From NCBI RefSeq assembly GCF_001428105.1, contig NZ_LMSJ01000058.1:1-64000 (forward strand): DNA of 64,000 bases, read 5' to 3'. Source of the stretch: Paenibacillus sp. Soil766 (GTDB lineage: Bacteria > Bacillota > Bacilli > Paenibacillales > NBRC-103111). Shown here one piece after another: positions 1-64,000 of the stretch. Below the pieces are notes generated by a model. That model searched no databases. It saw only the letters and a program-made list of their open reading frames with translations, and was not told the DNA's origin. The stretch's first letter is position 1; each line of letters opens with the position of its first letter. The position numbers and the translations under genes are program-made.

Positions 1-351
1 TTTACCCTTTAGCAAAATTGGTCCAGTTCACACGAGATACAAAAAAACGAGAAACTGCGAAATGGCGAGTATTTATTAGAAAGACTCCATAATTAAGGGG
101 CCGAACCGTTTTTTGTTCAGATCGAGTAAAATGGCTAATATTAACTGTAAGTTTTCCATCTATTCTGCGCATGATGGAGAAATCCCATAAATTAACTGTA
201 GAAAATCCAGTTATTCGCCGGGAGCTCAGGGTCACTCGCACAAGCTCCCTCTCACTGGGCACATCTCACAAGCTCCCTCGCACAAGGCCCATCGCACAGG
301 GTCATCCACTCAGCCCATCTCCATCCCACCAACTCTTCACGACCAAGCATG
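1..351. other. Left-edge noncoding stretch with short repeats
   Basis: I see no credible gene here; the open frames lack a ribosome binding site and have no family-like sequence. The stretch holds two copies of an interspersed motif beginning TTAACTGTA (141-170 and 192-220), and a 13-base direct repeat CACAAGCTCCCTC at 239-251 and 267-279 inside a C-rich stretch. Confidence 0.5.
141..220. repeat. TTAACTGTA interspersed repeat, two copies
   Basis: Two units begin TTAACTGTA at 141 and 192, 51 bases apart, each continuing into a CCA-TATTC-like tail. A third unit lies at 26353-26399 and shares both the TTAACTGTA core and the flanking AAATCCCA on its left. The units are intergenic and probably belong to a lineage-specific repeat family; function unknown. 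Confidence 0.55.
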
Positions 352-378
352 AAAAAAAGGCCGCGCTAAGCGCGACCC
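352..378 (-). terminator. Terminator of the amino-acid ABC operon
   Basis: On the minus strand a GC-rich stem (GGTCGCGC / GCGCGGCC, loop TTA) is followed by seven T. It sits directly after the stop of the ATP-binding gene. Confidence 0.85.
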
Positions 379-393
379 TCATTATATATTACA

Positions 394-1125
394 CTATAGC
401 ACTTTGGACAAAAACGACTTCGTACGTTCCTGGGTCGGCGCTTCAAAAATTTGCTCAGGTTTGCCTTCTTCAACAATTACCCCTTGCTCCATAAACATAA
501 CCCGATCGCCAACTTCACGCGCAAAGCCCATTTCATGTGTAACGACGACCATCGTCATACCTTCTTTGGCCAATTGCTTCATGACGCCCAGCACCTCGCC
601 AACCATTTCGGGATCAAGCGCTGAGGTTGGTTCATCGAACAACATGATCTTCGGTTCCATCGCAAGCGCACGGGCAATCGCAACACGCTGCGCCTGTCCA
701 CCGGATAGAGAATCCGGAAGCGCGTTTGCTTTGTCTGCGAGTCCAACCTTGGACAATAGCTCCATCGCTTTCTTCCGAGCTTTATCCTCCGGCCATTTCC
801 GTACCTGGATAGGCGCAAGCATGATGTTATCAATTACCTTCATATGCGGGAATAAGTGAAACCGCTGAAACACCATACCTAATTCCATGCGGATCTCATT
901 AATTTTGTTAGTCGAGTCCATCAGATTACGGCCATCAATCGTGATTGTTCCACCATTAGGCTCCTCTAATAGGTTCAAACATCGTAAGAATGTTGATTTT
1001 CCTGAACCTGAAGGGCCAATCACAACCAGCACCTCTTGGTGCTGAATTTCTGTACTTATATCACGAAGAACAACGTTATCTCCAAACGCTTTCTTCAAGC
1101 TCTTTACTTCTATTAATGCGGTCAT
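394..1125 (-). CDS. Polar amino-acid ABC transporter ATP-binding protein
   Basis: This 243-residue ATPase powers an amino-acid importer of the GlnQ/HisP family. Walker A (GPSGSGKST) is near residues 37-45, the signature [15 protein letters not shown] near 140, Walker [14 protein letters not shown] next, and the switch histidine in VVTHEMGFA. It is the last gene of a three-gene operon (binding protein, permease, ATPase) and starts two bases after the permease stop behind an AGGAGG-like site. Family and length match well. The exact amino acid cannot be read from the sequence; glutamine, cystine or arginine are all possible. Confidence 0.95.
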
Positions 1126-1127
1126 GG

Positions 1128-1775
1128 TTATACCCTCCTTTCGATATAGCCAAGAAGCTTGCTAAGAGAGTAAGTAAGAATGAAATAAATAAGTGCAGCT
1201 GTCAAATACGGCTCCCATACTTTGAAATATTGGCTCCGCATGGCATTAGACCAATACATAAGCTCAGGTGCCGCGATGATCGCAAACAAGGAAGAATCCT
1301 TAATCAGAACGATAAATTCATTACCAAAAGGCGGAATCATCCGTTTGATGGCTTGCGGTAAAATGACCGATTTCATCGTTTGGAAATGAGTCATACCTAG
1401 GGAATGCGCTGCTTCCGTTTGGCCTTTATCGATGGATTGAATACCTGCACGGAAGATTTCAGCCATATACCCCGCCGAATTCAAGGATAAAGCAACAACC
1501 GAAGCGACAATCGGGTTCGTTTCCCCTAAGAACAAGGGCACAACACCAAAATGTACAAGCAATATTTGAACCAGCAGCGGTGTGCCGCGGAAAAAGTTAA
1601 CGTATATACTAGTCGGCCATCTCAAATAGCCGCGGTGAGACATTTTACCTAATCCAACTGCAAGCCCTAATACAGACCCGAAACAGATGGAGAGAATGGA
1701 AATACCAATCGTCCATAGCGTACCTTTCAGCAGCAAGGGGACATAATCAAGAATGATATCAAAGCGAAATTCCAT
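1128..1775 (-). CDS. Polar amino-acid ABC transporter permease
   Basis: A 215-residue inner-membrane permease of the HisM/GlnP type, with about five hydrophobic segments. The EAA-loop is visible as the stretch around [16 protein letters not shown], with [16 protein letters not shown] following it, which is the usual ATPase-docking signature of this family. I chose the ATG that begins MEFRFDII because AAGGAAG lies just upstream; a start 18 bases earlier is less well placed. It lies between the binding protein and the ATPase and probably forms a homodimer, since no second permease gene is present. Confidence 0.93.
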
Positions 1776-1817
1776 TCTACACTTCCTTTCCATTAATTAT
1801 TCTGCTACTTACAGAAG

Positions 1818-1852
1818 AAAAGCATGCGTAAGGTTAAGTCACGCATGCTTTT
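1818..1852 (-). terminator. Intercistronic hairpin after the binding protein
   Basis: AAGCATGCGT pairs perfectly with ACGCATGCTT, followed by TTTTC on the minus strand. It lies between the binding protein and the permease, so it may act as a partial terminator or RNA stabiliser that keeps binding-protein mRNA more abundant. Confidence 0.75.
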
Positions 1853-1858
1853 AAGCTT

Positions 1859-2647
1859 TTATTTTTGATCGAGCAATTTCTTCGTATCTGGCTCTTGACC
1901 GAACCATTTCTTGTACACTGTTGCATAAGTGCCGTTCTCAATTACTTTTTTGATAGCAGGATCCAGCTTCGCTTTGAGGTCGCTGCCTTTAGGAAGCAAG
2001 ATGCCGTAGTACTCGGATTCGAAGTTTTTTGCGTCAGCTATCGAAACAAATTTTTTGGTTGGATTGTTTTTAACATACTCACGAATAATAGCAATATCCG
2101 CAACAACTGCGTCAACACCGTTACTCTCAAGTTCCATCAGTGCAAGTGTGTTGTTATCCATACGTTTTAGTGACTTGTTTTCATTACCCATGATTTCCGT
2201 CATAAGCGTATCAGCAGTAGTAGAGATTTGAACCGCTACTTTCTTATCTTTCAAATCGACTGCACTCTTGATCGGGCTTCCTTCTTTAACAAGAATCATA
2301 TTCGTTGACTCAAAGTAAGGAGCTGAGAAATCATAGGATTGTTTACGTTTATCCGTAATAGATACGCTGGAAATTCCTGCCTGGTACTCTTTCCCTTGTT
2401 CAACACTTGTCAGCATTGTATCCCAACCAGTGTTAGTAACGCTATAAGCTAGACCTGCTTCTTTCATAACTTCAGCAAGGAAGTCGATATCAAAACCTGC
2501 CACCTTGTCTTTATCCATATATTCCATCGGTGCGTAAGCCGCATCTGTTGCAAATTTAACTTTCGTGCCACCGCTATCTTTCGAGCCACAACCTGCCATT
2601 GTTAAAACTAAAGCTGCTGCTACCACAGAAATCATTAATTTTTTCAT
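1859..2647 (-). CDS. Amino-acid ABC transporter substrate-binding lipoprotein
   Basis: This is a 262-residue extracellular binding protein (SBP_bac_3 family). The N-terminus has a signal peptide with a lipobox (TMAGCGS), so the mature protein should be lipid-anchored at the cysteine near residue 21. The body shows family hallmarks: FATDAAYAPMEY, the GFDIDFLAEVMKEAG stretch, and a C-terminal IENGTYATVYKKWFG. It is the first gene of the operon, and a GGGGGAAG site precedes two adjacent ATG codons; the second has the better spacing. The ligand is a polar amino acid or cystine, unresolved. Confidence 0.95.
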   Translation of the reverse strand: MKKLMISVVAAALVLTMAGCGSKDSGGTKVKFATDAAYAPMEYMDKDKVAGFDIDFLAEVMKEAGLAYSVTNTGWDTMLTSVEQGKEYQAGISSVSITDKRKQSYDFSAPYFESTNMILVKEGSPIKSAVDLKDKKVAVQISTTADTLMTEIMGNENKSLKRMDNNTLALMELESNGVDAVVADIAIIREYVKNNPTKKFVSIADAKNFESEYYGILLPKGSDLKAKLDPAIKKVIENGTYATVYKKWFGQEPDTKKLLDQK

Positions 2648-2820
2648 CATTCTTCCCCCGTTCTATGTATTGGACGAATCATATATTAACACTTGGTCAA
2701 TAAAATAACAACACCTATCTACTATAAATATCCGAGGAAATTGAAGGAAATGTGTATTTCGAACTATTTTCAGCTGCTTGCACAGTTCATCTAACCCGTT
2801 TTGTTGTTCTGCATAATAAG

Positions 2821-2849
2821 AAAACGCCTAGGTCTTAAGGACCCAAGCG
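2821..2849 (-). terminator. Probable terminator after yunC
   Basis: On the minus strand an imperfect stem CGCTTGGGTC / GACCTAGGCG is followed by TTTTCTT, just past the yunC stop. Confidence 0.55.
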
Positions 2850-2873
2850 CTCGAGCTTGCCATTTCATCTGTC

Positions 2874-3176
2874 TTACATCATTTTAAGTATTGCTTCCCG
2901 TCCCGTCATCCCGGCTACAATACCCAGGTCTTCTGCCGTATAAGTTACAGATTCAAGCGGTGCTTCCAGCAGCTCCTCGATCGTTCGAACCCCGGTAGCT
3001 CGCGCCGCTACAATATTCCTGTCACTTAATCGCTCATTGAGCAGCGCTACATCGAGGGCGCCGCACATAATGTAACCTTTATCCGTCGTCACTACCAGCA
3101 AGGTCGTTTTCGGCAATTTAACCTCTATCGCGATTGCTGTATGTCCTTCAAGAAGAATGGGTTCTACGCGCATCAT
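2874..3176 (-). CDS. yunC: YunC-like DUF1805 protein
   Basis: A soluble protein of about 100 residues that matches the DUF1805/YunC family along its whole length. The best-conserved blocks are KLPKTTLLVV, GYIMCGALDVALLNERL, the GVRTIEELL-APLESVTY stretch and the C-terminal GMTGREAILKM. The biochemical role of the family is not established to my knowledge. The start is probably one of two adjacent ATG codons about 11 bases after GAGGAG; a GTG three codons upstream is too close to that site. It appears monocistronic. Confidence 0.88.
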   Translation of the reverse strand: MMRVEPILLEGHTAIAIEVKLPKTTLLVVTTDKGYIMCGALDVALLNERLSDRNIVAARATGVRTIEELLEAPLESVTYTAEDLGIVAGMTGREAILKMM

Positions 3177-3302
3177 GCTCTGCACAGCTCCTCTTCGCAG
3201 TCTTACGGTAGTATATGCGCCTGCGGCTAGTACGGTGTGAGGTCACTGTAAAGATTCTGTGTGTTTTTCCTTTGGATTGTATTATCGTGAAAAAAAGCTA
3301 AT

Positions 3303-3575
3303 TTATAACCTCATCAAAGCTCTCCGCTCAGCTTGAGGTCTACATACCTGACAAACGCCAACAACTCTTCCTTGCTCGTCTGAATAGAAACTTAATTTCC
3401 TATCTTTTTTTCGACAGAACGAACACATTTGCTTGTTCACTTTGGAAACTTTCTTCCCGTATAGTGACATTTGTATAATCTTGGTCGTTTCAACCTTATC
3501 TCTTAATTTATAAGTAAGTTTATAAATAAAAAGAAGCACACTCAATAGGATAATAGCCAGCATGATCCATTTCAT
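3303..3575 (-). CDS. Small membrane-anchored CxxC protein, unknown
   Basis: I do not recognise this protein of about 90 residues. It begins with one clear membrane helix (WIMLAIILLSVLLFIYKL). Its C-terminal half holds two CxxC motifs, CSFC and CQVC, about 27 residues apart. These would suit a small metal-binding or redox domain facing the cytoplasm. The ATG before KWIML has a strong AAGGAAGG site at the right spacing, so I prefer it to the upstream ATG codons. It is followed by another unknown gene on the other strand. Real coding is likely from the organised domain structure. Confidence 0.65.
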   Translation of the reverse strand: MKWIMLAIILLSVLLFIYKLTYKLRDKVETTKIIQMSLYGKKVSKVNKQMCSFCRKKDRKLSFYSDEQGRVVGVCQVCRPQAERRALMRL

Positions 3576-3594
3576 AGCGCAACCTTCCTTCATA

Positions 3595-3717
3595 TCATAT
3601 TCGTTCAAGCTTACTGGAGATCGAATTGGGATGTTGATTTAATCGCCTTACAAATAAATCATATTCCTCTTCTGCTTCTTTGAGAATGGCTTCCAGATCC
3701 GCTCTTGCTAAATTCAA
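3595..3717 (-). CDS. Possible 40-residue ORF with TTG start
   Basis: A short frame reading NLARADLEAILKEAEEEYD followed by LFVRRLNQHPNSISS and ending KLERI. It is charged, helix-like and free of rare residues, so it looks protein-like, but there is no ATG and no clear ribosome binding site. It overlaps the upstream portion of the next gene's frame. It may be the tail of a decayed gene. Low certainty. Confidence 0.25.
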   Translation of the reverse strand: MNLARADLEAILKEAEEEYDLFVRRLNQHPNSISSKLERI

Positions 3718-3808
3718 TAAGAGCCATTTATGAAAACGAAGCTACATTTGCTAATGATATCATGCTATAGTTAAGGTAGTGCAATTGCAGTGCAGTTAGG
3801 AGGCTATG

Positions 3809-4300
3809 ATGAACCCACGGGATTCAAACACAAGTCCGAAGAATGGACATTTATTCACCGTAGAGATTTTAATTGAAGCTGAAACCAATGGCCTTGCAAT
3901 GGAAAAGCTCCTTCATTTGTTAAACGTAGACACGATCAAAGATTATCAAATACTTAAAGGTATTCAGCTAGGTCAACTTATTGAATTGAACACGAAACAA
4001 GGAAGTTCCGCTTCCTTATATACAAATAAAAAGCCTCTCGTTCCTACGCCAACAGCAGCAGGCAGAACGATTCATTCCGAAGCCGCAAAACACATTGTTG
4101 AACAGTTAGAGAATTTCAAGACCAACAATACTTTGATTCGGTTGACGGTTATCAAAGCCCAAGGCATTAAATTGAGTCTTCCTTGTCGAATCCTTAATTT
4201 TGACGCGAGCAGCCAGAATGTGACCGTCTATCATGTAGATGAGAAGAAGGTATATCTGTTTAAGTTAAATGAAATCGATGATTACGTGGCAACAAATTGA
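3809..4300 (+). CDS. Conserved hypothetical protein
   Basis: A soluble protein of about 163 residues that I cannot assign. The N-terminal half (HLFTVEILIEAETNGLAMEK and on) looks like a small alpha/beta domain. A polar, alanine/threonine-rich linker follows near residue 85. The C-terminal half (LIRLTVIKAQGIKLSLPCRI, then VYHVDEKKVYLFKLNEIDDY) looks beta-rich and SH3/Sm-like. AGGAGG precedes two adjacent ATG codons; the second has better spacing. It stands alone on the plus strand and ends in a bidirectional terminator shared with the convergent GGDEF-EAL gene. Confidence 0.7.
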   Translation: MNPRDSNTSPKNGHLFTVEILIEAETNGLAMEKLLHLLNVDTIKDYQILKGIQLGQLIELNTKQGSSASLYTNKKPLVPTPTAAGRTIHSEAAKHIVEQLENFKTNNTLIRLTVIKAQGIKLSLPCRILNFDASSQNVTVYHVDEKKVYLFKLNEIDDYVATN

Positions 4301-4304
4301 AAAC

Positions 4305-4343
4305 AAAGGTACCCTTGCTAACAACCTGCAAGGGTACCTTTTT
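4305..4343. terminator. Bidirectional terminator
   Basis: AAAGGTACCCTTGC pairs perfectly with GCAAGGGTACCTTT around a nine-base loop, with T runs on both strands. It separates two convergent genes. Confidence 0.9.
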
Positions 4344-6203
4344 CTATTCACCTGTCGCAGCAGCAACAGAAATTCCATGCTTTAGCATATACTCTAGCTC
4401 TATGCGATCCACAGGAGGACTAAACCAATAGCCTTGAACCTCATTGCATCGATTTTGATATAAGAATTTCAATTGATCTTCTGTCTCTACACCTTCCGCG
4501 ATAACTTTCAGATTCAAATGGTGCGTCATAGCAATAATGGTCACAACAATGGCAGCGTCATTCGGATCAACCATAATATCGCGTACGAAGGAGCGGTCGA
4601 TCTTCAACTTATCAATCGGAAATTTCTTCAAATAATAGAGTGAGCTATAGCCTGTACCGAAATCATCGATACTCACATTTACACCAAGCTCTTTCAATTC
4701 AAGAAGGGATTGAATCGCATGATCCACATCCATCGTCATACTTTCGGTAATTTCCAACTCCAAATATTGCGGATCCAGCTCCGTCTGCTCAAGAACACGG
4801 CTTATTTTCCCTTTAAGATTATGCTGGAAAAACTGTCTCATCGATAAATTCACTGAGATTGGAATAGGGGCATATCCTTCAGACTGCCATGTTTTATTTT
4901 GCTTACAAGCCGCGCGGAGCACCCACTCGCCAATAGGTACGATCAATCCACTTTCCTCCGCTAATGGGATAAAATGATTAGGCATAACCATCCCTTTATC
5001 CGGGTGATTCCACCGAATTAATGCCTCCACACCAACAATACGCCCCGATCCTATATCCACCTGAGGTTGGTAGTAAAGTACGAATTCTTCATTGACTAAA
5101 GCTCTGCGCAGTTCATTCTCCAACTTCAAACGATTAATCGAAACCGATTTCATGTCCGAATTGAATATCTGAAAATCGTTTCTTCCCTTTTCCTTGGCTC
5201 TGGCTAATGCAATGTCCGCATATTTCATCAATTCGTCAGCCTCATCGGTATCTTCCGAGGAAATGGCGACGCCTATGCTTGCAGTGATATGAAGCTCATA
5301 TTGTTCTAGGAGGAATGGCTTCTCTAAGACACGATTAATTTCGGCAATGACGGTCATCACATCATTGACATCTTCCACATTGGAGTAGAAAAAAGCAAAT
5401 TCGTCACCTTCCGTACGCGCTAGGAAATCCTCAGCAGTCAAACATCGTGTGAATCGCTCCGCTAATTGGAGGAGCAGCATGTTACCATAGTCATGTCCAA
5501 AGCTATCGTTTACAAGTTTGAAGCGATCAATATCCAAATAGAATACGGCAACCTTATGTCCTTCTTCTTTACATAGACGAATTCGTTCATTCAAATGATC
5601 TTTAAATAACCTTCGATTCGGAAGCCCCGTCATATCATCGTAATAGGCCATATATCGGACTTGCTCGTCGCCGCGTTTACGTTCTGTGACGTCCTGACAA
5701 ATCAGAATATTCCCTTTGGAATGATGATAGATATCGACAGGAACAGCTGTTACATGCAAATCGACACGATATCCGCGCTGATGCAGCACCGACGTATCAA
5801 AGGTATATGGAATCCCATCGCGACTCTGTTGCAATTGCCACTTTGTGGCTTCCAATTGTTCTTCCGTTACAATATCCGTAAAGGGTTGATGCATGAGGTC
5901 TGAGACCGAGTATCCCAGAATCGATTCTGCCGCTTGATTCATTCGAATGAATATACCTTCATCATTAAAAATCCCGATTGCATTGGGATTATGTTCAAAT
6001 AGTGAATCTAGAACACTTAGATACGCATGATCTCTCGGGAGTTCCTTGGGTACCTGCGGTTGTCGCAGCGGTTTCTTCGTACGCAGTACGTAAAGCAATG
6101 CGAGTGCGCCCAAGAAACAAATCCATGGGGCGTACGGCTTTACGAAAATGCTAACGCATATGGCTACGACGACATATACGCCAATATAGAGCCGATTGTT
6201 CAC
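4344..6203 (-). CDS. PAS-GGDEF-EAL cyclic-di-GMP signalling protein
   Basis: A 619-residue membrane protein with two short N-terminal helices (about 8-45). A PAS domain follows (about 70-180, ending in CQDVTERKRGD), then a GGDEF domain (about 190-345) and an EAL domain (about 360-610). The EAL domain keeps the usual catalytic residues: EALIRW, SVNLS, LEITES, IDDFGTGYSSL, KIDRSF and AEGVE, so phosphodiesterase activity against c-di-GMP is likely. The cyclase signature is TEGDEF instead of GGDEF. The cyclase half may therefore be inactive or act as a GTP sensor. The start is GTG behind AGGAGG. It ends at a terminator shared with its convergent neighbour. Confidence 0.93.
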   Translation of the reverse strand: MNNRLYIGVYVVVAICVSIFVKPYAPWICFLGALALLYVLRTKKPLRQPQVPKELPRDHAYLSVLDSLFEHNPNAIGIFNDEGIFIRMNQAAESILGYSVSDLMHQPFTDIVTEEQLEATKWQLQQSRDGIPYTFDTSVLHQRGYRVDLHVTAVPVDIYHHSKGNILICQDVTERKRGDEQVRYMAYYDDMTGLPNRRLFKDHLNERIRLCKEEGHKVAVFYLDIDRFKLVNDSFGHDYGNMLLLQLAERFTRCLTAEDFLARTEGDEFAFFYSNVEDVNDVMTVIAEINRVLEKPFLLEQYELHITASIGVAISSEDTDEADELMKYADIALARAKEKGRNDFQIFNSDMKSVSINRLKLENELRRALVNEEFVLYYQPQVDIGSGRIVGVEALIRWNHPDKGMVMPNHFIPLAEESGLIVPIGEWVLRAACKQNKTWQSEGYAPIPISVNLSMRQFFQHNLKGKISRVLEQTELDPQYLELEITESMTMDVDHAIQSLLELKELGVNVSIDDFGTGYSSLYYLKKFPIDKLKIDRSFVRDIMVDPNDAAIVVTIIAMTHHLNLKVIAEGVETEDQLKFLYQNRCNEVQGYWFSPPVDRIELEYMLKHGISVAAATGE

Positions 6204-6363
6204 GAATTCGCCTCCTCCTATAGTTCTATGTTCGATAGGGAAGCCTTTCGTAGATATCCGAACCTAGCTCCCAAATAATATAAAGTAATCTCGCGCACAT
6301 TTCCAAACAGTGTTTACTTTCTACAAAGGTCGTGCCATTTCCTGCTAACTCGCCATAAAATGC

Positions 6364-6393
6364 GAAAAAGAGCCAGATTTCTCCGGCTCTTTT
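6364..6393 (-). terminator. Terminator of the DUF423 gene
   Basis: On the minus strand AAGAGCCGGA pairs with TCTGGCTCTT around GAAA and runs into TTTTTC, right after the stop codon. Confidence 0.88.
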
Positions 6394-6395
6394 GG

Positions 6396-6767
6396 CTATT
6401 TTAATTTAAACGCTGCAATGGCTAACAGGGTCCAACCGACAAGGAAGCTTATTCCGCCTAGCGGAGTTATAGGTCCAAAAGCCTTGATGCCCGTCAAGCT
6501 TAATCCATACAAACTGCCAGAGAACAAGATAATTCCGATGAAGATTGCCCATCCTGAGGCATTCACCAGTGAAGTGTTTCCTAGCTTGTCCGAGAGCAGC
6601 GCGATCACGAGTAATGCAATCGCGTGGATCATGTGATAATGAACACCTGTTTGAAACACATCGATCTTATCTGGAATTTTCGCTTTTAAAATATGGGCAC
6701 CAAACGCACCTAATGCGACAGATAAGAAAGCATTCAAGCTTCCAAATATCAAAAATAACTTCATCAT
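6396..6767 (-). CDS. ywdK: YwdK-like DUF423 membrane protein
   Basis: A 123-residue protein with four predicted membrane helices, of the DUF423 (YgdD/YwdK, TMEM256-like) family. Signature stretches are LGAFGAHILK near the N-terminus, TGVHYHMIHAIALL in the middle, FSGSLYGLSL and TPLGGISFLVGW near the end. The molecular function of the family is not known. Two adjacent ATG codons could serve as start behind AAAGGA. It follows a 100-residue unknown gene on the same strand with a 30-base gap, so they may be co-transcribed. Confidence 0.9.
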   Translation of the reverse strand: MMKLFLIFGSLNAFLSVALGAFGAHILKAKIPDKIDVFQTGVHYHMIHAIALLVIALLSDKLGNTSLVNASGWAIFIGIILFSGSLYGLSLTGIKAFGPITPLGGISFLVGWTLLAIAAFKLK

Positions 6768-6799
6768 AAGACTACATTTCCTTTCACTGCTGTGATGAA

Positions 6800-7102
6800 C
6801 TACTCGACCTCACCAATATCGTGTTGGCCCACAATTAAACGAACAGGCTCCAAGAAAACACGTGTAACCGTAGGCTGCTCGATTAAATTCACTTCAATAT
6901 CTTCAATTTTATAACGAGTCGTCTTACCTTCACGCTTGTCATAGACAACGTCAAACTGCTTCAAACCTAACTGGTGAATCAAAACGGAAGAACCAATGGT
7001 GACGGCATTCGATTCAAATTCTCCATGTTCAAATAGTACCTCGGACAAAATCTCATCATTCATATCGACAATCGTAACATACTGGCAAAATTGGTATCTC
7101 AT
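6800..7102 (-). CDS. Hypothetical protein, 100 residues
   Basis: I do not recognise this soluble, acidic, apparently beta-rich protein. It begins MRYQFCQYVTIVDMNDEI and contains the charged stretch VVYDKREGKTTRYKIEDIEV. No signal peptide, membrane helix or catalytic motif is visible. A good GGGGGAG-type site precedes the ATG. It lies immediately upstream of the ywdK-like gene on the same strand, which suggests an operon. Coding is likely because the frame is intact with a proper site. Confidence 0.65.
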   Translation of the reverse strand: MRYQFCQYVTIVDMNDEILSEVLFEHGEFESNAVTIGSSVLIHQLGLKQFDVVYDKREGKTTRYKIEDIEVNLIEQPTVTRVFLEPVRLIVGQHDIGEVE

Positions 7103-7200
7103 CGTAAAAACTCCCCCTTGGATTGGATGTGTTTAGGTATATGTACCCATTCGCCAAAAAATGTCGATATTCCTGCTATTTTTATAATTCCCCATCAAGT

Positions 7201-8121
7201 TCACATAAAATCCAACAAAAATATGACAATAGGTATTGTAAACATGCTAAATAATGTCGAAGTAAAGACCGCCTGTGAAGAAAACTCAGCCTCATTCTCA
7301 TACTCAATAGCAAGGAGTACACTACTTAAGGAAGTAGGAACTGCGCAGGACAGAACTAACGCCTTCGCGGTCAAACCTTCAATCCCCAACATCCACACAA
7401 CCAGAAAGCCTAACAGCGGACCTATCGCCAAACGCAACATATTCGACAACAAGACATTCGAGAATTGAAATGTCCATTTCATGGCACCAAGCTGTACACC
7501 TAACGTCAACAGCGCTGTGGCCATAAAGGCATTAGCGATGTAGTTCAATGGGATGTTGATCGAAGATGGTACCGGCACATGATAATAACGCAATAAGAGT
7601 CCTATTGGAATGGCATAAATGACGGGTAATGAGAGAATCGTTTTCATAGTCGCTTTCCAAGTAGCCTTATGTGCGTTTAACGTGTATATCCCGTAAGTAT
7701 TAGGGATGAGCGTCTGCATAATCATAATGACGATTTGGATAGCTAACGTATAGGCGTTGCCACCAAATACGGTTTGATTGAGTGGCAGGGCATAATTAGC
7801 GCTATTGTAGAAAATAACACTATTTCGCATAGCAATCCGCATGCCGCGTTGCAGCTTCTGTATACGGATGATCACTTCAATAATGGCAAATAGAAGGCTG
7901 AAGAAAATGACAAAAAATAAGAGCACCTGCATGAGGATCGAGAGACTCATTTCGGATTCATACAGCTTTACAAAAACCAGCGCCGGCGAAAACACATAGA
8001 AATTTAGCTTCGAGAGTGTTCGAATGTCAATCTGAAAGGCGCGATACATGGTCACGCCAATCGCAATCATGATACAAATCGGAACAATGTTGTTGATTAG
8101 AATGTACACGAAATAATTCAT
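7201..8121 (-). CDS. AEC family (auxin efflux carrier-like) transporter
   Basis: A 306-residue membrane protein with about ten hydrophobic segments, in the bile/arsenite/auxin carrier superfamily. Family features are the FYNSANYALPLNQTVFGG block (the conserved N-x-G-P-like crossover of the first half), the mid-protein LNYIANAFMATALLTLGVQLG stretch and the CAVPTSLSSVLLAIEYENE stretch (second crossover). Bacterial members export or import small carboxylates; the substrate is unknown here. The ATG at the start lies behind GTGAGG. An OhrR gene sits just upstream on the same strand, 39 bases away, so the two may be co-transcribed. Confidence 0.88.
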   Translation of the reverse strand: MNYFVYILINNIVPICIMIAIGVTMYRAFQIDIRTLSKLNFYVFSPALVFVKLYESEMSLSILMQVLLFFVIFFSLLFAIIEVIIRIQKLQRGMRIAMRNSVIFYNSANYALPLNQTVFGGNAYTLAIQIVIMIMQTLIPNTYGIYTLNAHKATWKATMKTILSLPVIYAIPIGLLLRYYHVPVPSSINIPLNYIANAFMATALLTLGVQLGAMKWTFQFSNVLLSNMLRLAIGPLLGFLVVWMLGIEGLTAKALVLSCAVPTSLSSVLLAIEYENEAEFSSQAVFTSTLFSMFTIPIVIFLLDFM

Positions 8122-8160
8122 TACATAGCCTCACTTCATCGAGAATCCCCATGATGCTCC

Positions 8161-8601
8161 TTACATGGAGGCATTAACGCTTGTGATAATTCGTTTCAAC
8201 TGCTCATTGAAATTCGCTATTTCTTCCGGCGATAAACCGCTCGAAGCAAACAGTGTCTGCGGAATGCATAGCGCCTGGTCGTAGAGTGCTAGCCCTGCTT
8301 CTGTGATGCGAATAAGAACTACCCGCTCATCTTCCTGTGAGCGATTCCGAACGAGCAACTTCTGTGCTTCCATTCGCTTGAGCATCGGGGTCAGTGTGCC
8401 TGAATCCAGATCAAGCTTCTCACTTAGCTCTTTCACCGTGCTTTCCTGTTGTTCCCAGAGCACAAGCAGAACCAAGTATTGCGGATACGTGATTCCGAGC
8501 TCCTCAAGAAAAGGACGATACATACGAGTAATCGCTCTGGAACTCGCGTATAAGCTGAAACAAAGCTGATTCTCCAGCTTCAAAAATTCACTGCTGCTCA
8601 T
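8161..8601 (-). CDS. ohrR: OhrR-like MarR family peroxide-sensing repressor
   Basis: A 146-residue winged-helix regulator close to OhrR. The N-terminus LENQLCFSLYASSRAITRMY holds the reactive cysteine (position 14), equivalent to Cys15 of B. subtilis OhrR. Oxidation of that residue by organic hydroperoxides releases the repressor from DNA. ITYPQYLVLLVLWE and LDSGTLTPMLKRMEAQKL match the dimer and recognition helices, and RSQEDERVVLIRIT forms the wing. It starts at ATG behind GGAGGGAGAG. No ohrA gene is visible beside it, so its target may lie elsewhere or be the AEC transporter. Confidence 0.9.
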   Translation of the reverse strand: MSSSEFLKLENQLCFSLYASSRAITRMYRPFLEELGITYPQYLVLLVLWEQQESTVKELSEKLDLDSGTLTPMLKRMEAQKLLVRNRSQEDERVVLIRITEAGLALYDQALCIPQTLFASSGLSPEEIANFNEQLKRIITSVNASM

Positions 8602-8680
8602 CGTCGTTTCTCTCCCTCCGTCGTATTGTAAACAATCGTTTTGCTTCCAATTTAAACAAAAAGCTTCCGACTGTCAATAC

Positions 8681-8726
8681 AAAACACGGATGAGCCCCCA
8701 TCCAGTGGGAGCTCATCCGTGTTTTT
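8681..8726. terminator. Strong hairpin terminator of the first sugar ABC operon
   Basis: AACACGGATGAGC pairs with GCTCATCCGTGTT and is flanked by A and T runs on both sides, so it can work in both directions. It follows the binding protein stop on the minus strand. Confidence 0.9.
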
Positions 8727-8735
8727 CAAATTTAC

Positions 8736-10328
8736 TTATTTAATATTTTGGCTTTTCACATACTCCAACCATTGCTTTTTGTACTCTGCTTGGATTTTAT
8801 CAAGCCCTGCAACTTTGGCTTTTTCCATAAATGTTTTCAGTCCGCCTTCAACGTCCGCAACGAGACCTGCTTCAAGTGGATACAGATATTGTTTCTCCAC
8901 TTGCTCTAATGCCGCTCTTTCAGCTTGATAGCTCGTGTAGTCTTCTGCAAAGCCTGTGTATTTATCAGGTGATGCAATTTTGTCCAGATCAGCGAAGATC
9001 TTTTTCACGCCATCGTAACCTTTATCGAATAACATAAACTCAGGATTTCTCCAAGCCCAACCCTGCATAGCTTCTCTCGGGAAACCATTGCTGTTCGTGT
9101 CACCGATCATTGTGTAGTAGCCGTTATCAACGGTATAGTTTTTGCCTAAAATACCATATTCAGTCAATTGATTGTAAGTTTTGTCCGTTACCATTTTTTC
9201 GTAGAAGGCAAGTGCACGTTCTGCGTTTTTACTGCTTTTTGGAATCGCGAAGCCATTGTGAATCGGGTGAACTGGCTCTGCGTGACCTTTAATCATTGGC
9301 GCTGGGTAATACTCAAGCTTCCAGTCTGGGTGTGTTGAAGCAATTTTCAGCTTCTGATCGTTAAATCGGCTCGGATTATCTCCTAAATTCGCTGCTGCTT
9401 TACCGCTTGTAATCAAATCGGTCATCGCATCTTTCGTATTCAGTACGTTCTTCGTAATGTAGCCAGCATCTTGCCATTTCTTCATTGTTTTCAGCTCATT
9501 TAAGTGCTCTGCAGAGCCCCAGTATAAGCCAACTTCTGAAGGCGTTTTATAACCAATATTCAACCCATAAGGAACTGCTCCAATTGGATCGATTGTTAAG
9601 TTTTTATATTGATCAGATAGACTGCCTTTTACATCACTATTTGCTGCCAATGGTACCATATCAGGCACATTTTTCTTGATACCAGCTAGATACGCTTCAA
9701 AATTAGCAAGGGAATCCGGCTTCGGCAAATTGAATTTCTCTCTTAAATCTTCACGCCAGATGAAGCCTGTCGTAACGTACTCTTTATACGTGGCAGGAAC
9801 GGTGTAGATTTTGCCATCAATTTTGACAGCTTCCCACATATCCTTCGGTACGAAGCTATTCAATTTAGGCGCTGCTTTCGGAAGCAACTCATCCAGTGCT
9901 AGGAAAGCTCCTTTTTTGGCGTAGGATTGGTATTGCGTCCATTCCGCTGTGAAGATCAAATCCACCGCTTGGCCGGAAGATAATAACAGCTTATATTTCT
10001 GATCCCAATCCGTCCACGTGGTGAAATTAAATTTAACAGTTGCGTTCAGATCCTTCAAAGCTAGCTTATTAATTTCTTCTTCAATGACCGGAAGATCCTT
10101 CGGTGCAGGTCCTAGCATATAGAATTGCAATTCTACTTTCTTCGATGTATCTAAACCTGCTGGCTTAGCTGTAGCCGCTGCTGCTGTTGTTTCAGGTGCT
10201 TTCGTTGCTGCTGCTGCGGAAGGACTTGGAGAACTACTGGATGTGGAACTGCTACACCCTGCTACAACGGAACCGGCAAGTGCTATTGCCATTGACACAC
10301 TGTACATCTTTTTCGTATTACTTTTCAT
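8736..10328 (-). CDS. Sugar-type ABC transporter substrate-binding lipoprotein (LplA/YtcQ-like)
   Basis: A large (about 530 residues) extracellular binding protein, the size usual for the LplA/YtcQ type that serves oligosaccharide importers in Paenibacillus. The signal peptide has a lipobox VVAGCSS, and a long Ser/Pro/Ala/Thr tether (about 25-60) precedes the folded part. VELQFYMLGPAPKD starts the first lobe. The chosen ATG (before KSNTKKMY) has GGGAGG upstream; the frame is open 15 codons further but has no site there. It is the last gene of a three-gene operon after two permeases and no ATPase, so a shared MsmX-type ATPase is likely. Confidence 0.93.
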   Translation of the reverse strand: MKSNTKKMYSVSMAIALAGSVVAGCSSSTSSSSPSPSAAAATKAPETTAAAATAKPAGLDTSKKVELQFYMLGPAPKDLPVIEEEINKLALKDLNATVKFNFTTWTDWDQKYKLLLSSGQAVDLIFTAEWTQYQSYAKKGAFLALDELLPKAAPKLNSFVPKDMWEAVKIDGKIYTVPATYKEYVTTGFIWREDLREKFNLPKPDSLANFEAYLAGIKKNVPDMVPLAANSDVKGSLSDQYKNLTIDPIGAVPYGLNIGYKTPSEVGLYWGSAEHLNELKTMKKWQDAGYITKNVLNTKDAMTDLITSGKAAANLGDNPSRFNDQKLKIASTHPDWKLEYYPAPMIKGHAEPVHPIHNGFAIPKSSKNAERALAFYEKMVTDKTYNQLTEYGILGKNYTVDNGYYTMIGDTNSNGFPREAMQGWAWRNPEFMLFDKGYDGVKKIFADLDKIASPDKYTGFAEDYTSYQAERAALEQVEKQYLYPLEAGLVADVEGGLKTFMEKAKVAGLDKIQAEYKKQWLEYVKSQNIK

Positions 10329-10408
10329 GTAAATCCTCCCTTTATTTGTGCATAATTGAAATAGGACCAACAATCTATGTTAGCTGACGGAATAACTCCG
10401 TTACAGTT

Positions 10409-11299
10409 CTAACCTTTCACAGCGCCTATCGTTAGGCCTTTAACGAAAAATCGTTGAACGAATGGATACAGGAACAATATCGGTCCAGTTACGATGATAG
10501 CCATTGCTAGTTTGGTAGATTCCGATGGAATGTCCTGACTCATCGTTACACCCGTAGAGACACCAAGCTGTGAAACCGCAGCAGCCGTATTAATGATGTT
10601 ATACAAGAAATACTGCAGCTCGTATTTGTTCTGATCATTAATAAAGAGCGATGTCGAGAACCAGCTGTTCCAGTAATGTAAAGCTAGGAATAATCCAACA
10701 GTGGCAATCCCAGGCATAGCCAGTGGAAGCACTACACGGTAATAAATCGTGAAGTCATTCGCGCCGTCAATCTTCGAAGACTCTGTTAACTCTTCTGGAA
10801 TAGATGACTTAATGAAGCTGCGCATTAATATAATAAGGAAGGGAGACATGAGCCCTGGGAAAATCAGTGCTGCGTACGTATCTGTTAACTGCAGATATTT
10901 CGTCATCATGATGTACCAAGGGACAAGGCCGCCACCGAAAAGCGTGGTAAAGTAAATATAGAAGGAAAGCTTATTCCGATACTTAAAATCTTTCCTTTGC
11001 AGCACGTAACCGGCCATCGTCATCATGAACAACCCGAGAGCCGTCCCGACCACTGTCACAAAGATCGTAACCCCGTAAGCCGTTAATACTTTTTCAGGGA
11101 ACGTTAGAACCGCCTTGTAGGCTGTCAATGAAAAGACACTCGGTATGAGGTGATATCCATCTCGTATAATGGATTCGTTATCCGTTAAGGAACCCGAAAT
11201 GATGAGAAGGAAAGGAAACAAACAGATCACAGAAAACGCGATTATAACAAGATAGGCAATAATATTAAATGTAACGGAATCAATTCCTCTGGTACGCAA
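10409..11299 (-). CDS. Carbohydrate ABC transporter permease (MalG/LplC-like)
   Basis: A 296-residue permease with six hydrophobic segments. The conserved loop ELTESSKIDGANDFTIYYRVVLPLAMPGIATV is the EAA motif that docks the ATPase. The C-terminus PFVQRFFVKGLTIGAVKG is typical of the LplC/YtcP subgroup. The start appears to be TTG with AGGAGG nine bases upstream; the alternative ATGs are too far inside. It follows the first permease by 13 bases and is followed by the binding protein. Confidence 0.93.
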   Translation of the reverse strand: MRTRGIDSVTFNIIAYLVIIAFSVICLFPFLLIISGSLTDNESIIRDGYHLIPSVFSLTAYKAVLTFPEKVLTAYGVTIFVTVVGTALGLFMMTMAGYVLQRKDFKYRNKLSFYIYFTTLFGGGLVPWYIMMTKYLQLTDTYAALIFPGLMSPFLIILMRSFIKSSIPEELTESSKIDGANDFTIYYRVVLPLAMPGIATVGLFLALHYWNSWFSTSLFINDQNKYELQYFLYNIINTAAAVSQLGVSTGVTMSQDIPSESTKLAMAIIVTGPILFLYPFVQRFFVKGLTIGAVKG

Positions 11300-11312
11300 G
11301 TGCAGTCACCTC

Positions 11313-12236
11313 CTAGAAAAGTGCATATTCATCATTTGATTTTTTAATCAGATAGTTCACTGTCATTATGAGTACAAAACCAAAGATCGACTGGAACAAT
11401 CCAGCTGAAGTCGCCATCCCGATGTCAAACGTAACCTTCAAAGAGCGGAAAACATACGTATCCAAGATGTCTGTTGCATTGTACAAGATTCCATTATTTC
11501 CAATTAATTGGTAGAAGAGATCGAATTGACCTTTCATAATGCTGCCAAGTGCGAATAACAGCAATATAATGAACGTTGGCTTCAGCATCGGAACCGTTAT
11601 GTACCAAATCCTTTGGAAAATGTTAGCTCCATCAATCGTAGCCGCTTCGTAATACTCATCACTAATGCCAGTTATCGTGGCGAGATAAATGACCATGGTG
11701 TAGCCCACATTCTTCCATACATAGAACATAATCAGCAGAAAAACCCATGAAGATGGTGTGTTATAGATGTCAACAGGGTTAGATCCCCATGATTTAAGCG
11801 TCGTGTTCACAAACCCGGTATCATAATTAAACATGTTGTAAGCGATTGCGTTGAGAAGAACAAATGAAATAAAATAAGGTAAGAACATCACGGATTGCGT
11901 AAGCTTCTTGAAAAACTTCCCTGTCATTTCACTTAATAGGATGGCGCAAAAGATAGCTGCCGCATTCAAGAACACGATAAATGCCAGATTGTAGGCCACC
12001 GTATTCCGCGTTAGCGTCCACAACACACCTGATTTCCATAAGAATTTGAAATTCGTAAGCCCTACGAACGGACTTCCGAAAAGTCCCCCATTAAAATCAA
12101 ATCGGGTAAATGCGAAGTAGATTCCAACCATCGGTACGTACGAATTAATAAAGAAGAAGATCAATGTTGGCGCTATCATGAGAAACAACAATTTATTTTT
12201 GTTTAACTCATAGAAAAATCCTTTCTTCCGGATCAT
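11313..12236 (-). CDS. Carbohydrate ABC transporter permease (LplB/YteP-like)
   Basis: A 307-residue permease, first gene of the operon, with six predicted membrane helices. The EAA loop is DEYYEAATIDGANIFQRI followed by WYITVPMLKPTFIILLLF. The partner permease and a 530-residue binding protein follow. The ATG has GGGAGG upstream. A membrane AraC regulator is transcribed divergently from the 270-base gap, which is the common arrangement for regulators of such importers. Confidence 0.93.
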   Translation of the reverse strand: MIRKKGFFYELNKNKLLFLMIAPTLIFFFINSYVPMVGIYFAFTRFDFNGGLFGSPFVGLTNFKFLWKSGVLWTLTRNTVAYNLAFIVFLNAAAIFCAILLSEMTGKFFKKLTQSVMFLPYFISFVLLNAIAYNMFNYDTGFVNTTLKSWGSNPVDIYNTPSSWVFLLIMFYVWKNVGYTMVIYLATITGISDEYYEAATIDGANIFQRIWYITVPMLKPTFIILLLFALGSIMKGQFDLFYQLIGNNGILYNATDILDTYVFRSLKVTFDIGMATSAGLFQSIFGFVLIMTVNYLIKKSNDEYALF

Positions 12237-12509
12237 GCTGTAAAACCTCCCTGCGTTATTATGTCCTGTTAATCTTGTCGGTTGCCATACTCGAATTATA
12301 GACAGAATCGTTCCGTCAAGGATACTGAAGATCTGCTAACATTTATGAACGAACCTACCCAAAACGGCCTAATCTGCATATGCACAATGTAAACTTTCAT
12401 GGAGAATTCGGCGTTTCTAGTGCTTTTTCAGCCTCTGAGCTCCCCGATTCCATTGCAAGCTGTATTAAGTTGGGATATACTTTTTTTACTAATGGGGGGG
12501 ACAGATAGC
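12237..12509. promoter_or_regulatory. Divergent regulatory gap between sugar ABC operon and AraC regulator
   Basis: A 273-base region from which the permease operon and the AraC gene diverge. It should hold both promoters and the AraC binding site, but I could not pick out a convincing -35/-10 pair or operator by eye. A run of seven G at about 12495-12501 serves as the ribosome binding site of the AraC gene. Confidence 0.45.
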
Positions 12510-14795
12510 ATGATGCTTCGAAATCAAGAGAGCAAATTTATGTACCGCAACATACTTCTCAGTATCGTTTTATCCATTGTCATTACCCTGCTTGTCTCCT
12601 CTACGATTCTTTACTTCAACTTCGACAATATTGCGCTGAAGCAAGTATACGAATCCGACTCCAACTCCTTACTCCAGACAAGTCAAGAAATCCGAACGAT
12701 TACGGAAACTGCAACTTCCCTGTCCTTTCAAATTTATCGTGATTTCGTCATCAGTAAATTATTGTTTTACGATAAACCAGATATCTACGATGTCCAAGGC
12801 AGCATGGCCCAATTGAATTTATATCGGTTAGCGATGCCTTTTATCGATTCGATTTATGTGTATAACGGAACCTCAGAGCTTTTCTACGTCAGCTCGAACA
12901 ACTTTCAAAGCGGCATCCAAACGAAAGCCAATCTTGGCGATCCGGGTATGGTCGATATCCTCGATCATTTTCAGGACTATATTCCTTTCTTGCCGATTCC
13001 AAGGACCTTCAAGTCAACCAATGTAAGTACACTTCAAACAACGACTGTCGGAATCTATTCCTATTTGTGCTATGATGCCATCAATTTAAATAATTCCTTG
13101 AATTCAGCCGTTGTCGTCAATATCTCTGAATCATTCTTCAATAAATCGTTGAAAAAAATCGCAAACAATCGGGCAAGCAACGAATTTATTATTAATAAAG
13201 CGGGCGTTCTGATCTCTACAGATGGATCCAATCCTGTACTTTCCAATTATGCAGATAAAAGCTACATCCAGAAAATTATTGCCAATGCTTCTTCACCTGG
13301 TTATTTGGTCGATAACGTCAATGACAATCCGTCTTTAATATCGTATACAGCCCCTGATTCCTTAGGATGGCGTTACGTCCGAACAACCCCTTACACCATT
13401 ATTACAAAAGAGATCAGAGACATGCGTCTCAAAACGATTTATATCTCGCTTAGTATCCTTCTAATTGGGCTGCTCATTTCGTTCTTCATGTCCAAACGAT
13501 TATTCGGTCCTATAGATAAGGTCATTCGAAGTTTAAAAACATTAGAAATTGAAAAACGCGATAACCTTCAAATTTTACGACAAAATTTCCTGAGAAATAT
13601 TATGCTGGGCAGAGATGCCTATCACCCTGAAGCCTTGAAATCGAAATTAACCTATTTCGGATCCAAAATCACCATTGATCATCCTTCTTTGCTTCTCATG
13701 GTCAAAATTGATAAATATGAAGAAAACATTCGAACTTATAAAGATCAACTTACCTTATTACGCTATGCAATCATGAATATTGGTACCGAAATCAGCTCCT
13801 CCACCTTTCACGCGGAAGGCATCGATATGGGAGATGATCATATTCTCTTGCTGCTCTCTGCGAAAGAGGCGGATTTCAAATGGGAACCTGTTGATTTCAC
13901 TGAATTACTTCAAAATATGCAAGCATCCATTTCTTCCTTCATTAAATTATCAGTTTCAATTACTGTAAGCCCGCTGCAAGACGAAGCGATGCCATGTTTT
14001 CAACTCTATAAACAGCTGTTGGAGGCCTCTTATCATCGTTTATTTAGAGGTCATGGCTGTATCATTTGGTCGGATGACATCATTGCGTACCGTACCAAGG
14101 AGTACAAATTTCCATCTCAGAAGGAAAAACAACTCGTCGATTGCCTCATGACAGGCGATTCGGAAGAGGCTGAACTGCATTATACCGACATTGTGAATGA
14201 AACATCGCTATATCCTTACACAGTCGTCCATTTGGCCATTTCGCACCTGACCTTAACTGTTAATAATGTACTAACGACGATCAACAAGAATAATGCGCTG
14301 GCCTTCCCCCTCTACTTGGATGCTGCTGTCGCTTCTCTGACCCACGTCGAAACCATTGAAGAAATTAATGCACAGTTCATTGACCTATTCAAGCAGCTTC
14401 AGAAAAAGCTAGATGAGAAGCGAAGCTCCAAGCATGTGGAGCTGATCAAGAAAATGAACGACATCATTGATCGGGATTATGCGAATCAGAGCTTGTCGCT
14501 TAACTCGATTGCAGATGAGCTCGCCATGTCTTCCATTTATATTAGCCGTTTGTACAAGCAGCATACGATGGCTGCCATTACCGATGTGATTCAAGATGTG
14601 CGGATGAACAAATCCAAAGATTTGCTTTTAAACTCATCCCTATCCGTTGCTGAAATCGCGGAGAAGACAGGCTTCACGAGCGACTCTTATTTCTACCGCT
14701 TATTTAAAAAGTATAATGGGATCACTCCGAACGATTTCCGCAAACAGCTCAAATATGAAAATACGCTTCTACAGAAAGGGCTTGATGAACGATGA
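12510..14795 (+). CDS. Membrane-bound AraC family regulator
   Basis: A regulator of about 760 residues. An N-terminal helix (about 15-35, SIVLSIVITLLVSSTILYF) and a second helix (about 310-330, IYISLSILLIGLLISFFMS) bracket an extracellular sensor domain. A cytoplasmic linker follows, then a C-terminal AraC DNA-binding domain with both helix-turn-helix units (LNSIADELAMSSIYISRLYK, and VAEIAEKTGFTSDSYFYRLF followed by KKYNGITPNDFRK). This is the one-component version of YesM/YesN sensing. I chose the ATG pair at 12510/12513 behind the poly-G site instead of the first ATG at 12399. Its stop overlaps the start of the next gene (ATGA). Confidence 0.9.
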   Translation: MMLRNQESKFMYRNILLSIVLSIVITLLVSSTILYFNFDNIALKQVYESDSNSLLQTSQEIRTITETATSLSFQIYRDFVISKLLFYDKPDIYDVQGSMAQLNLYRLAMPFIDSIYVYNGTSELFYVSSNNFQSGIQTKANLGDPGMVDILDHFQDYIPFLPIPRTFKSTNVSTLQTTTVGIYSYLCYDAINLNNSLNSAVVVNISESFFNKSLKKIANNRASNEFIINKAGVLISTDGSNPVLSNYADKSYIQKIIANASSPGYLVDNVNDNPSLISYTAPDSLGWRYVRTTPYTIITKEIRDMRLKTIYISLSILLIGLLISFFMSKRLFGPIDKVIRSLKTLEIEKRDNLQILRQNFLRNIMLGRDAYHPEALKSKLTYFGSKITIDHPSLLLMVKIDKYEENIRTYKDQLTLLRYAIMNIGTEISSSTFHAEGIDMGDDHILLLLSAKEADFKWEPVDFTELLQNMQASISSFIKLSVSITVSPLQDEAMPCFQLYKQLLEASYHRLFRGHGCIIWSDDIIAYRTKEYKFPSQKEKQLVDCLMTGDSEEAELHYTDIVNETSLYPYTVVHLAISHLTLTVNNVLTTINKNNALAFPLYLDAAVASLTHVETIEEINAQFIDLFKQLQKKLDEKRSSKHVELIKKMNDIIDRDYANQSLSLNSIADELAMSSIYISRLYKQHTMAAITDVIQDVRMNKSKDLLLNSSLSVAEIAEKTGFTSDSYFYRLFKKYNGITPNDFRKQLKYENTLLQKGLDER

Positions 14796-15730
14796 CATGG
14801 CTAAATGCTCACAAGAGTCAATTGCACCTTATTTTTGCAGAAGCAAAGGAAGTAATACGCCAATTCCCCACTCCATTGGACCAGTTAGGACTTAACTATT
14901 TAGCTAAGTTTGACCCCACCAACGAGAGCAGCAGCAAAAATTATATTTGTTATCTTCTTCCCTATTGGATGAAAGACATCTGCAAGCTACCTGAAGAGTC
15001 GTTTAACAAACTTTCCCTTGCGAATGTCTTCGTCATGCTGTACTACTTTATACAAGATGATATTATGGATGCTAGCAAAGGGGAACACGTGAGCAAGCTG
15101 CCACTCGCCAACTTATTTTATGTCCAATTCCTTTCCATTTATCGAGCGCTATTTCCTTCAAATTCCCCTTTCTGGGACTATTATGATACCTACATCCTAG
15201 AATGGTCGAAAAGTGTCACAAATGAACAGCAATCCGATTATTTCCACGAGGACAAATTTCAAATTGCCAAGAAAGCTAGTCCTGTTAAAAATGCCAGCAC
15301 GGGAGCTCTACTACTTGCCAACCAAGCTGACCTCATTCCTGTAGTTACAATAGCAGTTGAACAAACGCTTGTAACACTTCAAATGTTGGATGACTGGTCA
15401 GATTGGGAAGAGGATATTGAGGATGGATCGTATAATTGCTTATTAGCAGCTATCCGCAAGCAATTGCAGCTGTCTGCAGGTGATGTCCTTACACCTGAAA
15501 TGGTCAAACAGCAACTCTATGTCCATGATTTCTTCATCGATTACGGCAAGACTGCTGACACCCACCACGAGCACCTGCTAAGCTTGTTTGTAGGCATGGA
15601 CCAGCTGCTGGCCTTCCATGATTCTCTCGTGCAAAACATCCATCGTTTGGCCCACGAAGTCAAAGAACGAAGAGCAACTTTAGTCTCTGGTGGATTTTAC
15701 TATTTCTTGTCTAATTCTGATAGATTTTGA
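14792..15730 (+). CDS. Class I isoprenoid-synthase-like protein
   Basis: A 312-residue, largely helical protein with features of class I terpene/prenyl synthases. An aspartate-rich motif QDDIMD lies near residue 89, KKASPVKNAS near 165 resembles the substrate-contacting region, and a second acid-rich motif LDDWSDWEEDIEDG sits near 198-211 followed by NCLL. The two DDxxD motifs would bind diphosphate through magnesium. No close match to farnesyl or phytoene synthases is evident, so the substrate is unknown. The ATG overlaps the stop of the AraC gene by four bases, so translation is coupled. An NHLP-type peptide gene follows 74 bases later. Confidence 0.72.
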   Translation: MTWLNAHKSQLHLIFAEAKEVIRQFPTPLDQLGLNYLAKFDPTNESSSKNYICYLLPYWMKDICKLPEESFNKLSLANVFVMLYYFIQDDIMDASKGEHVSKLPLANLFYVQFLSIYRALFPSNSPFWDYYDTYILEWSKSVTNEQQSDYFHEDKFQIAKKASPVKNASTGALLLANQADLIPVVTIAVEQTLVTLQMLDDWSDWEEDIEDGSYNCLLAAIRKQLQLSAGDVLTPEMVKQQLYVHDFFIDYGKTADTHHEHLLSLFVGMDQLLAFHDSLVQNIHRLAHEVKERRATLVSGGFYYFLSNSDRF

Positions 15731-15804
15731 TAGATTAATAGAGATGAACATGATATACTTCTATTTGTAGGAAAAATTACCCAAATGACTAGGAGTGATT
15801 ACAA

Positions 15805-16044
15805 ATGTCCACAAATGAAAGCGTAAAAGCCAAAATTATTCAAAAAGCTTGGGAAGACGAAGCGTTCAAACAACAACTTCTAGACAATCCAAAAGCTGCG
15901 CTGAAGCAAGCATTTAACATTACACTTCCTGATGACATCAAGGTTAAAGCTGTTGAAGAAACATCGACAGAATTTGTTCTAGTAATCCCTACTAACCCAG
16001 CTAAAATTCTTGTAACATCCAATGCTGTAGAAGCACTGTGGTAA
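15805..16044 (+). CDS. NHLP-leader (nitrile hydratase-like) RiPP precursor
   Basis: A 79-residue protein with the features of the NHLP precursor family. AKIIQKAWEDEAFKQQLLDN matches the nitrile-hydratase-alpha-derived leader, then PKAALKQAFNITLPDDIKVK and VVEE-like EETSTEFVLVIPTNP. The family uses such leaders to present short C-terminal core peptides to modifying enzymes. Here only about 14 residues (AKILVTSNAVEALW) follow the leader and there is no GG or GA cleavage site, so the core is unusually short or the peptide works as a stand-alone protein. AGGAGTG precedes the ATG. The isoprenoid-synthase-like gene is directly upstream on the same strand. Confidence 0.82.
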   Translation: MSTNESVKAKIIQKAWEDEAFKQQLLDNPKAALKQAFNITLPDDIKVKAVEETSTEFVLVIPTNPAKILVTSNAVEALW

Positions 16045-16050
16045 AATAAT

Positions 16051-16084
16051 AAAGGTGTCCCGCAAATCCAGCGGAACACCTTTT
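16051..16084. terminator. Bidirectional terminator
   Basis: AAAGGTGTCCCGC pairs with GCGGAACACCTTT with T runs on both strands, between the NHLP gene and the convergent histidine kinase. Confidence 0.88.
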
Positions 16085-16086
16085 CT

Positions 16087-17994
16087 TTAATTTACCACCA
16101 CTTTGGGAAATCGAATAATAACCTCAGTACCCAAGTATTTTTGACTTTTAAACTCGATATGACCCTTCATAATCTCGATCAGTCTGAACGTAACCATTAA
16201 ACCTAGACCAGTACCCTTCGTCTTCGTTGAATAATAGGGCTCGCCTAGTTTTGCTAGCTGCACGGGCTCGATCCCCTCACCATTATCCTTGATATGGATG
16301 AATATCTCATCATTCTTTTCATAAGCCCAAATATGAATTTGTCCATCGACTTGAAACGCTTCGATACTATTTTTGATAATGTTGATTAAAATTTGCTTGA
16401 GCTTCGAGGAATTTCCATTAATATGTAAATCTGATGGAACATTAACTATAATTCGTCCACCGTTAAGCGTGGCCAAGGGTACGATAATACCCTCAATTTG
16501 ATTAATTTCCTTGCTCACATTCAATTGCACGATCTCATCCAACTGAGGCTTCGCGAACGTTAAGAAATCTGTAATAATGACAGAAGCTCGATCCAGTTCT
16601 TCAATCGCAATAGTCATATACTCCTTATTCTTATCATCCGTTCTAGCGGCAACTAGTTGTAGAAACCCTCTGGTAACCTGTAATGGATTCCTAACTTCAT
16701 GGGCGACCGATGCCGCTAAGGAACTAATCATCTCCATTTTCTCGGAAAGCTGCAGCTGATGGTTATAAAATTCCAGTTCTTTCGAATAGTTCGACATCTG
16801 CTCCTGATTAATTGCGAAACGCCTGCCTAAGATGACAATGAGCGCTATAATAAAGCCCACCACACCAAATTTCCAAAGGAAGAATTGATACTTTTGATTA
16901 TTTGCATAGTAAATGATCAGGTCAAACATCCCCATTAAAGCGAGTATGGCGAAGCCTGAGGAGAAAATAACCGCCTCTTTGTTCCCCCGTAATACGAAAT
17001 AAATGGAAACCCCAATAATTAGAATAAATTGAATGATCATAATTGTACTTAACAAGGTAAGTGTGAAAAATACATAAGTATCCATAAATCGATAATGATT
17101 GAGATGATTAAATACCATAAAGATAATAGTGAAAACCGAATAACCTATCTGAAATTTACGGAAAAGTCGGATCCATTTAAAGTTGCCATTATCAAAGATT
17201 TTCTCAAAAAAGTAAGTAAGTGCCGGTAGAAATATTGCCAGAGATATGTCGAAAACATCCAAGAATACGTCCCCAAAACCAGTGAAATTAGCATAGATAA
17301 AGGGTGTATATCCGAGAAAAATCATTCCAAGTGTAAGTATAATCAAACAAAGTGAAATCCAGCTAGCTTGCTGTATTTGTTTAAGAAACAAGGAACATAT
17401 AAGCATGATAGCAGCAATAAAAAGAAAGGCACACCCGAGAATAATACTTTGCAAATCCTGGAGTATGTATGCGCGTGTTAAGGATTCAAAATGATCTATT
17501 CGAACATCCGAATGGATGCCAAGTCGGTCCATGGAAGTTTGGAGCTTTAAATAAACAGCTTTCCCACCGTCTTCCGTGCTAAGAGGAAATAAACTTCGTT
17601 GTTCATCAACTGGAAAGTCAAATTTAATCTCGCGAATAAGTTGATCATCCATGTAGACTAACAACTGTTGTGCATATATCCCATCAATATACATGCCATA
17701 GTCTTTCGGAAGTTGTTTCGGAAGTTGAATGCGAATCCAAACCGTGGATATCTTTTCTGGTTTATCCGGCATTTCTGCTCCACTCTCAATCGTCATCCAC
17801 TGCTCTTTATCTGACAAAGTTATGATATCTTGAATCCTATCATTGGGCCCCCCCCACTTCAGCTCCCAGTTTGGAATCGTTTTCACACCATCTGGTTGCT
17901 CAGCCATCACATGATTAGCCGTAAATAGTAGACCAATGATGATAACTAACGCCATTTTCCAACGCAAATGATATTTTTGAAGCCATTGTTGCAT
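16087..17994 (-). CDS. Membrane sensor histidine kinase with 7TM-DISM-like sensor
   Basis: A 635-residue kinase. After a signal/anchor helix, an extracellular domain (about 35-180, with the WIRIQLPKQLPKDYGMYIDG stretch) resembles 7TMR-DISM extracellular modules; about seven membrane helices follow (190-400). The kinase core has the H-box AHEVRNPLQVTRGFLQLV, N-box INIIKNSIEAF, G1 DNGEGIEP and G2 STKTKGTGLGLMV. This H-box type is like sporulation kinases (KinA-E), so a role in sporulation input is possible. The ATG before QQWLQKY has GGGGGGAAGG upstream and is preferred to a frame-open ATG 30 codons earlier. No response regulator is adjacent, so it is an orphan. Confidence 0.88.
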   Translation of the reverse strand: MQQWLQKYHLRWKMALVIIIGLLFTANHVMAEQPDGVKTIPNWELKWGGPNDRIQDIITLSDKEQWMTIESGAEMPDKPEKISTVWIRIQLPKQLPKDYGMYIDGIYAQQLLVYMDDQLIREIKFDFPVDEQRSLFPLSTEDGGKAVYLKLQTSMDRLGIHSDVRIDHFESLTRAYILQDLQSIILGCAFLFIAAIMLICSLFLKQIQQASWISLCLIILTLGMIFLGYTPFIYANFTGFGDVFLDVFDISLAIFLPALTYFFEKIFDNGNFKWIRLFRKFQIGYSVFTIIFMVFNHLNHYRFMDTYVFFTLTLLSTIMIIQFILIIGVSIYFVLRGNKEAVIFSSGFAILALMGMFDLIIYYANNQKYQFFLWKFGVVGFIIALIVILGRRFAINQEQMSNYSKELEFYNHQLQLSEKMEMISSLAASVAHEVRNPLQVTRGFLQLVAARTDDKNKEYMTIAIEELDRASVIITDFLTFAKPQLDEIVQLNVSKEINQIEGIIVPLATLNGGRIIVNVPSDLHINGNSSKLKQILINIIKNSIEAFQVDGQIHIWAYEKNDEIFIHIKDNGEGIEPVQLAKLGEPYYSTKTKGTGLGLMVTFRLIEIMKGHIEFKSQKYLGTEVIIRFPKVVVN

Positions 17995-18093
17995 GTATTC
18001 ACCTTCCCCCCGGATTCCTGTAAGTAATTTACATTTAATGAATTCGACGGTGTTATGTGCTTTCCTTCTTAACAAAGTAAACATTATACAAAC

Positions 18094-18136
18094 AAAAAGA
18101 ACCGCTCACCGTATTCCAACAGGCGAACGGTTCTAA
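18094..18136 (-). terminator. Terminator of yhaM
   Basis: On the minus strand AGAACCGTTCGCC pairs with GGTGAGCGGTTCT followed by TTTTTG, just past the yhaM stop. Confidence 0.85.
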
Positions 18137-18166
18137 ATTGTCAGTGATCCAAAACGCACATCTAGC

Positions 18167-19123
18167 CTACAGCTTCAAGCGATACATCGCTTTGTTTTCC
18201 AACCCGCGGATCATCGGCGTCCAAGACTCGGACTCTGGTGTAACGAGCAGCGTGTCCTCGACCATTTGCAACTTCGCATCCATCGAGTCGATGTAATGTA
18301 GAGCGACAGCCTCCGGCAGTTGCGGCAGCACAGGACTTCCCCACTCCGGCAAGTTGTGGTGGGAAAGGACAATATGCTGTAATCCAATGACGAGGTCTGA
18401 TTGAAGATCTAACCCAAGGTGCAGAGCAGCCTCCGTAATCCAGTTGGACGCCATGGAGATGTGGCCCAACAACTTCCCTTGCACGCTATAATCGGATACG
18501 ATGCCGAGCTGCGCGATCATTTCTTCTGGCTTCGCGATATCATGAAGGATAATGCCTGCTTTGATCAAGTCCGCATTGAGAAATGGCCGCTGCTTGCAAA
18601 TAAACTCACCAAGCTCCAGCATCCGCACGATGTGATAAGCAAGCCCTGCGAAATACGCATGGTGATGCGTCTTAGCCGCTGGATAGTGGTCCAGCTTATC
18701 CCCGACCTTCGCCACGCAAAACGAGACGATAGACTGAATTGTTGGATTCGTAATACTCGCCAACACCCCATTAATCGTGTGAATCAGATCCGCTGGATTG
18801 ATCGGCGCAGAGCGGATAAAATCAGTGATTTGCACACCATCCTCTGGCCGCGCTTTGCGAATCTTCCCAACCTTCACTTGCAATCGTTCACGATACAACT
18901 GAACAAGTCCCTGCACTTTCACTAAGGTCATCGGAAAAAAAGTCTCTTTATCTGCAGTGCTGACATCCCACATTTTGGCGGATACCTGTCCGCTAGCATC
19001 ACAGAGTACAATATCCATGAAATCTTTGGCAGGTGTCGTATTCGTCTGTTTAATTTCCAGCTCTTTAATTAAGTAAAAGCCCGTAAATTCATCTGGTGCT
19101 TGCATATTTTTAATTAATGTCAT
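18167..19123 (-). CDS. yhaM: YhaM-like 3'-5' exoribonuclease
   Basis: A 318-residue exoribonuclease. The N-terminal OB-fold (about 15-90, DFMDIVLCDASGQVSAKMWD) binds nucleic acid. The HD phosphohydrolase domain follows, with HHHAYFAGLAYH near 150, HDIAKPEEM near 185 and a second metal-binding HIVLSHH near 245. B. subtilis YhaM trims RNA and single-stranded DNA from the 3' end with manganese. Length and motif order match. I chose the ATG before TLIKNMQ, eleven codons into the open frame, because it has GGAGGC just upstream. It appears to be monocistronic with its own terminator. Confidence 0.93.
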   Translation of the reverse strand: MTLIKNMQAPDEFTGFYLIKELEIKQTNTTPAKDFMDIVLCDASGQVSAKMWDVSTADKETFFPMTLVKVQGLVQLYRERLQVKVGKIRKARPEDGVQITDFIRSAPINPADLIHTINGVLASITNPTIQSIVSFCVAKVGDKLDHYPAAKTHHHAYFAGLAYHIVRMLELGEFICKQRPFLNADLIKAGIILHDIAKPEEMIAQLGIVSDYSVQGKLLGHISMASNWITEAALHLGLDLQSDLVIGLQHIVLSHHNLPEWGSPVLPQLPEAVALHYIDSMDAKLQMVEDTLLVTPESESWTPMIRGLENKAMYRLKL

Positions 19124-19197
19124 GTATGTGCCTCCAATAATCAATAGGAACATTATACTACGAAATGCACCTAATTGATTAGTTCATACCTAGAAAT

Positions 19198-20994
19198 TTA
19201 TACCGTATCCCTCTCCTTATCCGTTTCTATGAGTAATCCGGCTTCTGTTTGGAAGGTAATGTCAATCACCGTGCCATATCCCACCTTACTCCGAATGTGA
19301 AAACGATGCTTATTCCCGAACGTGAGCTGAAGCCGTTTACTCGTATTAAACAGACCAATATGCTCGACTTGATCCTCCGCTTTCAACATTTTCCTAAGCT
19401 CCAACAGCTTCACTCTCGTCATTCCAACACCTGTGTCCAATATCGAAATCGCTATGACAGTGCCGCGAGCTCTCATTCGAATTCGGATATAGCCGAAGCG
19501 CTCACTTTCTTTAATCCCATGATAAATGGCATTCTCAACAAGCGGCTGCAGCATCAGCTTCATTACCTTATGATGTGTGATCGCCTCGTCGTATTCCCAA
19601 ATGATTTGAAATTTCGATTTGTAGCGAATTTTGAGAATTTCAATATAATTGCTCGTATGATAAATCTCCTCGGCTAGCGTTACCATTTTATTCCCCTGGC
19701 TAATCGAATACTGCACAACCTCTGACAAATAGTCAATCATCTGGCTCACTTCGTTATGCCCGCCGGTTAGGCCCATCGATTTCCAGAAGATCGTTCGCAG
19801 CGTATTCGCCAAGAAATGAGGATTAATATTGGATTGCAGCGCCATCATTTCCATCGCTTGCAGCCTATATTTCTTCTCCGACAGCTGAATTTTCAAATAG
19901 CTTTGTTCAATGAAGGATTTAATCATATTTTGCAGGATAAAACTGTACTCATCTGTTATCTTAACCGTCAACTCTGGGATCGGCAGTCCCCGTTCTGCCT
20001 TGTCAATCGTAAGTAAGATCGTTACGAGATTGTTATAATTTTTCCGCGACACATAGTAAGCAAGAACAAATCCCAGGATCAGGGAGACTATGAGCAGTGT
20101 AAACGTCACATACATGAGTTTAATGGGCAGCTGATAGAAATACTTTTCCTGCGAAACGGTCACATACGTCATCGGATATTGGGAAGAAGCAATACTCGAT
20201 ATAATGTATCGTTCATTCGAAGTCGTCTTCTCATAGAAGTCCGAAGGAAGCTGACTCGCGTCCAGCAGTTTACTGACATCCAGCTCCTCTTCATTCGAGC
20301 TCGCAATAATCTCACCGCCGGCATTCAGAAGAAAAATAGCTTGATGTGGCAGGTATAAGAAATCCCTCATTACCTTCTCTATATCATCCTTCTTAATATT
20401 CATCACAAGGCAGCCATCAGGCTTCGTTGAGCCAGGCGCATATATTTTTTTGTAAATCGTCACGACCGGCGTTTCAGTTTTATCAAAAGAGAATCTCTTA
20501 ATGGATCTATTTTCAATAATAAGATTGCCTTCGACTGTCATCGCGTTCGCAGTCCGGTACCACGTAGTGTCATAGAACTGAGCAATACTCGTAATCCCCT
20601 CATTGGAGGCAAGGAAGTTCCCTTTGTCATTGGAAAAGTACAGGTAGATCGAATGGATATAAGGTTTAATATTCGCTGGGGAATTCATCATACTCATGAA
20701 TGTTCCATAAGCCTCGATGTCATAAGGATTCAATTCTTCATTTCGCAAAACAGACTTCAGCTTTTGAATCAATCGTGCATTGTAGTTAAACGTATAATGC
20801 AGCGATTCCTGCTCATTAAAAAGCAATTCAATTGTACTTTTCGTTTGTTCAAGCGTTTTATAATTGGATGTGTTGACTTCTTTCTTGATATAACGCTGCG
20901 TCGTAATAATCGAAAATGTCCCCAGAATGATCAGTGGAATCAATAAAGGAATCATTAAGCGAATAAGGCTTTTGATAAAAAACTTTTTCCTCAT
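19198..20994 (-). CDS. YesM-like sensor histidine kinase
   Basis: A 598-residue kinase with an N-terminal helix (about 10-30), an extracellular sensor of about 240 residues and a second helix (about 280-305, LMYVTFTLLIVSLILGFVLA). The cytoplasmic part has the His_kinase block QSNINPHFLANTLRTIFWKS and an ATPase domain (LMLQPLVENAIYHG, ISILDTGVGM, IGLFNTSKRLQLTFG). This matches the LytS/YesM family that pairs with YesN-type regulators. Its start overlaps the stop of the response regulator gene by four bases (ATGA), so the pair is translationally coupled. The nearby sugar ABC operon is the probable target. Confidence 0.92.
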   Translation of the reverse strand: MRKKFFIKSLIRLMIPLLIPLIILGTFSIITTQRYIKKEVNTSNYKTLEQTKSTIELLFNEQESLHYTFNYNARLIQKLKSVLRNEELNPYDIEAYGTFMSMMNSPANIKPYIHSIYLYFSNDKGNFLASNEGITSIAQFYDTTWYRTANAMTVEGNLIIENRSIKRFSFDKTETPVVTIYKKIYAPGSTKPDGCLVMNIKKDDIEKVMRDFLYLPHQAIFLLNAGGEIIASSNEEELDVSKLLDASQLPSDFYEKTTSNERYIISSIASSQYPMTYVTVSQEKYFYQLPIKLMYVTFTLLIVSLILGFVLAYYVSRKNYNNLVTILLTIDKAERGLPIPELTVKITDEYSFILQNMIKSFIEQSYLKIQLSEKKYRLQAMEMMALQSNINPHFLANTLRTIFWKSMGLTGGHNEVSQMIDYLSEVVQYSISQGNKMVTLAEEIYHTSNYIEILKIRYKSKFQIIWEYDEAITHHKVMKLMLQPLVENAIYHGIKESERFGYIRIRMRARGTVIAISILDTGVGMTRVKLLELRKMLKAEDQVEHIGLFNTSKRLQLTFGNKHRFHIRSKVGYGTVIDITFQTEAGLLIETDKERDTV

Positions 20995-21749
20995 TTCATT
21001 TCCCTCTTATTACGATAATCCCTCGGGTTCATCCCGTAGTAGTTCTTGAACGCCCTTGTGAAATTGAAAGCATTGCTATAGCCGACCATTTCGCTGATTT
21101 CATACGTTTTATATTGAATGTCATCCAGGAACTGTGCCGCTCGCTGCATGCGAACCTGCGTTAAGTATTCAGAGAAAAGAATGCCTGCGTGTTTTTTGAA
21201 AAACTTACTCAAATAATCGGGGTTTAGATTCACGATTCGCGCCAGATCCTCCAAGGTCACATGCTGATAGTTCTGCTCCACGTGCTCTTTAATCGTATGG
21301 ATCATCTTATCGGCAAAATTAGATAGATCTTCCGACTGACTCCTCGCTTGCAGTGAGGGTGCCGCTTGGTTCAGACTGTCCAGTTCTGTCTTAATTGTCG
21401 TGAATACACGTACCAGTTCATTAAAATTCGTGGATTTCAGAATATACCGTTTCACACCAACCTCTATTGCCTTTTGAGCATAATCGAAATCTTTGTATGC
21501 ACTGAAGAAGATAATATTAATCTTGGGATAATGGACACTAAGTTCTGCCGCTAGATCAACCCCTGACATGATGGGCATTCGGATATCACACAAGACAACG
21601 TCTACTGGATTATTTCGGATAAACGAATAAGCTTCTTTCCCATTCTCCGCATCACCTACGACCTGAAATCCAATAGAGTCCCAAGGGAAAAATTTACATA
21701 GTCCATTTCTTATTTCAAAATCATCATCCACAATTAGCAATCTGTACAT
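20991..21749 (-). CDS. YesN-like response regulator with AraC output domain
   Basis: A 252-residue response regulator. The receiver domain (1-120) has LLIVDDDFEIRNGL, the phospho-accepting aspartate in VVLCDIRMPIMSG and the switch lysine in RYILKSTNF. The AraC domain (about 150-250) has LEDLARIVNLNPDYLSKFFK and ISEMVGYSNAFNFTRAFKNY. The chosen ATG begins MYRLLIVDDD with GGGGG just upstream; ATGs nine codons earlier have no clear site. It is paired with a YesM kinase and lies upstream of it, next to the second sugar ABC operon. Confidence 0.92.
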   Translation of the reverse strand: MYRLLIVDDDFEIRNGLCKFFPWDSIGFQVVGDAENGKEAYSFIRNNPVDVVLCDIRMPIMSGVDLAAELSVHYPKINIIFFSAYKDFDYAQKAIEVGVKRYILKSTNFNELVRVFTTIKTELDSLNQAAPSLQARSQSEDLSNFADKMIHTIKEHVEQNYQHVTLEDLARIVNLNPDYLSKFFKKHAGILFSEYLTQVRMQRAAQFLDDIQYKTYEISEMVGYSNAFNFTRAFKNYYGMNPRDYRNKREMK

Positions 21750-22205
21750 AGTAACCCCCATGCCTAAGTTCTTCATCTCTTACTTCGCCATTATTTAAGC
21801 GCTTCCAAAACTATTAATATCCCCCTACTAACTGCCATACCTACCGAACATAGCCATTGCAAAGACTATACAGCACGCTTCCCTTCTCGTCCATATCCTC
21901 AAACGACATGATTATACGCATCATCCGACATCCCCTTTAAAACGATCCATCTAGATATATGTAAGAAAATGAAAGATGGACACAATGATTTGAATTTGGG
22001 ATGCTCACCTCGTGTATTCACTCTATTATAGTAAATATCCCTGATCTTTGTAGCACCGGAATATTCAGAAAAGGTTCAATATATCCAGATGCTCTTGTTA
22101 CAACTGCTTAGGCGAATGGAGATCGCGATTTCGCCCGAGATAGTCGAATAGGGGATGCTGCGCCAAGTATTCTCTCCTGGTGCTGCATCCCCTGTATTCC
22201 AAACC
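21750..22205. other. Gene-free stretch between yesN and ABC operon
   Basis: A 456-base gap. I find no open frame with a ribosome binding site. On the minus strand a TATAAT at about 22023-22028 could be the -10 box for the yesN-yesM operon, but the -35 box is weak. The right end holds the hairpin described at 22148-22198. Confidence 0.4.
22148..22198 (-). terminator. Long hairpin after the second sugar ABC operon
   Basis: GGGGATGCTGCGCCA pairs with TGGTGCTGCATCCCC with one mismatch. No T run follows on the minus strand, so it may be an RNA-stability hairpin rather than a classic terminator. Confidence 0.5.
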
Positions 22206-23051
22206 TTAACCCTTCAAACCGGTTGTCGCGATGCCTTCTACGAAGTATTTTTGAGCAAAGAAAAAGATCATTACACAAGGCACAATCGCCACGATGGACA
22301 TCGCCATCACTTCATTCCACATTGCGGCTGAGCTGACATCCAGTGACATTCGGAGCCCGAGCGCCAGGGTAAATTTTTTCACACTATTGATGTAAATCAA
22401 GGAATTGAAGAAGTCATTCCATGTCCAGATGAACTGAAATATTGCTGCTGAGAATAACGCCGGCTTACATAATGGGAGTAGGATTCGGGTCAGAATCGAG
22501 AACGAATTGCACCCGTCTATCGTCGCCGACTCGTCTAATTCCCTCGGCAATCCTCTGAAAAATTGCACCAACATGAAGATAAAAAATGGATAGCAAGCGA
22601 AGAGCGCTGGGATCGTAAAGGGTAAATAACTATTCAACCAACCGAATTCTTTAAACAAAATATAGCGCGGAATAATGATAACCGCATTGGGAAGCATGAG
22701 CGTCGAGATCATGATCGCGAACAACACGTTCTTCAGTGGAAAGGTGAATCGTGCGAAGCCATAGGCCACAACGGTGCTGGAAAGCAGTGTAAACAGTACG
22801 ACAGGGACAACCATTTTGATCGTATTGAATAGAAACACACCGAACGTAAATTGCCCGCTTCCCTGCCAGCCCTTGGCATATGAATTCCAAATGACATGTT
22901 TAGGAAAAAGACTGAGCGTCCCGAAGATCTCATTATTCGCTTTGAACGAGGCAAAAAACAGCCAAATGAGCGGATACACCATCATTAATCCGAAAATCGT
23001 GAGGAAAGCAATGTTGAGAACACGCTTCATTCTTACGCCTGCTAGCGTCAT
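22206..23051 (-). CDS. Sugar ABC transporter permease (MalG-like)
   Basis: A 281-residue permease with six hydrophobic segments. The EAA loop is RELDESATIDGCNSFSILTR and then ILLPLCKPALFSAAIF, as in the MalG family. The C-terminus KYFVEGIATTGLKG is typical. It overlaps the upstream permease by four bases, so the two are translationally coupled. It is the last gene of an operon with the binding protein and partner permease and no ATPase, so it likely uses a shared MsmX-type ATPase. Confidence 0.94.
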   Translation of the reverse strand: MTLAGVRMKRVLNIAFLTIFGLMMVYPLIWLFFASFKANNEIFGTLSLFPKHVIWNSYAKGWQGSGQFTFGVFLFNTIKMVVPVVLFTLLSSTVVAYGFARFTFPLKNVLFAIMISTLMLPNAVIIIPRYILFKEFGWLNSYLPFTIPALFACYPFFIFMLVQFFRGLPRELDESATIDGCNSFSILTRILLPLCKPALFSAAIFQFIWTWNDFFNSLIYINSVKKFTLALGLRMSLDVSSAAMWNEVMAMSIVAIVPCVMIFFFAQKYFVEGIATTGLKG

Positions 23052-23947
23052 TTCCGGTCACCTCCGTCCTCGTAGTAAGTCCAATGCTTGGAGGACTTGA
23101 ACGTTACCAATGTCACAATCAAAATAATAATAAATAATATCCATGAGAGCGCGGAGGCATACCCCATTTTATAAAACTTAAAGCCTTCGTCATACAGCTT
23201 GAGTGCAAACAAATACGTTGAATTCATTGGACCGCCATTGGTTACGACAAATGCTCCCGTGAAATCTTGGAATGCATTGACCATTTGCATGATGACATTA
23301 AAAAAAATAATTGGCGAGATGAGCGGCAGTGTTATCGTGAAAAACATTCTAAATTTGGATGCACCATCCACCCTGCATGCTTCATAGAGTTCATTGGGAA
23401 CTTGCTTTAAGCCGGCCAGAAAAAGAACCATGGAGGATCCAAACTGCCAAACTGACAGCAAACTCAAGGTAAATAGCGCCATATTGGGACTTCCAAGCCA
23501 ATCAACAGGCGGGATATGCATCGCTTTCAAGATGCCGTTCACCATCCCCTCCTTCATGAACAAAAATCGCCACAGAATAGAGACTGCCACACTCCCTCCA
23601 AGAATGGATGGTAGATAATAGACAGTCCGATAAAAGTTAATGAATTTCATATTCGTGTTCAGCATTAGAGCCACAAGTAGGGCAAAAACCAGCTTCATCG
23701 GAACAGAAATAACAACATACAGAAGTGTGATGATCAAGGAATGGTAGAAGGCAGTATCCTTCGTAAACATCGTGATATAGTTCTTGAGCCCAACAAAACT
23801 AGGCGTATTCGTAATGCTGTAATCCGTGAAGGAATAAATGAAGGATGAGGCGAAAGGGTACAGCTGAAAAATCAAGAAACCAATTAACCAAGGTGCGATA
23901 TAAACGAGACCAATATTCATTTTAGTCAATTTAAGAAAGCTACTCAT
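23048..23947 (-). CDS. Sugar ABC transporter permease (MalF/UgpA-like)
   Basis: A 299-residue permease of the MalF/LacF type with six hydrophobic segments. The EAA loop is NELYEACRVDGASKFRMFFT followed by ITLPLISPIIFFNVIM. NGGPMNSTYLFALKLYDEGF near the C-terminus is a family hallmark. I chose the ATG before SSFLKLTKMN because AGGTG lies just upstream; the frame is open twenty codons further. It sits between the binding protein (69 bases upstream, with an intervening hairpin) and the MalG-like permease. Confidence 0.93.
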   Translation of the reverse strand: MSSFLKLTKMNIGLVYIAPWLIGFLIFQLYPFASSFIYSFTDYSITNTPSFVGLKNYITMFTKDTAFYHSLIITLLYVVISVPMKLVFALLVALMLNTNMKFINFYRTVYYLPSILGGSVAVSILWRFLFMKEGMVNGILKAMHIPPVDWLGSPNMALFTLSLLSVWQFGSSMVLFLAGLKQVPNELYEACRVDGASKFRMFFTITLPLISPIIFFNVIMQMVNAFQDFTGAFVVTNGGPMNSTYLFALKLYDEGFKFYKMGYASALSWILFIIILIVTLVTFKSSKHWTYYEDGGDRK

Positions 23948-23978
23948 TCCGATTTCACCTGACTTTATGTGGAATAGA

Positions 23979-24012
23979 ATAGGGTGATGTCTCGACTGGC
24001 ACATCACCCTAT
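23979..24012 (-). terminator. Intercistronic hairpin after the binding protein
   Basis: AGGGTGATGT pairs perfectly with ACATCACCCT. There is no T run, so read-through or RNA processing between binding protein and permease is likely. Confidence 0.6.
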
Positions 24013-24016
24013 CGGT

Positions 24017-25375
24017 TTATTTCAAGTCTTTGAATTTATCCTGTACACGTTGGATAAGCTGATCTGCACCCTTGTCAGGAGTAAGGCTACCATAGACAAC
24101 CTTCTCACAAATATCACGGATGATGTCTGCAACCTCTGGATTGTTCTGGACAACCGGCGGTGGTGACGTCGGATTCTTCACAGCATTGTCTACCATTTTG
24201 GCAACATTGGGATCAATTTTATTTGCTTCAACCAACGTTTTCTTAGCAATCTCAGAAGTCGGTACAGAACGTGTATCTAAAAGGATGAGTGCAGCTTCTT
24301 TGCTATTCAATAGCCAGTTACTGAACTTCACAGCTTCTGCCGTGTTCGGTGACTTTTTGTTGACCGAAAGTATCATCGACGGTTTCGTCTTCACGCCTTG
24401 CGCCTTACCGTCCTTGGCAAATATCGGCATACCCACGGCGAATTTACCTTCGCCCGCAGCCGTTTTATACTTACTGACCGTTGAGGACCAATCGGATGTC
24501 ATCCCGATTTCGGCATTGACCCACTTTGGATTTTGCTCCATTTTACCGCTGAACAGAGCCGCATCACCCAATGGCTGCGCAGCGCCGCTGTCAAATAACT
24601 TTTTCATCATCGTCAATGCCTCGGAGATGTCTTCCTTGGACGCTGTAATCGCAGGTTTATCCGATACCCAATATGTTCCGTTTTTGGAATATAAGTATTC
24701 ACCTAGAATGAATTCACCTAACCCACCTGTTGTCGTACCTGGCTCCAGCGCGAATAGATAGTTCCCTTTGTTGGTCTGACTAATTTTCTGCCCTGACTCA
24801 ATGAGCTTATCCCACGTCCAGACCGTGTCGGTGGAGAGACCATTTTTATCGAAAAAGGCTTTATTAATCATCGTCCCAAAACCATTCGTCCCCATCGGCA
24901 GTGAAACTAGCTTCCCATTCACGGAATCATATTCATCCAAAATCTTCTTCGGAAATTGGCTGAGATCAATCGCTGATTCTTTGCCTAAATCTACGAAAAT
25001 ATCACCTTGTGCAGATAGACTTGGCAGCCACGGGTAATCTAATTGCATTAGATCAGGAGCAGAGTTGCCAGCAATTTGCGTCATAATCTTTTGTTGGTAG
25101 CCTTCATAACCTTGGTACTCGCCTTCGATTTTCACATTCGGATTCAATTTAGTGTAAGCCTCAATTGCTGCTAAAGTTGCTTTATGTCTGGCATCGGATC
25201 CCCACCAAGCAAACCGTAGTGTCACAGGTTTTGCTTGCGCTTTAGGTGTCTCTGTACTTTGCGTTGGCTTCGTCGTCTCTACCGCTGCCTTCTCACTACT
25301 ACATCCAACAACCGCGGAGACAAGTACCGTCATAATCCCCACACTGCCGAGCATTTTACCCCATTTTTTGTTCAT
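24017..25375 (-). CDS. Sugar ABC transporter substrate-binding lipoprotein
   Basis: A 452-residue extracellular binding protein (SBP_bac_1 family). A signal peptide with lipobox VVGCSS is followed by a Thr/Pro/Ala linker, then the mature lobe VTLRFAWWGSDARHKATLAA. NVKIEGEYQGYEGYQQKIMT and the DLMQLDYPWLP block are typical of this family in firmicutes. GGAGGAAG precedes the ATG. It is the first gene of the operon, with a likely CcpA site upstream, and the YesM/YesN pair is encoded next to the operon on the same strand. The sugar is not determinable. Confidence 0.94.
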   Translation of the reverse strand: MNKKWGKMLGSVGIMTVLVSAVVGCSSEKAAVETTKPTQSTETPKAQAKPVTLRFAWWGSDARHKATLAAIEAYTKLNPNVKIEGEYQGYEGYQQKIMTQIAGNSAPDLMQLDYPWLPSLSAQGDIFVDLGKESAIDLSQFPKKILDEYDSVNGKLVSLPMGTNGFGTMINKAFFDKNGLSTDTVWTWDKLIESGQKISQTNKGNYLFALEPGTTTGGLGEFILGEYLYSKNGTYWVSDKPAITASKEDISEALTMMKKLFDSGAAQPLGDAALFSGKMEQNPKWVNAEIGMTSDWSSTVSKYKTAAGEGKFAVGMPIFAKDGKAQGVKTKPSMILSVNKKSPNTAEAVKFSNWLLNSKEAALILLDTRSVPTSEIAKKTLVEANKIDPNVAKMVDNAVKNPTSPPPVVQNNPEVADIIRDICEKVVYGSLTPDKGADQLIQRVQDKFKDLK

Positions 25376-25471
25376 ATCCGCTTCCTCCTGAATGGTTTGT
25401 TCTACCTAATAAGAGAATATCATCCTGCACCTGGGAAATATATGACGCTGCCTTGATAAAAACTATCACAA

Positions 25472-25485
25472 ATGAAGCGTTTACA
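25472..25485 (-). promoter_or_regulatory. Candidate cre (CcpA) site
   Basis: On the minus strand TGTAAACGCTTCAT matches the cre consensus TGWAARCGYTWNCW at 13 of 14 positions. It lies about 100 bases upstream of the binding protein start, as expected for carbon catabolite control of a sugar importer. Confidence 0.6.
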
Positions 25486-25651
25486 GAGACATATCCATTA
25501 TTGATAGGAACGAGCGCTGAAGGAGATAGGTTTCCCGATGCTGGCAGTTGACACGGCTAGGCATTGCTAAACTGGGCTTGTCCATTTGTCAATCAGCCAA
25601 GCACCTCAGAATCCTCCGAACTCAAGGATCGAGGCGCCTCATCTTCACCTA

Positions 25652-26272
25652 TCACATGACATACTCACGAAAAACTTCATTCAAATACACATATTTGCTC
25701 GTTGGATATTTGAACCCGAGGAAGAAGCCGGAGAAATCGATCTGAACAGAAATCAGTCTCCGACTCGTTACTGTACTTCGTATCAAATAATTCAGCAAAG
25801 CCTCATTCTGCGTATTGATTGCCTTCACTATCAGTGCCGCGTAACTCGGATTGCAAATGATTTCCCGATAAAGGGGAATGACTGCCTTCGCAATCGCGCG
25901 ATTAATCGTGGAACTGAACGTGAACTGCACTTGACCTGGGCGAATTGTCGTCCCATTCGTGATCACAAGATGTGGTTTCGGCAGCGGAAAATCGACAAAC
26001 CACCCCACGCCATTCGACGCCAATGCCGAAAGTGGCTCTGAACCGATGACTGAGCGCAGTAATTTATTCATGCGTGCAATATCGGCTTCCCGCACGGCCT
26101 TCGCCCATTGGACGGAGAATGTAGGACTGCTCGCCAACTTGCGGTAGAAAGGCAACATGGCCTTAGCAACTTTACGGATGGCATACACGCGTTGTTGGAT
26201 TGGCTTTGCCACGTGCAAGCTAGCTTTTCTTTTGATTTTAACCAGTCGCTGAACCGTTCCGTATATATTCAT
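25652..26272 (-). CDS. Unknown protein with an internal duplication
   Basis: I do not recognise this basic protein of 206 residues. It is built from two similar halves. The first contains VAKAMLPFYRKLASSPTF, then VREADIARMNKLLRSV and WFVDFPLP. The second contains IAKAVIPLYREIICNPSY, then INTQNEALLNYLIRST and FFLGFKYP. The two halves align without large gaps. No signal peptide, membrane helix or catalytic motif is clear. The ATG (MNIYGTVQRL) has GGGGGAG at good spacing; the frame is open 25 codons upstream. The flanking genes do not reveal its job. Confidence 0.7.
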   Translation of the reverse strand: MNIYGTVQRLVKIKRKASLHVAKPIQQRVYAIRKVAKAMLPFYRKLASSPTFSVQWAKAVREADIARMNKLLRSVIGSEPLSALASNGVGWFVDFPLPKPHLVITNGTTIRPGQVQFTFSSTINRAIAKAVIPLYREIICNPSYAALIVKAINTQNEALLNYLIRSTVTSRRLISVQIDFSGFFLGFKYPTSKYVYLNEVFREYVM

Positions 26273-26534
26273 CTGTATATACACTCCCCCAATCACCCTA
26301 TAGAGTAAACTATTGCTTATGTCGGTGGGTGGTGTGGGCTTCTGCATTCGTTCAGAAAATCCCAGTATTTAACTGTAAAAAATCCATTTATTCTAGCGCA
26401 GAGGCACATTACGAAACTCCAATACGATTAATTCACTTTCCTGACCTAGCACAACTCGTAACCAACATGCCATACATCAGCAAGCTATATGAAATAACAG
26501 GAAGCTTATTCCCCCAAGTTAATTCTGGCGCACC
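26273..26534. other. Gene-free stretch holding a third TTAACTGTA repeat
   Basis: About 260 bases without a credible gene. The repeat unit at 26353-26399 is the only recognisable element besides the terminator of the next gene at its right end. Confidence 0.5.
26353..26399. repeat. TTAACTGTA interspersed repeat, third copy
   Basis: Shares AAATCCCA, TTAACTGTA, AAATCCA and TTATTC blocks in the same order with the units at 141-220. Confidence 0.55.
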
Positions 26535-26573
26535 AAAAAAAGTCTGCTTGAGCATATGCTCAGGCAGACTTTT
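26535..26573 (-). terminator. Terminator of the FAD oxidoreductase gene (AGTCTGC family)
   Basis: AAGTCTGC(C/T)TGAGCAT pairs with ATGCTCAGGCAGACTT, flanked by A7 and TTTT. It belongs to the set of four terminators with the same outer stem. Confidence 0.88.
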
Positions 26574-26589
26574 CAAACTTCAAACACCC

Positions 26590-28461
26590 TCATAAACGCC
26601 TCACCATTACCTCGTCACGCGTCTCATTCCAATCCCAATGGCAGCCTAATTCTTCCGCAAGTTTCGCCCAGCTTACGAGCACGAAATTGTTCAGCACTTG
26701 CACCTCTGCCGAAGAAATCGTTCCCGTCCTTCCCATAAACGTATATTGAATACGCTTATTCTCTTCATCATATGTAGCATCACCTTGGCCTAGCTTCTTG
26801 AACGTTTGACTGAGCGGCACCCAGGGGATGCCTCCAATGACAATTGGCTTGATCCCGTTGTATGTGATTGCTTGACCCTCAAGGCTGATTCGGATAAAAG
26901 GCAAATGATGTGCAATTTTGTTGCCTTTCAGCAATGTAATCCTTCCATTGTCCAACTCTGCTCGCTCCACCTCTGAGAGATGAGCAATTTTGTCCTTCGC
27001 GACCTGATCATGCAGCTTGATCTGATAGGTCTTCTCCATCCGCTTATGCAGCCGAGCGATTTCCTCTGGGGTCGTCGACTTCAAGCTTCTTCCCTGCAAC
27101 TGCGCCATCAACACACCTATGGTCTCCCCAGCCATTGCCCCATTCGGCTGAATTCTTGCACTTCCGTAGGCCACAGCTGTTGCACCAACCAGCTTCCCCG
27201 CGGTTATGACGTTGTCGTAATCTTGAAGCAAATAACTTCGCAGCGGCATCCCATATTTATCCGGGCGACCAATAGCTAGTCCCTCCCGATTAGAGCGTGA
27301 GCCTTGAATGTCCATGAAATACCCTCCAACACTGACGTTATCCCAGAACATCCTGCCGCTCATTAAATCCGATGCCTGCAACACGTATTCCGTTGGGTAA
27401 TGGTTAAATTCTCGGACGTACAGATCGTTCGGCTCTCCGCCTAGTTCCAGCTTCTCGAAGCCAGCCATATGTTTGCGTAGATGATCGCGTATGAAAGGCA
27501 TTTCTTCTTTCGCAAGCTGCATCCCCCGTTCGATTGTTTCCTCCCGGCTTGGATCGATGCCATATACCTGAAGCGCGTTAATTATGATTTCGCCGTTACC
27601 TTGATTAAGAATGTTCAATCCTCGGAGATTAAGTTCATTCTTGTTGTGGAGTTCATAGGACGATACGATTGGCGGAAACCCATATGCGATGTGCGAATTC
27701 ACATAGCTTTCGGGCCCGAATGTATGAGCACGTTCGATCTTCGTCATTTTCCAAAACTGAGTTTGAAACTTGTCCCAATCGACTCCCTTAAATTTCATCA
27801 TATACGTGCCACTCATATATTCGCGTTCTTTGCTCTCATATAGTGCCTCCAACCCTGGAAGCGGCTGAACATCAAGCTTGCGAATCAACGCAGCGTCATC
27901 CGAATTATCAACAAGATAAGAAGGATTCACCATTCTCTTTTTCCCATCACCGTCTTGATAGGCGAGAGAAATGACCTTATTGCCTGTCACTTTCAAGTCT
28001 TCAAGCACGATATTTTTCTCAACGGGGATGCCTTCAATAAGCTTGTGAAAATAATGGGCAAAATCGGTCTTGTTGCGGATACTTCCTTGTGTATACTGTT
28101 GGAAAAGCTCCTTCATGCCGCCTTGCATGAGCTGAGTGCCTTCATCATCATAGGTGCCATCCAGATAGAGCATCTCACCCTGAATGAGTTGCCCGCCTAA
28201 ACGCCCTTTCGTTTCGAGGATTAATACGTCGAGCCCTTCCTTTTTTGCCTTTTGAGCAAGATACATGCCTTCTAATTCTGTACCCATGACAACCACATCT
28301 GGCTGAAAGGTCGAATGCGTATGCAGGGTAAATCCCCCATCGCTGTCTCGGAGCAGTCCCAAGTAGCCTAACACTCCGCCAGCAATCGTAAGAAGTACGA
28401 GGATACCGAAAATCAATGCCGATTTCATATGACTAATTAGCCAATTTTTCAAAAAGTTCAT
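26590..28461 (-). CDS. Membrane-anchored FAD-dependent oxidoreductase with stalk domain
   Basis: A 623-residue protein with one N-terminal membrane helix (about 10-35), so the enzyme should face outside the cell. A Rossmann FAD-binding start lies at VVVMGTELEGMYLAQKAKKE followed by VLILETKGRLGGQ, which places it in the FAD-dependent oxidoreductase group (PF12831-like). A conserved block LAIGRPDKYGMPLRSYLL and ITAGKLVGATAVAYGSARIQ is typical of this group. The last 90 residues (IVIGGIPWVPLSQTFKKLG and on, ending EVMVRR) look like a copper-amine-oxidase N-terminal-like stalk domain, which in Paenibacillus often binds the cell surface. The substrate is unknown. Confidence 0.85.
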   Translation of the reverse strand: MNFLKNWLISHMKSALIFGILVLLTIAGGVLGYLGLLRDSDGGFTLHTHSTFQPDVVVMGTELEGMYLAQKAKKEGLDVLILETKGRLGGQLIQGEMLYLDGTYDDEGTQLMQGGMKELFQQYTQGSIRNKTDFAHYFHKLIEGIPVEKNIVLEDLKVTGNKVISLAYQDGDGKKRMVNPSYLVDNSDDAALIRKLDVQPLPGLEALYESKEREYMSGTYMMKFKGVDWDKFQTQFWKMTKIERAHTFGPESYVNSHIAYGFPPIVSSYELHNKNELNLRGLNILNQGNGEIIINALQVYGIDPSREETIERGMQLAKEEMPFIRDHLRKHMAGFEKLELGGEPNDLYVREFNHYPTEYVLQASDLMSGRMFWDNVSVGGYFMDIQGSRSNREGLAIGRPDKYGMPLRSYLLQDYDNVITAGKLVGATAVAYGSARIQPNGAMAGETIGVLMAQLQGRSLKSTTPEEIARLHKRMEKTYQIKLHDQVAKDKIAHLSEVERAELDNGRITLLKGNKIAHHLPFIRISLEGQAITYNGIKPIVIGGIPWVPLSQTFKKLGQGDATYDEENKRIQYTFMGRTGTISSAEVQVLNNFVLVSWAKLAEELGCHWDWNETRDEVMVRRL

Positions 28462-28571
28462 CACCCTGTTGCATCGAATAAGTTCTCCCCCTTATTGTAT
28501 GCATATTACAGAAAAAAACCAACAGGAAAATGGCCAGAAATGAAGACATCTAGGCGAAACTACGAAATAAC

Positions 28572-28621
28572 AAAAAATGGGTCACCCGATTTCACAGCGA
28601 AATTGGATGACCCATTTTTTT
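28572..28621 (-). terminator. Terminator of the FAD monooxygenase-like gene
   Basis: AAAAAATGGGTCACC pairs with GGATGACCCATTTTTT across an AT-rich inner stem, just past the stop on the minus strand. Confidence 0.9.
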
Positions 28622-28630
28622 ATCGGTGGT

Positions 28631-29878
28631 TTATTCTTCTAGACCAGCCCCTGCTTGAAGCAATTGCATGATTGTCATCTGTAACAATTCGGGTTCATTG
28701 GCATAATTGTAAATACCAAGAAAAGCCTGAGATGCCTCTGGACTGCTGCCTATTAATTGATTTACCATGGATTGTTCAGGTGTAACGGGGGTATTCTTCG
28801 TTGTTTGGCACGCCAGGTGATAGCGAGACATCATTTTGGATTCCATCGCAGTCTGGTATTGATCAGCCATTTGGGACCAGTTCGTTCCCCAATCACTTGT
28901 TTCTGCTAAAGTGTCCCGCAACAAACGTGCACCATAGATCGCATCATGCATACCCTGCCCAACCGCAGGATCCTTGAATGAAAGGCTATCCCCCACGAGA
29001 GCCCATCCTGGGCCCATGCCTTGGAACCAATCATTGTCATAACCGAGTAGCCCTTTTATAGGCTCATCTAGCGAGGCTTCTCGCAGCCGCTCTGGGAATG
29101 TCGTGCTGGCGAACCCCTTGTCTACCAACTCACGCAACCCCGTCTCTGGATGATTTCGGAGCTTCTCGCTCCATTCTTTATCTTGCAAAGGAAACATAAT
29201 CCCGATGACAACAAGATCATCGCTTGTAGGAAAAACAATAGCTATCTTGTCTTGGATTTTATAAAATTCCACACAGGGCTCGCCCTCTTGGCGAAAATTA
29301 GAAAAGTACCCCACATACGAGGCGAAATCAGTTGGAACCGCCATTTTCCTTTCACTGTTCACCAAATTCCGTATCGTTGAATTGCGGCCGTCGGCACCGA
29401 CAACAAGCTTGGCAGTAAACTGCTCCACCCTGCCATCGCGCCCAATACCAGTAATCCCCGACACTGTATCTCCCTGATACAGCAACTCCGTGACTCGAAA
29501 TCCTTCTAAAGCGGTAACGCGTTCTTGTCCACAGGCATGCCGGAATAGCACTTGATCCAAATATTTGCGACGCACACATAAACAATGTGTCTCCCCGTCA
29601 ACTTCGGGAAATGCCCCATCCACGACCATATCATCCATTTGAATATATGCCCGTTTATACATTGGCGTGCCCGTCTGAAGCAATTGCTCCAATACACCCA
29701 TCTCGCGGAGCATGGCTACTGAATTGTTAAAGAAATTATGCGTGGAGAGGATATCACTTGGAAATGTACTTCGATCCACGAGCAGCACCTCGTAACCGGC
29801 CTTCGATAATTCATAAGCTAGCGTTGAACCGGCAACTCGCGCACCGATAATAATGACATCATAGTTTTTTACTGACAT
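28631..29878 (-). CDS. FAD-dependent monooxygenase/reductase
   Basis: A 415-residue flavoprotein related to the geranylgeranyl-reductase and PHBH-type monooxygenase superfamily. The FAD-binding motif is DVIIIGARVAGSTLAYELSK (GxGxxG-like with Arg), the second motif is LVVGADGRNSTIR near residue 165, and the C-terminal FAD motif is ALVGDSLSFKDPAVGQGMHD near 300. The substrate is not evident. GGAGG lies just before the ATG. A MalT-like LuxR regulator sits 94 bases upstream on the same strand, which could control it. Confidence 0.88.
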   Translation of the reverse strand: MSVKNYDVIIIGARVAGSTLAYELSKAGYEVLLVDRSTFPSDILSTHNFFNNSVAMLREMGVLEQLLQTGTPMYKRAYIQMDDMVVDGAFPEVDGETHCLCVRRKYLDQVLFRHACGQERVTALEGFRVTELLYQGDTVSGITGIGRDGRVEQFTAKLVVGADGRNSTIRNLVNSERKMAVPTDFASYVGYFSNFRQEGEPCVEFYKIQDKIAIVFPTSDDLVVIGIMFPLQDKEWSEKLRNHPETGLRELVDKGFASTTFPERLREASLDEPIKGLLGYDNDWFQGMGPGWALVGDSLSFKDPAVGQGMHDAIYGARLLRDTLAETSDWGTNWSQMADQYQTAMESKMMSRYHLACQTTKNTPVTPEQSMVNQLIGSSPEASQAFLGIYNYANEPELLQMTIMQLLQAGAGLEE

Positions 29879-29972
29879 TTTCTTCCTCCTTCAGACTGAT
29901 TGCTTTCAGCTTATCAGAAGTAAAGGATGGAGCCATCCAACGAAGGATATATACGATGGTTATATCTTTTGC

Positions 29973-32648
29973 TCAAATTAATCGATGTTGATTCGCTTTC
30001 TGAATAGCTTGCGTTCTCCCGCTTACTTGGAGCTTGCTGTACACCCGGTGAAGATGAAGTTTGACTGTCCCTTGCGTAAGTCCTAATTTCTCTGCAATGT
30101 CCTTGTTGGACAATCCCGCTCCTAGGAGCTGCAGCACCTCTTTTTCACGAATCGTCAGCATAAATACGGAAGATGCTTCGCGAGAGTTTCCTCGTTCAGT
30201 TTGCCTTTTCTCCGCGGAAAGAGATCGAACGACTTGAAGATAGTGGATAGAGACCCCATCAGCCTGCACTTCAATCATGTATTTGTTCTTCCGCACATCC
30301 GCATATTGCTGCAACAAGGGTTTAATATCCCTATCGATAAAAATGCGAAGATAACCCTCCCGTTCACCCAGGATTAGAGCTTGATGCAGATGGATCATAC
30401 TGGTATGTGGGTTGTTCATTTTCCCATGAATCTGCGAGAGTACTAAAAGAACTTCTAGCTCCGTCATGATTCGGCTGGAATTTCTAGCTTTCTTGAGTAG
30501 CTGCTCACACCAAGAAAGTGCTTCCTCCCCGTTTTCTTTAGCAAGTAACGCCTGAATATAAACCAGAAGCTCAAAGTCCTGGTCCCCATTAATTTCAATA
30601 CGCCTGCTCCATGGTGACATTCTCATCCAGTGATTCACGGCATCCATCTCTCCGTTATCAAGTCGACAACGCGTCAGGAACGCCTGCAATAATCCGTGCC
30701 AATGTGAATGGAACTGATTCGTCATTTTAAGATAATCCAGCGCTTCGTGAATAATGGCTATCCCCTCATCTTTACCCTCTCTCTCCCAAATTATTTTCGA
30801 CTGTACAATCATGGCAGGGACATAAGCCCCGATGACGTTATTCTGTTTAGCGATGCGGATGGCATCCTCAGCAAGTTGTAAAGCTGCCGATAATTGATTT
30901 TTTTCATAATAAACCTCACATAGAGCCGCCCGCTGATAAGCCGTGAACGGAAACGCGTGAAACCCATTCTTATCAATAAACTCACCATAAAATCGGTGAT
31001 ATCGCTCTGCCTTCTTGATTCGTCCACTATAGCCATAATAACTTCGGATGAGTGGAATGGTCCCGTCATTCAGCTCCATGCCTAAGCCAAATAACATAGG
31101 CAACCCTTCAATATTGGGGAGATTCTCATCCTCATACATCTCATTCAACAGGGAATAACATTGCTTGTAATCACCGAGCAGCATAGCTTGAAAATTTTTA
31201 ACAACTTTCATATCTTCTCGTATGCCAATGTACTGCGAATCGTTCATACTATTGGGTGCATCAAGCTCCTTTTGCAACGTTTTCACGTGCTTACCCATCT
31301 GCTCTTGGTGACCCATGAACAGCTCCGTCCATATTTGAATGATCAGTATGCTCGGACGTTCTCGGATGGGAACAGGTAATTGGAGCAACCAACGATGCAA
31401 GGTGGTTAGTTCCCTTCTTTTCAACAGCTCGGTCGCAATAGTAAGAATGATCTCAGAGGCTTTATCAAACGCACCTGCTGCCAAAGCATGCTCTATAGCT
31501 TCACCTAAATAATTGTGCTTTACGAACCATTCGCAAGCTGCCCAATGCAAGGAAATAACTTCTTCCGGATAATGCTGATGAAGACGGCACCGTAAAAAAT
31601 CAGCAAATAAGTGATGATATCGGAACCATTTGCCTTCAGCGTCCAAAGGAATGACAAACAAGCCCAATTTCTCCATTTCTTGCAATCGTCCTGTGTAAGC
31701 AGGCTCCCCCGTCAACTCCGCGCAGAGCTCTGCATTCATCCTCTCTAACAGAGACGTTTTTAATAAAAATGAACGAATTCCCTCGGGTAAGTGATCGAAC
31801 ACTTCCTCCATCAAATAATCAACAACATAGCGATGGTCTCCCTTAAAATGATGCAAGGCATCCTGTTGACCTGATAAATGGGATAATACAGCTAGTTGGA
31901 TACCAGCAACCCATCCTTCTGTACGATCAGACAACAGTTGAAGCGAGGTTTCATTAGGTAAGTCCCCTGTTTGCCGATACCAGAATGTCGCTATTTCCTG
32001 TCCCGTAAATCTTAATTCTGAGAGGTTGATTTCATTAAGTTGACCTTGAACGCGTAATTGACCGAACGGGATTGGAGGTTGTTTACGACTGAGTATACAC
32101 AAGTGGATCTGGGAGGGCATTCGCTCAATAAAAAACGCAACTAAACGATGTACCTCATCGGATTCAATCAGATGATAATCGTCTAGTACAAGCAGGATTG
32201 GATCAGGAATGTTAAATAAATCATTGATTAGCCAAGAAATCATTTGTTCAGGTGAAAACGATATTGCCTTCAGTAACGAAAACGATTTATGGCCAACTCC
32301 GGGACATATCCGATTTATTGCAGCAATGACATACGTCCAAAATCGGAGCAAATCATTCTCACCTTGATCTAATGAGACCCAACTTACAGGTGCTTGCCCT
32401 TGTAGAATCCATTGACTAACCATCGTCGTCTTACCGAATCCTGGTGGAGAAGTGACCACAGTCACTTTGCAATGCATCGCCCTAGACATTTTCTCCATCA
32501 AGTGTTCTCTGGTAACAAGATAAGAAGGCTGATGCGGAATATATAATTTCGTAGTAAGCAAGGGATAGTCGTCGAATAAAGATATACTTAATTCATCATT
32601 TGGTTTCTGACCTCGCACACACAGGTCCTCCTTTGGCGGATTCCCCAC
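29973..32648 (-). CDS. MalT-like LuxR family regulator
   Basis: An 891-residue regulator of the LAL/MalT type. The NTPase domain begins with TKLYIPHQPSYLVTREHLME and Walker A VTSPPGFGKTTMVSQW near residue 64; Walker B is PILLVLDDYHLIES near 155. A long helical repeat region (about 380-800) follows. The C-terminus is a LuxR helix-turn-helix LTIREKEVLQLLGAGLSNKD continuing IAEKLGLTQGTVKLHLHRVY. Such proteins bind ATP and an inducer to activate transcription. The start is GTG and weakly supported by a GGGGTG sequence; an internal start is possible. The flavoenzyme just downstream is a candidate target. Confidence 0.88.
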   Translation of the reverse strand: MGNPPKEDLCVRGQKPNDELSISLFDDYPLLTTKLYIPHQPSYLVTREHLMEKMSRAMHCKVTVVTSPPGFGKTTMVSQWILQGQAPVSWVSLDQGENDLLRFWTYVIAAINRICPGVGHKSFSLLKAISFSPEQMISWLINDLFNIPDPILLVLDDYHLIESDEVHRLVAFFIERMPSQIHLCILSRKQPPIPFGQLRVQGQLNEINLSELRFTGQEIATFWYRQTGDLPNETSLQLLSDRTEGWVAGIQLAVLSHLSGQQDALHHFKGDHRYVVDYLMEEVFDHLPEGIRSFLLKTSLLERMNAELCAELTGEPAYTGRLQEMEKLGLFVIPLDAEGKWFRYHHLFADFLRCRLHQHYPEEVISLHWAACEWFVKHNYLGEAIEHALAAGAFDKASEIILTIATELLKRRELTTLHRWLLQLPVPIRERPSILIIQIWTELFMGHQEQMGKHVKTLQKELDAPNSMNDSQYIGIREDMKVVKNFQAMLLGDYKQCYSLLNEMYEDENLPNIEGLPMLFGLGMELNDGTIPLIRSYYGYSGRIKKAERYHRFYGEFIDKNGFHAFPFTAYQRAALCEVYYEKNQLSAALQLAEDAIRIAKQNNVIGAYVPAMIVQSKIIWEREGKDEGIAIIHEALDYLKMTNQFHSHWHGLLQAFLTRCRLDNGEMDAVNHWMRMSPWSRRIEINGDQDFELLVYIQALLAKENGEEALSWCEQLLKKARNSSRIMTELEVLLVLSQIHGKMNNPHTSMIHLHQALILGEREGYLRIFIDRDIKPLLQQYADVRKNKYMIEVQADGVSIHYLQVVRSLSAEKRQTERGNSREASSVFMLTIREKEVLQLLGAGLSNKDIAEKLGLTQGTVKLHLHRVYSKLQVSGRTQAIQKANQHRLI

Positions 32649-32732
32649 CCCTACATGAATACGGGGAAATACTCCTTATCATCATACCATTTAGTTAGAT
32701 AAATTAGCATAATAATCCAGTAAAAAGCAACT

Positions 32733-32788
32733 AAAAAAGCCTGCCATATCTCCAATGCCCAGACGCGGGAGAGTTGAGGCAGACTTTC
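32733..32788 (-). terminator. Terminator of the fhuF-like gene (AGTCTGC family)
   Basis: On the minus strand AAGTCTGCC pairs with GGCAGGCTT around an imperfect inner stem, followed by TTTT. It is a more degenerate member of the shared-stem set. Confidence 0.72.
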
Positions 32789-32830
32789 GTGGAACTCTTG
32801 CAAGCATTCCAGTACACATGTATAAGTGCG

Positions 32831-33664
32831 TTATTTCGCAGCAATTTGAGCCGCTGCTTCTTCGGCGAATTGAATTCGTAGTCGTTCTTTGCGCTCTTCG
32901 CGCTCTTGCGGTTTCATCCGTGGACACGTATAGCAATATTGCCCGCCTTCTGTCCGGTAGTACATACAACAGGCCGTCTTCATTTTAATTTTCGTATCAG
33001 GCTCTCCAGGTTTACCAGGGTAATCCAGATTCACAACTTTTACAAACAAGGGATTTCGAAGGCGACCGAATACCTCACCTTGTAACTCCGTTGTAACGAA
33101 TACATGGTCCTCTTCATAACGAGCATGCCATTCTTCTGACGTATTCGTTTCTTTCCATTGTCCGAAAATAAACCGAAGGCGCATAGGTACAATTTTCCAC
33201 AAATGCATAATGTCCATCTCTGCGGCGGCGGCTATCGCTTCGACAATTGGACGAATAGTCCCAGCATACCAGCGGGATAAGTGTTCTTCACGCCATTCGC
33301 TTCGAAGTCCGCACGATGGACCGCTCAATTTTCTTAATTCCTGAAGCACAATACGGAACTCGATGAATCCCTTCTCACTTCGATACATTTGCAGCGACCA
33401 TAACGCAGGGGACAGATCAACTAATTCATCATGTGTCACCATATACTGCATCGCCGCATTCAGACTTCCGAGACGGCTGATCAAATAGGCGCCAGCAGCT
33501 GCGGGCTCGAGCGCTTTCATCAGTGGTGCGTAAGCAGCTAAGAGCTCTTGCATCCCTTTTTCCGTTAAAAGCAGCTGTCCTGCCATCGTAAAAAGCGGGT
33601 CCGGATGAGATTCCGTTGTAACTCCGTAATTTTCCGCTATATAAGCCTGAACCGATGTGCTCAT
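32831..33664 (-). CDS. FhuF-like 2Fe-2S siderophore-iron reductase
   Basis: A 277-residue protein with the C-terminal cysteine pattern CC-x10-CxxC (ACCMYYRTEGGQYCYTC near residues 240-260). This is the unusual 2Fe-2S signature of FhuF, which reduces ferric iron carried by siderophores in the cytoplasm. The rest of the protein matches FhuF/FhuF-C family features only loosely (SGPSCGLRSEW, RLRFIFGQW). AAGGAGAG precedes the ATG. A very long, perfect Fur palindrome lies 50 bases upstream, which supports an iron function. No siderophore transporter gene is visible next to it. Confidence 0.85.
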   Translation of the reverse strand: MSTSVQAYIAENYGVTTESHPDPLFTMAGQLLLTEKGMQELLAAYAPLMKALEPAAAGAYLISRLGSLNAAMQYMVTHDELVDLSPALWSLQMYRSEKGFIEFRIVLQELRKLSGPSCGLRSEWREEHLSRWYAGTIRPIVEAIAAAAEMDIMHLWKIVPMRLRFIFGQWKETNTSEEWHARYEEDHVFVTTELQGEVFGRLRNPLFVKVVNLDYPGKPGEPDTKIKMKTACCMYYRTEGGQYCYTCPRMKPQEREERKERLRIQFAEEAAAQIAAK

Positions 33665-33714
33665 ATTCTTCTCTCCTTGTCGGCAATAACAATCCTTTTT
33701 TATTTGATTATACC

Positions 33715-33745
33715 ATCATCAATAATGATTATCATTATTGATGAT
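33715..33745. promoter_or_regulatory. Fur box (31-base perfect palindrome)
   Basis: The sequence is perfectly palindromic around a single central T at 33730. Its core, AATAATGATTATCATTATT, matches the classic 19-base Fur consensus at all but the two outermost bases. It sits in the promoter region of the fhuF-like gene, where Fur with iron would repress it. Confidence 0.9.
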
Positions 33746-33821
33746 AAAAAAAGAACTCAGCACTCCCTTTCCTATTGCGATGATGGGATGCTCTTGGTTC
33801 TACGAGGATTTCAGACGTAAC

Positions 33822-33875
33822 AAAAAGCCTGCATAATCTCCGACGAACAGCCTCGGAAGATTAAGCAGACTTTTG
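33822..33875 (-). terminator. Terminator of the Wadjet operon (AGTCTGC family)
   Basis: On the minus strand AAGTCTGCTTAATCTTCC pairs with GGAGATTATGCAGGCTT followed by TTTTG, 70 bases after the jetC stop. It is nearly identical to the terminator at 41903-41955. Confidence 0.88.
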
Positions 33876-33944
33876 TTATAGTTCCTATGTAGTGAAGTGG
33901 TACTATCACCATCTCAGCCACTGAATCCCTAACCACTTACACCA

Positions 33945-36900
33945 CTAAATAAATAACTCCATCTGCTTAACGTCCCCTAATCTTTCCAGAGAAATCGGCG
34001 CATGATCACGGAAATAAGCCTGATTAATTTCCTTTTCCTTGGTCATCACCAGCTTGCTTCCATTCGCTGCCTGTCTGAGCCTACAGCTAAATACAACTGG
34101 GAAATAATCCTTGAGGAATTTGCCTTCCGCATGTGCAGTCAGTGCGATGATCTGAAAGCCAAGCTGCTCTGCGATAAAAAACACAGGACTTAATACATGA
34201 TCACTCGATGCCTTCCCGAAAGGATTATCCAGAATCACGGTACGATGCCGCTTCATGTTCGCTTGAATATGCTGGCGTTTCTCGGCGACATAGTTGAGCA
34301 AACCTAAGAACAACGTCATATTCTTGCTCCATTTTTCCCCGCCAGACCAATTATTAGACTGCTCCCATGAGAAGGAAGCCTTCGTTACGTTATTCTCATT
34401 GGTTACTTTACGGCACGAAACTTTCATGACTTTCTCTTGCAGAACAATCTGCAGAAGCTGCTTGGTATCCAGCCATTTTTCAAGTTCCTTGCGAACCGTT
34501 GTTTTGACTTCTTGATCGTTATCATCGCGGTAATGTCCTTTGTCCAGTTCCGTCAAAATCCACTCCAGATGCTTACGCAAGTGATCTTTTGCCTCAAGTT
34601 CATCCCATTCTGGAATGAGAAAGGAGAAAATAAGCTTCCACTGATCCTCGACTCTAACTCTCGTTTTATTCGGAATATCTCGAAGTTCGGATGCAATCAG
34701 CTTCAAATGGCCGTGCACATGGATGATGTACTGTTCGAGTTGCTGATTGTGTGTGCGCATCGTCTCTTCCGCAACATGATTGACGCGTTCAATACGGCTG
34801 TGCATTTTATGCTGAAATTGTGTTAGTTCTTGATAGTTGGTCTTGTTTTCAACACCTTGCTCAGCCATATCTCTCATCTTGACATCCTTGATTTGTTTCC
34901 GGCAAAAATCAATAAAATGCAGTCTGGCCTTCTTCACCGTCGACTCTTCTGCTTCCAGCTCTTTCATCAAGGCGGTTAGCGTCGCCACAGATTTCCGCAC
35001 CCATTTCATTCTATCATTCGGAAACTCCGCTCTCTGTGCCTGTGAGATAAAGGCTACTGGAATGAGTGGATTTTCAAACCCGTGCAAAATCTTGTATTGA
35101 TTTAAGTATTGGATCACATCTTCAATTTTACCTAATTGCACCTGAATTTGCGCATATTGCTGCTGCAAGCCCGATTTCATCTGTTGTAGACGTGTATCCT
35201 CACTTTGGACATGTACATCTACTGCGCTCAGCGACTCTGTAAAGGTCAATGGCCCTTCACCCTCATGTGAACCCCTATACTGTTCAACCAGTAACTTAAT
35301 CCTAGCTGTCAATTCATTAAATTGCTTGCCTACCCGTACCAGTTCTTCTTTATCGCGTGTCAACCGTAATTCGTGTTCCTTGAGCTCGAGCATTAGCTGT
35401 GACATCTGATCTTCACCCGTCACAGAGAACGGAAGCTCCTCGTTCAAATTCAAGTCCGCTTGTTCCAAGCGAAGTTTGCTCATCTCTCGTTCGAGCGTTG
35501 TTCTGCTAGCCTGGGCATGCTTCAACTCCGTTTCAAGCTGTTGACGTCCTTGTGAAACATGATGGAGCTTGAGATGCAAATCTTTTCTTTCTGTTTTCAG
35601 CCAATCTAAGCTATGATTCGCTTCTATAGGCTGTACATCTCCTAATTCCATATACAGATCTTGGCTTTGAAGACTCGCCTTCTCCGTTCGCAAGGCGTTC
35701 ATTCTGCCCTTCACGGATTCGCTCTGCAGCTTCGCTTGCTCCATCGAACGTCGCCTGCCCTCCAGCTTATTTTGCTGGTCGTCAGACTGCTGAGCAAGCT
35801 GCTCGATGGCACTGTTCAACGCAACGATTTCTTTACCCAACTCGACATATTTCCGCCCTTTTTCAATCCATTGCCCAAGCTGAACCATTTCCTCTTTTTG
35901 CTTATCCATGACGGCATTATGCTGATGAATCGTCTGCTCGACCTGGCGAATAGATTTCTGAATGGCATCCTCTTGGCCTTCTAGCTCACGCACAGAATCG
36001 CGTGCAAGTCCCACTTGCCTTTCCATTTCTTGTACAATTTCAAGCGGATATGCTGACAGGAATCGGCGAAAAGATGCTTGAAGATCAGAGGTACGCTGCA
36101 GATCTCTTTCCTTCTCTCTGCGAGCCGACCGAACTTCTTCACCCTTTTGGGAGATCGTATGCTTCCAGCTGATGAATTCCATATCCTCCGCATTGTCACG
36201 CCAATGCTGCGGTTCAACCCAAGCCCTATCCTCCGCGGCTACTGGCGTATCACTATTGGCTAGCCGTGCCGCTTCCTGTGAAGAGATCACTTGAATCGGG
36301 AACTGCATATCTTCCGCGTACTGACGCAGCTTGTTTGTGACTACCCCAACCTCACCTTCGGTTGTAATTAATGTCACAGACCACAGAGGGTGCGTCATCG
36401 CCCGCTCAGTTAATTGCAAACTCTGCAAATATTGAATACCTGTCTCCAATAAGTCGAACTGATTTCTCCATTTGTCCACTAAGCCCGCTACATAGACATC
36501 CGCGAAAAATGTAGGCTGAGCACTATAATCATCAATATAACGGAAAGCAAGACGCTCTTTCAGCAAGTAAGCTTCCTTCTCAAGCAGCAGCTTTTCCGTA
36601 TCCTCATGAAGTCGCTCTTCAATTGAACTCTGCTTCTCATAAACAGAAGAGAGTCTCCCCCAAGAAGGCTTGTATGAAGCAATTTCTTCAAGCATGGATT
36701 GATGCACTTTTCTAAATGATTCGAGCTTATGCTCGGCATTAGCACGCTCCACGAAGGCGGTCTTGAGGTTATCACTCACGCCTACTAGTTGTCTCTCACT
36801 TTCCTCTTTACCGGTTGCCAACTCCTTGTTCTTCTGCACTAGGAGAACATTGCCCTCATCCAACTTCTGATAACGCTGAATCCAATCCGCCATGCTGCCT

Positions 36901-38375
36901 TCCATGCTCTCGACAGCTGGATTGGCCAAACTATTTGCTCTTAGCTCGTCTCGATCTTTCTCGCGGGCTTGCACAAGAGATCTGTGTGCAATGAGCTGCT
37001 TGTTTAATCCCTCTAGTTCACTTGAAAGCTCATTCAAAATCGTTTCCTCTAGGTTTAACCTATTCTGATGAGCTGTTGTTTCCTGACGGAGTTTCTCTTC
37101 TTCAGCCTGCCACTCTTGTTCCATCTTGCTGTAAATACTGCGAATTTGCCCGCCATTCTGGATCCATGCTTTCCGCAAAACATCCTCTTCTTGGGTATGA
37201 CCGAATTGTTCAAGTTCGCGCTGCACATAGTTCATGCGCTCCTCAGCCGAGGTCCACTGCTGCCTGTAATCGGCCAAACGCAACGAATAGTAGCTCTCTC
37301 TCGCACTCCGCACGAGCTTTTCTTTGAATTCAACGTCTTCCTCGACCAAACTTAGCTTTGTTTCCAAAACGGATTGCTCCTGCTTTTGCTTCGCAATATG
37401 GAGCGATTCCTTCTTCCGTGCTAATCCCTGCAATTGCTCCTCGCATGCTGACATCATCTGATGCCACCCCGAAAGCTTGGCGGTTTCCTCATTCTTCTGT
37501 TCATTGACGAGCAACCAATAGGCCTTCGTTTCAGCTTGCGCAGCTAAATAAGCTACCTGCTTCGTATCCATCGTTGCATAGCGAAGCACATACTGGTCCA
37601 ATTCAACAAGAATTTTTTTGTTTTCTTCAATTTTTTCTTTTAATTCTTTATATTTTTTGAAGCTGTCCCTGTGCATCTCGAAATTATTCGCGAACTCGCC
37701 TTGTTCATAACCAGCCATTGCATCTTCTACTGTCGGGATCAACAAGCGATCAAACAACTGGCCCGTTGTTTTGCATTCATCAAAGAAGCTCTCTACCCCG
37801 CCCTCTGAGCTATTAATCTTCGCAATCCGCTCCCACTCTGAAGCGATGATATGATAGTCGTTTTCTAATATTTTTTTATATTCTTTCATCGTGGATGGCA
37901 GCTTCGCATTCATTCTTTTCACCGTCATCCCGTGGTAGTAATCATGAATTTCACCCTTATCCGCTGCTCGAATATGGCCAGCACTCCCCTTCACAAAAGG
38001 AATCCGATCAATCGCATCGGGATCAAGCACTGGATAATCATACACATACCGATACGAATCAATCCCTGTTGCTGTCAGAAACAAACTAATGCAGGTCACG
38101 ACATATCTCCGAGGTCTTTCACTTAATATCCACTCGATCGCGATATGCGCAGGACCATTTTCAAGACTTAACGTATCTTTGATTTTACGTCCGGCTAACT
38201 CTTCGTGAGGCAGAATGGCTTGCATGGCTGACTGGATGAAAACCGTCTTGCCGCCTCCATTTTCCAACAGAATCGCGCCGTTATGTCCATCAAAATGAAA
38301 CAATTCATCGTTGTAGCGCTTATTTCCGTCCTCGTAGACGACATTTGTAAATCGTATTCTAGAGATCGCTGGCAT
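33945..38375 (-). CDS. jetC: Wadjet JetC, SMC-like ATPase
   Basis: A 1476-residue SMC/MukB-like ATPase, the motor of the Wadjet plasmid-defence complex. Walker A is GAILLENGGGKTVFIQS near residue 40. Long coiled coils follow (about 270-1200, very rich in Gln, Glu, Lys) around a hinge-like middle. Near the end are the signature NWSGGEKWSKNMTLFLGL and Walker B RTVILDNPFGKAS. An Asn stands where the catalytic Glu usually is. I chose the ATG before PAISRIRFTN, with GGGGGAGGG upstream, 31 codons into the open frame; this overlaps the jetB stop by 17 bases. Last gene of jetD-jetA-jetB-jetC. Confidence 0.9.
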   Translation of the reverse strand: MPAISRIRFTNVVYEDGNKRYNDELFHFDGHNGAILLENGGGKTVFIQSAMQAILPHEELAGRKIKDTLSLENGPAHIAIEWILSERPRRYVVTCISLFLTATGIDSYRYVYDYPVLDPDAIDRIPFVKGSAGHIRAADKGEIHDYYHGMTVKRMNAKLPSTMKEYKKILENDYHIIASEWERIAKINSSEGGVESFFDECKTTGQLFDRLLIPTVEDAMAGYEQGEFANNFEMHRDSFKKYKELKEKIEENKKILVELDQYVLRYATMDTKQVAYLAAQAETKAYWLLVNEQKNEETAKLSGWHQMMSACEEQLQGLARKKESLHIAKQKQEQSVLETKLSLVEEDVEFKEKLVRSARESYYSLRLADYRQQWTSAEERMNYVQRELEQFGHTQEEDVLRKAWIQNGGQIRSIYSKMEQEWQAEEEKLRQETTAHQNRLNLEETILNELSSELEGLNKQLIAHRSLVQAREKDRDELRANSLANPAVESMEGSMADWIQRYQKLDEGNVLLVQKNKELATGKEESERQLVGVSDNLKTAFVERANAEHKLESFRKVHQSMLEEIASYKPSWGRLSSVYEKQSSIEERLHEDTEKLLLEKEAYLLKERLAFRYIDDYSAQPTFFADVYVAGLVDKWRNQFDLLETGIQYLQSLQLTERAMTHPLWSVTLITTEGEVGVVTNKLRQYAEDMQFPIQVISSQEAARLANSDTPVAAEDRAWVEPQHWRDNAEDMEFISWKHTISQKGEEVRSARREKERDLQRTSDLQASFRRFLSAYPLEIVQEMERQVGLARDSVRELEGQEDAIQKSIRQVEQTIHQHNAVMDKQKEEMVQLGQWIEKGRKYVELGKEIVALNSAIEQLAQQSDDQQNKLEGRRRSMEQAKLQSESVKGRMNALRTEKASLQSQDLYMELGDVQPIEANHSLDWLKTERKDLHLKLHHVSQGRQQLETELKHAQASRTTLEREMSKLRLEQADLNLNEELPFSVTGEDQMSQLMLELKEHELRLTRDKEELVRVGKQFNELTARIKLLVEQYRGSHEGEGPLTFTESLSAVDVHVQSEDTRLQQMKSGLQQQYAQIQVQLGKIEDVIQYLNQYKILHGFENPLIPVAFISQAQRAEFPNDRMKWVRKSVATLTALMKELEAEESTVKKARLHFIDFCRKQIKDVKMRDMAEQGVENKTNYQELTQFQHKMHSRIERVNHVAEETMRTHNQQLEQYIIHVHGHLKLIASELRDIPNKTRVRVEDQWKLIFSFLIPEWDELEAKDHLRKHLEWILTELDKGHYRDDNDQEVKTTVRKELEKWLDTKQLLQIVLQEKVMKVSCRKVTNENNVTKASFSWEQSNNWSGGEKWSKNMTLFLGLLNYVAEKRQHIQANMKRHRTVILDNPFGKASSDHVLSPVFFIAEQLGFQIIALTAHAEGKFLKDYFPVVFSCRLRQAANGSKLVMTKEKEINQAYFRDHAPISLERLGDVKQMELFI

Positions 38376-39120
38376 GTTCGCTTCCCTCCCCCTCAAACGT
38401 ATGGCTTTGATATAAAAACTCCAAAATACCTCGGTTATACTCGAGTTCCATGAAGTATCGCTGCACAACCACTTTGGCCTTTTCGGTCAATGTAATTTCT
38501 TGATTGCCAATATCGATCACCAGTTCTTGCGCGATGAGAAACTTGCGGACAGAATCCATGAAGCTGACCCGGCTAATCGTATTCCCGCTTTGCTTCGCGG
38601 CCGTTTCCTTAATATCGTCCATGGCACTCCATTTTTCGATCAGGGCTGTCCAGTTATAGGAGAATTCCTTCTCCATCTCTTTTAATTCCGCTTCTGGATG
38701 TGTCTTCAATAGGGAAATACGCTCATTCACAAGCGCCGTCCACTCTTCAATCCCAATAAAACTTCTCGTCGGCTCCATCGTTTGGTAACTATCATAGAAG
38801 GCACCAATAAGTACGATAATGCTGACATACATCAAATAAAGATCCGCATTCACGGCGTTCGCCCGCAGATAAGTCCGTTTAATCACTTCGTTATTCATAT
38901 GAAAAGGCGATAGCCTAGTCTCCGGAATCATATACAGTTGTTCGCCAGCAATAATCGTTACACAATCGACTTCACGCGCAAATTGATCCACAAGTCCGCG
39001 TACCACATCGTCTGCCATGTAGGCTTGAAGCCACTCTTTCCCTACCTCGTTATCACGCGCGAGCAAGGTGTAAATCCGAAAAGCCTTCATTACCGTTCCA
39101 TTTTCAAGTCCGATTGTCAT
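38359..39120 (-). CDS. jetB: Wadjet JetB, MksE-like subunit
   Basis: A 253-residue subunit of the Wadjet SMC complex. It is predicted helical with an acidic middle and a C-terminal winged-helix-like part (NTISRVSFMDSVRKFLIAQE, ELVIDIGNQEITLTEKAKVV), as in the MksE/MukE (KITE) family. KITE subunits bind the kleisin (JetA) next to the SMC heads. The start lies behind GGGGAGAACAGG and overlaps the jetA stop by 17 bases, so translation is coupled. Recognition rests on operon position and the size and fold type more than on clear residues. Confidence 0.82.
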   Translation of the reverse strand: MTIGLENGTVMKAFRIYTLLARDNEVGKEWLQAYMADDVVRGLVDQFAREVDCVTIIAGEQLYMIPETRLSPFHMNNEVIKRTYLRANAVNADLYLMYVSIIVLIGAFYDSYQTMEPTRSFIGIEEWTALVNERISLLKTHPEAELKEMEKEFSYNWTALIEKWSAMDDIKETAAKQSGNTISRVSFMDSVRKFLIAQELVIDIGNQEITLTEKAKVVVQRYFMELEYNRGILEFLYQSHTFEGEGSEHASDL

Positions 39121-40630
39121 CCTGTTCTCCCCATGTAATTAACATATTCTGTATGCTAAATCTATCATTAACCTTAATGATGTCCTGTTGTTCAATCACA
39201 ACCAAACAGCGATTTCCTAGAAGTGCATACATATCTTCCAGCAACGTTCCCTGTTCTTCATTTTGCTCTGTATCCATATCCACTGCGCGCAAGGGGCTTC
39301 TTTGATGCAGATAGATCCAAAAATCATAGAAAGCTCTCTCTGCTAGCAATTTTGCATGTTCATGTCCTTCGAATTGTTGGATAAAAACGTTCACTTCAAC
39401 ATGGTCCTGCTCTTCCATCATGTGCAGAAGCAGCTCCATAAGAAGCTTGTACAATTTTTTCTGTATCGTTTGGTACCGGTATTCCTCGCTGTCTCCACCA
39501 ATTTCTAGAAACGTATCATCCCGCTCCTGACCGCTGCTGTCTTCCAGCAAATTTTGCTGAGCCCACACTGTCAAAAGCGACCACATCTTCGACTCTTGCA
39601 CCGGTAAGAACGGTGCTATCACGCCTTGCATCGTCTCTGGCGGCAGCGGCGTACTGAAGATAAGAGAAGCAATATCCTGATCGAAATTAAAGGAATCCAG
39701 TCCCGTATAATATAAGGATTCTTGTGCTGCGCCCAAGGCATGTGATTTGAGCACCATACTCTGATGAAAAAGAACGGAATGCTCACCATGCACCTTCTCC
39801 AGCTCATTGGATATCCGTAAAATTAACTCATAAGGTCGCTGATCTGCCTGTCTAACAGTCTGTGCCTGAACACGATCCTTGGTCTCTTTGACGAATTGGC
39901 GTAATTCTTCGAATTCCTCATTCTCCATGTGCAAGCGCAAATAGATATCTTCTAACAGACCTTTGTAACGTACGAATGTTTCCTCCGACACTATGTTTCT
40001 TTTCAATTCATGCTCTAGCTTAACCATCCGCTCCTGAAGAGCTTCCACATCAATCCGCATTTCGTTAATTTGGCGCAGCGCACCTTCGAACTCGCCCTTC
40101 TCCAATTGCTTACGCAATACCAACTGATGGATGGATAATTGAAATTCCGTATAAAATTCTTTGGTCGCAAAAATAAGCTCCAACCCATCTTCGTCGAGCG
40201 TGTAGTACTGCGTATTTGTTTTTAAATCAAAGGCATTCGCTTTGAGAATCGATATGTAAATATGCTCCGTCTGCCCCGATTCCCAGTTCATAAATGTAAA
40301 ATCCCGTTTCTTCCCTGTCGTCGGGCGAAACAATTGCGTAATCTGCCTAGCCAGATCCTCAAATCCAGCTTCGTCCAAATCGATGAAGATCCCCGTCACC
40401 TTTTGAAGAAACTCCGCTAAGTCTTTGACACCTGCCTTGTTATTTCGCATCAACTTCTGCTCAAAAAAATAAAGCAGCGTGAGCAGCCCAAGTTCCATAA
40501 AGTCGATTGGTTTGTTTTGTCGATCGGTTTGCCGCTTTCTCTGCAGCTCATAAAGCGGATCAAAAAGCGCTAGCTTGGTCATCCGTTCCCGAAACCCGGA
40601 AATCACTTGACCAATTTCTACGTAGTCCAT
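39104..40630 (-). CDS. jetA: Wadjet JetA, kleisin-like subunit
   Basis: A 508-residue subunit that bridges the SMC heads of the Wadjet complex. It is largely helical: an N-terminal winged-helix-like segment (DYVEIGQVISGFRERMTKLA) is followed by LYELQRKRQTDRQNKPIDFM, then a long helical middle (LEKGEFEGALRQINEMRIDV, ALQERMVKLEHELKRN) and a C-terminal domain. This agrees with the JetA/MksB kleisin family (DUF5716-type). The ATG beginning MDYVEIG has GGAGG at ideal spacing and overlaps the jetD stop by 13 bases, which is preferred to an ATG 26 codons earlier. Confidence 0.82.
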   Translation of the reverse strand: MDYVEIGQVISGFRERMTKLALFDPLYELQRKRQTDRQNKPIDFMELGLLTLLYFFEQKLMRNNKAGVKDLAEFLQKVTGIFIDLDEAGFEDLARQITQLFRPTTGKKRDFTFMNWESGQTEHIYISILKANAFDLKTNTQYYTLDEDGLELIFATKEFYTEFQLSIHQLVLRKQLEKGEFEGALRQINEMRIDVEALQERMVKLEHELKRNIVSEETFVRYKGLLEDIYLRLHMENEEFEELRQFVKETKDRVQAQTVRQADQRPYELILRISNELEKVHGEHSVLFHQSMVLKSHALGAAQESLYYTGLDSFNFDQDIASLIFSTPLPPETMQGVIAPFLPVQESKMWSLLTVWAQQNLLEDSSGQERDDTFLEIGGDSEEYRYQTIQKKLYKLLMELLLHMMEEQDHVEVNVFIQQFEGHEHAKLLAERAFYDFWIYLHQRSPLRAVDMDTEQNEEQGTLLEDMYALLGNRCLVVIEQQDIIKVNDRFSIQNMLITWGEQDDNRT

Positions 40631-41664
40631 GCTGTGTGCCTCCAAATCCTGCAAAGCTCGTGTGATGGAAGTATCTCTTGGGGGAAATAGCCTCCTGATG
40701 CTAGACACTGGTTAATTATCTTCCGTTCTTCCTCCGTAAAATGAGAGGTAAAAGTTTGCAAGGCCTGCTCATGACTACGCTGGTATTCTTTTCCTTTTGC
40801 AAATTTTCTGCTCAGACATGCTCTGTAAAAAGGAAAGGCCAATTTAGCTGGTCTACCAAAAAGTTTAATCACCTGCTCATTAAGTAGATGCCATATGTGA
40901 ATACCTTTTTTATCGATATCGCCAAAATAATAGAATTCATGCACAGGATCCTTAAGCGGAAGCTGCATTGACAGCAGCTCAATGCTCTTCGTTATGCGAT
41001 AGCCTCCACCAAAAATTAGCGTTGCAAAAGGAACATCAGGCAATGCCTGCAGCAACGCTTGATACGTTGTTTTATTTTCAACAATTAGATGCCTATGGAC
41101 CTCATTCGTTAAACCATATGGATTCACAGCAAACATTAAGGGGTCATCAACGAGAAGAATAAGGAACTTGTCCCACAAACCTATTCGGGTCAGCAGCTCT
41201 CCTCCCCGCTTCTCTGTTATCCATTTCTCATCTGCAACAAGCTCGAAGCTTCGCTCTGGTGCCGGTACTGGGGTAGTTGGAAGCATATACTCCTTCAAAT
41301 AAGTGTCGATCATTGCAATGTAAAGCTTATCTTGCTCCCAAATTTCCGCTCCTAATGAATAATAGGCATCCAGTTGAATATCAGGATGCAGCAGCATTCT
41401 GGCCTGATGGATGTCCTTGTGCGTATCTACTTTTAACCGATTCTTCTGCACGCTATATTGATAGGCAAGGGATGGTCGTTTACCCGTTCTCCCCTTGCTC
41501 TGAACCATCTGAATGATCTTCTCAGCTTCAAGCTCAAGTACTGACTGAGCGAATTGTTCGTAAGTACATGGTTGGCCATCGAATAGTGCATATAATTCGT
41601 CAATAGAAACTTTAACTTTCTTTAATGATAGTAAGTGCGTACGTATACGCGAATTGAAATTCAT
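40618..41664 (-). CDS. jetD: Wadjet JetD, toprim nuclease subunit
   Basis: A 348-residue protein, the first gene of the operon. The N-terminal half (about 1-150) is the DNA-binding arm (DUF3322-like) and the C-terminal half is a topoisomerase-VI-like toprim domain (DUF2220-like). Visible metal-site residues are Glu196 in IVENKTTY, the glycine loop IFGGGYR near 219, and the Asp pair in YYFGDIDKKG (about 249 and 251). In Wadjet the JetD nuclease cuts circular DNA extruded by JetABC, so small plasmids are destroyed. AGGAG precedes the ATG. The order jetD-A-B-C differs from the B. cereus type I order. Confidence 0.9.
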   Translation of the reverse strand: MNFNSRIRTHLLSLKKVKVSIDELYALFDGQPCTYEQFAQSVLELEAEKIIQMVQSKGRTGKRPSLAYQYSVQKNRLKVDTHKDIHQARMLLHPDIQLDAYYSLGAEIWEQDKLYIAMIDTYLKEYMLPTTPVPAPERSFELVADEKWITEKRGGELLTRIGLWDKFLILLVDDPLMFAVNPYGLTNEVHRHLIVENKTTYQALLQALPDVPFATLIFGGGYRITKSIELLSMQLPLKDPVHEFYYFGDIDKKGIHIWHLLNEQVIKLFGRPAKLAFPFYRACLSRKFAKGKEYQRSHEQALQTFTSHFTEEERKIINQCLASGGYFPQEILPSHELCRIWRHTAWTT

Positions 41665-41697
41665 GCATTCATGCTCCTAGTAAAGTGAGATGATTCT

Positions 41698-41706
41698 ATT
41701 ATATCA
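41698..41706 (-). promoter_or_regulatory. Extended -10 promoter upstream of jetD
   Basis: On the minus strand TGATATAAT gives a perfect TATAAT with the TG extension, 34 bases upstream of jetD. A -35 box is weak. It is the likely promoter of the Wadjet operon. Confidence 0.65.
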
Positions 41707-41762
41707 GAAATTAACTTCTAAACAGTTTAACGAAGACTACTGAAAATATTACCTTCTTTTTT

Positions 41763-41888
41763 GCGCGGCAGCGCGACGGGTATTCATCATATTTCACCAG
41801 ATGGTCTATGTTTCATGGGAAGAAATCGAAAACCTGCACTCAAATGCGTTAATTATTGCCATAATGGAAACTACTGGTTTCATGGATG
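41763..41888 (+). pseudogene. Decayed yhbH fragment
   Basis: This stretch aligns on the plus strand with an internal part of the intact yhbH gene (about 43228-43354). Identical blocks include CATCATATTTCACCAGATG, GAAATCGAAAA and ATTGCCAT-ATGGA, at roughly 80 percent identity by eye. It lacks five bases relative to the intact gene, which breaks the frame, and nothing of the rest of yhbH remains. It codes for the region around the MIDAS motif of the VWA domain. Confidence 0.85.
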
Positions 41889-41902
41889 TTTCAGTAGTAA
41901 CT

Positions 41903-41955
41903 AAAAAGTCTGCTTAATCTCCAGAGTAGCCGTGGGAGATTAAGCAGACTTTTTA
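41903..41955. terminator. Terminator after the toxin gene (AGTCTGC family)
   Basis: AAAGTCTGCTTAATCTCC pairs perfectly with GGAGATTAAGCAGACTTT around a 15-base loop, with A and T runs on both sides. It closes the toxin-antitoxin operon on the minus strand. Confidence 0.92.
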
Positions 41956-41971
41956 CCATTTACCGGGGCAC

Positions 41972-42253
41972 TTACTTCTCGCCAGGAAATAAAAGAGCAA
42001 CAATGTTGCATACGTCATCTACTTGCTCAATATAGATTCTAAATTTTTTGACCACTATACGGGTTATTCCTCTGTATTCACCAAACTCCTCCGTATAGGC
42101 CTTGCCAATTATCGGATTCTTCAAGTAATCTTCAACTTCCAAAACAACCTGAGAAATGAAATCAAATGTTTCTTCCGGAGTAAACCGTTCACTGCGAAAC
42201 TGAATTAGCTTTGCCCTAACAGTAGGGAGCCATATGATCGAGCGATTATTCAT
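41972..42253 (-). CDS. Type II toxin, RelE/ParE-like
   Basis: A 93-residue protein of the RelE/ParE fold. It begins SIIWLPTVRAKLIQFRSERF, then TPEETFDFISQVVLEVEDYL and KNPIIGKAY, and ends in YRGITRIVVKKFRIYIEQVD followed by VCNIVALLFPGEK. The last part is the usual conserved core strand pattern of the toxin family (R-x-x-V-x-x-x-Y-R-I-x-Y). It lies one base from the end of the antitoxin frame, in the order antitoxin then toxin. RelE members cleave mRNA and ParE members poison gyrase; which one applies cannot be told. Confidence 0.8.
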   Translation of the reverse strand: MNNRSIIWLPTVRAKLIQFRSERFTPEETFDFISQVVLEVEDYLKNPIIGKAYTEEFGEYRGITRIVVKKFRIYIEQVDDVCNIVALLFPGEK

Positions 42254-42519
42254 TATGCAAAATCCTTAGGTGACAATGATTTCAAAAGCTCCGTAGTCGA
42301 CATTCCCTTACCTTGTTTATATTCTTCACGGCTTCCAGTAATCATGTTCTTAAGTTCTGGATTCGCTGTAACTTCAGAACTAATGGAAAGATGATCTTCC
42401 TCTTGAAGAACAACCGTAAATTTTCCTTTTCCAGGAATAAGAAATTGACGAACTGAATGCTCACTACTCATATTGATGATAGTGTTCATAAGTTCTTCGG
42501 AGCTATTTACTTTTTCCAT
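42253..42519 (-). CDS. Antitoxin for the RelE/ParE-like toxin
   Basis: An 88-residue acidic protein directly upstream of the toxin, overlapping its start by one base. The C-terminal EEYKQGKGMSTTELLKSL looks like a toxin-binding arm, seen in many antitoxins as an xYKxGKGxS-type tail. The N-terminal part (SEELMNTIINMSSEHSVRQF, then VVLQEEDHLSISSEV) is beta-helix mixed. It would neutralise the toxin and repress the operon. The chosen ATG has AGGTGG nearby; an upstream start four codons earlier is possible. Confidence 0.75.
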   Translation of the reverse strand: MEKVNSSEELMNTIINMSSEHSVRQFLIPGKGKFTVVLQEEDHLSISSEVTANPELKNMITGSREEYKQGKGMSTTELLKSLSPKDFA

Positions 42520-42692
42520 TACGATCACCACCTATCCTCTTGTTCATTTATTATAACATTAATTTCTTCACAAAAACATTCACTCACAATTCACCACATA
42601 TCCCCCGCACACTTGAATATATTTAATAACAAGCTTTATTTCCCTATGTCTGATTAGCGTCTGCTTATCATAAACGCCAAGGAGGTGTCCCC

Positions 42693-43850
42693 ATGACAGA
42701 GCCCTTATTTATCGTTTCCAAAGAGGATTGGTCACTCCACCGCAAAGGATACCAAGATCAAAACAGACATCAAGAGAAGGTCAAAGATGCCATTAAACAG
42801 AACCTTCCTGATCTGGTTACAGACGAAAGCATTGTCATGTCCAATGGAAAACAAGTCGTGAAGGTACCGATAAAAAGCTTGGACGAATACCGCTTCCGCT
42901 ACAACTTCAACAAAGGCAAGCATGTCGGTCAAGGCGACGGCGATTCGCAGGTTGGCGATGTGCTGGGCACAGACCCGCAGCCTGCACAAGGCCCAGGTAA
43001 AGGCGAAGGCGCTGGTGATCAAGCCGGCGATGATTATTACGAAGCCGAAGTGAGTATGGAAGAGCTGCAAGCGATGCTGTTCTCGGAGCTCGAGCTGCCG
43101 AATTTGCAGCAAAAAGAGAAGCGGAACATGACGTCCACCGAAGTGATTTTCAACGATATCCGCAAAAAAGGGATCATGTCCAACATCGACAAGAAGCGGA
43201 CGATCCTCGAAAACATGCGCCGCAATTCGCGAGGCAGCTCACCGGGCATCCATCATATTTCACCAGATGATTTGCGTTTCAAAACATGGGAGGAAATCGA
43301 AAAACCGCACTCCAATGCGCTTATCATTGCCATGATGGATACCTCTGGTTCCATGGGCTCCTTCGAGAAATACATAGCCCGCAGCTTCTTCTTCTGGATG
43401 ACCCGCTTCCTGCGCACGAAATATGAGAACGTTGAAATTGTGTTCATCGCGCATCATACCGAGGCTAAAGAGGTCACAGAGGAAGAGTTTTTCACAAAAG
43501 GCGAGAGCGGCGGCACGATCTGTTCTTCGGCCTATCAAACCGCGATTGATATTATTGATAAAAGGTACCCCCCTTCTCAGTTCAATATTTATCCGTTTCA
43601 TTTCTCGGACGGGGATAATTTAACTTCCGATAACGAGCGCTGTGTGAAGCTGATTACACAATTAATGGAGCGCTCGAACATGTTCGGCTACGGGGAAGTG
43701 AATCAATATAACCGCAGTTCTACACTTATGTCCGCATTCCGTCATATCAACAATCCGAAATTCCTACATTACGTCATCCGTGAAAAAGGTGAAGTATATA
43801 AAGCGTTAAAAACCTTTTTTACCAAACAGGAAGGAGTGCCTGTACAGTGA
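42693..43850 (+). CDS. yhbH: YhbH, sporulation-linked VWA protein
   Basis: A 385-residue protein of the YeaH/YhbH family. The N-terminal part is charged and contains a Gly/Gln/Asp-rich segment near 85-115. The C-terminal half is a von Willebrand A domain whose MIDAS motif reads [13 protein letters not shown] near residue 217. In B. subtilis YhbH is needed for normal sporulation, and in enterobacteria the homologue YeaH is linked to the PrkA kinase. AGGAGGTG precedes the ATG. Its stop overlaps the GTG start of spoVR by three bases, so the two are coupled. No prkA is next to it here. Confidence 0.93.
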
Positions 43851-45280
43851 GTAAATCCGAAATCCAGAAGCTGGAATATGCCATTGATGAAATCACGGAG
43901 ATCGCGAAGGGCTTTGGGCTCGACTTCTTTCCCATGCGGTACGAAATTTGTCCAGCAGAAATTATCTATACCTTCGGTGCCTACGGAATGCCGACACGCT
44001 ACAGTCACTGGAGCTTTGGCAAAAATTTTCATCGCATGAAAACGCAGTACGATTTTGGACTTAGTAAAATTTACGAATTGGTCATCAATTCGGACCCGTG
44101 CTACGCCTTCCTTTTAGACGGAAATTCGCTGATTCAAAATAAATTGATCGTCGCGCACGTGCTTGCCCACTGCGACTTTTTCAAAAATAACGCACGCTTC
44201 TCCAAAACAAATCGCAATATGGTCGAGAGCATGTCCGCTACGGCTGAACGCATCCGCCAATATGAAATTGAGCATGGGATCGATGAGGTTGAACAATTCA
44301 TAGATGCTGTCCTTGCCATTCAAGAGCACATTGACCCTGTACTCACGCTAACGTATGGCCAGTCTCGCAAACGCCAAGAAAATAACAAAGCGGCTGCACC
44401 AGCGGCGCGGTCGGAAGCCACCTACGGGTATGAGGATTTATGGGACTTAGATAGCCGAAACAAGGCTGCTGTCTCCTTGGATAAAGTAGATACGAAGCGC
44501 TTTCCGCCGAAGCCCGAGAAGGATCTCCTTCTTTTTATCGAGGAACATGCCCCTTATATGGAAGATTGGCAACGGGATATTCTGACCATGCTTCGCGATG
44601 AAATGCTCTACTTCTGGCCGCAGCTCGAAACCAAAATCATGAACGAAGGCTGGGCTTCGTACTGGCATCAACACATCCTGCGCGAAATGGATTTGACCGA
44701 GGAAGAAACGATTGAGTACTCCAAACTGAACTCCTCTGTCGTCGTTCCCTCTCGCCATTCTTTAAATCCCTATTATTTAGGTGTCAAAATATTTGAAGAC
44801 ATCGAGAAGCGCTGGGATGCACCGACCGATGAGGAAATCCGCAAATTCGGGCGGACACCTGGGCAAGGCAGGAAGAAAATCTTTGAGGTTCGCGAATATG
44901 AATCCGACACCTCATTTATCCGCAATTATTTGAATAAACCATTGGTTGAAGAGTTAGACCTATATGTGTTTGAGAAGAAAGGTCCTGAGTGGAAGATCAC
45001 GGACAAAACGTGGGAAAATACGCGAGATCAGCTCATTTACTCCAGAGTAAACGGTGGTTTCCCTTACATCGTTGTTGAGGATGGTGACTATCAGCGTAAC
45101 GGGGAGTTGTATTTGAAGCACGCTTATGAAAGCGTGGAGCTGGATTTGAAGTATGTCGAGCGGACACTGCCGTATATTTATAAGCTGTGGGGTAAGACCA
45201 TTCATATGCATACGATGGTGGAGGATAAGCCGGTGTTGTTTAGCTTTGATGGGAAGAAGCATCATCGGAGGTTTTTGTGA
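43847..45280 (+). CDS. spoVR: SpoVR family protein
   Basis: A 477-residue soluble protein of the SpoVR/YcgB family, required for proper spore cortex formation in Bacillus. Typical blocks are [24 protein letters not shown] [74 protein letters not shown] and [20 protein letters not shown]. The start is GTG, coupled to the yhbH stop. The pair yhbH-spoVR sits at an unusual place, between a toxin-antitoxin operon and the decayed copies described at 45454-45912. A terminator follows. Confidence 0.95.
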
Positions 45281-45332
45281 GAGAAAGCCTACCTTTGTAG
45301 GGGAGATCATTATAATTCGCTTACACAATATG

Positions 45333-45379
45333 TAAAAAGGACCATTGGGGTTCACGGATTACCCAGTGGTTCTTTTTCA
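45333..45379 (+). terminator. Terminator of spoVR
   Basis: GGACCATTGGG pairs imperfectly with CCCAGTGGTTC, followed by TTTTTC on the plus strand. Confidence 0.65.
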
Positions 45380-45453
45380 ACTCAAATATTTCATTCATTT
45401 AAAAAACTGACTCATTTAGTAATCGATTCATGATCAACAGTTAAGATTGTGTT

Positions 45454-45793
45454 TCATGCCGCCGATCTTGAACGAGGACTCACGTATAGCTCACCGTTAT
45501 CTAGCAGCTTGTAGGATACGACATATCGGTCCTCCATGTAATAATAGGTGTCGTGCTATTCGCGAGAGAGCATCATTATCCCTATTTGAACGACCTTTTG
45601 CTCCACTCGCCGAATAATTAATCTTATATACGCTTGTTTCCTGCACGCTGTAATGATCGCTTTTGAATTTCTCGGAATCGATTTCCCGCCGTTTCGGTCC
45701 ATTGCACAATCAATTACAGTTCACCACGCTCTATCTCTTCAACCATCTCTTCAGTGGAATAAACTTTCCCTTGCTTCATGTCTTGCTCGGACA
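45454..45793 (-). pseudogene. Decayed RelE/ParE toxin-antitoxin module
   Basis: On the minus strand an antitoxin tail (45714-45793, LSEQDMKQGKVYSTEEMVEE then IERGEL) abuts a toxin frame that starts at TTG (IVQWTETAGNRFREIQ). The toxin reading then jumps frame to KSDHYSVQETSVYKINYSA and again to DTYYYMEDRYVVSYKLLDNG, with an in-frame stop before the last piece. Each piece is family-like, so this is a broken gene pair and not a working one. Its order and strand mirror the intact pair at 41972-42519, although it is not the same family member. Confidence 0.7.
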
Positions 45794-45912
45794 GATATTA
45801 TCTACCCTTCGGTGCTTATTGGATGCCGACTCGCTTTAGCCATTGAAGCTTCGGTAAGACGTTCAACATAACTTAGATAAATTTACTAGTTGGTCATTCC
45901 ATTAACGGATTG
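45780..45912 (+). pseudogene. Decayed spoVR fragment
   Basis: This plus-strand stretch aligns with the intact spoVR at about 43947-44095, with blocks ATTATCTA, CCTTCGGTGC, ATGCCGAC, and TTGGTCATTC/TTGGTCATCA. It has a gap of about 25-30 bases near its middle and a TGA where the intact gene reads TGG. It is therefore an old remnant, not a recent copy. Confidence 0.85.
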
Positions 45913-46001
45913 TGGGAGAGCTGGATTTAATAGTTTGAAAAAAGGTGTAAAACCCTTATATGTAATTAAATAGGAATAAAAAACCATTCTAAATATTGTA
46001 T
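45913..46001. other. Short intergenic stretch
   Basis: I see nothing here other than AT-rich sequence at the end of the dynamin operon. Confidence 0.4.
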
Positions 46002-47186
46002 CTAGGAATAGTTATCCAAAATATCGATTGCCTCTTGAATCATTAATAAATGTTTTGAAAAGGAAGACACTAGCAAACGGTAATGCTCCATTTTGAATTG
46101 ACCAAGTAACCCTTTCTCCCATTGCTCTAAGGTTTGCTTAACAATTTTCTCACTCACATGTATCATATACTTCCTAAGTGTCATACCGCTTACATTCGGC
46201 AACGGCACCACGTTAAACTGCATCATAAAATATCGTTGGTACTGCTTGACTGCTTCCCGGACCTGCTTCTTCCGCTGTTCTATGGCGTGCTGTTTCGTTA
46301 ATACACCTAGTAGGACCGTAGCAGCAACAGCAAATATAGCGATAGGTGGAAAAACGTTCATCAAGGCATAGGTTATTGTATGCCAACCCGCCGCCAGCCC
46401 AAGCGTTCCGACCACTGCCGATCCCATGCCTACCATAAAGGCTTGTTCAGAGACTCCCATTTTAAAATCGATAGAGATGGAATCATTGGCTTGCTTGGCC
46501 AAATTAAAGGCAGACAGTCGCTCTATATCCGGTACCTGATTTTGAATATGGGCTTTCCAATCTTCTTGATACTGCTCTCCTGCCTGTGACATTAGAGCGC
46601 TCATTTCCTTACCTACTTGTTGCGGCTTTAAGAACTGCTCCATGACCCGTTCTACTACCGTTCGATCATCGATGACCGAATCCTGTTGCGATAATTTGGA
46701 CCCAGTTATTTCTTTACTTGCTTCATTCGCCTTCTTTACAACCCAATTGACTACACTCCCCGCTTTTTTAGCGGTATCGCGTATGCCTGTATACCATTCG
46801 CCATCTTTTTCAACTTCTTTGCACATGGATTTCTCTTTGGCCAAAAAATAAACGTCCATTTTTTCATATAAGTTATCAAAAAAGGACTCAACACTTTCCG
46901 GAACGTACTGCCATAGCTGTTTCTCCCGAAAAGTCATCTGCTCACAGATGTTTAAATATTGGCTGGCCATGGCTTGAATCGTGATTTGTTCCTGCAGCAA
47001 AACTACGAGTTTTTGCTGGTTATGGGAATTCGGATCGGTTAGAACAACGTGGAACTTGTCAATTGATGCTTTTAAGGATTGTTCAATATTATTCGCTAAG
47101 CTTTCATCAATTTCTTTTAATTGCCGAAAGGTATCTTGAAACGCAATCAATCCAATAATCGGCTCTAGTACCCGGTATTTGCTCAT
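46002..47186 (-). CDS. GTPase-less dynamin-like membrane partner
   Basis: A 394-residue protein, last gene of the six-gene operon. It is helical (coiled-coil-like from about 15-215) and has a hydrophobic hairpin near 250-300 (QAFMVGMGSAVVGTLGLAAG, ALMNVFPPIAIFAVAATVLL), then further helices to the C-terminus. This layout looks like the stalk and membrane paddle of a bacterial dynamin, but there is no P-loop, so it has no GTPase domain. I infer it is a membrane partner for the GTPases upstream. GGAGG precedes the ATG; the 289-residue gene ends 16 bases before it. Confidence 0.72.
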   Translation of the reverse strand: MSKYRVLEPIIGLIAFQDTFRQLKEIDESLANNIEQSLKASIDKFHVVLTDPNSHNQQKLVVLLQEQITIQAMASQYLNICEQMTFREKQLWQYVPESVESFFDNLYEKMDVYFLAKEKSMCKEVEKDGEWYTGIRDTAKKAGSVVNWVVKKANEASKEITGSKLSQQDSVIDDRTVVERVMEQFLKPQQVGKEMSALMSQAGEQYQEDWKAHIQNQVPDIERLSAFNLAKQANDSISIDFKMGVSEQAFMVGMGSAVVGTLGLAAGWHTITYALMNVFPPIAIFAVAATVLLGVLTKQHAIEQRKKQVREAVKQYQRYFMMQFNVVPLPNVSGMTLRKYMIHVSEKIVKQTLEQWEKGLLGQFKMEHYRLLVSSFSKHLLMIQEAIDILDNYS

Positions 47187-47202
47187 TAGTCAGCCTCCAA
47201 CT

Positions 47203-48072
47203 TTAAGGTTGTAGAATCATGTGACGAAGTGTTCGTTTTGCCGGCGCGACTAGTTCCTGCACTCGTTTGAACGCTTTATCAGGATTATCAAGCGTATACT
47301 TTACCGCTACAGCTGTGCCAATTGCTGCTAAACAGCCAATCCATACGGGTCCACCTATTAAGGTACCCACAGCTAAAGCACTTCCTGAAACGATTGTTCC
47401 CTTCCCTGCTTGAACAAGACTCTTCTTCTTGTCCTCTGACTTGTACAATGAATAAACAAGTCCACCTGCAGCAATAGGTAGCAGGACTGGATTAGCTGAG
47501 GCAATGGATGAGACAAGATAAGACCCCGCCAAGTTAGATATACGGCTCGGATCCCCTTTTTTCCCTAAAATCAGACTTCCCAATAAAGCTATAGATCCAC
47601 CTAATAGCTCAGGACTGTTAATCGTCAAGGCATCAGCAAGGAACGGCTTTGAAATTCCTATCTGCTGCAAGGAATCGGCTATTCGATCGAATTGATGCTG
47701 GGTAAATGATAAAAATGGATTAATCCCACTTACAGATGCTGTATCACGAAGGAGATGTTCCGCTGCCTGTGAAAGCTCCGTAACAAACGAATCATCCGAG
47801 CTAACATCTTTCACCGCTTGTAAAGAGCCTAGGAAGCTATGTTGTCCGTCCAACAAGTGATGGTACTGTGAGCCGCCGATATGGGTGGAATTATAAACAG
47901 AATCGATTGCTTTGTCATATGCGTCAAAGTTATGGTTGAACTCCTGGGCCATCCACTGTGCCATTGAATGGCTTCCTATAGTCAAACCTGCATCCAATGG
48001 AGCAAATGTCTTGTCAACTGAGGGTAGATCTAACTCAAATCTGCGCATTCTTCTTTTTTGGTGCGAATTCAT
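47203..48072 (-). CDS. Hydrophobic protein of the dynamin operon
   Basis: A 289-residue protein I do not recognise. It has a basic N-terminus (MNSHQKRRMRRFELDL), a helical middle, and three or four hydrophobic segments in the second half (SPELLGGSIALLGSLILG, PVLLPIAAGGLVYSLY, IVSGSALAVGTLIGGPVWIG, CLAAIGTAVAVKY), the last two rich in Gly and Ala. No GTPase motif is visible. A strong AAGGAG precedes the ATG. The gap to the GTPase upstream is 142 bases and holds a hairpin, so expression may be adjusted between them. It is probably a membrane component of the same complex. Confidence 0.7.
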   Translation of the reverse strand: MNSHQKRRMRRFELDLPSVDKTFAPLDAGLTIGSHSMAQWMAQEFNHNFDAYDKAIDSVYNSTHIGGSQYHHLLDGQHSFLGSLQAVKDVSSDDSFVTELSQAAEHLLRDTASVSGINPFLSFTQHQFDRIADSLQQIGISKPFLADALTINSPELLGGSIALLGSLILGKKGDPSRISNLAGSYLVSSIASANPVLLPIAAGGLVYSLYKSEDKKKSLVQAGKGTIVSGSALAVGTLIGGPVWIGCLAAIGTAVAVKYTLDNPDKAFKRVQELVAPAKRTLRHMILQP

Positions 48073-48118
48073 AGAGCAGCTCCTTTAACAAAATCTATTC
48101 TCAAGAAAAATAGAGATA

Positions 48119-48156
48119 AAAGAGTCTTCAGTTCTATAAGAAAAGAAGGCTCTCTC
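48119..48156 (-). terminator. Hairpin inside the dynamin operon
   Basis: On the minus strand AGAGCCTTC pairs with GAAGACTCT followed by TTTT. It lies between the third GTPase and the next gene and could reduce downstream expression. Confidence 0.55.
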
Positions 48157-48214
48157 ATTCTATTTTTACGATTTTCTCGTCGGACACTCCAAACAAGACG
48201 TTTGCAAGATTATA

Positions 48215-50464
48215 TTATATAACCATTTTATTAAAATTCTCGATATCCTGCTTAAGAAGGGCCAGCACCTCTTCGTATTTTCGCATTTCCTGATCCCGGT
48301 TCTGAATGCTCTTCTGCAGTTTGTTACGCTTCGCTTCCGACTCCTTCAGCACATCGTTGATGAAATCGGAGCTGATTTCTTGAAGAGAGTGCTCCACCTC
48401 GCGCAGCTTAAGATTCATTTTATCTGTTGTATCATTCAGAATCACATCAGTTTGTTCATAGAATAGCTGTTTCAGTTTCTCGACGTCACCACCTTCTACC
48501 TTACCCATACCGAATTTATCTGTAATCCGCTTCCGATAAACACCACTATCCAGATCAAAAGTAGGTAGTGATATCTTATTGATTGTCTTCTGGACCGGTA
48601 CGATGACTTCATTGAAATCGAAGCTCTCGTCTGAAAGATCATGGATCCGCAACATAGCCGTTTTCAGATCATTGACGAGCTTCTCCAGGTTCATGATCTC
48701 ATCATAAGAACTTTTCAAGCCTTTCTCCAGTTCAATCGCAAAATCTGCCACCTGATCAATAGTCTGGTGGACGTTCGCATAAGAATAAGTTCGGTTTTCG
48801 TAAACGTCACGGCTCTTGAGCCATAGAAATCCGTATCTTTCTGACTTGACGAATTCGCGTCGAGACTCCTTCGACTCTTGGAAACGACGATAATTTTGGG
48901 CGATGCTTTTGAATTCTGTTTGAAGTTCGTTGAATTTCTTTTTGACCTTAGTAATAAAGTTATCAAAAATCAAATCCACTTCTTTACGGGCCCGCTCCAT
49001 CGTCATTACAACGGCCTTATATGTTTTTTCGATATCCTCACCCGAGGATTCACTAATTAACCTCAGGTCATTCCGCAGCTCGTCCATCAAATTTGATAGT
49101 TGCTTGATAAATGCATCCTGCTGTGCCATGAGTAAATGGCCGAAGCGATTCTTCAAGATCTCTTCCTTCCGACTTTGCACCTCTGGAATACGTACGTCGC
49201 GTATCTGCTCGATATTGGACAATCCGATGAGCAGTTCTGGTGTGAGCTTGTCAGTGGCGAACGTCCCCTGCAGCAACTTCAGTACATGCTGTTGCTCGTT
49301 TGACAGATTCTGCATATGTTTCCCAATTGTATACGCCATGGATGACACAAAGATCGGCGGCATGCTGTTTCTCAAACTTTGCATAATCGGATTGTCCGGA
49401 TACATTCGAATCATTGGCATAATAGTATTTTCAGCTTGAGATTGCAATTTATCCGTAATGTATTTTAATGCATGCCGAAGAGACGGATATTTATTGCCAT
49501 CGCCATACAAGACAAGATCGAATTTGCTGCCTACAAGTAAGATATTGACTATCCCTTTGTCCGGAATATTCTGGGTCAACAGCTCCACATCTACCGAATC
49601 CATGAACTGTGAGGTATAACTTAATAGGAAGACAACGTCGCACTGCCCTAGATAATCCCTTGTCCGCTGCCCACGCGACAGAATCGGATCATTAATCCCC
49701 GGTGTATCTACAATATCCATGTGTTGGAGTGATTCGTCAGGGATGTACAGTATGGTGCTTTTTACAATTGGCGTAAATTTCCCTTCCGCCCCGACATATT
49801 GCTGCAGCTCGCCGATGAGTTGACTTGTCTCCTGCATCTCAGCGAGCTCTATTGTCGTACCCAGGTAATCATCAATGCGTAGTCCGCCTTGTTGAACAGA
49901 CAGGACAAGCTCATGAGCAGCTTTAAGCTCGTCGGGCGCATTCAACATTGCAATGATTTCCTGGTGCGATAGCTTCCGTTCCTTTTTCATTGTCATTTCC
50001 TTAACTCTTCTGCCAATCCTCGCTATGCCGCCAGTTGGCTCTTCAGACAGCTTTTCCCTCATTCGATCGATTAGCTCCTGGAGCTTTTTAGCCTTGCTGT
50101 GAATGACGTCCCACTCTTCCCGGGTGAAAAACTCAATCTCCGCTCTAGGCGAATCGGCATAGGTAATTACGGTGAGAGCTGCCGTCATCGGTGTGGATGC
50201 CTTTGGCAAGACATCCTTTCCGTCGAAGAGTAGCGCATTAAGAAAGGAGGATTTGCCCGCCTTGATCTGACCGACAACACCAATTTTCAACTTCCTATTC
50301 TCCTCAAGCACATACTCCGCATCTTTACGAAAAGAACTCGAGAATTCAGCGATGGTATGGTAATGATCAAGTCCAAGCACATCCTGGTGCACCTTGTATT
50401 TGTCTGTGATATTTTCAAACAGCCGAATATACTTGCTGATTGTCTCTAGGTTTTGAGTTTTCAC
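48215..50464 (-). CDS. Dynamin-like GTPase, 749 residues
   Basis: A large bacterial dynamin-like GTPase. G1 is GVVGQIKAGKSS (about 65-73), the G2 threonine lies in ASTPMTAALT, G3 is DTPGINDP (about 253-260), and G4 is GSKFDLV (about 312). Between G2 and G3 is a 150-residue insert (RMREKLSEEPTGGIARIGRR and on). The C-terminal half is long coiled-coil (KKKFNELQTEFKSIAQNYRR, ELEKGLKSSYDEIMNLEKLV). Bacterial dynamins fuse or tubulate membranes. The start is GTG behind AGGAG; it overlaps the upstream GTPase stop by 50 bases, so the genes are tightly coupled. Confidence 0.9.
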   Translation of the reverse strand: MKTQNLETISKYIRLFENITDKYKVHQDVLGLDHYHTIAEFSSSFRKDAEYVLEENRKLKIGVVGQIKAGKSSFLNALLFDGKDVLPKASTPMTAALTVITYADSPRAEIEFFTREEWDVIHSKAKKLQELIDRMREKLSEEPTGGIARIGRRVKEMTMKKERKLSHQEIIAMLNAPDELKAAHELVLSVQQGGLRIDDYLGTTIELAEMQETSQLIGELQQYVGAEGKFTPIVKSTILYIPDESLQHMDIVDTPGINDPILSRGQRTRDYLGQCDVVFLLSYTSQFMDSVDVELLTQNIPDKGIVNILLVGSKFDLVLYGDGNKYPSLRHALKYITDKLQSQAENTIMPMIRMYPDNPIMQSLRNSMPPIFVSSMAYTIGKHMQNLSNEQQHVLKLLQGTFATDKLTPELLIGLSNIEQIRDVRIPEVQSRKEEILKNRFGHLLMAQQDAFIKQLSNLMDELRNDLRLISESSGEDIEKTYKAVVMTMERARKEVDLIFDNFITKVKKKFNELQTEFKSIAQNYRRFQESKESRREFVKSERYGFLWLKSRDVYENRTYSYANVHQTIDQVADFAIELEKGLKSSYDEIMNLEKLVNDLKTAMLRIHDLSDESFDFNEVIVPVQKTINKISLPTFDLDSGVYRKRITDKFGMGKVEGGDVEKLKQLFYEQTDVILNDTTDKMNLKLREVEHSLQEISSDFINDVLKESEAKRNKLQKSIQNRDQEMRKYEEVLALLKQDIENFNKMVI

Positions 50465-52385
50465 GTTCAGTCTCCTCGGTAGATAATTGTTCTAACAGAG
50501 CCGATCTACAAGCCTCATCTAAAGCCGATGCAGTTTTGACGGCGTAGGTCTGCAGCTCCTTACGAAGTAAGTGCTGCAGTAACGGCAGCCCTTGCACAGG
50601 CAGGTTGTATTGCATAAGTTCAGGAGGAAGGAGAAGCTCGTAAACAGGCTCTCTTGTGGACAATATGGATTCCTTCATTATGTTGGTCAATAACTTGAGC
50701 TCTTCGTGCAAAAGAAGACGAGTCTCTGGTCCAACAGGGTAGGTTGGAATATCAGAAAACAGCTCCATTGAAACTACATCTATCCGCTTCAAGACAGATT
50801 CGCGGATGGATTCGGCCAACAGCATTGATTGACTGCTGAATGCCACACTCATATCTCTGGCATCAATCCGATAGCTGCGAATCTTAAGCATCTCTTCCAG
50901 TTGAAAGCGAAAGCTCTCGAATAGACTCGCAGTGGTTTTTTTCCGGGCAAACATATGCTCCAACCGGCTTAACAACTGCTCCTGGAGCTCTAGCTTTACC
51001 GGTAGTTCCCCAGTCTCCATTTGGTCGATGAGAGGTTGGATATCCTGCTCAAGCAGCGACTCTGTTTGGAGTTCCAGAAAACGTAAGATGAATTTCTTCC
51101 GATAAGCCGTCTTCTCCTCTTGAATTAGCTTTTCAATCAGAAGTGGCGTCTTTATCATCAGCTGGATACCTGTTAACATGACCAGATACGGCTCAAGTCT
51201 ATCGTTATACGCACTGACATTAGTTGTATGCGTGGCAATCGATGCCCTCTGCTCCGCAATAAGACGGACAAGCAGCTCCCTTTCTGTATTGTTGGAAGCG
51301 AAAACTGCACGATGGTTAAGCTCCTTCAATGATTGCCTTGCTGTCATTACGGCATCGTTTGCAGCCTTTTTGTATATGTCTGCCAACTCCCGGAATTCAT
51401 CTGTCCAATCAACAATACGCTTTTTGCCCTTCGCTAGTTTTTTCAAATGTGCTCCCAATTTATCAGGAGCGTATTCCTTTTTGAGCTTAGAAGAATACGC
51501 CGCCACACCGCTGCAGGCGATACCACGATCCTTAAGCGTTTTTTTTACAGTGTTAATTACCCGCTTGATCTCTTCCGGCAGCTTGACATCAGCTTTGTTC
51601 AAGACGATAAATAGCTCGCTATTCGGCTCCAGGCTCTGAAGAAATCGGATATCATCTTCAGGTATGACACCCTTCTCGATATCGATAACCCAGATAATCG
51701 CATCAGCAAGGTTTAGAGCAGCGCGGGCGACTGACTCGTCACGATCAGCTTCACTTTTATGCTGATCGGATCTAGAGTATCCCGGCGTGTCGAGCACAAC
51801 ATAAGGAAATCCTTTGCCTATCTTAGCCCTAATCAGCAAATGTTGAATCAAAGGAGCCAGATTCAAACGGTACTTTTGAGCGAAAGCATGCGTAAGAGCC
51901 CCTACAGCCTCCTCATCCAAAATAGCTGTGCTACCATAAACATTAACTACCTTACAGATCGTCCGACTGTCCGACATGATGTAGGTAGGTACCGATGTTG
52001 TTGGTGTCGTATCTACAGGAAGAATATCCTGACCAATAATGGAATTGATCAAATGTGATTTGCCCGCGCTGAAGCCGCCACCTATCGCCACCAACAGCTT
52101 CCCCGCCACTTCTGGCACTTCGATCCACTGGCCAAGCCGTTCGCAAAGCTCTAGGAGCTGGGGATAGACCTCCTCACAGACTGGATATGAATATGTCCGG
52201 AATTCCTGCAGAAATTGCCACTGCAGCCGCTCTTTAAAATCAATATAAGCCTGCTGACTCGCAGTTTGTTGGTCCGACCGGTTTACCAACTCAGAAATAA
52301 GTCGGATTCCTAAGTCCCGATCGGAGATATATCGGTTCAGCGGATCGAAGTCCTCTAGATCATCAAGTTCATCCCATATGGACAA
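50415..52385 (-). CDS. Dynamin-like GTPase, 656 residues
   Basis: A second and distinct dynamin-like GTPase. G1 is AIGGGFSAGKSHLINS (about 101-115), G3 is VVLDTPGYSRSDQHK (about 197-210) and G4 is FIVLNKADVKLP (about 259-270). A helical stalk follows (about 330-640). No obvious membrane hairpin is visible, unlike the 550-residue partner. The start is TTG with AGAGGAA upstream. Its start overlaps the stop of the previous GTPase gene by 17 bases. Tandem GTPases of different sequence suggest hetero-oligomer formation. Confidence 0.88.
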   Translation of the reverse strand: MSIWDELDDLEDFDPLNRYISDRDLGIRLISELVNRSDQQTASQQAYIDFKERLQWQFLQEFRTYSYPVCEEVYPQLLELCERLGQWIEVPEVAGKLLVAIGGGFSAGKSHLINSIIGQDILPVDTTPTTSVPTYIMSDSRTICKVVNVYGSTAILDEEAVGALTHAFAQKYRLNLAPLIQHLLIRAKIGKGFPYVVLDTPGYSRSDQHKSEADRDESVARAALNLADAIIWVIDIEKGVIPEDDIRFLQSLEPNSELFIVLNKADVKLPEEIKRVINTVKKTLKDRGIACSGVAAYSSKLKKEYAPDKLGAHLKKLAKGKKRIVDWTDEFRELADIYKKAANDAVMTARQSLKELNHRAVFASNNTERELLVRLIAEQRASIATHTTNVSAYNDRLEPYLVMLTGIQLMIKTPLLIEKLIQEEKTAYRKKFILRFLELQTESLLEQDIQPLIDQMETGELPVKLELQEQLLSRLEHMFARKKTTASLFESFRFQLEEMLKIRSYRIDARDMSVAFSSQSMLLAESIRESVLKRIDVVSMELFSDIPTYPVGPETRLLLHEELKLLTNIMKESILSTREPVYELLLPPELMQYNLPVQGLPLLQHLLRKELQTYAVKTASALDEACRSALLEQLSTEETERENSKPRDNQQVYSAV

Positions 52386-54021
52386 GAATATTCCTCTTCT
52401 CTACGATCTGATTTCGAATCACTTCTAACTCTTCAATCGTTTCCTTCAGATTATTCAGGAATTGATCGTCGTTCTCTTTAGCTTCCCACTTGTCCTGCTT
52501 GGCTTGTTCCAGAGACGCTTTAACATCAGTCTGCCGCTGTGCAAGATCACTCTGCATTTGCTGCATGAACTGTTGATTGACTTCCTCCAATGAACGAATA
52601 ATTTCCGGCTGCAGCTTCTCTAGAATTTCCGGTATGACGTTAGCTTCCAGATGCTCGCGAATCCGCTTCTCCTGATTCATAAACAACTTGATAATATCAG
52701 GTGCGAAGAATAGCAATACCTCCAGCCAAGGTGCAACGATCGCCGTCAGGATCGCTACACCGCCGATCATCGCCCGGAATGCTGGATTAGAAATCGTATC
52801 TACGAATTTCTCTAGGTAATGGCCTTCCGATTGCTCGAACGAAGAAAGTTCTAGTAATTCCTCAATTTCAATGTTCTTTCGGTTAATCTTTTCGTAACTA
52901 TTGCTGAGAACAGCGCTCACACGGCTCTCGATGGAATGAACAAGTACTGGACGCAAAATTTGGTTTAATGTCTTCTTAAATGGCTCTGCACCGCCTTTGA
53001 CCGAACGGGTCAACGTCTCCAGATTGTCCATTAGCGCAAGACGGACGTCATCCTGAATTTCCGTCACCGTCTGGTACCCAAAGGTCTGAGCGATGTTGCG
53101 GGACTCGGCTTCTACTTCGTTCTCGAGGTGTATCAAGCTTCGTTCAAACCGTTTTATTTTCTCTTCGATCTCAGCAATGTCGAGCGTATGGTGCTTGTAA
53201 CGGATCTGAAGATCGCGATATACGCGGTCTACTGCTTCCAGTGCTTTCGGCTCCAAATGCTTAACCAGCAATTCCGGCTGATTCAAGGATGCCAGTGTAT
53301 GGTGAAAAGAATCAATATTCCCGGTTTTCGCAGAAACATGACCTACATCTATCGTATATCCAGCAAGATTTTCTGCTGTTTGGGCGGCCAACTTGATGAT
53401 ACTTTCCAAATCAGAAGGTAGCTTCTGGTCCGATTTAGAAATGAGGATGGAGCAATCCATCTCATACACGTTCAGTTCCTTAAGAAAATCAAGCACCGAG
53501 TCCTTCAAGCCATATTCCGACTCAGTGAGGACGAGATAGTAGACGCCATTCCGGATGTAAGACAATATCGCATTATTGTGTTCTTGCAAAGCGGAGTCAA
53601 TGCCAGGCATATCGACAAGCACGATATTGTTCAGCTCTTGAAGAGCATCAGAACGTAAATAGACGTGAATATGGGAGAAATCTTTTGATGTAATTGATTT
53701 GATAGACTCCAGCTCAAATGATTCCATCTCTCCATTTTTCTTAAAACCTACGATATGCTCGTGCGTACCATAGCGCAGTTCAGCGGCAATTGCAGTCTCG
53801 GGCAAGAAATCGGTTGGCAGCACATCACGCTGCAGGAAAGTATTGAGCAACGTACTTTTTCCAGCGTTAAAGGTACCGATTAGTGGAACGAGAATACGGA
53901 AATTGATAATTTCAGCTTCAGTTAATTCATTTTGCTCCAGAATGTGGGGAGCTACTTGGTTTTGCAATCCCTTTTCTTTCACTTGTTCCAGTAAACTTAT
54001 TAGATTTTCACGGTAATTCAT
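52369..54021 (-). CDS. Dynamin-like GTPase, 550 residues
   Basis: A third dynamin-like GTPase, more typical in layout. G1 is LIGTFNAGKSTLLNT (about 48-62), the G2 threonine lies in LPETAIAA, G3 is VDMPGIDSALQEHN (about 136-149) and G4 is ISKSDQKLP (about 194). A hydrophobic hairpin follows near 408-442 (NPAFRAMIGGVAILTAIVAP, WLEVLLFFAPDIIKLF), as in membrane paddles of bacterial dynamins, then a coiled-coil end. GAAGGAG precedes the ATG. It follows the ATPase gene by 59 bases. Confidence 0.9.
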   Translation of the reverse strand: MNYRENLISLLEQVKEKGLQNQVAPHILEQNELTEAEIINFRILVPLIGTFNAGKSTLLNTFLQRDVLPTDFLPETAIAAELRYGTHEHIVGFKKNGEMESFELESIKSITSKDFSHIHVYLRSDALQELNNIVLVDMPGIDSALQEHNNAILSYIRNGVYYLVLTESEYGLKDSVLDFLKELNVYEMDCSILISKSDQKLPSDLESIIKLAAQTAENLAGYTIDVGHVSAKTGNIDSFHHTLASLNQPELLVKHLEPKALEAVDRVYRDLQIRYKHHTLDIAEIEEKIKRFERSLIHLENEVEAESRNIAQTFGYQTVTEIQDDVRLALMDNLETLTRSVKGGAEPFKKTLNQILRPVLVHSIESRVSAVLSNSYEKINRKNIEIEELLELSSFEQSEGHYLEKFVDTISNPAFRAMIGGVAILTAIVAPWLEVLLFFAPDIIKLFMNQEKRIREHLEANVIPEILEKLQPEIIRSLEEVNQQFMQQMQSDLAQRQTDVKASLEQAKQDKWEAKENDDQFLNNLKETIEELEVIRNQIVEKRNILVHMG

Positions 54022-54080
54022 ATTAATCGACTCCTTCTATTCATTGTATTTCAGGTAAATAAGTTGGCTATGTACTGAAC

Positions 54081-56144
54081 TCATGCTCTTCTTTCTTTTG
54101 TGTTGAGCAGCACCGGAGGTCCGTATTTCATATCCAGTAGCGCTAAGTACCACTTGACGAAAGAACGTATCAAAGTATTTCCGGCCATCCCATTGTTTTG
54201 TAAGAGCTGGTTTACGCTTCTAGCGAGCGTCGAATCAAAAGATTCGCACAGATCATAGGAATCAGCGTACAATTCAAAGATTCTGGACGCTAGTTCAATC
54301 GTTTGATGATCCGTCCACTGACTCAACCTGTAGACGCTGCCTCCTGCTAATGCCGTGAGGCGCTCCAAGAAAGCATCTCCTGCCGTTGCCTTTCCCACCG
54401 CAGAGAAGATTAATGTCACCGGTGAGGGCGGAATCAACCCGCTTTGCTCTACGTAAGTCAGTATTTCCCTAAGTAAAGCCAGCACACGTTCAAACTGTTT
54501 CTTATCCCCATGTGTCTCCACTTCGAATTCGTCAAACGCCACAACCAGACCATCATAACCGGATAGACGGCAAAGAATTGCAAGACCCGCCAACGCTTCC
54601 AAGAATGAATGCGTCCGCTTGTCCAAGCTTCTGTCGATCAACGACTCAATCTGAAACTGTGATTGCCTCAAGCCTGTTTCCACTGCGATATCATGGATTA
54701 GGCTCCGTATCGGGAATTCCTCTCCTCCCGAAAAGACGGATTCCAGCTGAAATGCGAAGTTGTCTAGCTTCCCGAAACGCTGCAATAGCTGAATCGTCTC
54801 GAAGTAATCTTTAATTTTGTACATGCCGCTCGAGGGAAAAGAAAGGACATTATGCCCTCGCTCAATGGCCTTTTCATATAGTGAGATGACAGGGCTCTCA
54901 TTCGCACCATCCGGAAACTGAAGGTTTCTACAGATGGCGCGGAAGAGCAGGTTCGGTTCACTCATACTTACACTACGTCCGTCGAGCTCAACCCTGGTAA
55001 AGACAGAACCCCTTTTACTGGCGGTATGTCGTAGGACTTCAATCACATGGCTTTTGCCCGTGCCAAACGGTCCGGTGATCAAATGGATGCCAGGCAAGTT
55101 AAGATCAGAACGGCATTGTTCTGCCCATCTTTCAATTTCAGCGTAACCAATCGTTAGCCGTTCTACATGTCTATGAGGAACTAGGCCAAAACGGAGGGAT
55201 TCCAGCGATTTTAGCACTGACATATCACCGTTTAAACCGAAATACGGCTCCCATGACTCCACCTTCTCATTAGTCAATTGGTCCAGTGAGGCGATCGGGA
55301 ACCGCCATGCGGCCCTCCTCAAGCCATTCTTTACGATCTGAAGCCGTTGGCCTACTGCGGGATAAACATCCGCACACCGTTCAAGGAAACCCTTTCGGCT
55401 AACAGTAAATACGAGCGTGCCGTTCAGAACACCCGTCGTGCATCCGTCTATCAACCGACGAATGACATTGGCGGAAATACGGAGCTTCTCCAAAGCAGTT
55501 GACTGCTTGTTATAGACGAAATGGTCCTCCTGTTCGGTCAGAAGGAGTAGGGAACCCGAGGCATTTAGCATTGTTAAGGCAGAGAATACCGTTTGCAGAA
55601 TCAACTCAGCATTCTTCTGAGTAAGTGAGCCCTTGACACCGTTCAGTCCGAAACTATTAAGCTCAGCCACCGAAACCTTCTCTCCCAGTAAAAAAGATTG
55701 AAGCGCTTCGTCCTGAGCTAAGCCTTGCTGTTCCTTCTGGCATAACCACCAAATCGCATTCCTAAATCCGGCATGCGGTAGCGAGTGATCCTTCTGAAGC
55801 AACATCTCCAGCTCCACTTCACCAACTTCAGCTATTTTGGCAACAATCGCAGGGAACGACCTAACCAGAATGCCATTGATGTTGGCCTCCATATTTTTCA
55901 ATACATACTGCGTAATCTGTTTCCAATCGTTTAACGGTAGGTCGTTTGAAAGTTCCACCTCGGTGACTACCAGGCCTTTCCAAAGCGCAAGTTGTCTGAT
56001 CGATTGAGTTAACACACCCCGTCGCTCTGCATGATCCCCCTCCACAAAACGACATGTCGCCCCTCCTCTGGATACATAAGCATCAATAAGTTCCTGCTCT
56101 ACATACTTAAGGTACGAGCTAAAGGCATTTTTTTTTGAGTCCAT
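54081..56144 (-). CDS. Double P-loop ATPase of the BREX/DUF2791 type
   Basis: A 687-residue protein, first gene of the dynamin operon. The second half (about 350-660) is an active ATPase: Walker A GPFGTGKSHVIEV (358-366), RVELDGRSVSMSEP downstream and Walker B LVVAFDEFEVE (about 535-541), matching the BREX-linked ATP-binding family (DUF2791/BrxC-like). The first half (about 20-230) has the same fold pattern but a ruined P-loop, FVEGDHAERRGVL in place of GxxGxGKS, and LLLLTEQED at the Walker B place. It is thus a tandem repeat with one dead unit. AGAGGAA precedes the ATG. It may act as a sensor or switch for the GTPases. Confidence 0.8.
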   Translation of the reverse strand: MDSKKNAFSSYLKYVEQELIDAYVSRGGATCRFVEGDHAERRGVLTQSIRQLALWKGLVVTEVELSNDLPLNDWKQITQYVLKNMEANINGILVRSFPAIVAKIAEVGEVELEMLLQKDHSLPHAGFRNAIWWLCQKEQQGLAQDEALQSFLLGEKVSVAELNSFGLNGVKGSLTQKNAELILQTVFSALTMLNASGSLLLLTEQEDHFVYNKQSTALEKLRISANVIRRLIDGCTTGVLNGTLVFTVSRKGFLERCADVYPAVGQRLQIVKNGLRRAAWRFPIASLDQLTNEKVESWEPYFGLNGDMSVLKSLESLRFGLVPHRHVERLTIGYAEIERWAEQCRSDLNLPGIHLITGPFGTGKSHVIEVLRHTASKRGSVFTRVELDGRSVSMSEPNLLFRAICRNLQFPDGANESPVISLYEKAIERGHNVLSFPSSGMYKIKDYFETIQLLQRFGKLDNFAFQLESVFSGGEEFPIRSLIHDIAVETGLRQSQFQIESLIDRSLDKRTHSFLEALAGLAILCRLSGYDGLVVAFDEFEVETHGDKKQFERVLALLREILTYVEQSGLIPPSPVTLIFSAVGKATAGDAFLERLTALAGGSVYRLSQWTDHQTIELASRIFELYADSYDLCESFDSTLARSVNQLLQNNGMAGNTLIRSFVKWYLALLDMKYGPPVLLNTKERRA

Positions 56145-56747
56145 AGTCGCATTCCTCTTTTAGTTATATCAAATATTTTTCACAACTCACCAAGCAAAGA
56201 GTCTTCTTCCAAAACTCTTTACACCTTCCCACGCACTAACAGCAGTGCGCTTTACAGAGTCCCAAGTATCTCAAACAATTTCTTTAGCAACCGTTCTTAC
56301 TTTTCGATTACTTATCCTCAAGCTCTGATTTCCATCATTTTTATATCCTATCAAATTTAATATATATCATACAAAGATGGGACAAAGGATGAAAAAAAAA
56401 GCATTCTAGCACAGGAAAGTAATCTATTTCGACATAGATTTACCGAATTCCTCCATTTTAGGAACACAAGTAGTTCATTAGGCTTATTACCAAAACCCCA
56501 AATTCAGCAGTACTTTCTATAGCACTTCTGATCTACGCACTTGTAGGTGAAAAGCAAATATACGCCGTTACCGGCGCTTCCAGATAATAATCTTGTATTT
56601 GGGGTCATTATTGTAGGAGAGAATAAGGTTAGGATGGTTGATATGTTACTATTATCCTCAACACACTATTCTTCGATTAAATGTTTGACAACCTCCTTCT
56701 TTGCATTCGCATAGCGATGTCAATGGCTTGAAAAAAGGAAATCTCGC
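56145..56747. other. Gene-free stretch before the YjfB-like gene
   Basis: A 600-base gap upstream of both the dynamin operon and the YjfB-like gene. I find no frame with a ribosome binding site and recognisable content. It must hold the dynamin operon promoter, but I cannot place it. Confidence 0.4.
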
Positions 56748-56775
56748 TAAAAATTGCAGACCAATATTCCGATAT
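56748..56775 (+). promoter_or_regulatory. SigD-type motility promoter
   Basis: TAAA (56748-56751) and TCCGATAT (56768-56775) with a 16-base spacer resemble the SigD consensus TAAA-N15-GCCGATAT. The -10 matches at seven of eight positions. It lies about 40 bases upstream of the YjfB-like start. Confidence 0.65.
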
Positions 56776-56813
56776 AGAAATGGTCAGATACTCAGAAATA
56801 TAGGAGGAACCTC

Positions 56814-56990
56814 ATGGACATTCCAGCTATGTCAATGTCATTAGCCCAAAACAATTTATCCCAAGCAGTTGGAATTAGTGTAATGAAAATGGCGAAAGAG
56901 CAAATGGCCGACCAAGGCCAGCAAATGGTTCAAATGATTGAACGCAGTGTACAGCCGAACTTAGGCGGAAATCTTGATATACGTGTGTAA
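56814..56990 (+). CDS. yjfB: YjfB-like putative motility protein
   Basis: A 58-residue protein, too short for usual gene finders' thresholds. It reads MDIPAMSMSLAQNNLSQAVG then ISVMKMAKEQMADQGQQMVQ and ends MIERSVQPNLGGNLDIRV. This matches the YjfB putative-motility family (PF14070): the MDI start, the MS-x-x-LAQ-x-x-L block, a conserved VSV-like A-x-GISVMK and the C-terminal P-x-LG-x-x-LDI-x-V. TAGGAGG precedes the ATG. A SigD-type promoter is at 56748-56775, which fits a motility gene. A terminator follows. Confidence 0.88.
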   Translation: MDIPAMSMSLAQNNLSQAVGISVMKMAKEQMADQGQQMVQMIERSVQPNLGGNLDIRV

Positions 56991-57053
56991 ATCGAAAATA
57001 ACGAACTGACGTTCCCGAACTCAAACTCATCGATAACCACGATTTACAAGTAA

Positions 57054-57096
57054 ATAAGGGACCCACGTTCCTCTTCGGAATCGTAGGTCCCTTATT
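57054..57096. terminator. Terminator of yjfB and the Uma2 gene
   Basis: AATAAGGGACCCACG pairs with CGTAGGTCCCTTATT with one mismatch. It lies between two convergent genes and could work in both directions. Confidence 0.85.
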
Positions 57097-57145
57097 AATC
57101 CTCGCTGTCTAGTGCTTTCAGTCTGAACTGCACGAGCTTCTCCTC

Positions 57146-57712
57146 TTATTCTAAGCTAAATAACGTATTTAGCGGCACCTGCAAATCTTTGAATAGGAAA
57201 GAATGGATAGTATCCTGTTCTGTATATAAATGCTGTACCTGGTAGCAGCCATCCTGCAGCCAGTATACGTGAACTGTTCGATTGCCTGGATCGACAATCC
57301 AATACTCCTGTACCCCATATTTCTGATATAAATTGAACTTCTCATTAAAGTCTTTCAATGCCGTAGATGGGGATAGCACTTCAATGATTAGAGTTGGAGC
57401 ACCTTGGCAGCCACTTTTTGCAATCTGATCCTTCGAGCAAACGACTGAGAGATCGGGCTGGGTGACATGATCGGGCGACTCATAATCTTCACTTTCGCTA
57501 AAAAACACATCAAATGGAGCCACAAAAACAAAGCAATTCCGATTCTGCAAAAAAGTCCGTAGAGCATAATAAAGCTCTCCTACAATATATTGATGCAATG
57601 ATGTCGGAGCGGGCGGCATATTATAGGGTTTGCCATTAATTAACTCCCATGCTCCGTCCCATGTCAGCCAATCTTGATAGGTGTGGAATTTCTTCTCATC
57701 TGGATTTGACAC
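57146..57712 (-). CDS. Uma2 family PD-(D/E)XK nuclease-like protein
   Basis: A 188-residue protein of the Uma2/DUF820 family. The catalytic-type residues are visible: the Asp in VTQPDLSVV near 100, the Glu in LIIEVLSPST near 125, and the lysine in DFNEKFNLYQKYG near 137, followed by VQEYWIVDP. The fold is that of restriction-type nucleases, but few members have proven activity. The start is GTG with GGAGG upstream. It stands alone. Uma2 genes are often linked to mobile or defence regions, which fits its position beside the dynamin operon. Confidence 0.88.
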   Translation of the reverse strand: MSNPDEKKFHTYQDWLTWDGAWELINGKPYNMPPAPTSLHQYIVGELYYALRTFLQNRNCFVFVAPFDVFFSESEDYESPDHVTQPDLSVVCSKDQIAKSGCQGAPTLIIEVLSPSTALKDFNEKFNLYQKYGVQEYWIVDPGNRTVHVYWLQDGCYQVQHLYTEQDTIHSFLFKDLQVPLNTLFSLE

Positions 57713-57909
57713 GATGTTGGGCCTCCTTCTGATTTTGTTTGGCGTGTACTAATTGTAGCACGATCAAGTAAGTCGTTGCCAACTTTTACACCGCGGCTCC
57801 CTTATATCTGAGCAATAGCCTTAAGATCGTGTAGCCATGTATAAACCAGCGAACTAAGACCAACATTAACGAAGTTACTTTAACCTCAATTGCCAAAGGA
57901 GACTTCGTT

Positions 57910-58548
57910 ATGCAACAGCAAATACAACCCAATTATCAAACGCAAACTACACCGAGTACGAACCACGGCGGTCATGAGCTTTTCGATCTACATGAGGTGT
58001 TAGCTTGTACGATCAATGTGCTGGACCAATTCATGATGTTTAGACAGTTTGTACAAGATAGTGAGCTACTGGACATCCTGGATCGTCAATACCAGTTCAC
58101 ACTTGCTCAGTACAATTTAACCGCTGAGTGTTTCACAACTGGACAAAAGCCAAGCCAAGAAACATCCACGTATATGATTAGGCAATTATCGGACCCGATC
58201 TATGGCATTAAGCCAACTGAGCCGAAAAAGCCAAATCAATCGCTCGCTGATGTGAAGGATGCTGGAATAAGCGGGCATATGCTAGGTCTGGTCAAAACGC
58301 ATGCATCGTTGCTAACCATGACAGCCGTGGAAGTGACGAATCCCGTTGTGCGGCGTGTATTAGCCTCTCAGGTACAAAATTTCATAGAAATGGCTTATGA
58401 AATCTTCCTTTATCAAAATAGACTTGCCTACTACCAGGTGCCACAATTAGCAGCTTCCGATATGCAAAGCATGCTGACAGCATTCGTCCCTGCAACTGGG
58501 GCACCACAAATGCCGCCTAATAACAGAGGGGCAGCATCTGTACATTAA
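57910..58548 (+). CDS. CotF-like spore coat protein
   Basis: A 212-residue protein. A Gln/Asn/Thr-rich N-terminus leads into a four-helix type core (LFDLHEVLACTINVLDQFMM to LAQYNLTAEC), and a second helical block (HMLGLVKTHASLLTMTAVEV and on to EIFLYQNRLAYYQVPQ). The pattern and the high content of Gln, Thr and Met match the CotF family of spore coat proteins. AAAGGAGA precedes the ATG. The upstream 200 bases show no clear sporulation sigma-factor promoter by eye. A rho-independent terminator follows. This supports a spore-forming host. Confidence 0.82.
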   Translation: MQQQIQPNYQTQTTPSTNHGGHELFDLHEVLACTINVLDQFMMFRQFVQDSELLDILDRQYQFTLAQYNLTAECFTTGQKPSQETSTYMIRQLSDPIYGIKPTEPKKPNQSLADVKDAGISGHMLGLVKTHASLLTMTAVEVTNPVVRRVLASQVQNFIEMAYEIFLYQNRLAYYQVPQLAASDMQSMLTAFVPATGAPQMPPNNRGAASVH

Positions 58549-58561
58549 CTAGCAGCTTGTA

Positions 58562-58600
58562 TAGCCCAGCATCGGCCCTGAGGCCGCTGTTTGGGCTTTC
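58562..58600 (+). terminator. Terminator of the CotF-like gene
   Basis: AGCCCAGCATCGGCC pairs with GGCCGCTGTTTGGGCT around a short loop, followed by TTCT. Confidence 0.78.
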
Positions 58601-58638
58601 TCGTATTTTTTAGCCAGGGATTTGGAGGTCGATCACTT

Positions 58639-59970
58639 ATGGTCACTTTGCGGCATATGAACAGTGACAACAATACGGACAAGCTATCCTGGTGGCAGTT
58701 AACTTTATTCGGAATTGGCTGCACCATCGGAACAGGTTTCTTCCTAGGTTCTGGCATCGCGATTCAGAAGAGTGGGTTTCTGGTAGTCGTCGTATTTTTA
58801 TTAGCAGCATTAGCCACCTTATTTGTATATGATGCCTTAGCACAGATGACAGCTGCCAACCCTGAAAAGGGGTCTTTTCGAAATTATGTGAGGGATGCAT
58901 ATGGCAACTGGGCAGGGTTTGGCGTGGGATGGTTATATTGGTCCTCCGAAATGCTCATTCTCGGCAGTTCCTTAACGGCAATAGGAATTTTCACACAATT
59001 CTGGTTTCCTAACCTACCACTCTGGTTGTTGACCGCTATCTACTCGCTCCTTGCCCTCCTCGTTGTTATCCTTGGCTCGAAAGGAATTAACAAAACTGAG
59101 AATATATGCGCTATCGTTAAAATGGGAGCCGTATTCCTATTCATCGCCATCGCAGGCATTGTTTTGATCAAAGGAACACATGGCATAAACACCATTCAAG
59201 CCAGTACGGCGAGGTTTGGTTTAAGTTGGACCGGCGCAATGAAAGGTCTCCTGTATGCGTTTTATGCGTTTAGTGGGATAGAGGTCATGGGCTTTATGGC
59301 TATCCATATGCAAAATCCCAAAGAAGCATTGAAGGCTGGAAGACTTATGCTGCTTACGATCACGGTGCTCTATGTGTTATCTCTTAGTTTAGCGCTTCTT
59401 TTTATTACCAAAGAACAGTTAACACCTGATAAAAGTCCCCTGCTTCTCGCTCTGAGCATCATGGGATTGCCTATTCTCGTGCACTTGATGAATGGCGTTC
59501 TGATTATTGCAGGATTTTCTATCCTCGTTGCCTCGTTATATGGCGTATCTACGATGCTAGTTTCTTTAGCGGAAGGCGGTGATGCCCCGCCATGGCTAGC
59601 CAATAGGAAAGGCAAGAAGCAGTTACCCCTGTATGCACTTGGTGTGAATACGATCGGACTATGTGTGTCTATCGTCCTTGCGCTAGTGATGCCAAGCCAA
59701 ATTTTTGAACATATAACCACAGCTGGGGGCCTAGTACTCCTATATACGTGGTCGCTTATCGTCGCATCGTATCTGAAACAACTCCAGCCAAGCATTAGCG
59801 GACAACTAAAATCTTGGACCGCTATCCTTCTTATCCTGGCCGCAGTAGCGGGTTCACTCTTCGAGAAAACCGGTAGACCTGGGTTTTGGACTAGTCTTCT
59901 TATCGTCATGGTGATTATCCTAATTACTTGGTGGATGAAGCATAAATCGGAACGAGCAAAGCCTGCGTAA
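58639..59970 (+). CDS. ycgH: APC family amino-acid permease (YcgH-like)
   Basis: A 443-residue transporter with about twelve membrane segments. The first helix begins WWQLTLFGIGCTIGTGFFLG, which carries the conserved GxGIGTG-type motif of the amino acid-polyamine-cation family. YAFSGIEVMGFMAIHMQNPK near residue 205 is the family's helix 6 signature. Its convergent neighbour is a YcgG-like gene, and LysE and DUF1989 genes follow, which mirrors the B. subtilis ycgFGHI group. GGAGG lies ten bases before the chosen ATG; two other starts, 48 bases earlier and 18 bases later, are less well supported. The substrate is unknown. Confidence 0.85.
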   Translation: MVTLRHMNSDNNTDKLSWWQLTLFGIGCTIGTGFFLGSGIAIQKSGFLVVVVFLLAALATLFVYDALAQMTAANPEKGSFRNYVRDAYGNWAGFGVGWLYWSSEMLILGSSLTAIGIFTQFWFPNLPLWLLTAIYSLLALLVVILGSKGINKTENICAIVKMGAVFLFIAIAGIVLIKGTHGINTIQASTARFGLSWTGAMKGLLYAFYAFSGIEVMGFMAIHMQNPKEALKAGRLMLLTITVLYVLSLSLALLFITKEQLTPDKSPLLLALSIMGLPILVHLMNGVLIIAGFSILVASLYGVSTMLVSLAEGGDAPPWLANRKGKKQLPLYALGVNTIGLCVSIVLALVMPSQIFEHITTAGGLVLLYTWSLIVASYLKQLQPSISGQLKSWTAILLILAAVAGSLFEKTGRPGFWTSLLIVMVIILITWWMKHKSERAKPA

Positions 59971-59977
59971 CCATTTC

Positions 59978-60751
59978 CTATTTATGAAATAGCACGCCAA
60001 CGGATTTAAGTTTATTTTTCATATAGGTGTAAGGACATTTAGAAGGAACGCTTTCGTCATCACGCAAAAAGTATTGCCTCCATTCTTGGTTATCCTCTTG
60101 CCCGTACCATTTCAGAGAAGGATGTGCGGGTATTCCGTCGTACGTCACTAATTTTGAGCGAATGCGTCTTTTCATATTGCGTCCAAAAGGGGTAGAATCA
60201 TTGATTTCTTCAAATACCCATCGCGGTTGGAAGGCAATGAGAAAATGCGGAAACATTCGGCTCTTTCTTACTTCATGAGCAGGTGTTCCGCAGAAGGAAA
60301 AATACGGTTCCCCATCACAACAAAATTCCCAAGAATGGTGCGAAGGATCTTTTGAAATATGCTCAGGCCAGGGTACCTCATCTATGGCGCTAACCCCACT
60401 CAGAACAGACCAAAAGAGCCCCTCGTAGTCTTCTACAGAGTAGCTATTCAGCATGTCTCTTGGTGTTTCGAAAAAAATAACTAGCGAAGCAAATTTCCCT
60501 GTTTCCCTTGAGCATCGGCCATATGCCTGAAGAAGCTGGGCGACATCAAGAGGGGCTTGTTCTGATCGTGGATCCGCTGCAAAGCCAAAACGCAGGTTGT
60601 TGGTAAGGAAGCCTTGACGCCCTGGTATACAAGGGTAAGTATTGTCTGGATCTGCAATCATATTGCCGAATTGACGAAAAGCGTCCTGCTGCCATGCGGC
60701 AAGGGTGGTCATATGTGTATCAAGCCAGTCTTTGGCATATAAATCAGCCAT
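59978..60751 (-). CDS. ycgG: YqcI/YcgG family protein
   Basis: A 257-residue protein of the YqcI/YcgG family, which has been linked to heme-dependent N-hydroxylation of arginine-type substrates (GntA of guanitoxin synthesis). Visible family blocks are YPCIPGRQGFLTNNLRFGFA near residue 40, SLVIFFETPRDM near 90, SHHSWEFCCDGEPYFSFCGT near 140, HFLIAFQPRWVFE near 175 and NQEWRQYFLRDDE near 225. GGAGG precedes the chosen ATG; the frame is open 11 codons upstream. LysE and DUF1989 genes lie upstream on the same strand, so the three likely form an operon. Confidence 0.87.
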   Translation of the reverse strand: MADLYAKDWLDTHMTTLAAWQQDAFRQFGNMIADPDNTYPCIPGRQGFLTNNLRFGFAADPRSEQAPLDVAQLLQAYGRCSRETGKFASLVIFFETPRDMLNSYSVEDYEGLFWSVLSGVSAIDEVPWPEHISKDPSHHSWEFCCDGEPYFSFCGTPAHEVRKSRMFPHFLIAFQPRWVFEEINDSTPFGRNMKRRIRSKLVTYDGIPAHPSLKWYGQEDNQEWRQYFLRDDESVPSKCPYTYMKNKLKSVGVLFHK

Positions 60752-60853
60752 GTCGTAGTAACCTCCTTCGTAAGTACGAAGCATACTATGCGAAGGAGAA
60801 TAGATGGGTGAGTATCTCGGTTAGGAGGTACAACAGTACGTGCAAACCTCTGA

Positions 60854-61480
60854 TTAACCCGTTAGCTGCTTATAGGCTTGATAGCCGAAGTAAATTCCAA
60901 AGCCAATGAGAGAAAGGCCTGCTGTTACAGAAATCATTTGCAGAGTCGTGCGATTCCCGAACTTGTGAAAGGAGCTGGCGAGTGTGGCCATGGCAACATC
61001 CCATAGAAGGATGCCTGCAAAGATACCAGAGCTATGCCAAAGTACCTGGGTTAGACCATAATTCTGCACACTTTCAGTTAAAATGGACCCATAAATGCCG
61101 AGCCAAAATAAGATATTTAGCGGATTGGTAAGGGCCATAATAAATCCGGAACGGAAGGAGCTTACGCTGGATTGGGTCTCACGAGGACTGGTTTCCTTGG
61201 TTATCTTCACGTTTCTTAGCGTATCAATGCCCGTGTAGATAAGTACAAAACAACCAAACAACCATAGAAATGTTTTCATAAACGGGGCGGTCAAGAAATG
61301 AGCTAAACCAAAATAAATAAGCAGCATATACAACAAATCGGCACACATCGCACCTAGTCCGATCAACCACGCTTGCGTAAAGCCAAATCTGGCTCCCTTG
61401 TCGAGTTGAGCAGCATTAATAGGACCGATTGGAGCTGATAATGAAATTCCAAGAAATAGATAAGTGACAAAAGCATCCAT
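60854..61480 (-). CDS. ycgF: LysE family amino-acid exporter (YcgF-like)
   Basis: A 208-residue membrane protein with six predicted helices of the LysE/RhtB family. The N-terminal block FLGISLSAPIGPINAAQLDK and GFTQAWLIGLGAMCADLLYM are typical, and the SGFIMALTNPLNILFWLGIY block near residue 120 is the family's mid-protein motif with the conserved NP-x-x-x-F. It lies between the YcgG-like and DUF1989 genes on the minus strand, in the arrangement seen in B. subtilis. GGAGG precedes the ATG before DAFVTYL; the frame opens 17 codons earlier without a site. Confidence 0.88.
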   Translation of the reverse strand: MDAFVTYLFLGISLSAPIGPINAAQLDKGARFGFTQAWLIGLGAMCADLLYMLLIYFGLAHFLTAPFMKTFLWLFGCFVLIYTGIDTLRNVKITKETSPRETQSSVSSFRSGFIMALTNPLNILFWLGIYGSILTESVQNYGLTQVLWHSSGIFAGILLWDVAMATLASSFHKFGNRTTLQMISVTAGLSLIGFGIYFGYQAYKQLTG

Positions 61481-61550
61481 AGACTTCGCCTCCTGAATAA
61501 CAAATAACTTGTACAAGTTAATGTATGTCAAGCGCTAGATCATTAGAAGA

Positions 61551-62144
61551 TTAGAAGACGTCAACACCAATAGGTGTACATTTGTACCCATTGCAAAGAC
61601 TTTCTTCGCAGGGACAAGCAGATATAGCCACAACCAGATCCATTTCTGCACGAAGCTCGATACAATCCCCTGCTTGGGATAAAGGCTTCTCTACACGGAT
61701 TTGTCCAGATGCCTGAATGACCGTGTTCATAAATATATTAAACGGATAATGCTGATCTGGGGCGGCAATCTCGAATTGTGCCAATGCATTATTTAAGTTC
61801 ATATAGCAGCTGGTGTGGTCTCGCTTATTGTAAAGTAACTCGTACATCTCAGGCCGACAGGCTGAGTTAATAAAGTCGTGCTGTCCTACCGTATCCCTCA
61901 TAATCGTGAGCATAGGGGTATATTTATTGGAGTAGATGATATCGCCAGGCTTCACTTTCATCGCATGTAAAGCGTCCATCGTAACACTAGGGTCTAGTCG
62001 CTCACTGATATCATCCTCACGATAGGCCACAAAGTCGGCAACTTGTTCCCCCTCTACATCGGTTACCCGAATCACTTGGCCCCTCTTGAGCAGGAGAGCG
62101 AGACCCTCTGTAGCCGGGATTTGCCATTGCTGTTTACTCATGCA
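61551..62144 (-). CDS. ycgI: DUF1989 / urea-carboxylase-associated protein (YcgI-like)
   Basis: A 197-residue soluble protein of the DUF1989 family. Conserved blocks are GLALLLKRGQVIRVTDVEGE near the N-terminus, QVADFVAYREDD near 40, SNKYTPMLTIMRDTVGQHDF near 80, INSACRPEMYELLYNKRDHT near 105 and a metal-like Cys cluster near the end (ISACPCEESLCNGYKC). Related proteins accompany urea carboxylase and guanidine or arginine breakdown genes, but the activity is not proven. AGGAGG precedes the ATG; it is first in a likely ycgI-ycgF-ycgG operon. Confidence 0.88.
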   Translation of the reverse strand, partial: CMSKQQWQIPATEGLALLLKRGQVIRVTDVEGEQVADFVAYREDDISERLDPSVTMDALHAMKVKPGDIIYSNKYTPMLTIMRDTVGQHDFINSACRPEMYELLYNKRDHTSCYMNLNNALAQFEIAAPDQHYPFNIFMNTVIQASGQIRVEKPLSQAGDCIELRAEMDLVVAISACPCEESLCNGYKCTPIGVDVF

Positions 62145-62300
62145 TGTCCTCCTAATCATTGGTAAGTTACCCTTACAGTATGGCTTATCGTTTATGGATT
62201 TATGAGAAAAACTTCTATCGAAGTCCTTCGAGGATGCGCGACCGCGTTAAGAATTTGTTCTTCCGTGAATCGGAAACGTATTAATTCTTATGCGGTGACA

Positions 62301-62340
62301 AAAAGAGAAAGCCCAATCTCAGAGAGATTGAACTTTCTCC
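62301..62340 (-). terminator. Terminator of the ABC-2 exporter operon
   Basis: GAGAAAG-CAATCTC pairs with GAGATTG-CTTTCTC around AGAG with flanking T runs, just past the permease stop. Confidence 0.85.
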
Positions 62341-62360
62341 TCGCAAGCAACCCGCTCCGC

Positions 62361-63464
62361 TTACTCCCACTTAAACGTAAACGTCGCCACGATGAAAGAC
62401 ACGACCAGCCAGATGGCCAGCATCAGCCCTTCCTGCCACAGATCTCCAATGCCCGCGCCCACATTCATGATCTGCCGAAGCGCGGTGCTGAGTTGGGTGA
62501 TCGGGATCGATTTCACGATCGGCTGCAAGAACTCCGGCATGCTCGACACGGAGAAGAACACGCCGCCCAAGAACATGAGCGGGAACGAGATCAGTCCAGA
62601 AATCGGCCCTACGCTCTCTGGGGTTTTGGCCAAACCAGCGATAATGAACCCGATAGACATGAACGTCAATGTCCCCATGACTACGAACAGCAAGAGCAGC
62701 CACCACGAGCCATTCACCTGAGTACCGAAAATTAATGCACCGACTAGCAGCACAATTAAGGCTTGCGCCGTGTTCATTACAAGACGTGCAGTAATCTGCG
62801 CGGCGATGAATGTCGAAGACTTCAGCGGCGTACTTTGCATGCGGCGCAGCACACCCCGCTCCCGCCACGAAGCAATTTGCCCCGAGACGCCATTTAAGTT
62901 GTTGGTCATGATCATCATTGCGAGAATGCCTGGTACAAGGAAATCGATGTAGCGAAGCTGTAAAGCTTGCACGCCAACAGGTTCTATCCCAATGACAGGG
63001 ACATAATTGGATATTTTTTTAGAAACGCCATCCGCCACTTGACCTAAAGTTTGCAGACCGATCTGCGCACTCTGCTGATTCGTCTGATCGTAATATACCT
63101 GCAAGAAGCTTTCCTTCGAGCTGTCCGCTCCCTTTTTCGCAACGGCTTCACTGTAATTCTTCTGAATAACAACGACTAACTTCTGATCCCCATGCTTCAG
63201 CTGCTGGAGCGACTTATCCATGTCTTCTGCGGGCTTTAATTTCAAAATAGGATTCGCTTGCAGCGCCTCCACCATCACCCTGGATTCCGCACTTTGATCC
63301 TGATCAATAACAACGCCGTCTACGATGATGTCATTTCCCTTTCCTAGAAAGGAACCGAGCATAATCATGAAGAACAGCGGCATAAATAAGGTGAATATCA
63401 GCACTTGTCGATTACGGACAAAAAACCGAAGCTGGCTTAACGTCAATTGGATATAAGCATTCAT
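62361..63464 (-). CDS. ABC-2 type transporter permease
   Basis: A 367-residue exporter permease. An N-terminal helix (about 20-45), a long extracellular domain (about 45-185) and five C-terminal helices (190-365) give the usual ABC-2 layout. SWRERGVLRRMQSTPLKSST near 210 and FPLMFLGGVFFSVSSMPEFL near 300 are family motifs. The ATG overlaps the stop of the ATPase gene upstream by four bases, so the two are coupled. The export substrate, whether drug, lipid or peptide, is unclear. Confidence 0.9.
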   Translation of the reverse strand: MNAYIQLTLSQLRFFVRNRQVLIFTLFMPLFFMIMLGSFLGKGNDIIVDGVVIDQDQSAESRVMVEALQANPILKLKPAEDMDKSLQQLKHGDQKLVVVIQKNYSEAVAKKGADSSKESFLQVYYDQTNQQSAQIGLQTLGQVADGVSKKISNYVPVIGIEPVGVQALQLRYIDFLVPGILAMMIMTNNLNGVSGQIASWRERGVLRRMQSTPLKSSTFIAAQITARLVMNTAQALIVLLVGALIFGTQVNGSWWLLLLFVVMGTLTFMSIGFIIAGLAKTPESVGPISGLISFPLMFLGGVFFSVSSMPEFLQPIVKSIPITQLSTALRQIMNVGAGIGDLWQEGLMLAIWLVVSFIVATFTFKWE

Positions 63465-64000
63465 TCTTCCTTCAAACTCCTTCCGGTCATGGAAATAAAC
63501 ACATCTTCCAGCGTAGCCGTTCTTGTCTGCAAGTCAGCCAATTGCCATCTGCCGCCAGCGCTTTTCTCGACGAGATCAATGAGCGATTCCTGCAGCTTAT
63601 CTGTATAAAGGACGAACACATCCTTACGCACGTCGATGCCCTTGACTTCACGAACCTCATGAAGATCCTGGAGGACAGCTGCTTTGTCCGCTTCCGCCAA
63701 GTCCTGCAGTCTGAACTCAATCGCACTATCTGATTGCAAGCTGCTCACGAGTTTGCGTGGTGTATCCAATGCAACGACTTTCCCTTGATCCATTAGACAA
63801 ATACGATCGCAAAGCACGTGCGCTTCCTCCATATAATGCGTGGACAGCACAATCGTTTTGCCTCGTTCCTTCAGCTTTAGAATAATCTCCCACAGCGTTC
63901 GTCTTGCTGTCGGATCTAACCCTGTCGTCGGTTCATCCAAGAAGATGACCTTCGGATCATTCAAAAGTGCGAGACCGATGGCAAGCCGCTGCTTCTGCCC
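63461..64000 (-). CDS. ABC transporter ATP-binding protein (partial, N-terminus off the window)
   Basis: The window ends inside the gene. What is visible starts with GQKQRLAIGLALLNDPK (the tail of the ABC signature), followed by VIFLDEPTTGLDPTARRTLW (Walker B), ILSTHYMEEAHVLCDRICLM (switch histidine) and a C-terminal regulatory segment that resembles drug and daunorubicin-type ABC exporters. Walker A lies beyond 64000. It drives the ABC-2 permease directly downstream. Confidence 0.92.
   Translation of the reverse strand, partial: GQKQRLAIGLALLNDPKVIFLDEPTTGLDPTARRTLWEIILKLKERGKTIVLSTHYMEEAHVLCDRICLMDQGKVVALDTPRKLVSSLQSDSAIEFRLQDLAEADKAAVLQDLHEVREVKGIDVRKDVFVLYTDKLQESLIDLVEKSAGGRWQLADLQTRTATLEDVFISMTGRSLKEE

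Follow-up and report, generated by a model that had tools for sequence, protein, structure and literature searches.

The window, the whole 64,000-nucleotide stretch of Paenibacillus sp. Soil766 DNA analyzed here, carries six tightly packed minus-strand genes that, by ORF calls, span exactly 46002-56144, as the original prediction had stated. They sit within an inserted block next to a SpoVR-like gene, with these features (window coordinates):

33945..41664, minus strand: Wadjet genes JetC/JetB/JetA/JetD (PADLOC), a neighbor outside the block
43847..45280, plus strand: SpoVR-like gene at the insertion boundary (PF04293, 3.3e-155)
45290..56740, no strand: the inserted block, an accessory island of ~11.45 kb that follows directly on the SpoVR-like gene; absent in L081, L083, and L085
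46002..47186, minus strand: P0001, 394 aa, helical partner of P0002, with a homologue directly downstream of P0002 elsewhere
46281..46442, minus strand: P0001 hydrophobic segment, aa 249-302; GLAAGWHT and FPP near-invariant
47203..48072, minus strand: P0002, 289 aa, conserved all-helical protein with a hydrophobic stretch (189 homologues at E<=1e-3; AlphaFold2 pLDDT 89)
47839..47862, minus strand: HHxxDxxH motif of P0002 (aa 71-78), a possible active or metal site (H71, H72, D75, and H78 invariant in 106 aligned sequences)
48215..50464, minus strand: P0003, 749 aa, dynamin class C (Dynamin_N 1.2e-21; best solved relative 5owv_A, 1.4e-13; own supported clade)
50415..52385, minus strand: P0004, 656 aa, dynamin class B (Dynamin_N 3.3e-17; own supported clade)
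52369..54021, minus strand: P0005, 550 aa, dynamin class A (Dynamin_N 4.6e-18; own supported clade)
52684..52782, minus strand: hydrophobic stretch in P0005 (aa 414-446) that could serve as a membrane paddle (hydropathy)
54081..56144, minus strand: P0006, 687 aa, fused double ATPase (Pfam BrxC_BrxD, 6.4e-25)
54084..55214, minus strand: C-lobe of P0006 (aa 311-687), which retains Walker A (GPFGTGKS) and Walker B
55215..56144, minus strand: N-lobe of P0006 (aa 1-310), a degenerate ATPase in which neither Walker motif survives

The dynamin genes overlap by 17 bases (52369-52385, P0005/P0004) and, if P0003 starts at GTG 50464, by 50 bases (50415-50464, P0004/P0003), in agreement with the overlaps predicted. 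Each of the six starts is preceded by a purine-rich, ribosome-binding-like stretch, and P0004, which starts at TTG, is matched in this by its orthologue from another Paenibacillales genome (G520), which also begins LS.WD. No ORF of at least 80 aa lies wholly between the block genes and the block borders, and a search for tRNAs within the window found none. Counted against shuffled sequence, 31 promoter-like sites (mean 20.6) and 12 terminator-like sites (mean 10.7) gave no decisive signal.

Three near relatives (L081, L083, and L085) align to the window until 45289 and resume at 56740/56741, with 35-67 bases intervening. Because the same site is empty in all three, the block is accessory rather than core, and it is also rare: P0005 was found in 1 of 104 family genomes, and of 392 order genomes only 3 have P0003, each of them with the full dynamin trio in the stretch examined. 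The fixed core locus that the original prediction had named as its counter-case thus does not apply. The two 120-base border stretches share a longest exact match of 8 bases; a 17-base direct repeat (15/17 alike) links 56722-56738 at the right border with 45929-45945, 640 bases inside the left border, and may be a chance occurrence. The Wadjet genes named as defense neighbors proved genuine (JetABCD), and they are also present at ~87-88% DNA identity in L081, L082, and partly L083, relatives that lack the block. Wadjet is therefore older at the site and the adjacency is due to later insertion of the block, so the neighborhood argument for defense, though its fact holds, carries less weight than it first seemed to. 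The nearby toxin–antitoxin genes were not borne out: the 93- and 92-aa ORFs at 41972-42531 had no Pfam match at E<=0.001.

All six genes recur, in changed order, in G520, where they share one strand and the P0002-P0001 pair separates the ATPase from the dynamins; the genes are thus not always scattered in other genomes. The complete set is rare, with two complete loci seen. Since the window and G520 dynamins are each other's sisters, the six genes may have come together only once.

As predicted, the block encodes three dissimilar dynamin-like GTPases, each with a Dynamin_N domain and G1, G3, and G4 motifs. These features mark P0003, P0004, and P0005 as bacterial dynamin-like proteins, with GTP hydrolysis and membrane binding as predicted activities. 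No hydrophobic segment exceeded the hydropathy threshold in P0003 or P0004. Among solved structures, P0005 matched 5owv_C (4.9e-7), as did P0004 (2.7e-7), there behind the GTPase Der (1.7e-8).

Each dynamin falls in its own supported clade (support A 96/92, B 98/99, and C 95/94) spanning Bacillota, Pseudomonadota, and Deferribacterota. The sister pairs window plus G520 and P. aeruginosa plus Calditerrivibrio recur in all three clades; deeper branching differs among them, although it is weakly supported in B and C. A held-out Moraxella class A dynamin scored 149.7 bits with profile A vs. 26.1 with profile B. One member of each clade lies within ~11 kb in the window, G520, G623, and 15 plasmid records, and in a search of 72,556 plasmid records, all 15 that match P0004 have P0003 and P0005 matches within 7 kb as well. 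P0003-P0004-P0005 therefore form a cassette shared by distant phyla, on plasmids and chromosomes. The plasmids that carry it are widely dissimilar, and none of their cassettes has a P0002 or P0001 match; neither protein was found anywhere in the plasmid records. Phage records queried with P0002 and P0003 gave no match, and viral contigs queried with P0001, P0002, and P0003 gave no relative. P0005 alone as a query found no relative in genome_contigs; a second scan of that set used the P0002 alignment.

P0006 is a fusion of two BrxD-like ATPases with one dead lobe. Its halves match two separate ATPases in a gene run that also bears a BrxHI/SngC-like helicase (L039/L040): the N-lobe is 41-43% identical to ATPase A, in which GAYGAGKT and LLFDENE persist, and the C-lobe is 37% identical to ATPase C. 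Since the N half lacks the Walker residues kept by its separate relatives, the description "half-dead double ATPase" was correct. Against PADLOC models, P0006 matched BrxD (1.2e-16) and SngB (2.4e-10).

The two remaining proteins, P0002 and P0001, have the hydrophobic stretches that had been noted. AlphaFold models of P0002 improved from a poor pLDDT of 61 with 38 sequences to 89 with 106, and the latter model had no credible match among PDB and viral structures. Of 24 genome_contigs loci, 12 have a P0001 homologue directly 3′ of P0002, as does G076, and 11 of the 12 pair loci in genome_contigs have no P0003-P0005 match in the stretch examined. In Bacillota P0002 is paired with P0001; in Verrucomicrobiota and Lentisphaerota, it sits in unrelated multi-dynamin operons. 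P0001 homologues occur fused to PLD-like (P0141 and P0162) and NERD (P0156) domains. We also considered whether P0001 could be a dynamin stalk lacking the G domain; when profiles were compared, the probability was no higher than 2.4% for the cassette dynamins and was 25.5% (E 7.5e-4) for Verrucomicrobiota family F02, leaving the idea unsupported despite a 23.7-bit LeoBC match. A further P0002 match lies on a 3.3-kb contig (G1269), with no dynamin in the ~1.5 kb before it. G790 had no Dynamin_N match; the locus taken from it (L029) carries just a contig-edge fragment of family F05.

We compared the block with known systems. In BREX, BrxD is accompanied by BrxC/PglY, PglX, PglZ, BrxL, and BrxA, and in Shango the TerB-domain protein SngA stands alongside SngB and SngC. 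P0006 resembles both, matching BrxD and SngB, with lobes like the ATPases beside the helicase. In contrast to these systems, its lobes are fused with one dead, and the six proteins include no helicase or TerB protein; P0006 is the only one with a strong BREX match, and a partial SngB match, also in P0006, is all that recalls Shango.

Among dynamin systems, Eleos/LeoABC (E. coli ETEC) likewise has adjacent bacterial dynamin genes, and the window and plasmid dynamins are weakly similar to the PADLOC LeoA and LeoBC models, at 15-43 bits and mostly over a small part of the model. Two class C plasmid proteins match LeoBC over 300 positions, whereas the window dynamins score only 15-29 bits, each on part of a model, and none matches at full length. 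According to an extract of PMC4159319, LeoB and LeoC jointly form one dynamin; Leo therefore has two dynamins, whereas the block has three complete G domains. Campylobacter jejuni DLP1/DLP2 (PDB 5owv), also heterotypic dynamins and the best solved relatives by sequence, form a pair rather than a trio, with no ATPase or P0002/P0001 partner reported; an extract of PMC6162298 calls their cellular function unknown. Bacillus subtilis DynA, which an extract of PMC8844932 reports as delaying phage lysis, is a bacterial dynamin with two heads in one gene, whereas the block uses three genes. Each of these systems thus has two GTPase units and the cassette three.

All 10 Verrucomicrobiota/Lentisphaerota loci have a P0002 relative next to other dynamins, in operons of Akkermansia, Opitutales, Spartobacteria, and Lentisphaerota where the P0002 homologue lies downstream of up to four dynamins. 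These operons differ from the block in having no P0001 or P0006 match, and five of the P0002 multi-dynamin loci, including Akkermansia, encode LRAT-type proteins. We asked whether these Verrucomicrobiota dynamins belong to the A/B/C trio and rejected it: they scored at most 62 bits vs. at least 447 for the members, which were scored in sample, and the window genome's own other dynamins reach up to 82 bits with the A/B/C profiles. We know of no name for these P0002-bearing operons, and in the titles and abstract beginnings at the top of longer literature lists we recognized neither the six-gene set nor a three-dynamin cassette.

Defense-type neighbors occur near some relatives, in scans of hand-picked ORFs with no random-locus control: the P. 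aeruginosa cassette has a WYL regulator gene directly upstream and the Zorya genes ZorC/ZorD past it, and the G623 cassette is accompanied by a HerA-like ATPase and a PDC-M26A-like gene. That distant bacteria carry the cassette both on plasmids and on chromosomes, in some cases next to antiviral genes, suggests an undescribed membrane-level defense machine. With a probability of about 0.5, we read the block as a mobile accessory module, most likely directed against phages or other mobile elements, with a putative hetero-oligomer of the three dynamins as its core. P0006, with its live and dead lobes, would sense infection or foreign DNA and license GTP-driven assembly of A, B, and C on the inner membrane. 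Binding and tethering of the membrane would fall to A, which has the hydrophobic segment, and to C, whose nearest relative is C. jejuni DLP1, and B would regulate; the P0002-P0001 pair may anchor the assembly or modify lipid there. The outcome could be sealing, constriction, or delayed lysis, blocking phage entry or release. For the predicted defense by membrane remodeling, the spread of the cassette, some of its neighbors, the kinship of the P0006 lobes, and the phage-lysis delay reported for DynA speak in favor. The rarity of the complete set, the negative results in the phage records and viral contigs queried, the hydropathy of P0003 and P0004, and the differing deeper branches of the three clades count against; the role itself we infer from sequence.

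Several other readings bear on the same evidence. Two independent modules with separate functions, the dynamin cassette and the P0002-P0001 pair, may simply share one island, a reading compatible with the others that we regard as possible, at less than even odds. Since most pair loci in Bacillota have no dynamins and the pair is missing from the plasmid cassettes, the six genes may be more loosely associated than parts of a single machine would be; the arrangement in G520, with the pair flanked by ATPase and dynamins on a single strand, and the dynamin neighbors of P0002 in Verrucomicrobiota/Lentisphaerota count against separate modules. Repair of membrane stress, in which the dynamins would tether and reseal membranes attacked by antibiotics, peptides, or lysins and would not sense phage specifically, draws on a general repair function speculated for C. 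jejuni DLP1/2 in an extract of PMC6104087. We consider it rather unlikely given the patchy, plasmid-borne distribution, the copy beside ZorC/ZorD and WYL, and the kinship of P0006 to ATPases beside a BrxHI/SngC-like helicase.

Abortive infection, with triggered dynamins and P0002/P0001 damaging the host membrane and killing the cell, appears improbable: the PLD-like and NERD fusions of P0001, the LRAT-type proteins of the Akkermansia operons, and the invariant HHxxDxxH would fit it, but no toxin family was recognized among the six proteins and NERD indicates nucleases rather than lipids. Less probable still is a function in vesicles or secretion, or in plasmid maintenance or transfer. An extract of PMC4159319 links LeoABC to vesicle-associated secretion, and the Photobacterium plasmid carries the cassette between TraU and TraN. 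However, the plasmids differ widely, the window, G520, and G623 copies lie on long genome contigs, where the few flanking genes scanned revealed no transfer operon, although a weak TrwB match was also seen in the HerA-like protein of G623.

The preferred defense reading can be extended, tentatively, to a horizontally spread immune machine in which three obligate, distinct dynamins would be a tripartite counterpart of mitofusin-like pairs, a pseudo-ATPase/ATPase fusion from a Shango/BREX-like helicase system would be in command, and P0002, with no recognized fold, would act on or anchor to lipid at the infection site. Bacterial dynamins have so far been described as pairs or fusions; three one-to-one related, plasmid-borne dynamins across phyla make a three-way hetero-oligomer directly testable. 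If the role is defense, the block would add a membrane-level branch to bacterial immunity, with ATPases of DNA defense rewired to drive membrane machines. P0002 is also an opening to a conserved, uncharacterized family with a candidate active site. Elsewhere, the genome of the window encodes a frame (C34) with a double dynamin match resembling the two-headed DynA, which falls, with uncertain placement, outside clades A-C in the tree.

The six genes that the original prediction placed in one operon were recovered as such: ORF calls agree on six ORFs at 46002–56144, all on the minus strand, which are listed here in transcribed order.

P0006, minus strand, first: ATPase, 687 aa (Pfam BrxC_BrxD, 6.4e-25)
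P0005, minus strand, second: dynamin of class A, 550 aa (Pfam Dynamin_N, 4.6e-18)
P0004, minus strand, third: dynamin of class B, 656 aa (Pfam Dynamin_N, 3.3e-17)
P0003, minus strand, fourth: dynamin of class C, 749 aa (Pfam Dynamin_N, 1.2e-21)
P0002, minus strand, fifth: 289 aa
P0001, minus strand, sixth: 394 aa

A ribosome-binding-like stretch precedes each of the six starts. The G1, G3, and G4 motifs are kept in all three dynamins, of which only P0005 has a hydrophobic segment over the threshold used (aa 414–446). Neither P0001 nor P0002 reaches the cut-off of any Pfam family; for P0002 there is a C19orf12-like hit below threshold (3.2e-4).

The block represents an accessory insertion. In three of the five relatives examined (loci L081, L083, and L085, from genomes G043, G041, and G038), DNA identity to the window ends at 45289, just beyond the SpoVR-like gene, and restarts at 56740/56741, leaving a clean empty site of 35–67 bases between the two matching flanks. 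In L082 (G032), the match restarts only at 57344, and in L084 (G039), the left side of the site was unmatched within the stretch fetched. At E ≤ 1e-20, P0005 has no match in any of the five relatives. The neighboring Wadjet genes had been taken as a hint of defense. The adjacency stands, but L081 and L082 also have Wadjet, at 87–88% DNA identity, as does L083 as far as the stretch reaches (it was unmatched in the stretches of L084 and L085); because it is present where the block is absent, its nearness is weaker evidence than was held. The adjacent 93- and 92-aa ORFs (window 41972–42531), located between Wadjet and DUF444, have no Pfam match, and the toxin–antitoxin label given to them in the original prediction is putative. 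L083 also differs over ∼10 kb (4850–15321) between the JetD start and the DUF444/SpoVR genes, so the region is variable at a second place; this stretch codes for a HupE-like protein and for a protein of 2287 aa with an S-layer domain.

Within the window’s family, P0005 was matched in 1 of 104 genomes, the window’s own, and P0006 (E ≤ 1e-5) in 4 of 104. P0003 was matched in at least 3 of 392 order genomes (E ≤ 1e-30) and its family profile in at least 1 of 398 class genomes, the window’s own (E ≤ 1e-40), both counts being lower bounds with two candidates scored per genome. For P0002, matches came from 5 of 392 genomes of the order and from 1 of 398 genomes of the phylum.

The three dynamins make up a cassette. 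By tblastn, P0004 matched 15 of 72,556 plasmid records (over 33–42% of the query, on the G-domain side), and all 15 also match P0003 and P0005 at other positions within 7 kb. Ten are from Escherichia, two from P. aeruginosa, and one each from Calditerrivibrio, Photobacterium, and Moraxella; those from Escherichia should not be counted as independent, five being at least 99% identical across the cassette. These five near-identical cassettes correspond to 5 of 5426 E. coli genomes, every one plasmid-borne, and in some Escherichia plasmids, the class C gene is annotated as pieces. P0003 and P0005 matched 22 and 18 plasmid records in total; the remaining seven (Ruegeria, Leisingera, and Rhodobacter) and three (Paenibacillus and Lysinibacillus) are matched over only 20–35% of the query. 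G623, a genome of the window’s order, carries all three dynamins in 11 kb as two convergent groups. Single-sequence searches were run on 11 dynamins (from E. coli, Photobacterium, Moraxella, and G623), and each of the 11 was assigned, by a wide margin, to one of the window dynamins. The genes that accompany the cassette vary: in E. coli there is a CFI-box-CTERM protein, in P. aeruginosa there are a WYL regulator and ZorC/ZorD, in G623 there is a HerA-like ATPase, and in Calditerrivibrio no extra gene is obvious. The CFI-box-CTERM protein that closes the E. coli plasmid cassette in L090 (10366–12855; 829 aa) has no Pfam (E ≤ 0.001) or PADLOC match. At the sequence level, the three dynamins make a dedicated and mobile set.

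All six genes occur together in full once more, in G520 (a Paenibacillus MAG, the organism of L019), on one strand in the order ATPase, P0002, P0001, P0005, P0004, P0003; compared with the window, the modules are reshuffled, and the order of the dynamins is unchanged. Identity between the two copies is 62% for P0002, 61% for P0003, and 38% for P0001. A 19-kb contig with a 90%-identical P0001 relative may be another copy of the set. P0006 matches at least 18 proteins in a large collection, 3 with 98% or more coverage: those of the window, G520, and a 94.7-kb metagenome contig.

In a tree of 48 G domains (nine rows were excluded, two for want of a G1 motif and seven, being fragments or short, by hand), A, B, and C are each set apart by a single branch (support 96/92, 98/99, and 95/94). 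Window and G520 are sisters in all three classes, as are P. aeruginosa and Calditerrivibrio; Photobacterium and G623 are sisters in B and C and do not resolve in A. The classes disagree in their deeper order: the first two pairs are joined in A (98/91) and not joined, with weak support, in C. The tree has several long branches, and placement is unsure for the Verrucomicrobiota dynamins and the window genome’s other dynamins. Against the cassette profiles, no Verrucomicrobiota/Lentisphaerota dynamin exceeds 62 bits and none of the window genome’s others exceeds 82; members score at least 447 (in sample), and a held-out Moraxella class A dynamin scores 149.7.

The source type of P0006 is a run found in G044 and G090 (L039 8973–15688; L040 8522–15516), in which a 267/288-aa gene, with no Pfam match in L040, precedes three ATPases (A, B, and C) and, last, a helicase. 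The G090 ATPases match BrxD/SngB, and its helicase matches BrxHI/SngC; the G044 counterparts were assigned by similarity. The run looks like a Shango/BREX-like operon not recognized as a whole. The N half of P0006 is 41–43% identical to ATPase A, whose GAYGAGKT and LLFDENE motifs are both gone from P0006; the C half is 37% identical to ATPase C and retains GPFGTGKS. These identities and the motif loss indicate that P0006 is two defense-type ATPases fused, with one lobe turned pseudo-ATPase. The N half of P0164, a metagenome relative, also lacks Walker A (by eye).

At E ≤ 1e-3, 189 homologues of P0002 were found, those among the 120 matches listed being mostly 49–67% identical. Fourteen residues are invariant in 106 sequences, including H71, H72, D75, H78, H106, and D110, and look like a candidate metal or active site. 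Its AlphaFold2 model is of high confidence (pLDDT 89, pTM 0.78) and all-helical, and a structure search with it gave no credible match. A P0001 homologue lies directly downstream in 12 of 24 genome loci found with P0002; 11 of these 12 have no P0003–P0005 match within the stretch at hand. All 10 Verrucomicrobiota/Lentisphaerota P0002 loci contain dynamin families F02, F04, or F05 (Dynamin_N is shown for the four L034 dynamins, the L029 dynamin is only a fragment at a contig edge, and two F02 members miss the G1 motif); 9 of the 10 genomes have Dynamin_N somewhere. LRAT-type proteins occur in 5 of the 10 loci (Pfam shown for L033), and P0001 homologues are fused to PLD-like (P0141 and P0162) or NERD (P0156) domains. 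Among ORFs near P0002, long and hand-picked and thus neither a random sample nor controlled, PADLOC matched 5 of a first ten (DruE, HmaA, HmaB, a restriction-modification enzyme, and WYL) and 4 of another ten (mad3-like, HEC-06-like, PDC-M72A, and a kinase match that may be generic). A PDC-M16A-like helicase lies beside L018.

The block differs from Eleos by its three GTPases, and Eleos models matched only partially; by the features tested, it is not Eleos, and it is neither BREX nor Shango. The nearest known kind is dynamin-based defense, since a B. cereus-group survey counts Eleos and “Dynamins” as one defense type (PMC11811056). Dynamin-based defense is already known; what is new here is the trio of dynamins and the ATPase with its dead lobe. 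By analogy with C. jejuni DLP1/2, described as a heterotypic tetramer tethering membranes (PMC6104087; PMC6162298), and with DynA, which is reported to delay phage lysis (PMC8844932), A, B, and C would make a hetero-oligomer at the inner membrane. P0006 may link a DNA- or phage-related signal to it. P0002/P0001 would be a membrane partner, possibly lipid-active given the LRAT and PLD associations; the NERD fusion points to nucleases rather than lipids. The function favored is defense, given the patchy spread, the carriage on plasmids, one copy’s Zorya/WYL context, and the relatives of the ATPase. The block may instead serve membrane repair, abortive killing, or secretion.

Operons with up to four dynamins and a P0002 homologue occur in Akkermansia, Opitutales, Spartobacteria, and Lentisphaerota (L027 and L030–L037), some with an LRAT-domain protein and L027 with a DUF445 protein. 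The Akkermansia P0002 operons encode a P-loop protein (motif by eye; L029 2842–3975 and L030 3937–4980) adjoining a small uncharacterized protein. In Neobacillus citreus (L026 9947–11019), the P0002 frame is broken in two and followed by an intact P0001 gene. In G076, a 512-aa gene with no Pfam match (L048 6789–8327) overlaps the P0001 end by 4 bases and is a possible third partner.
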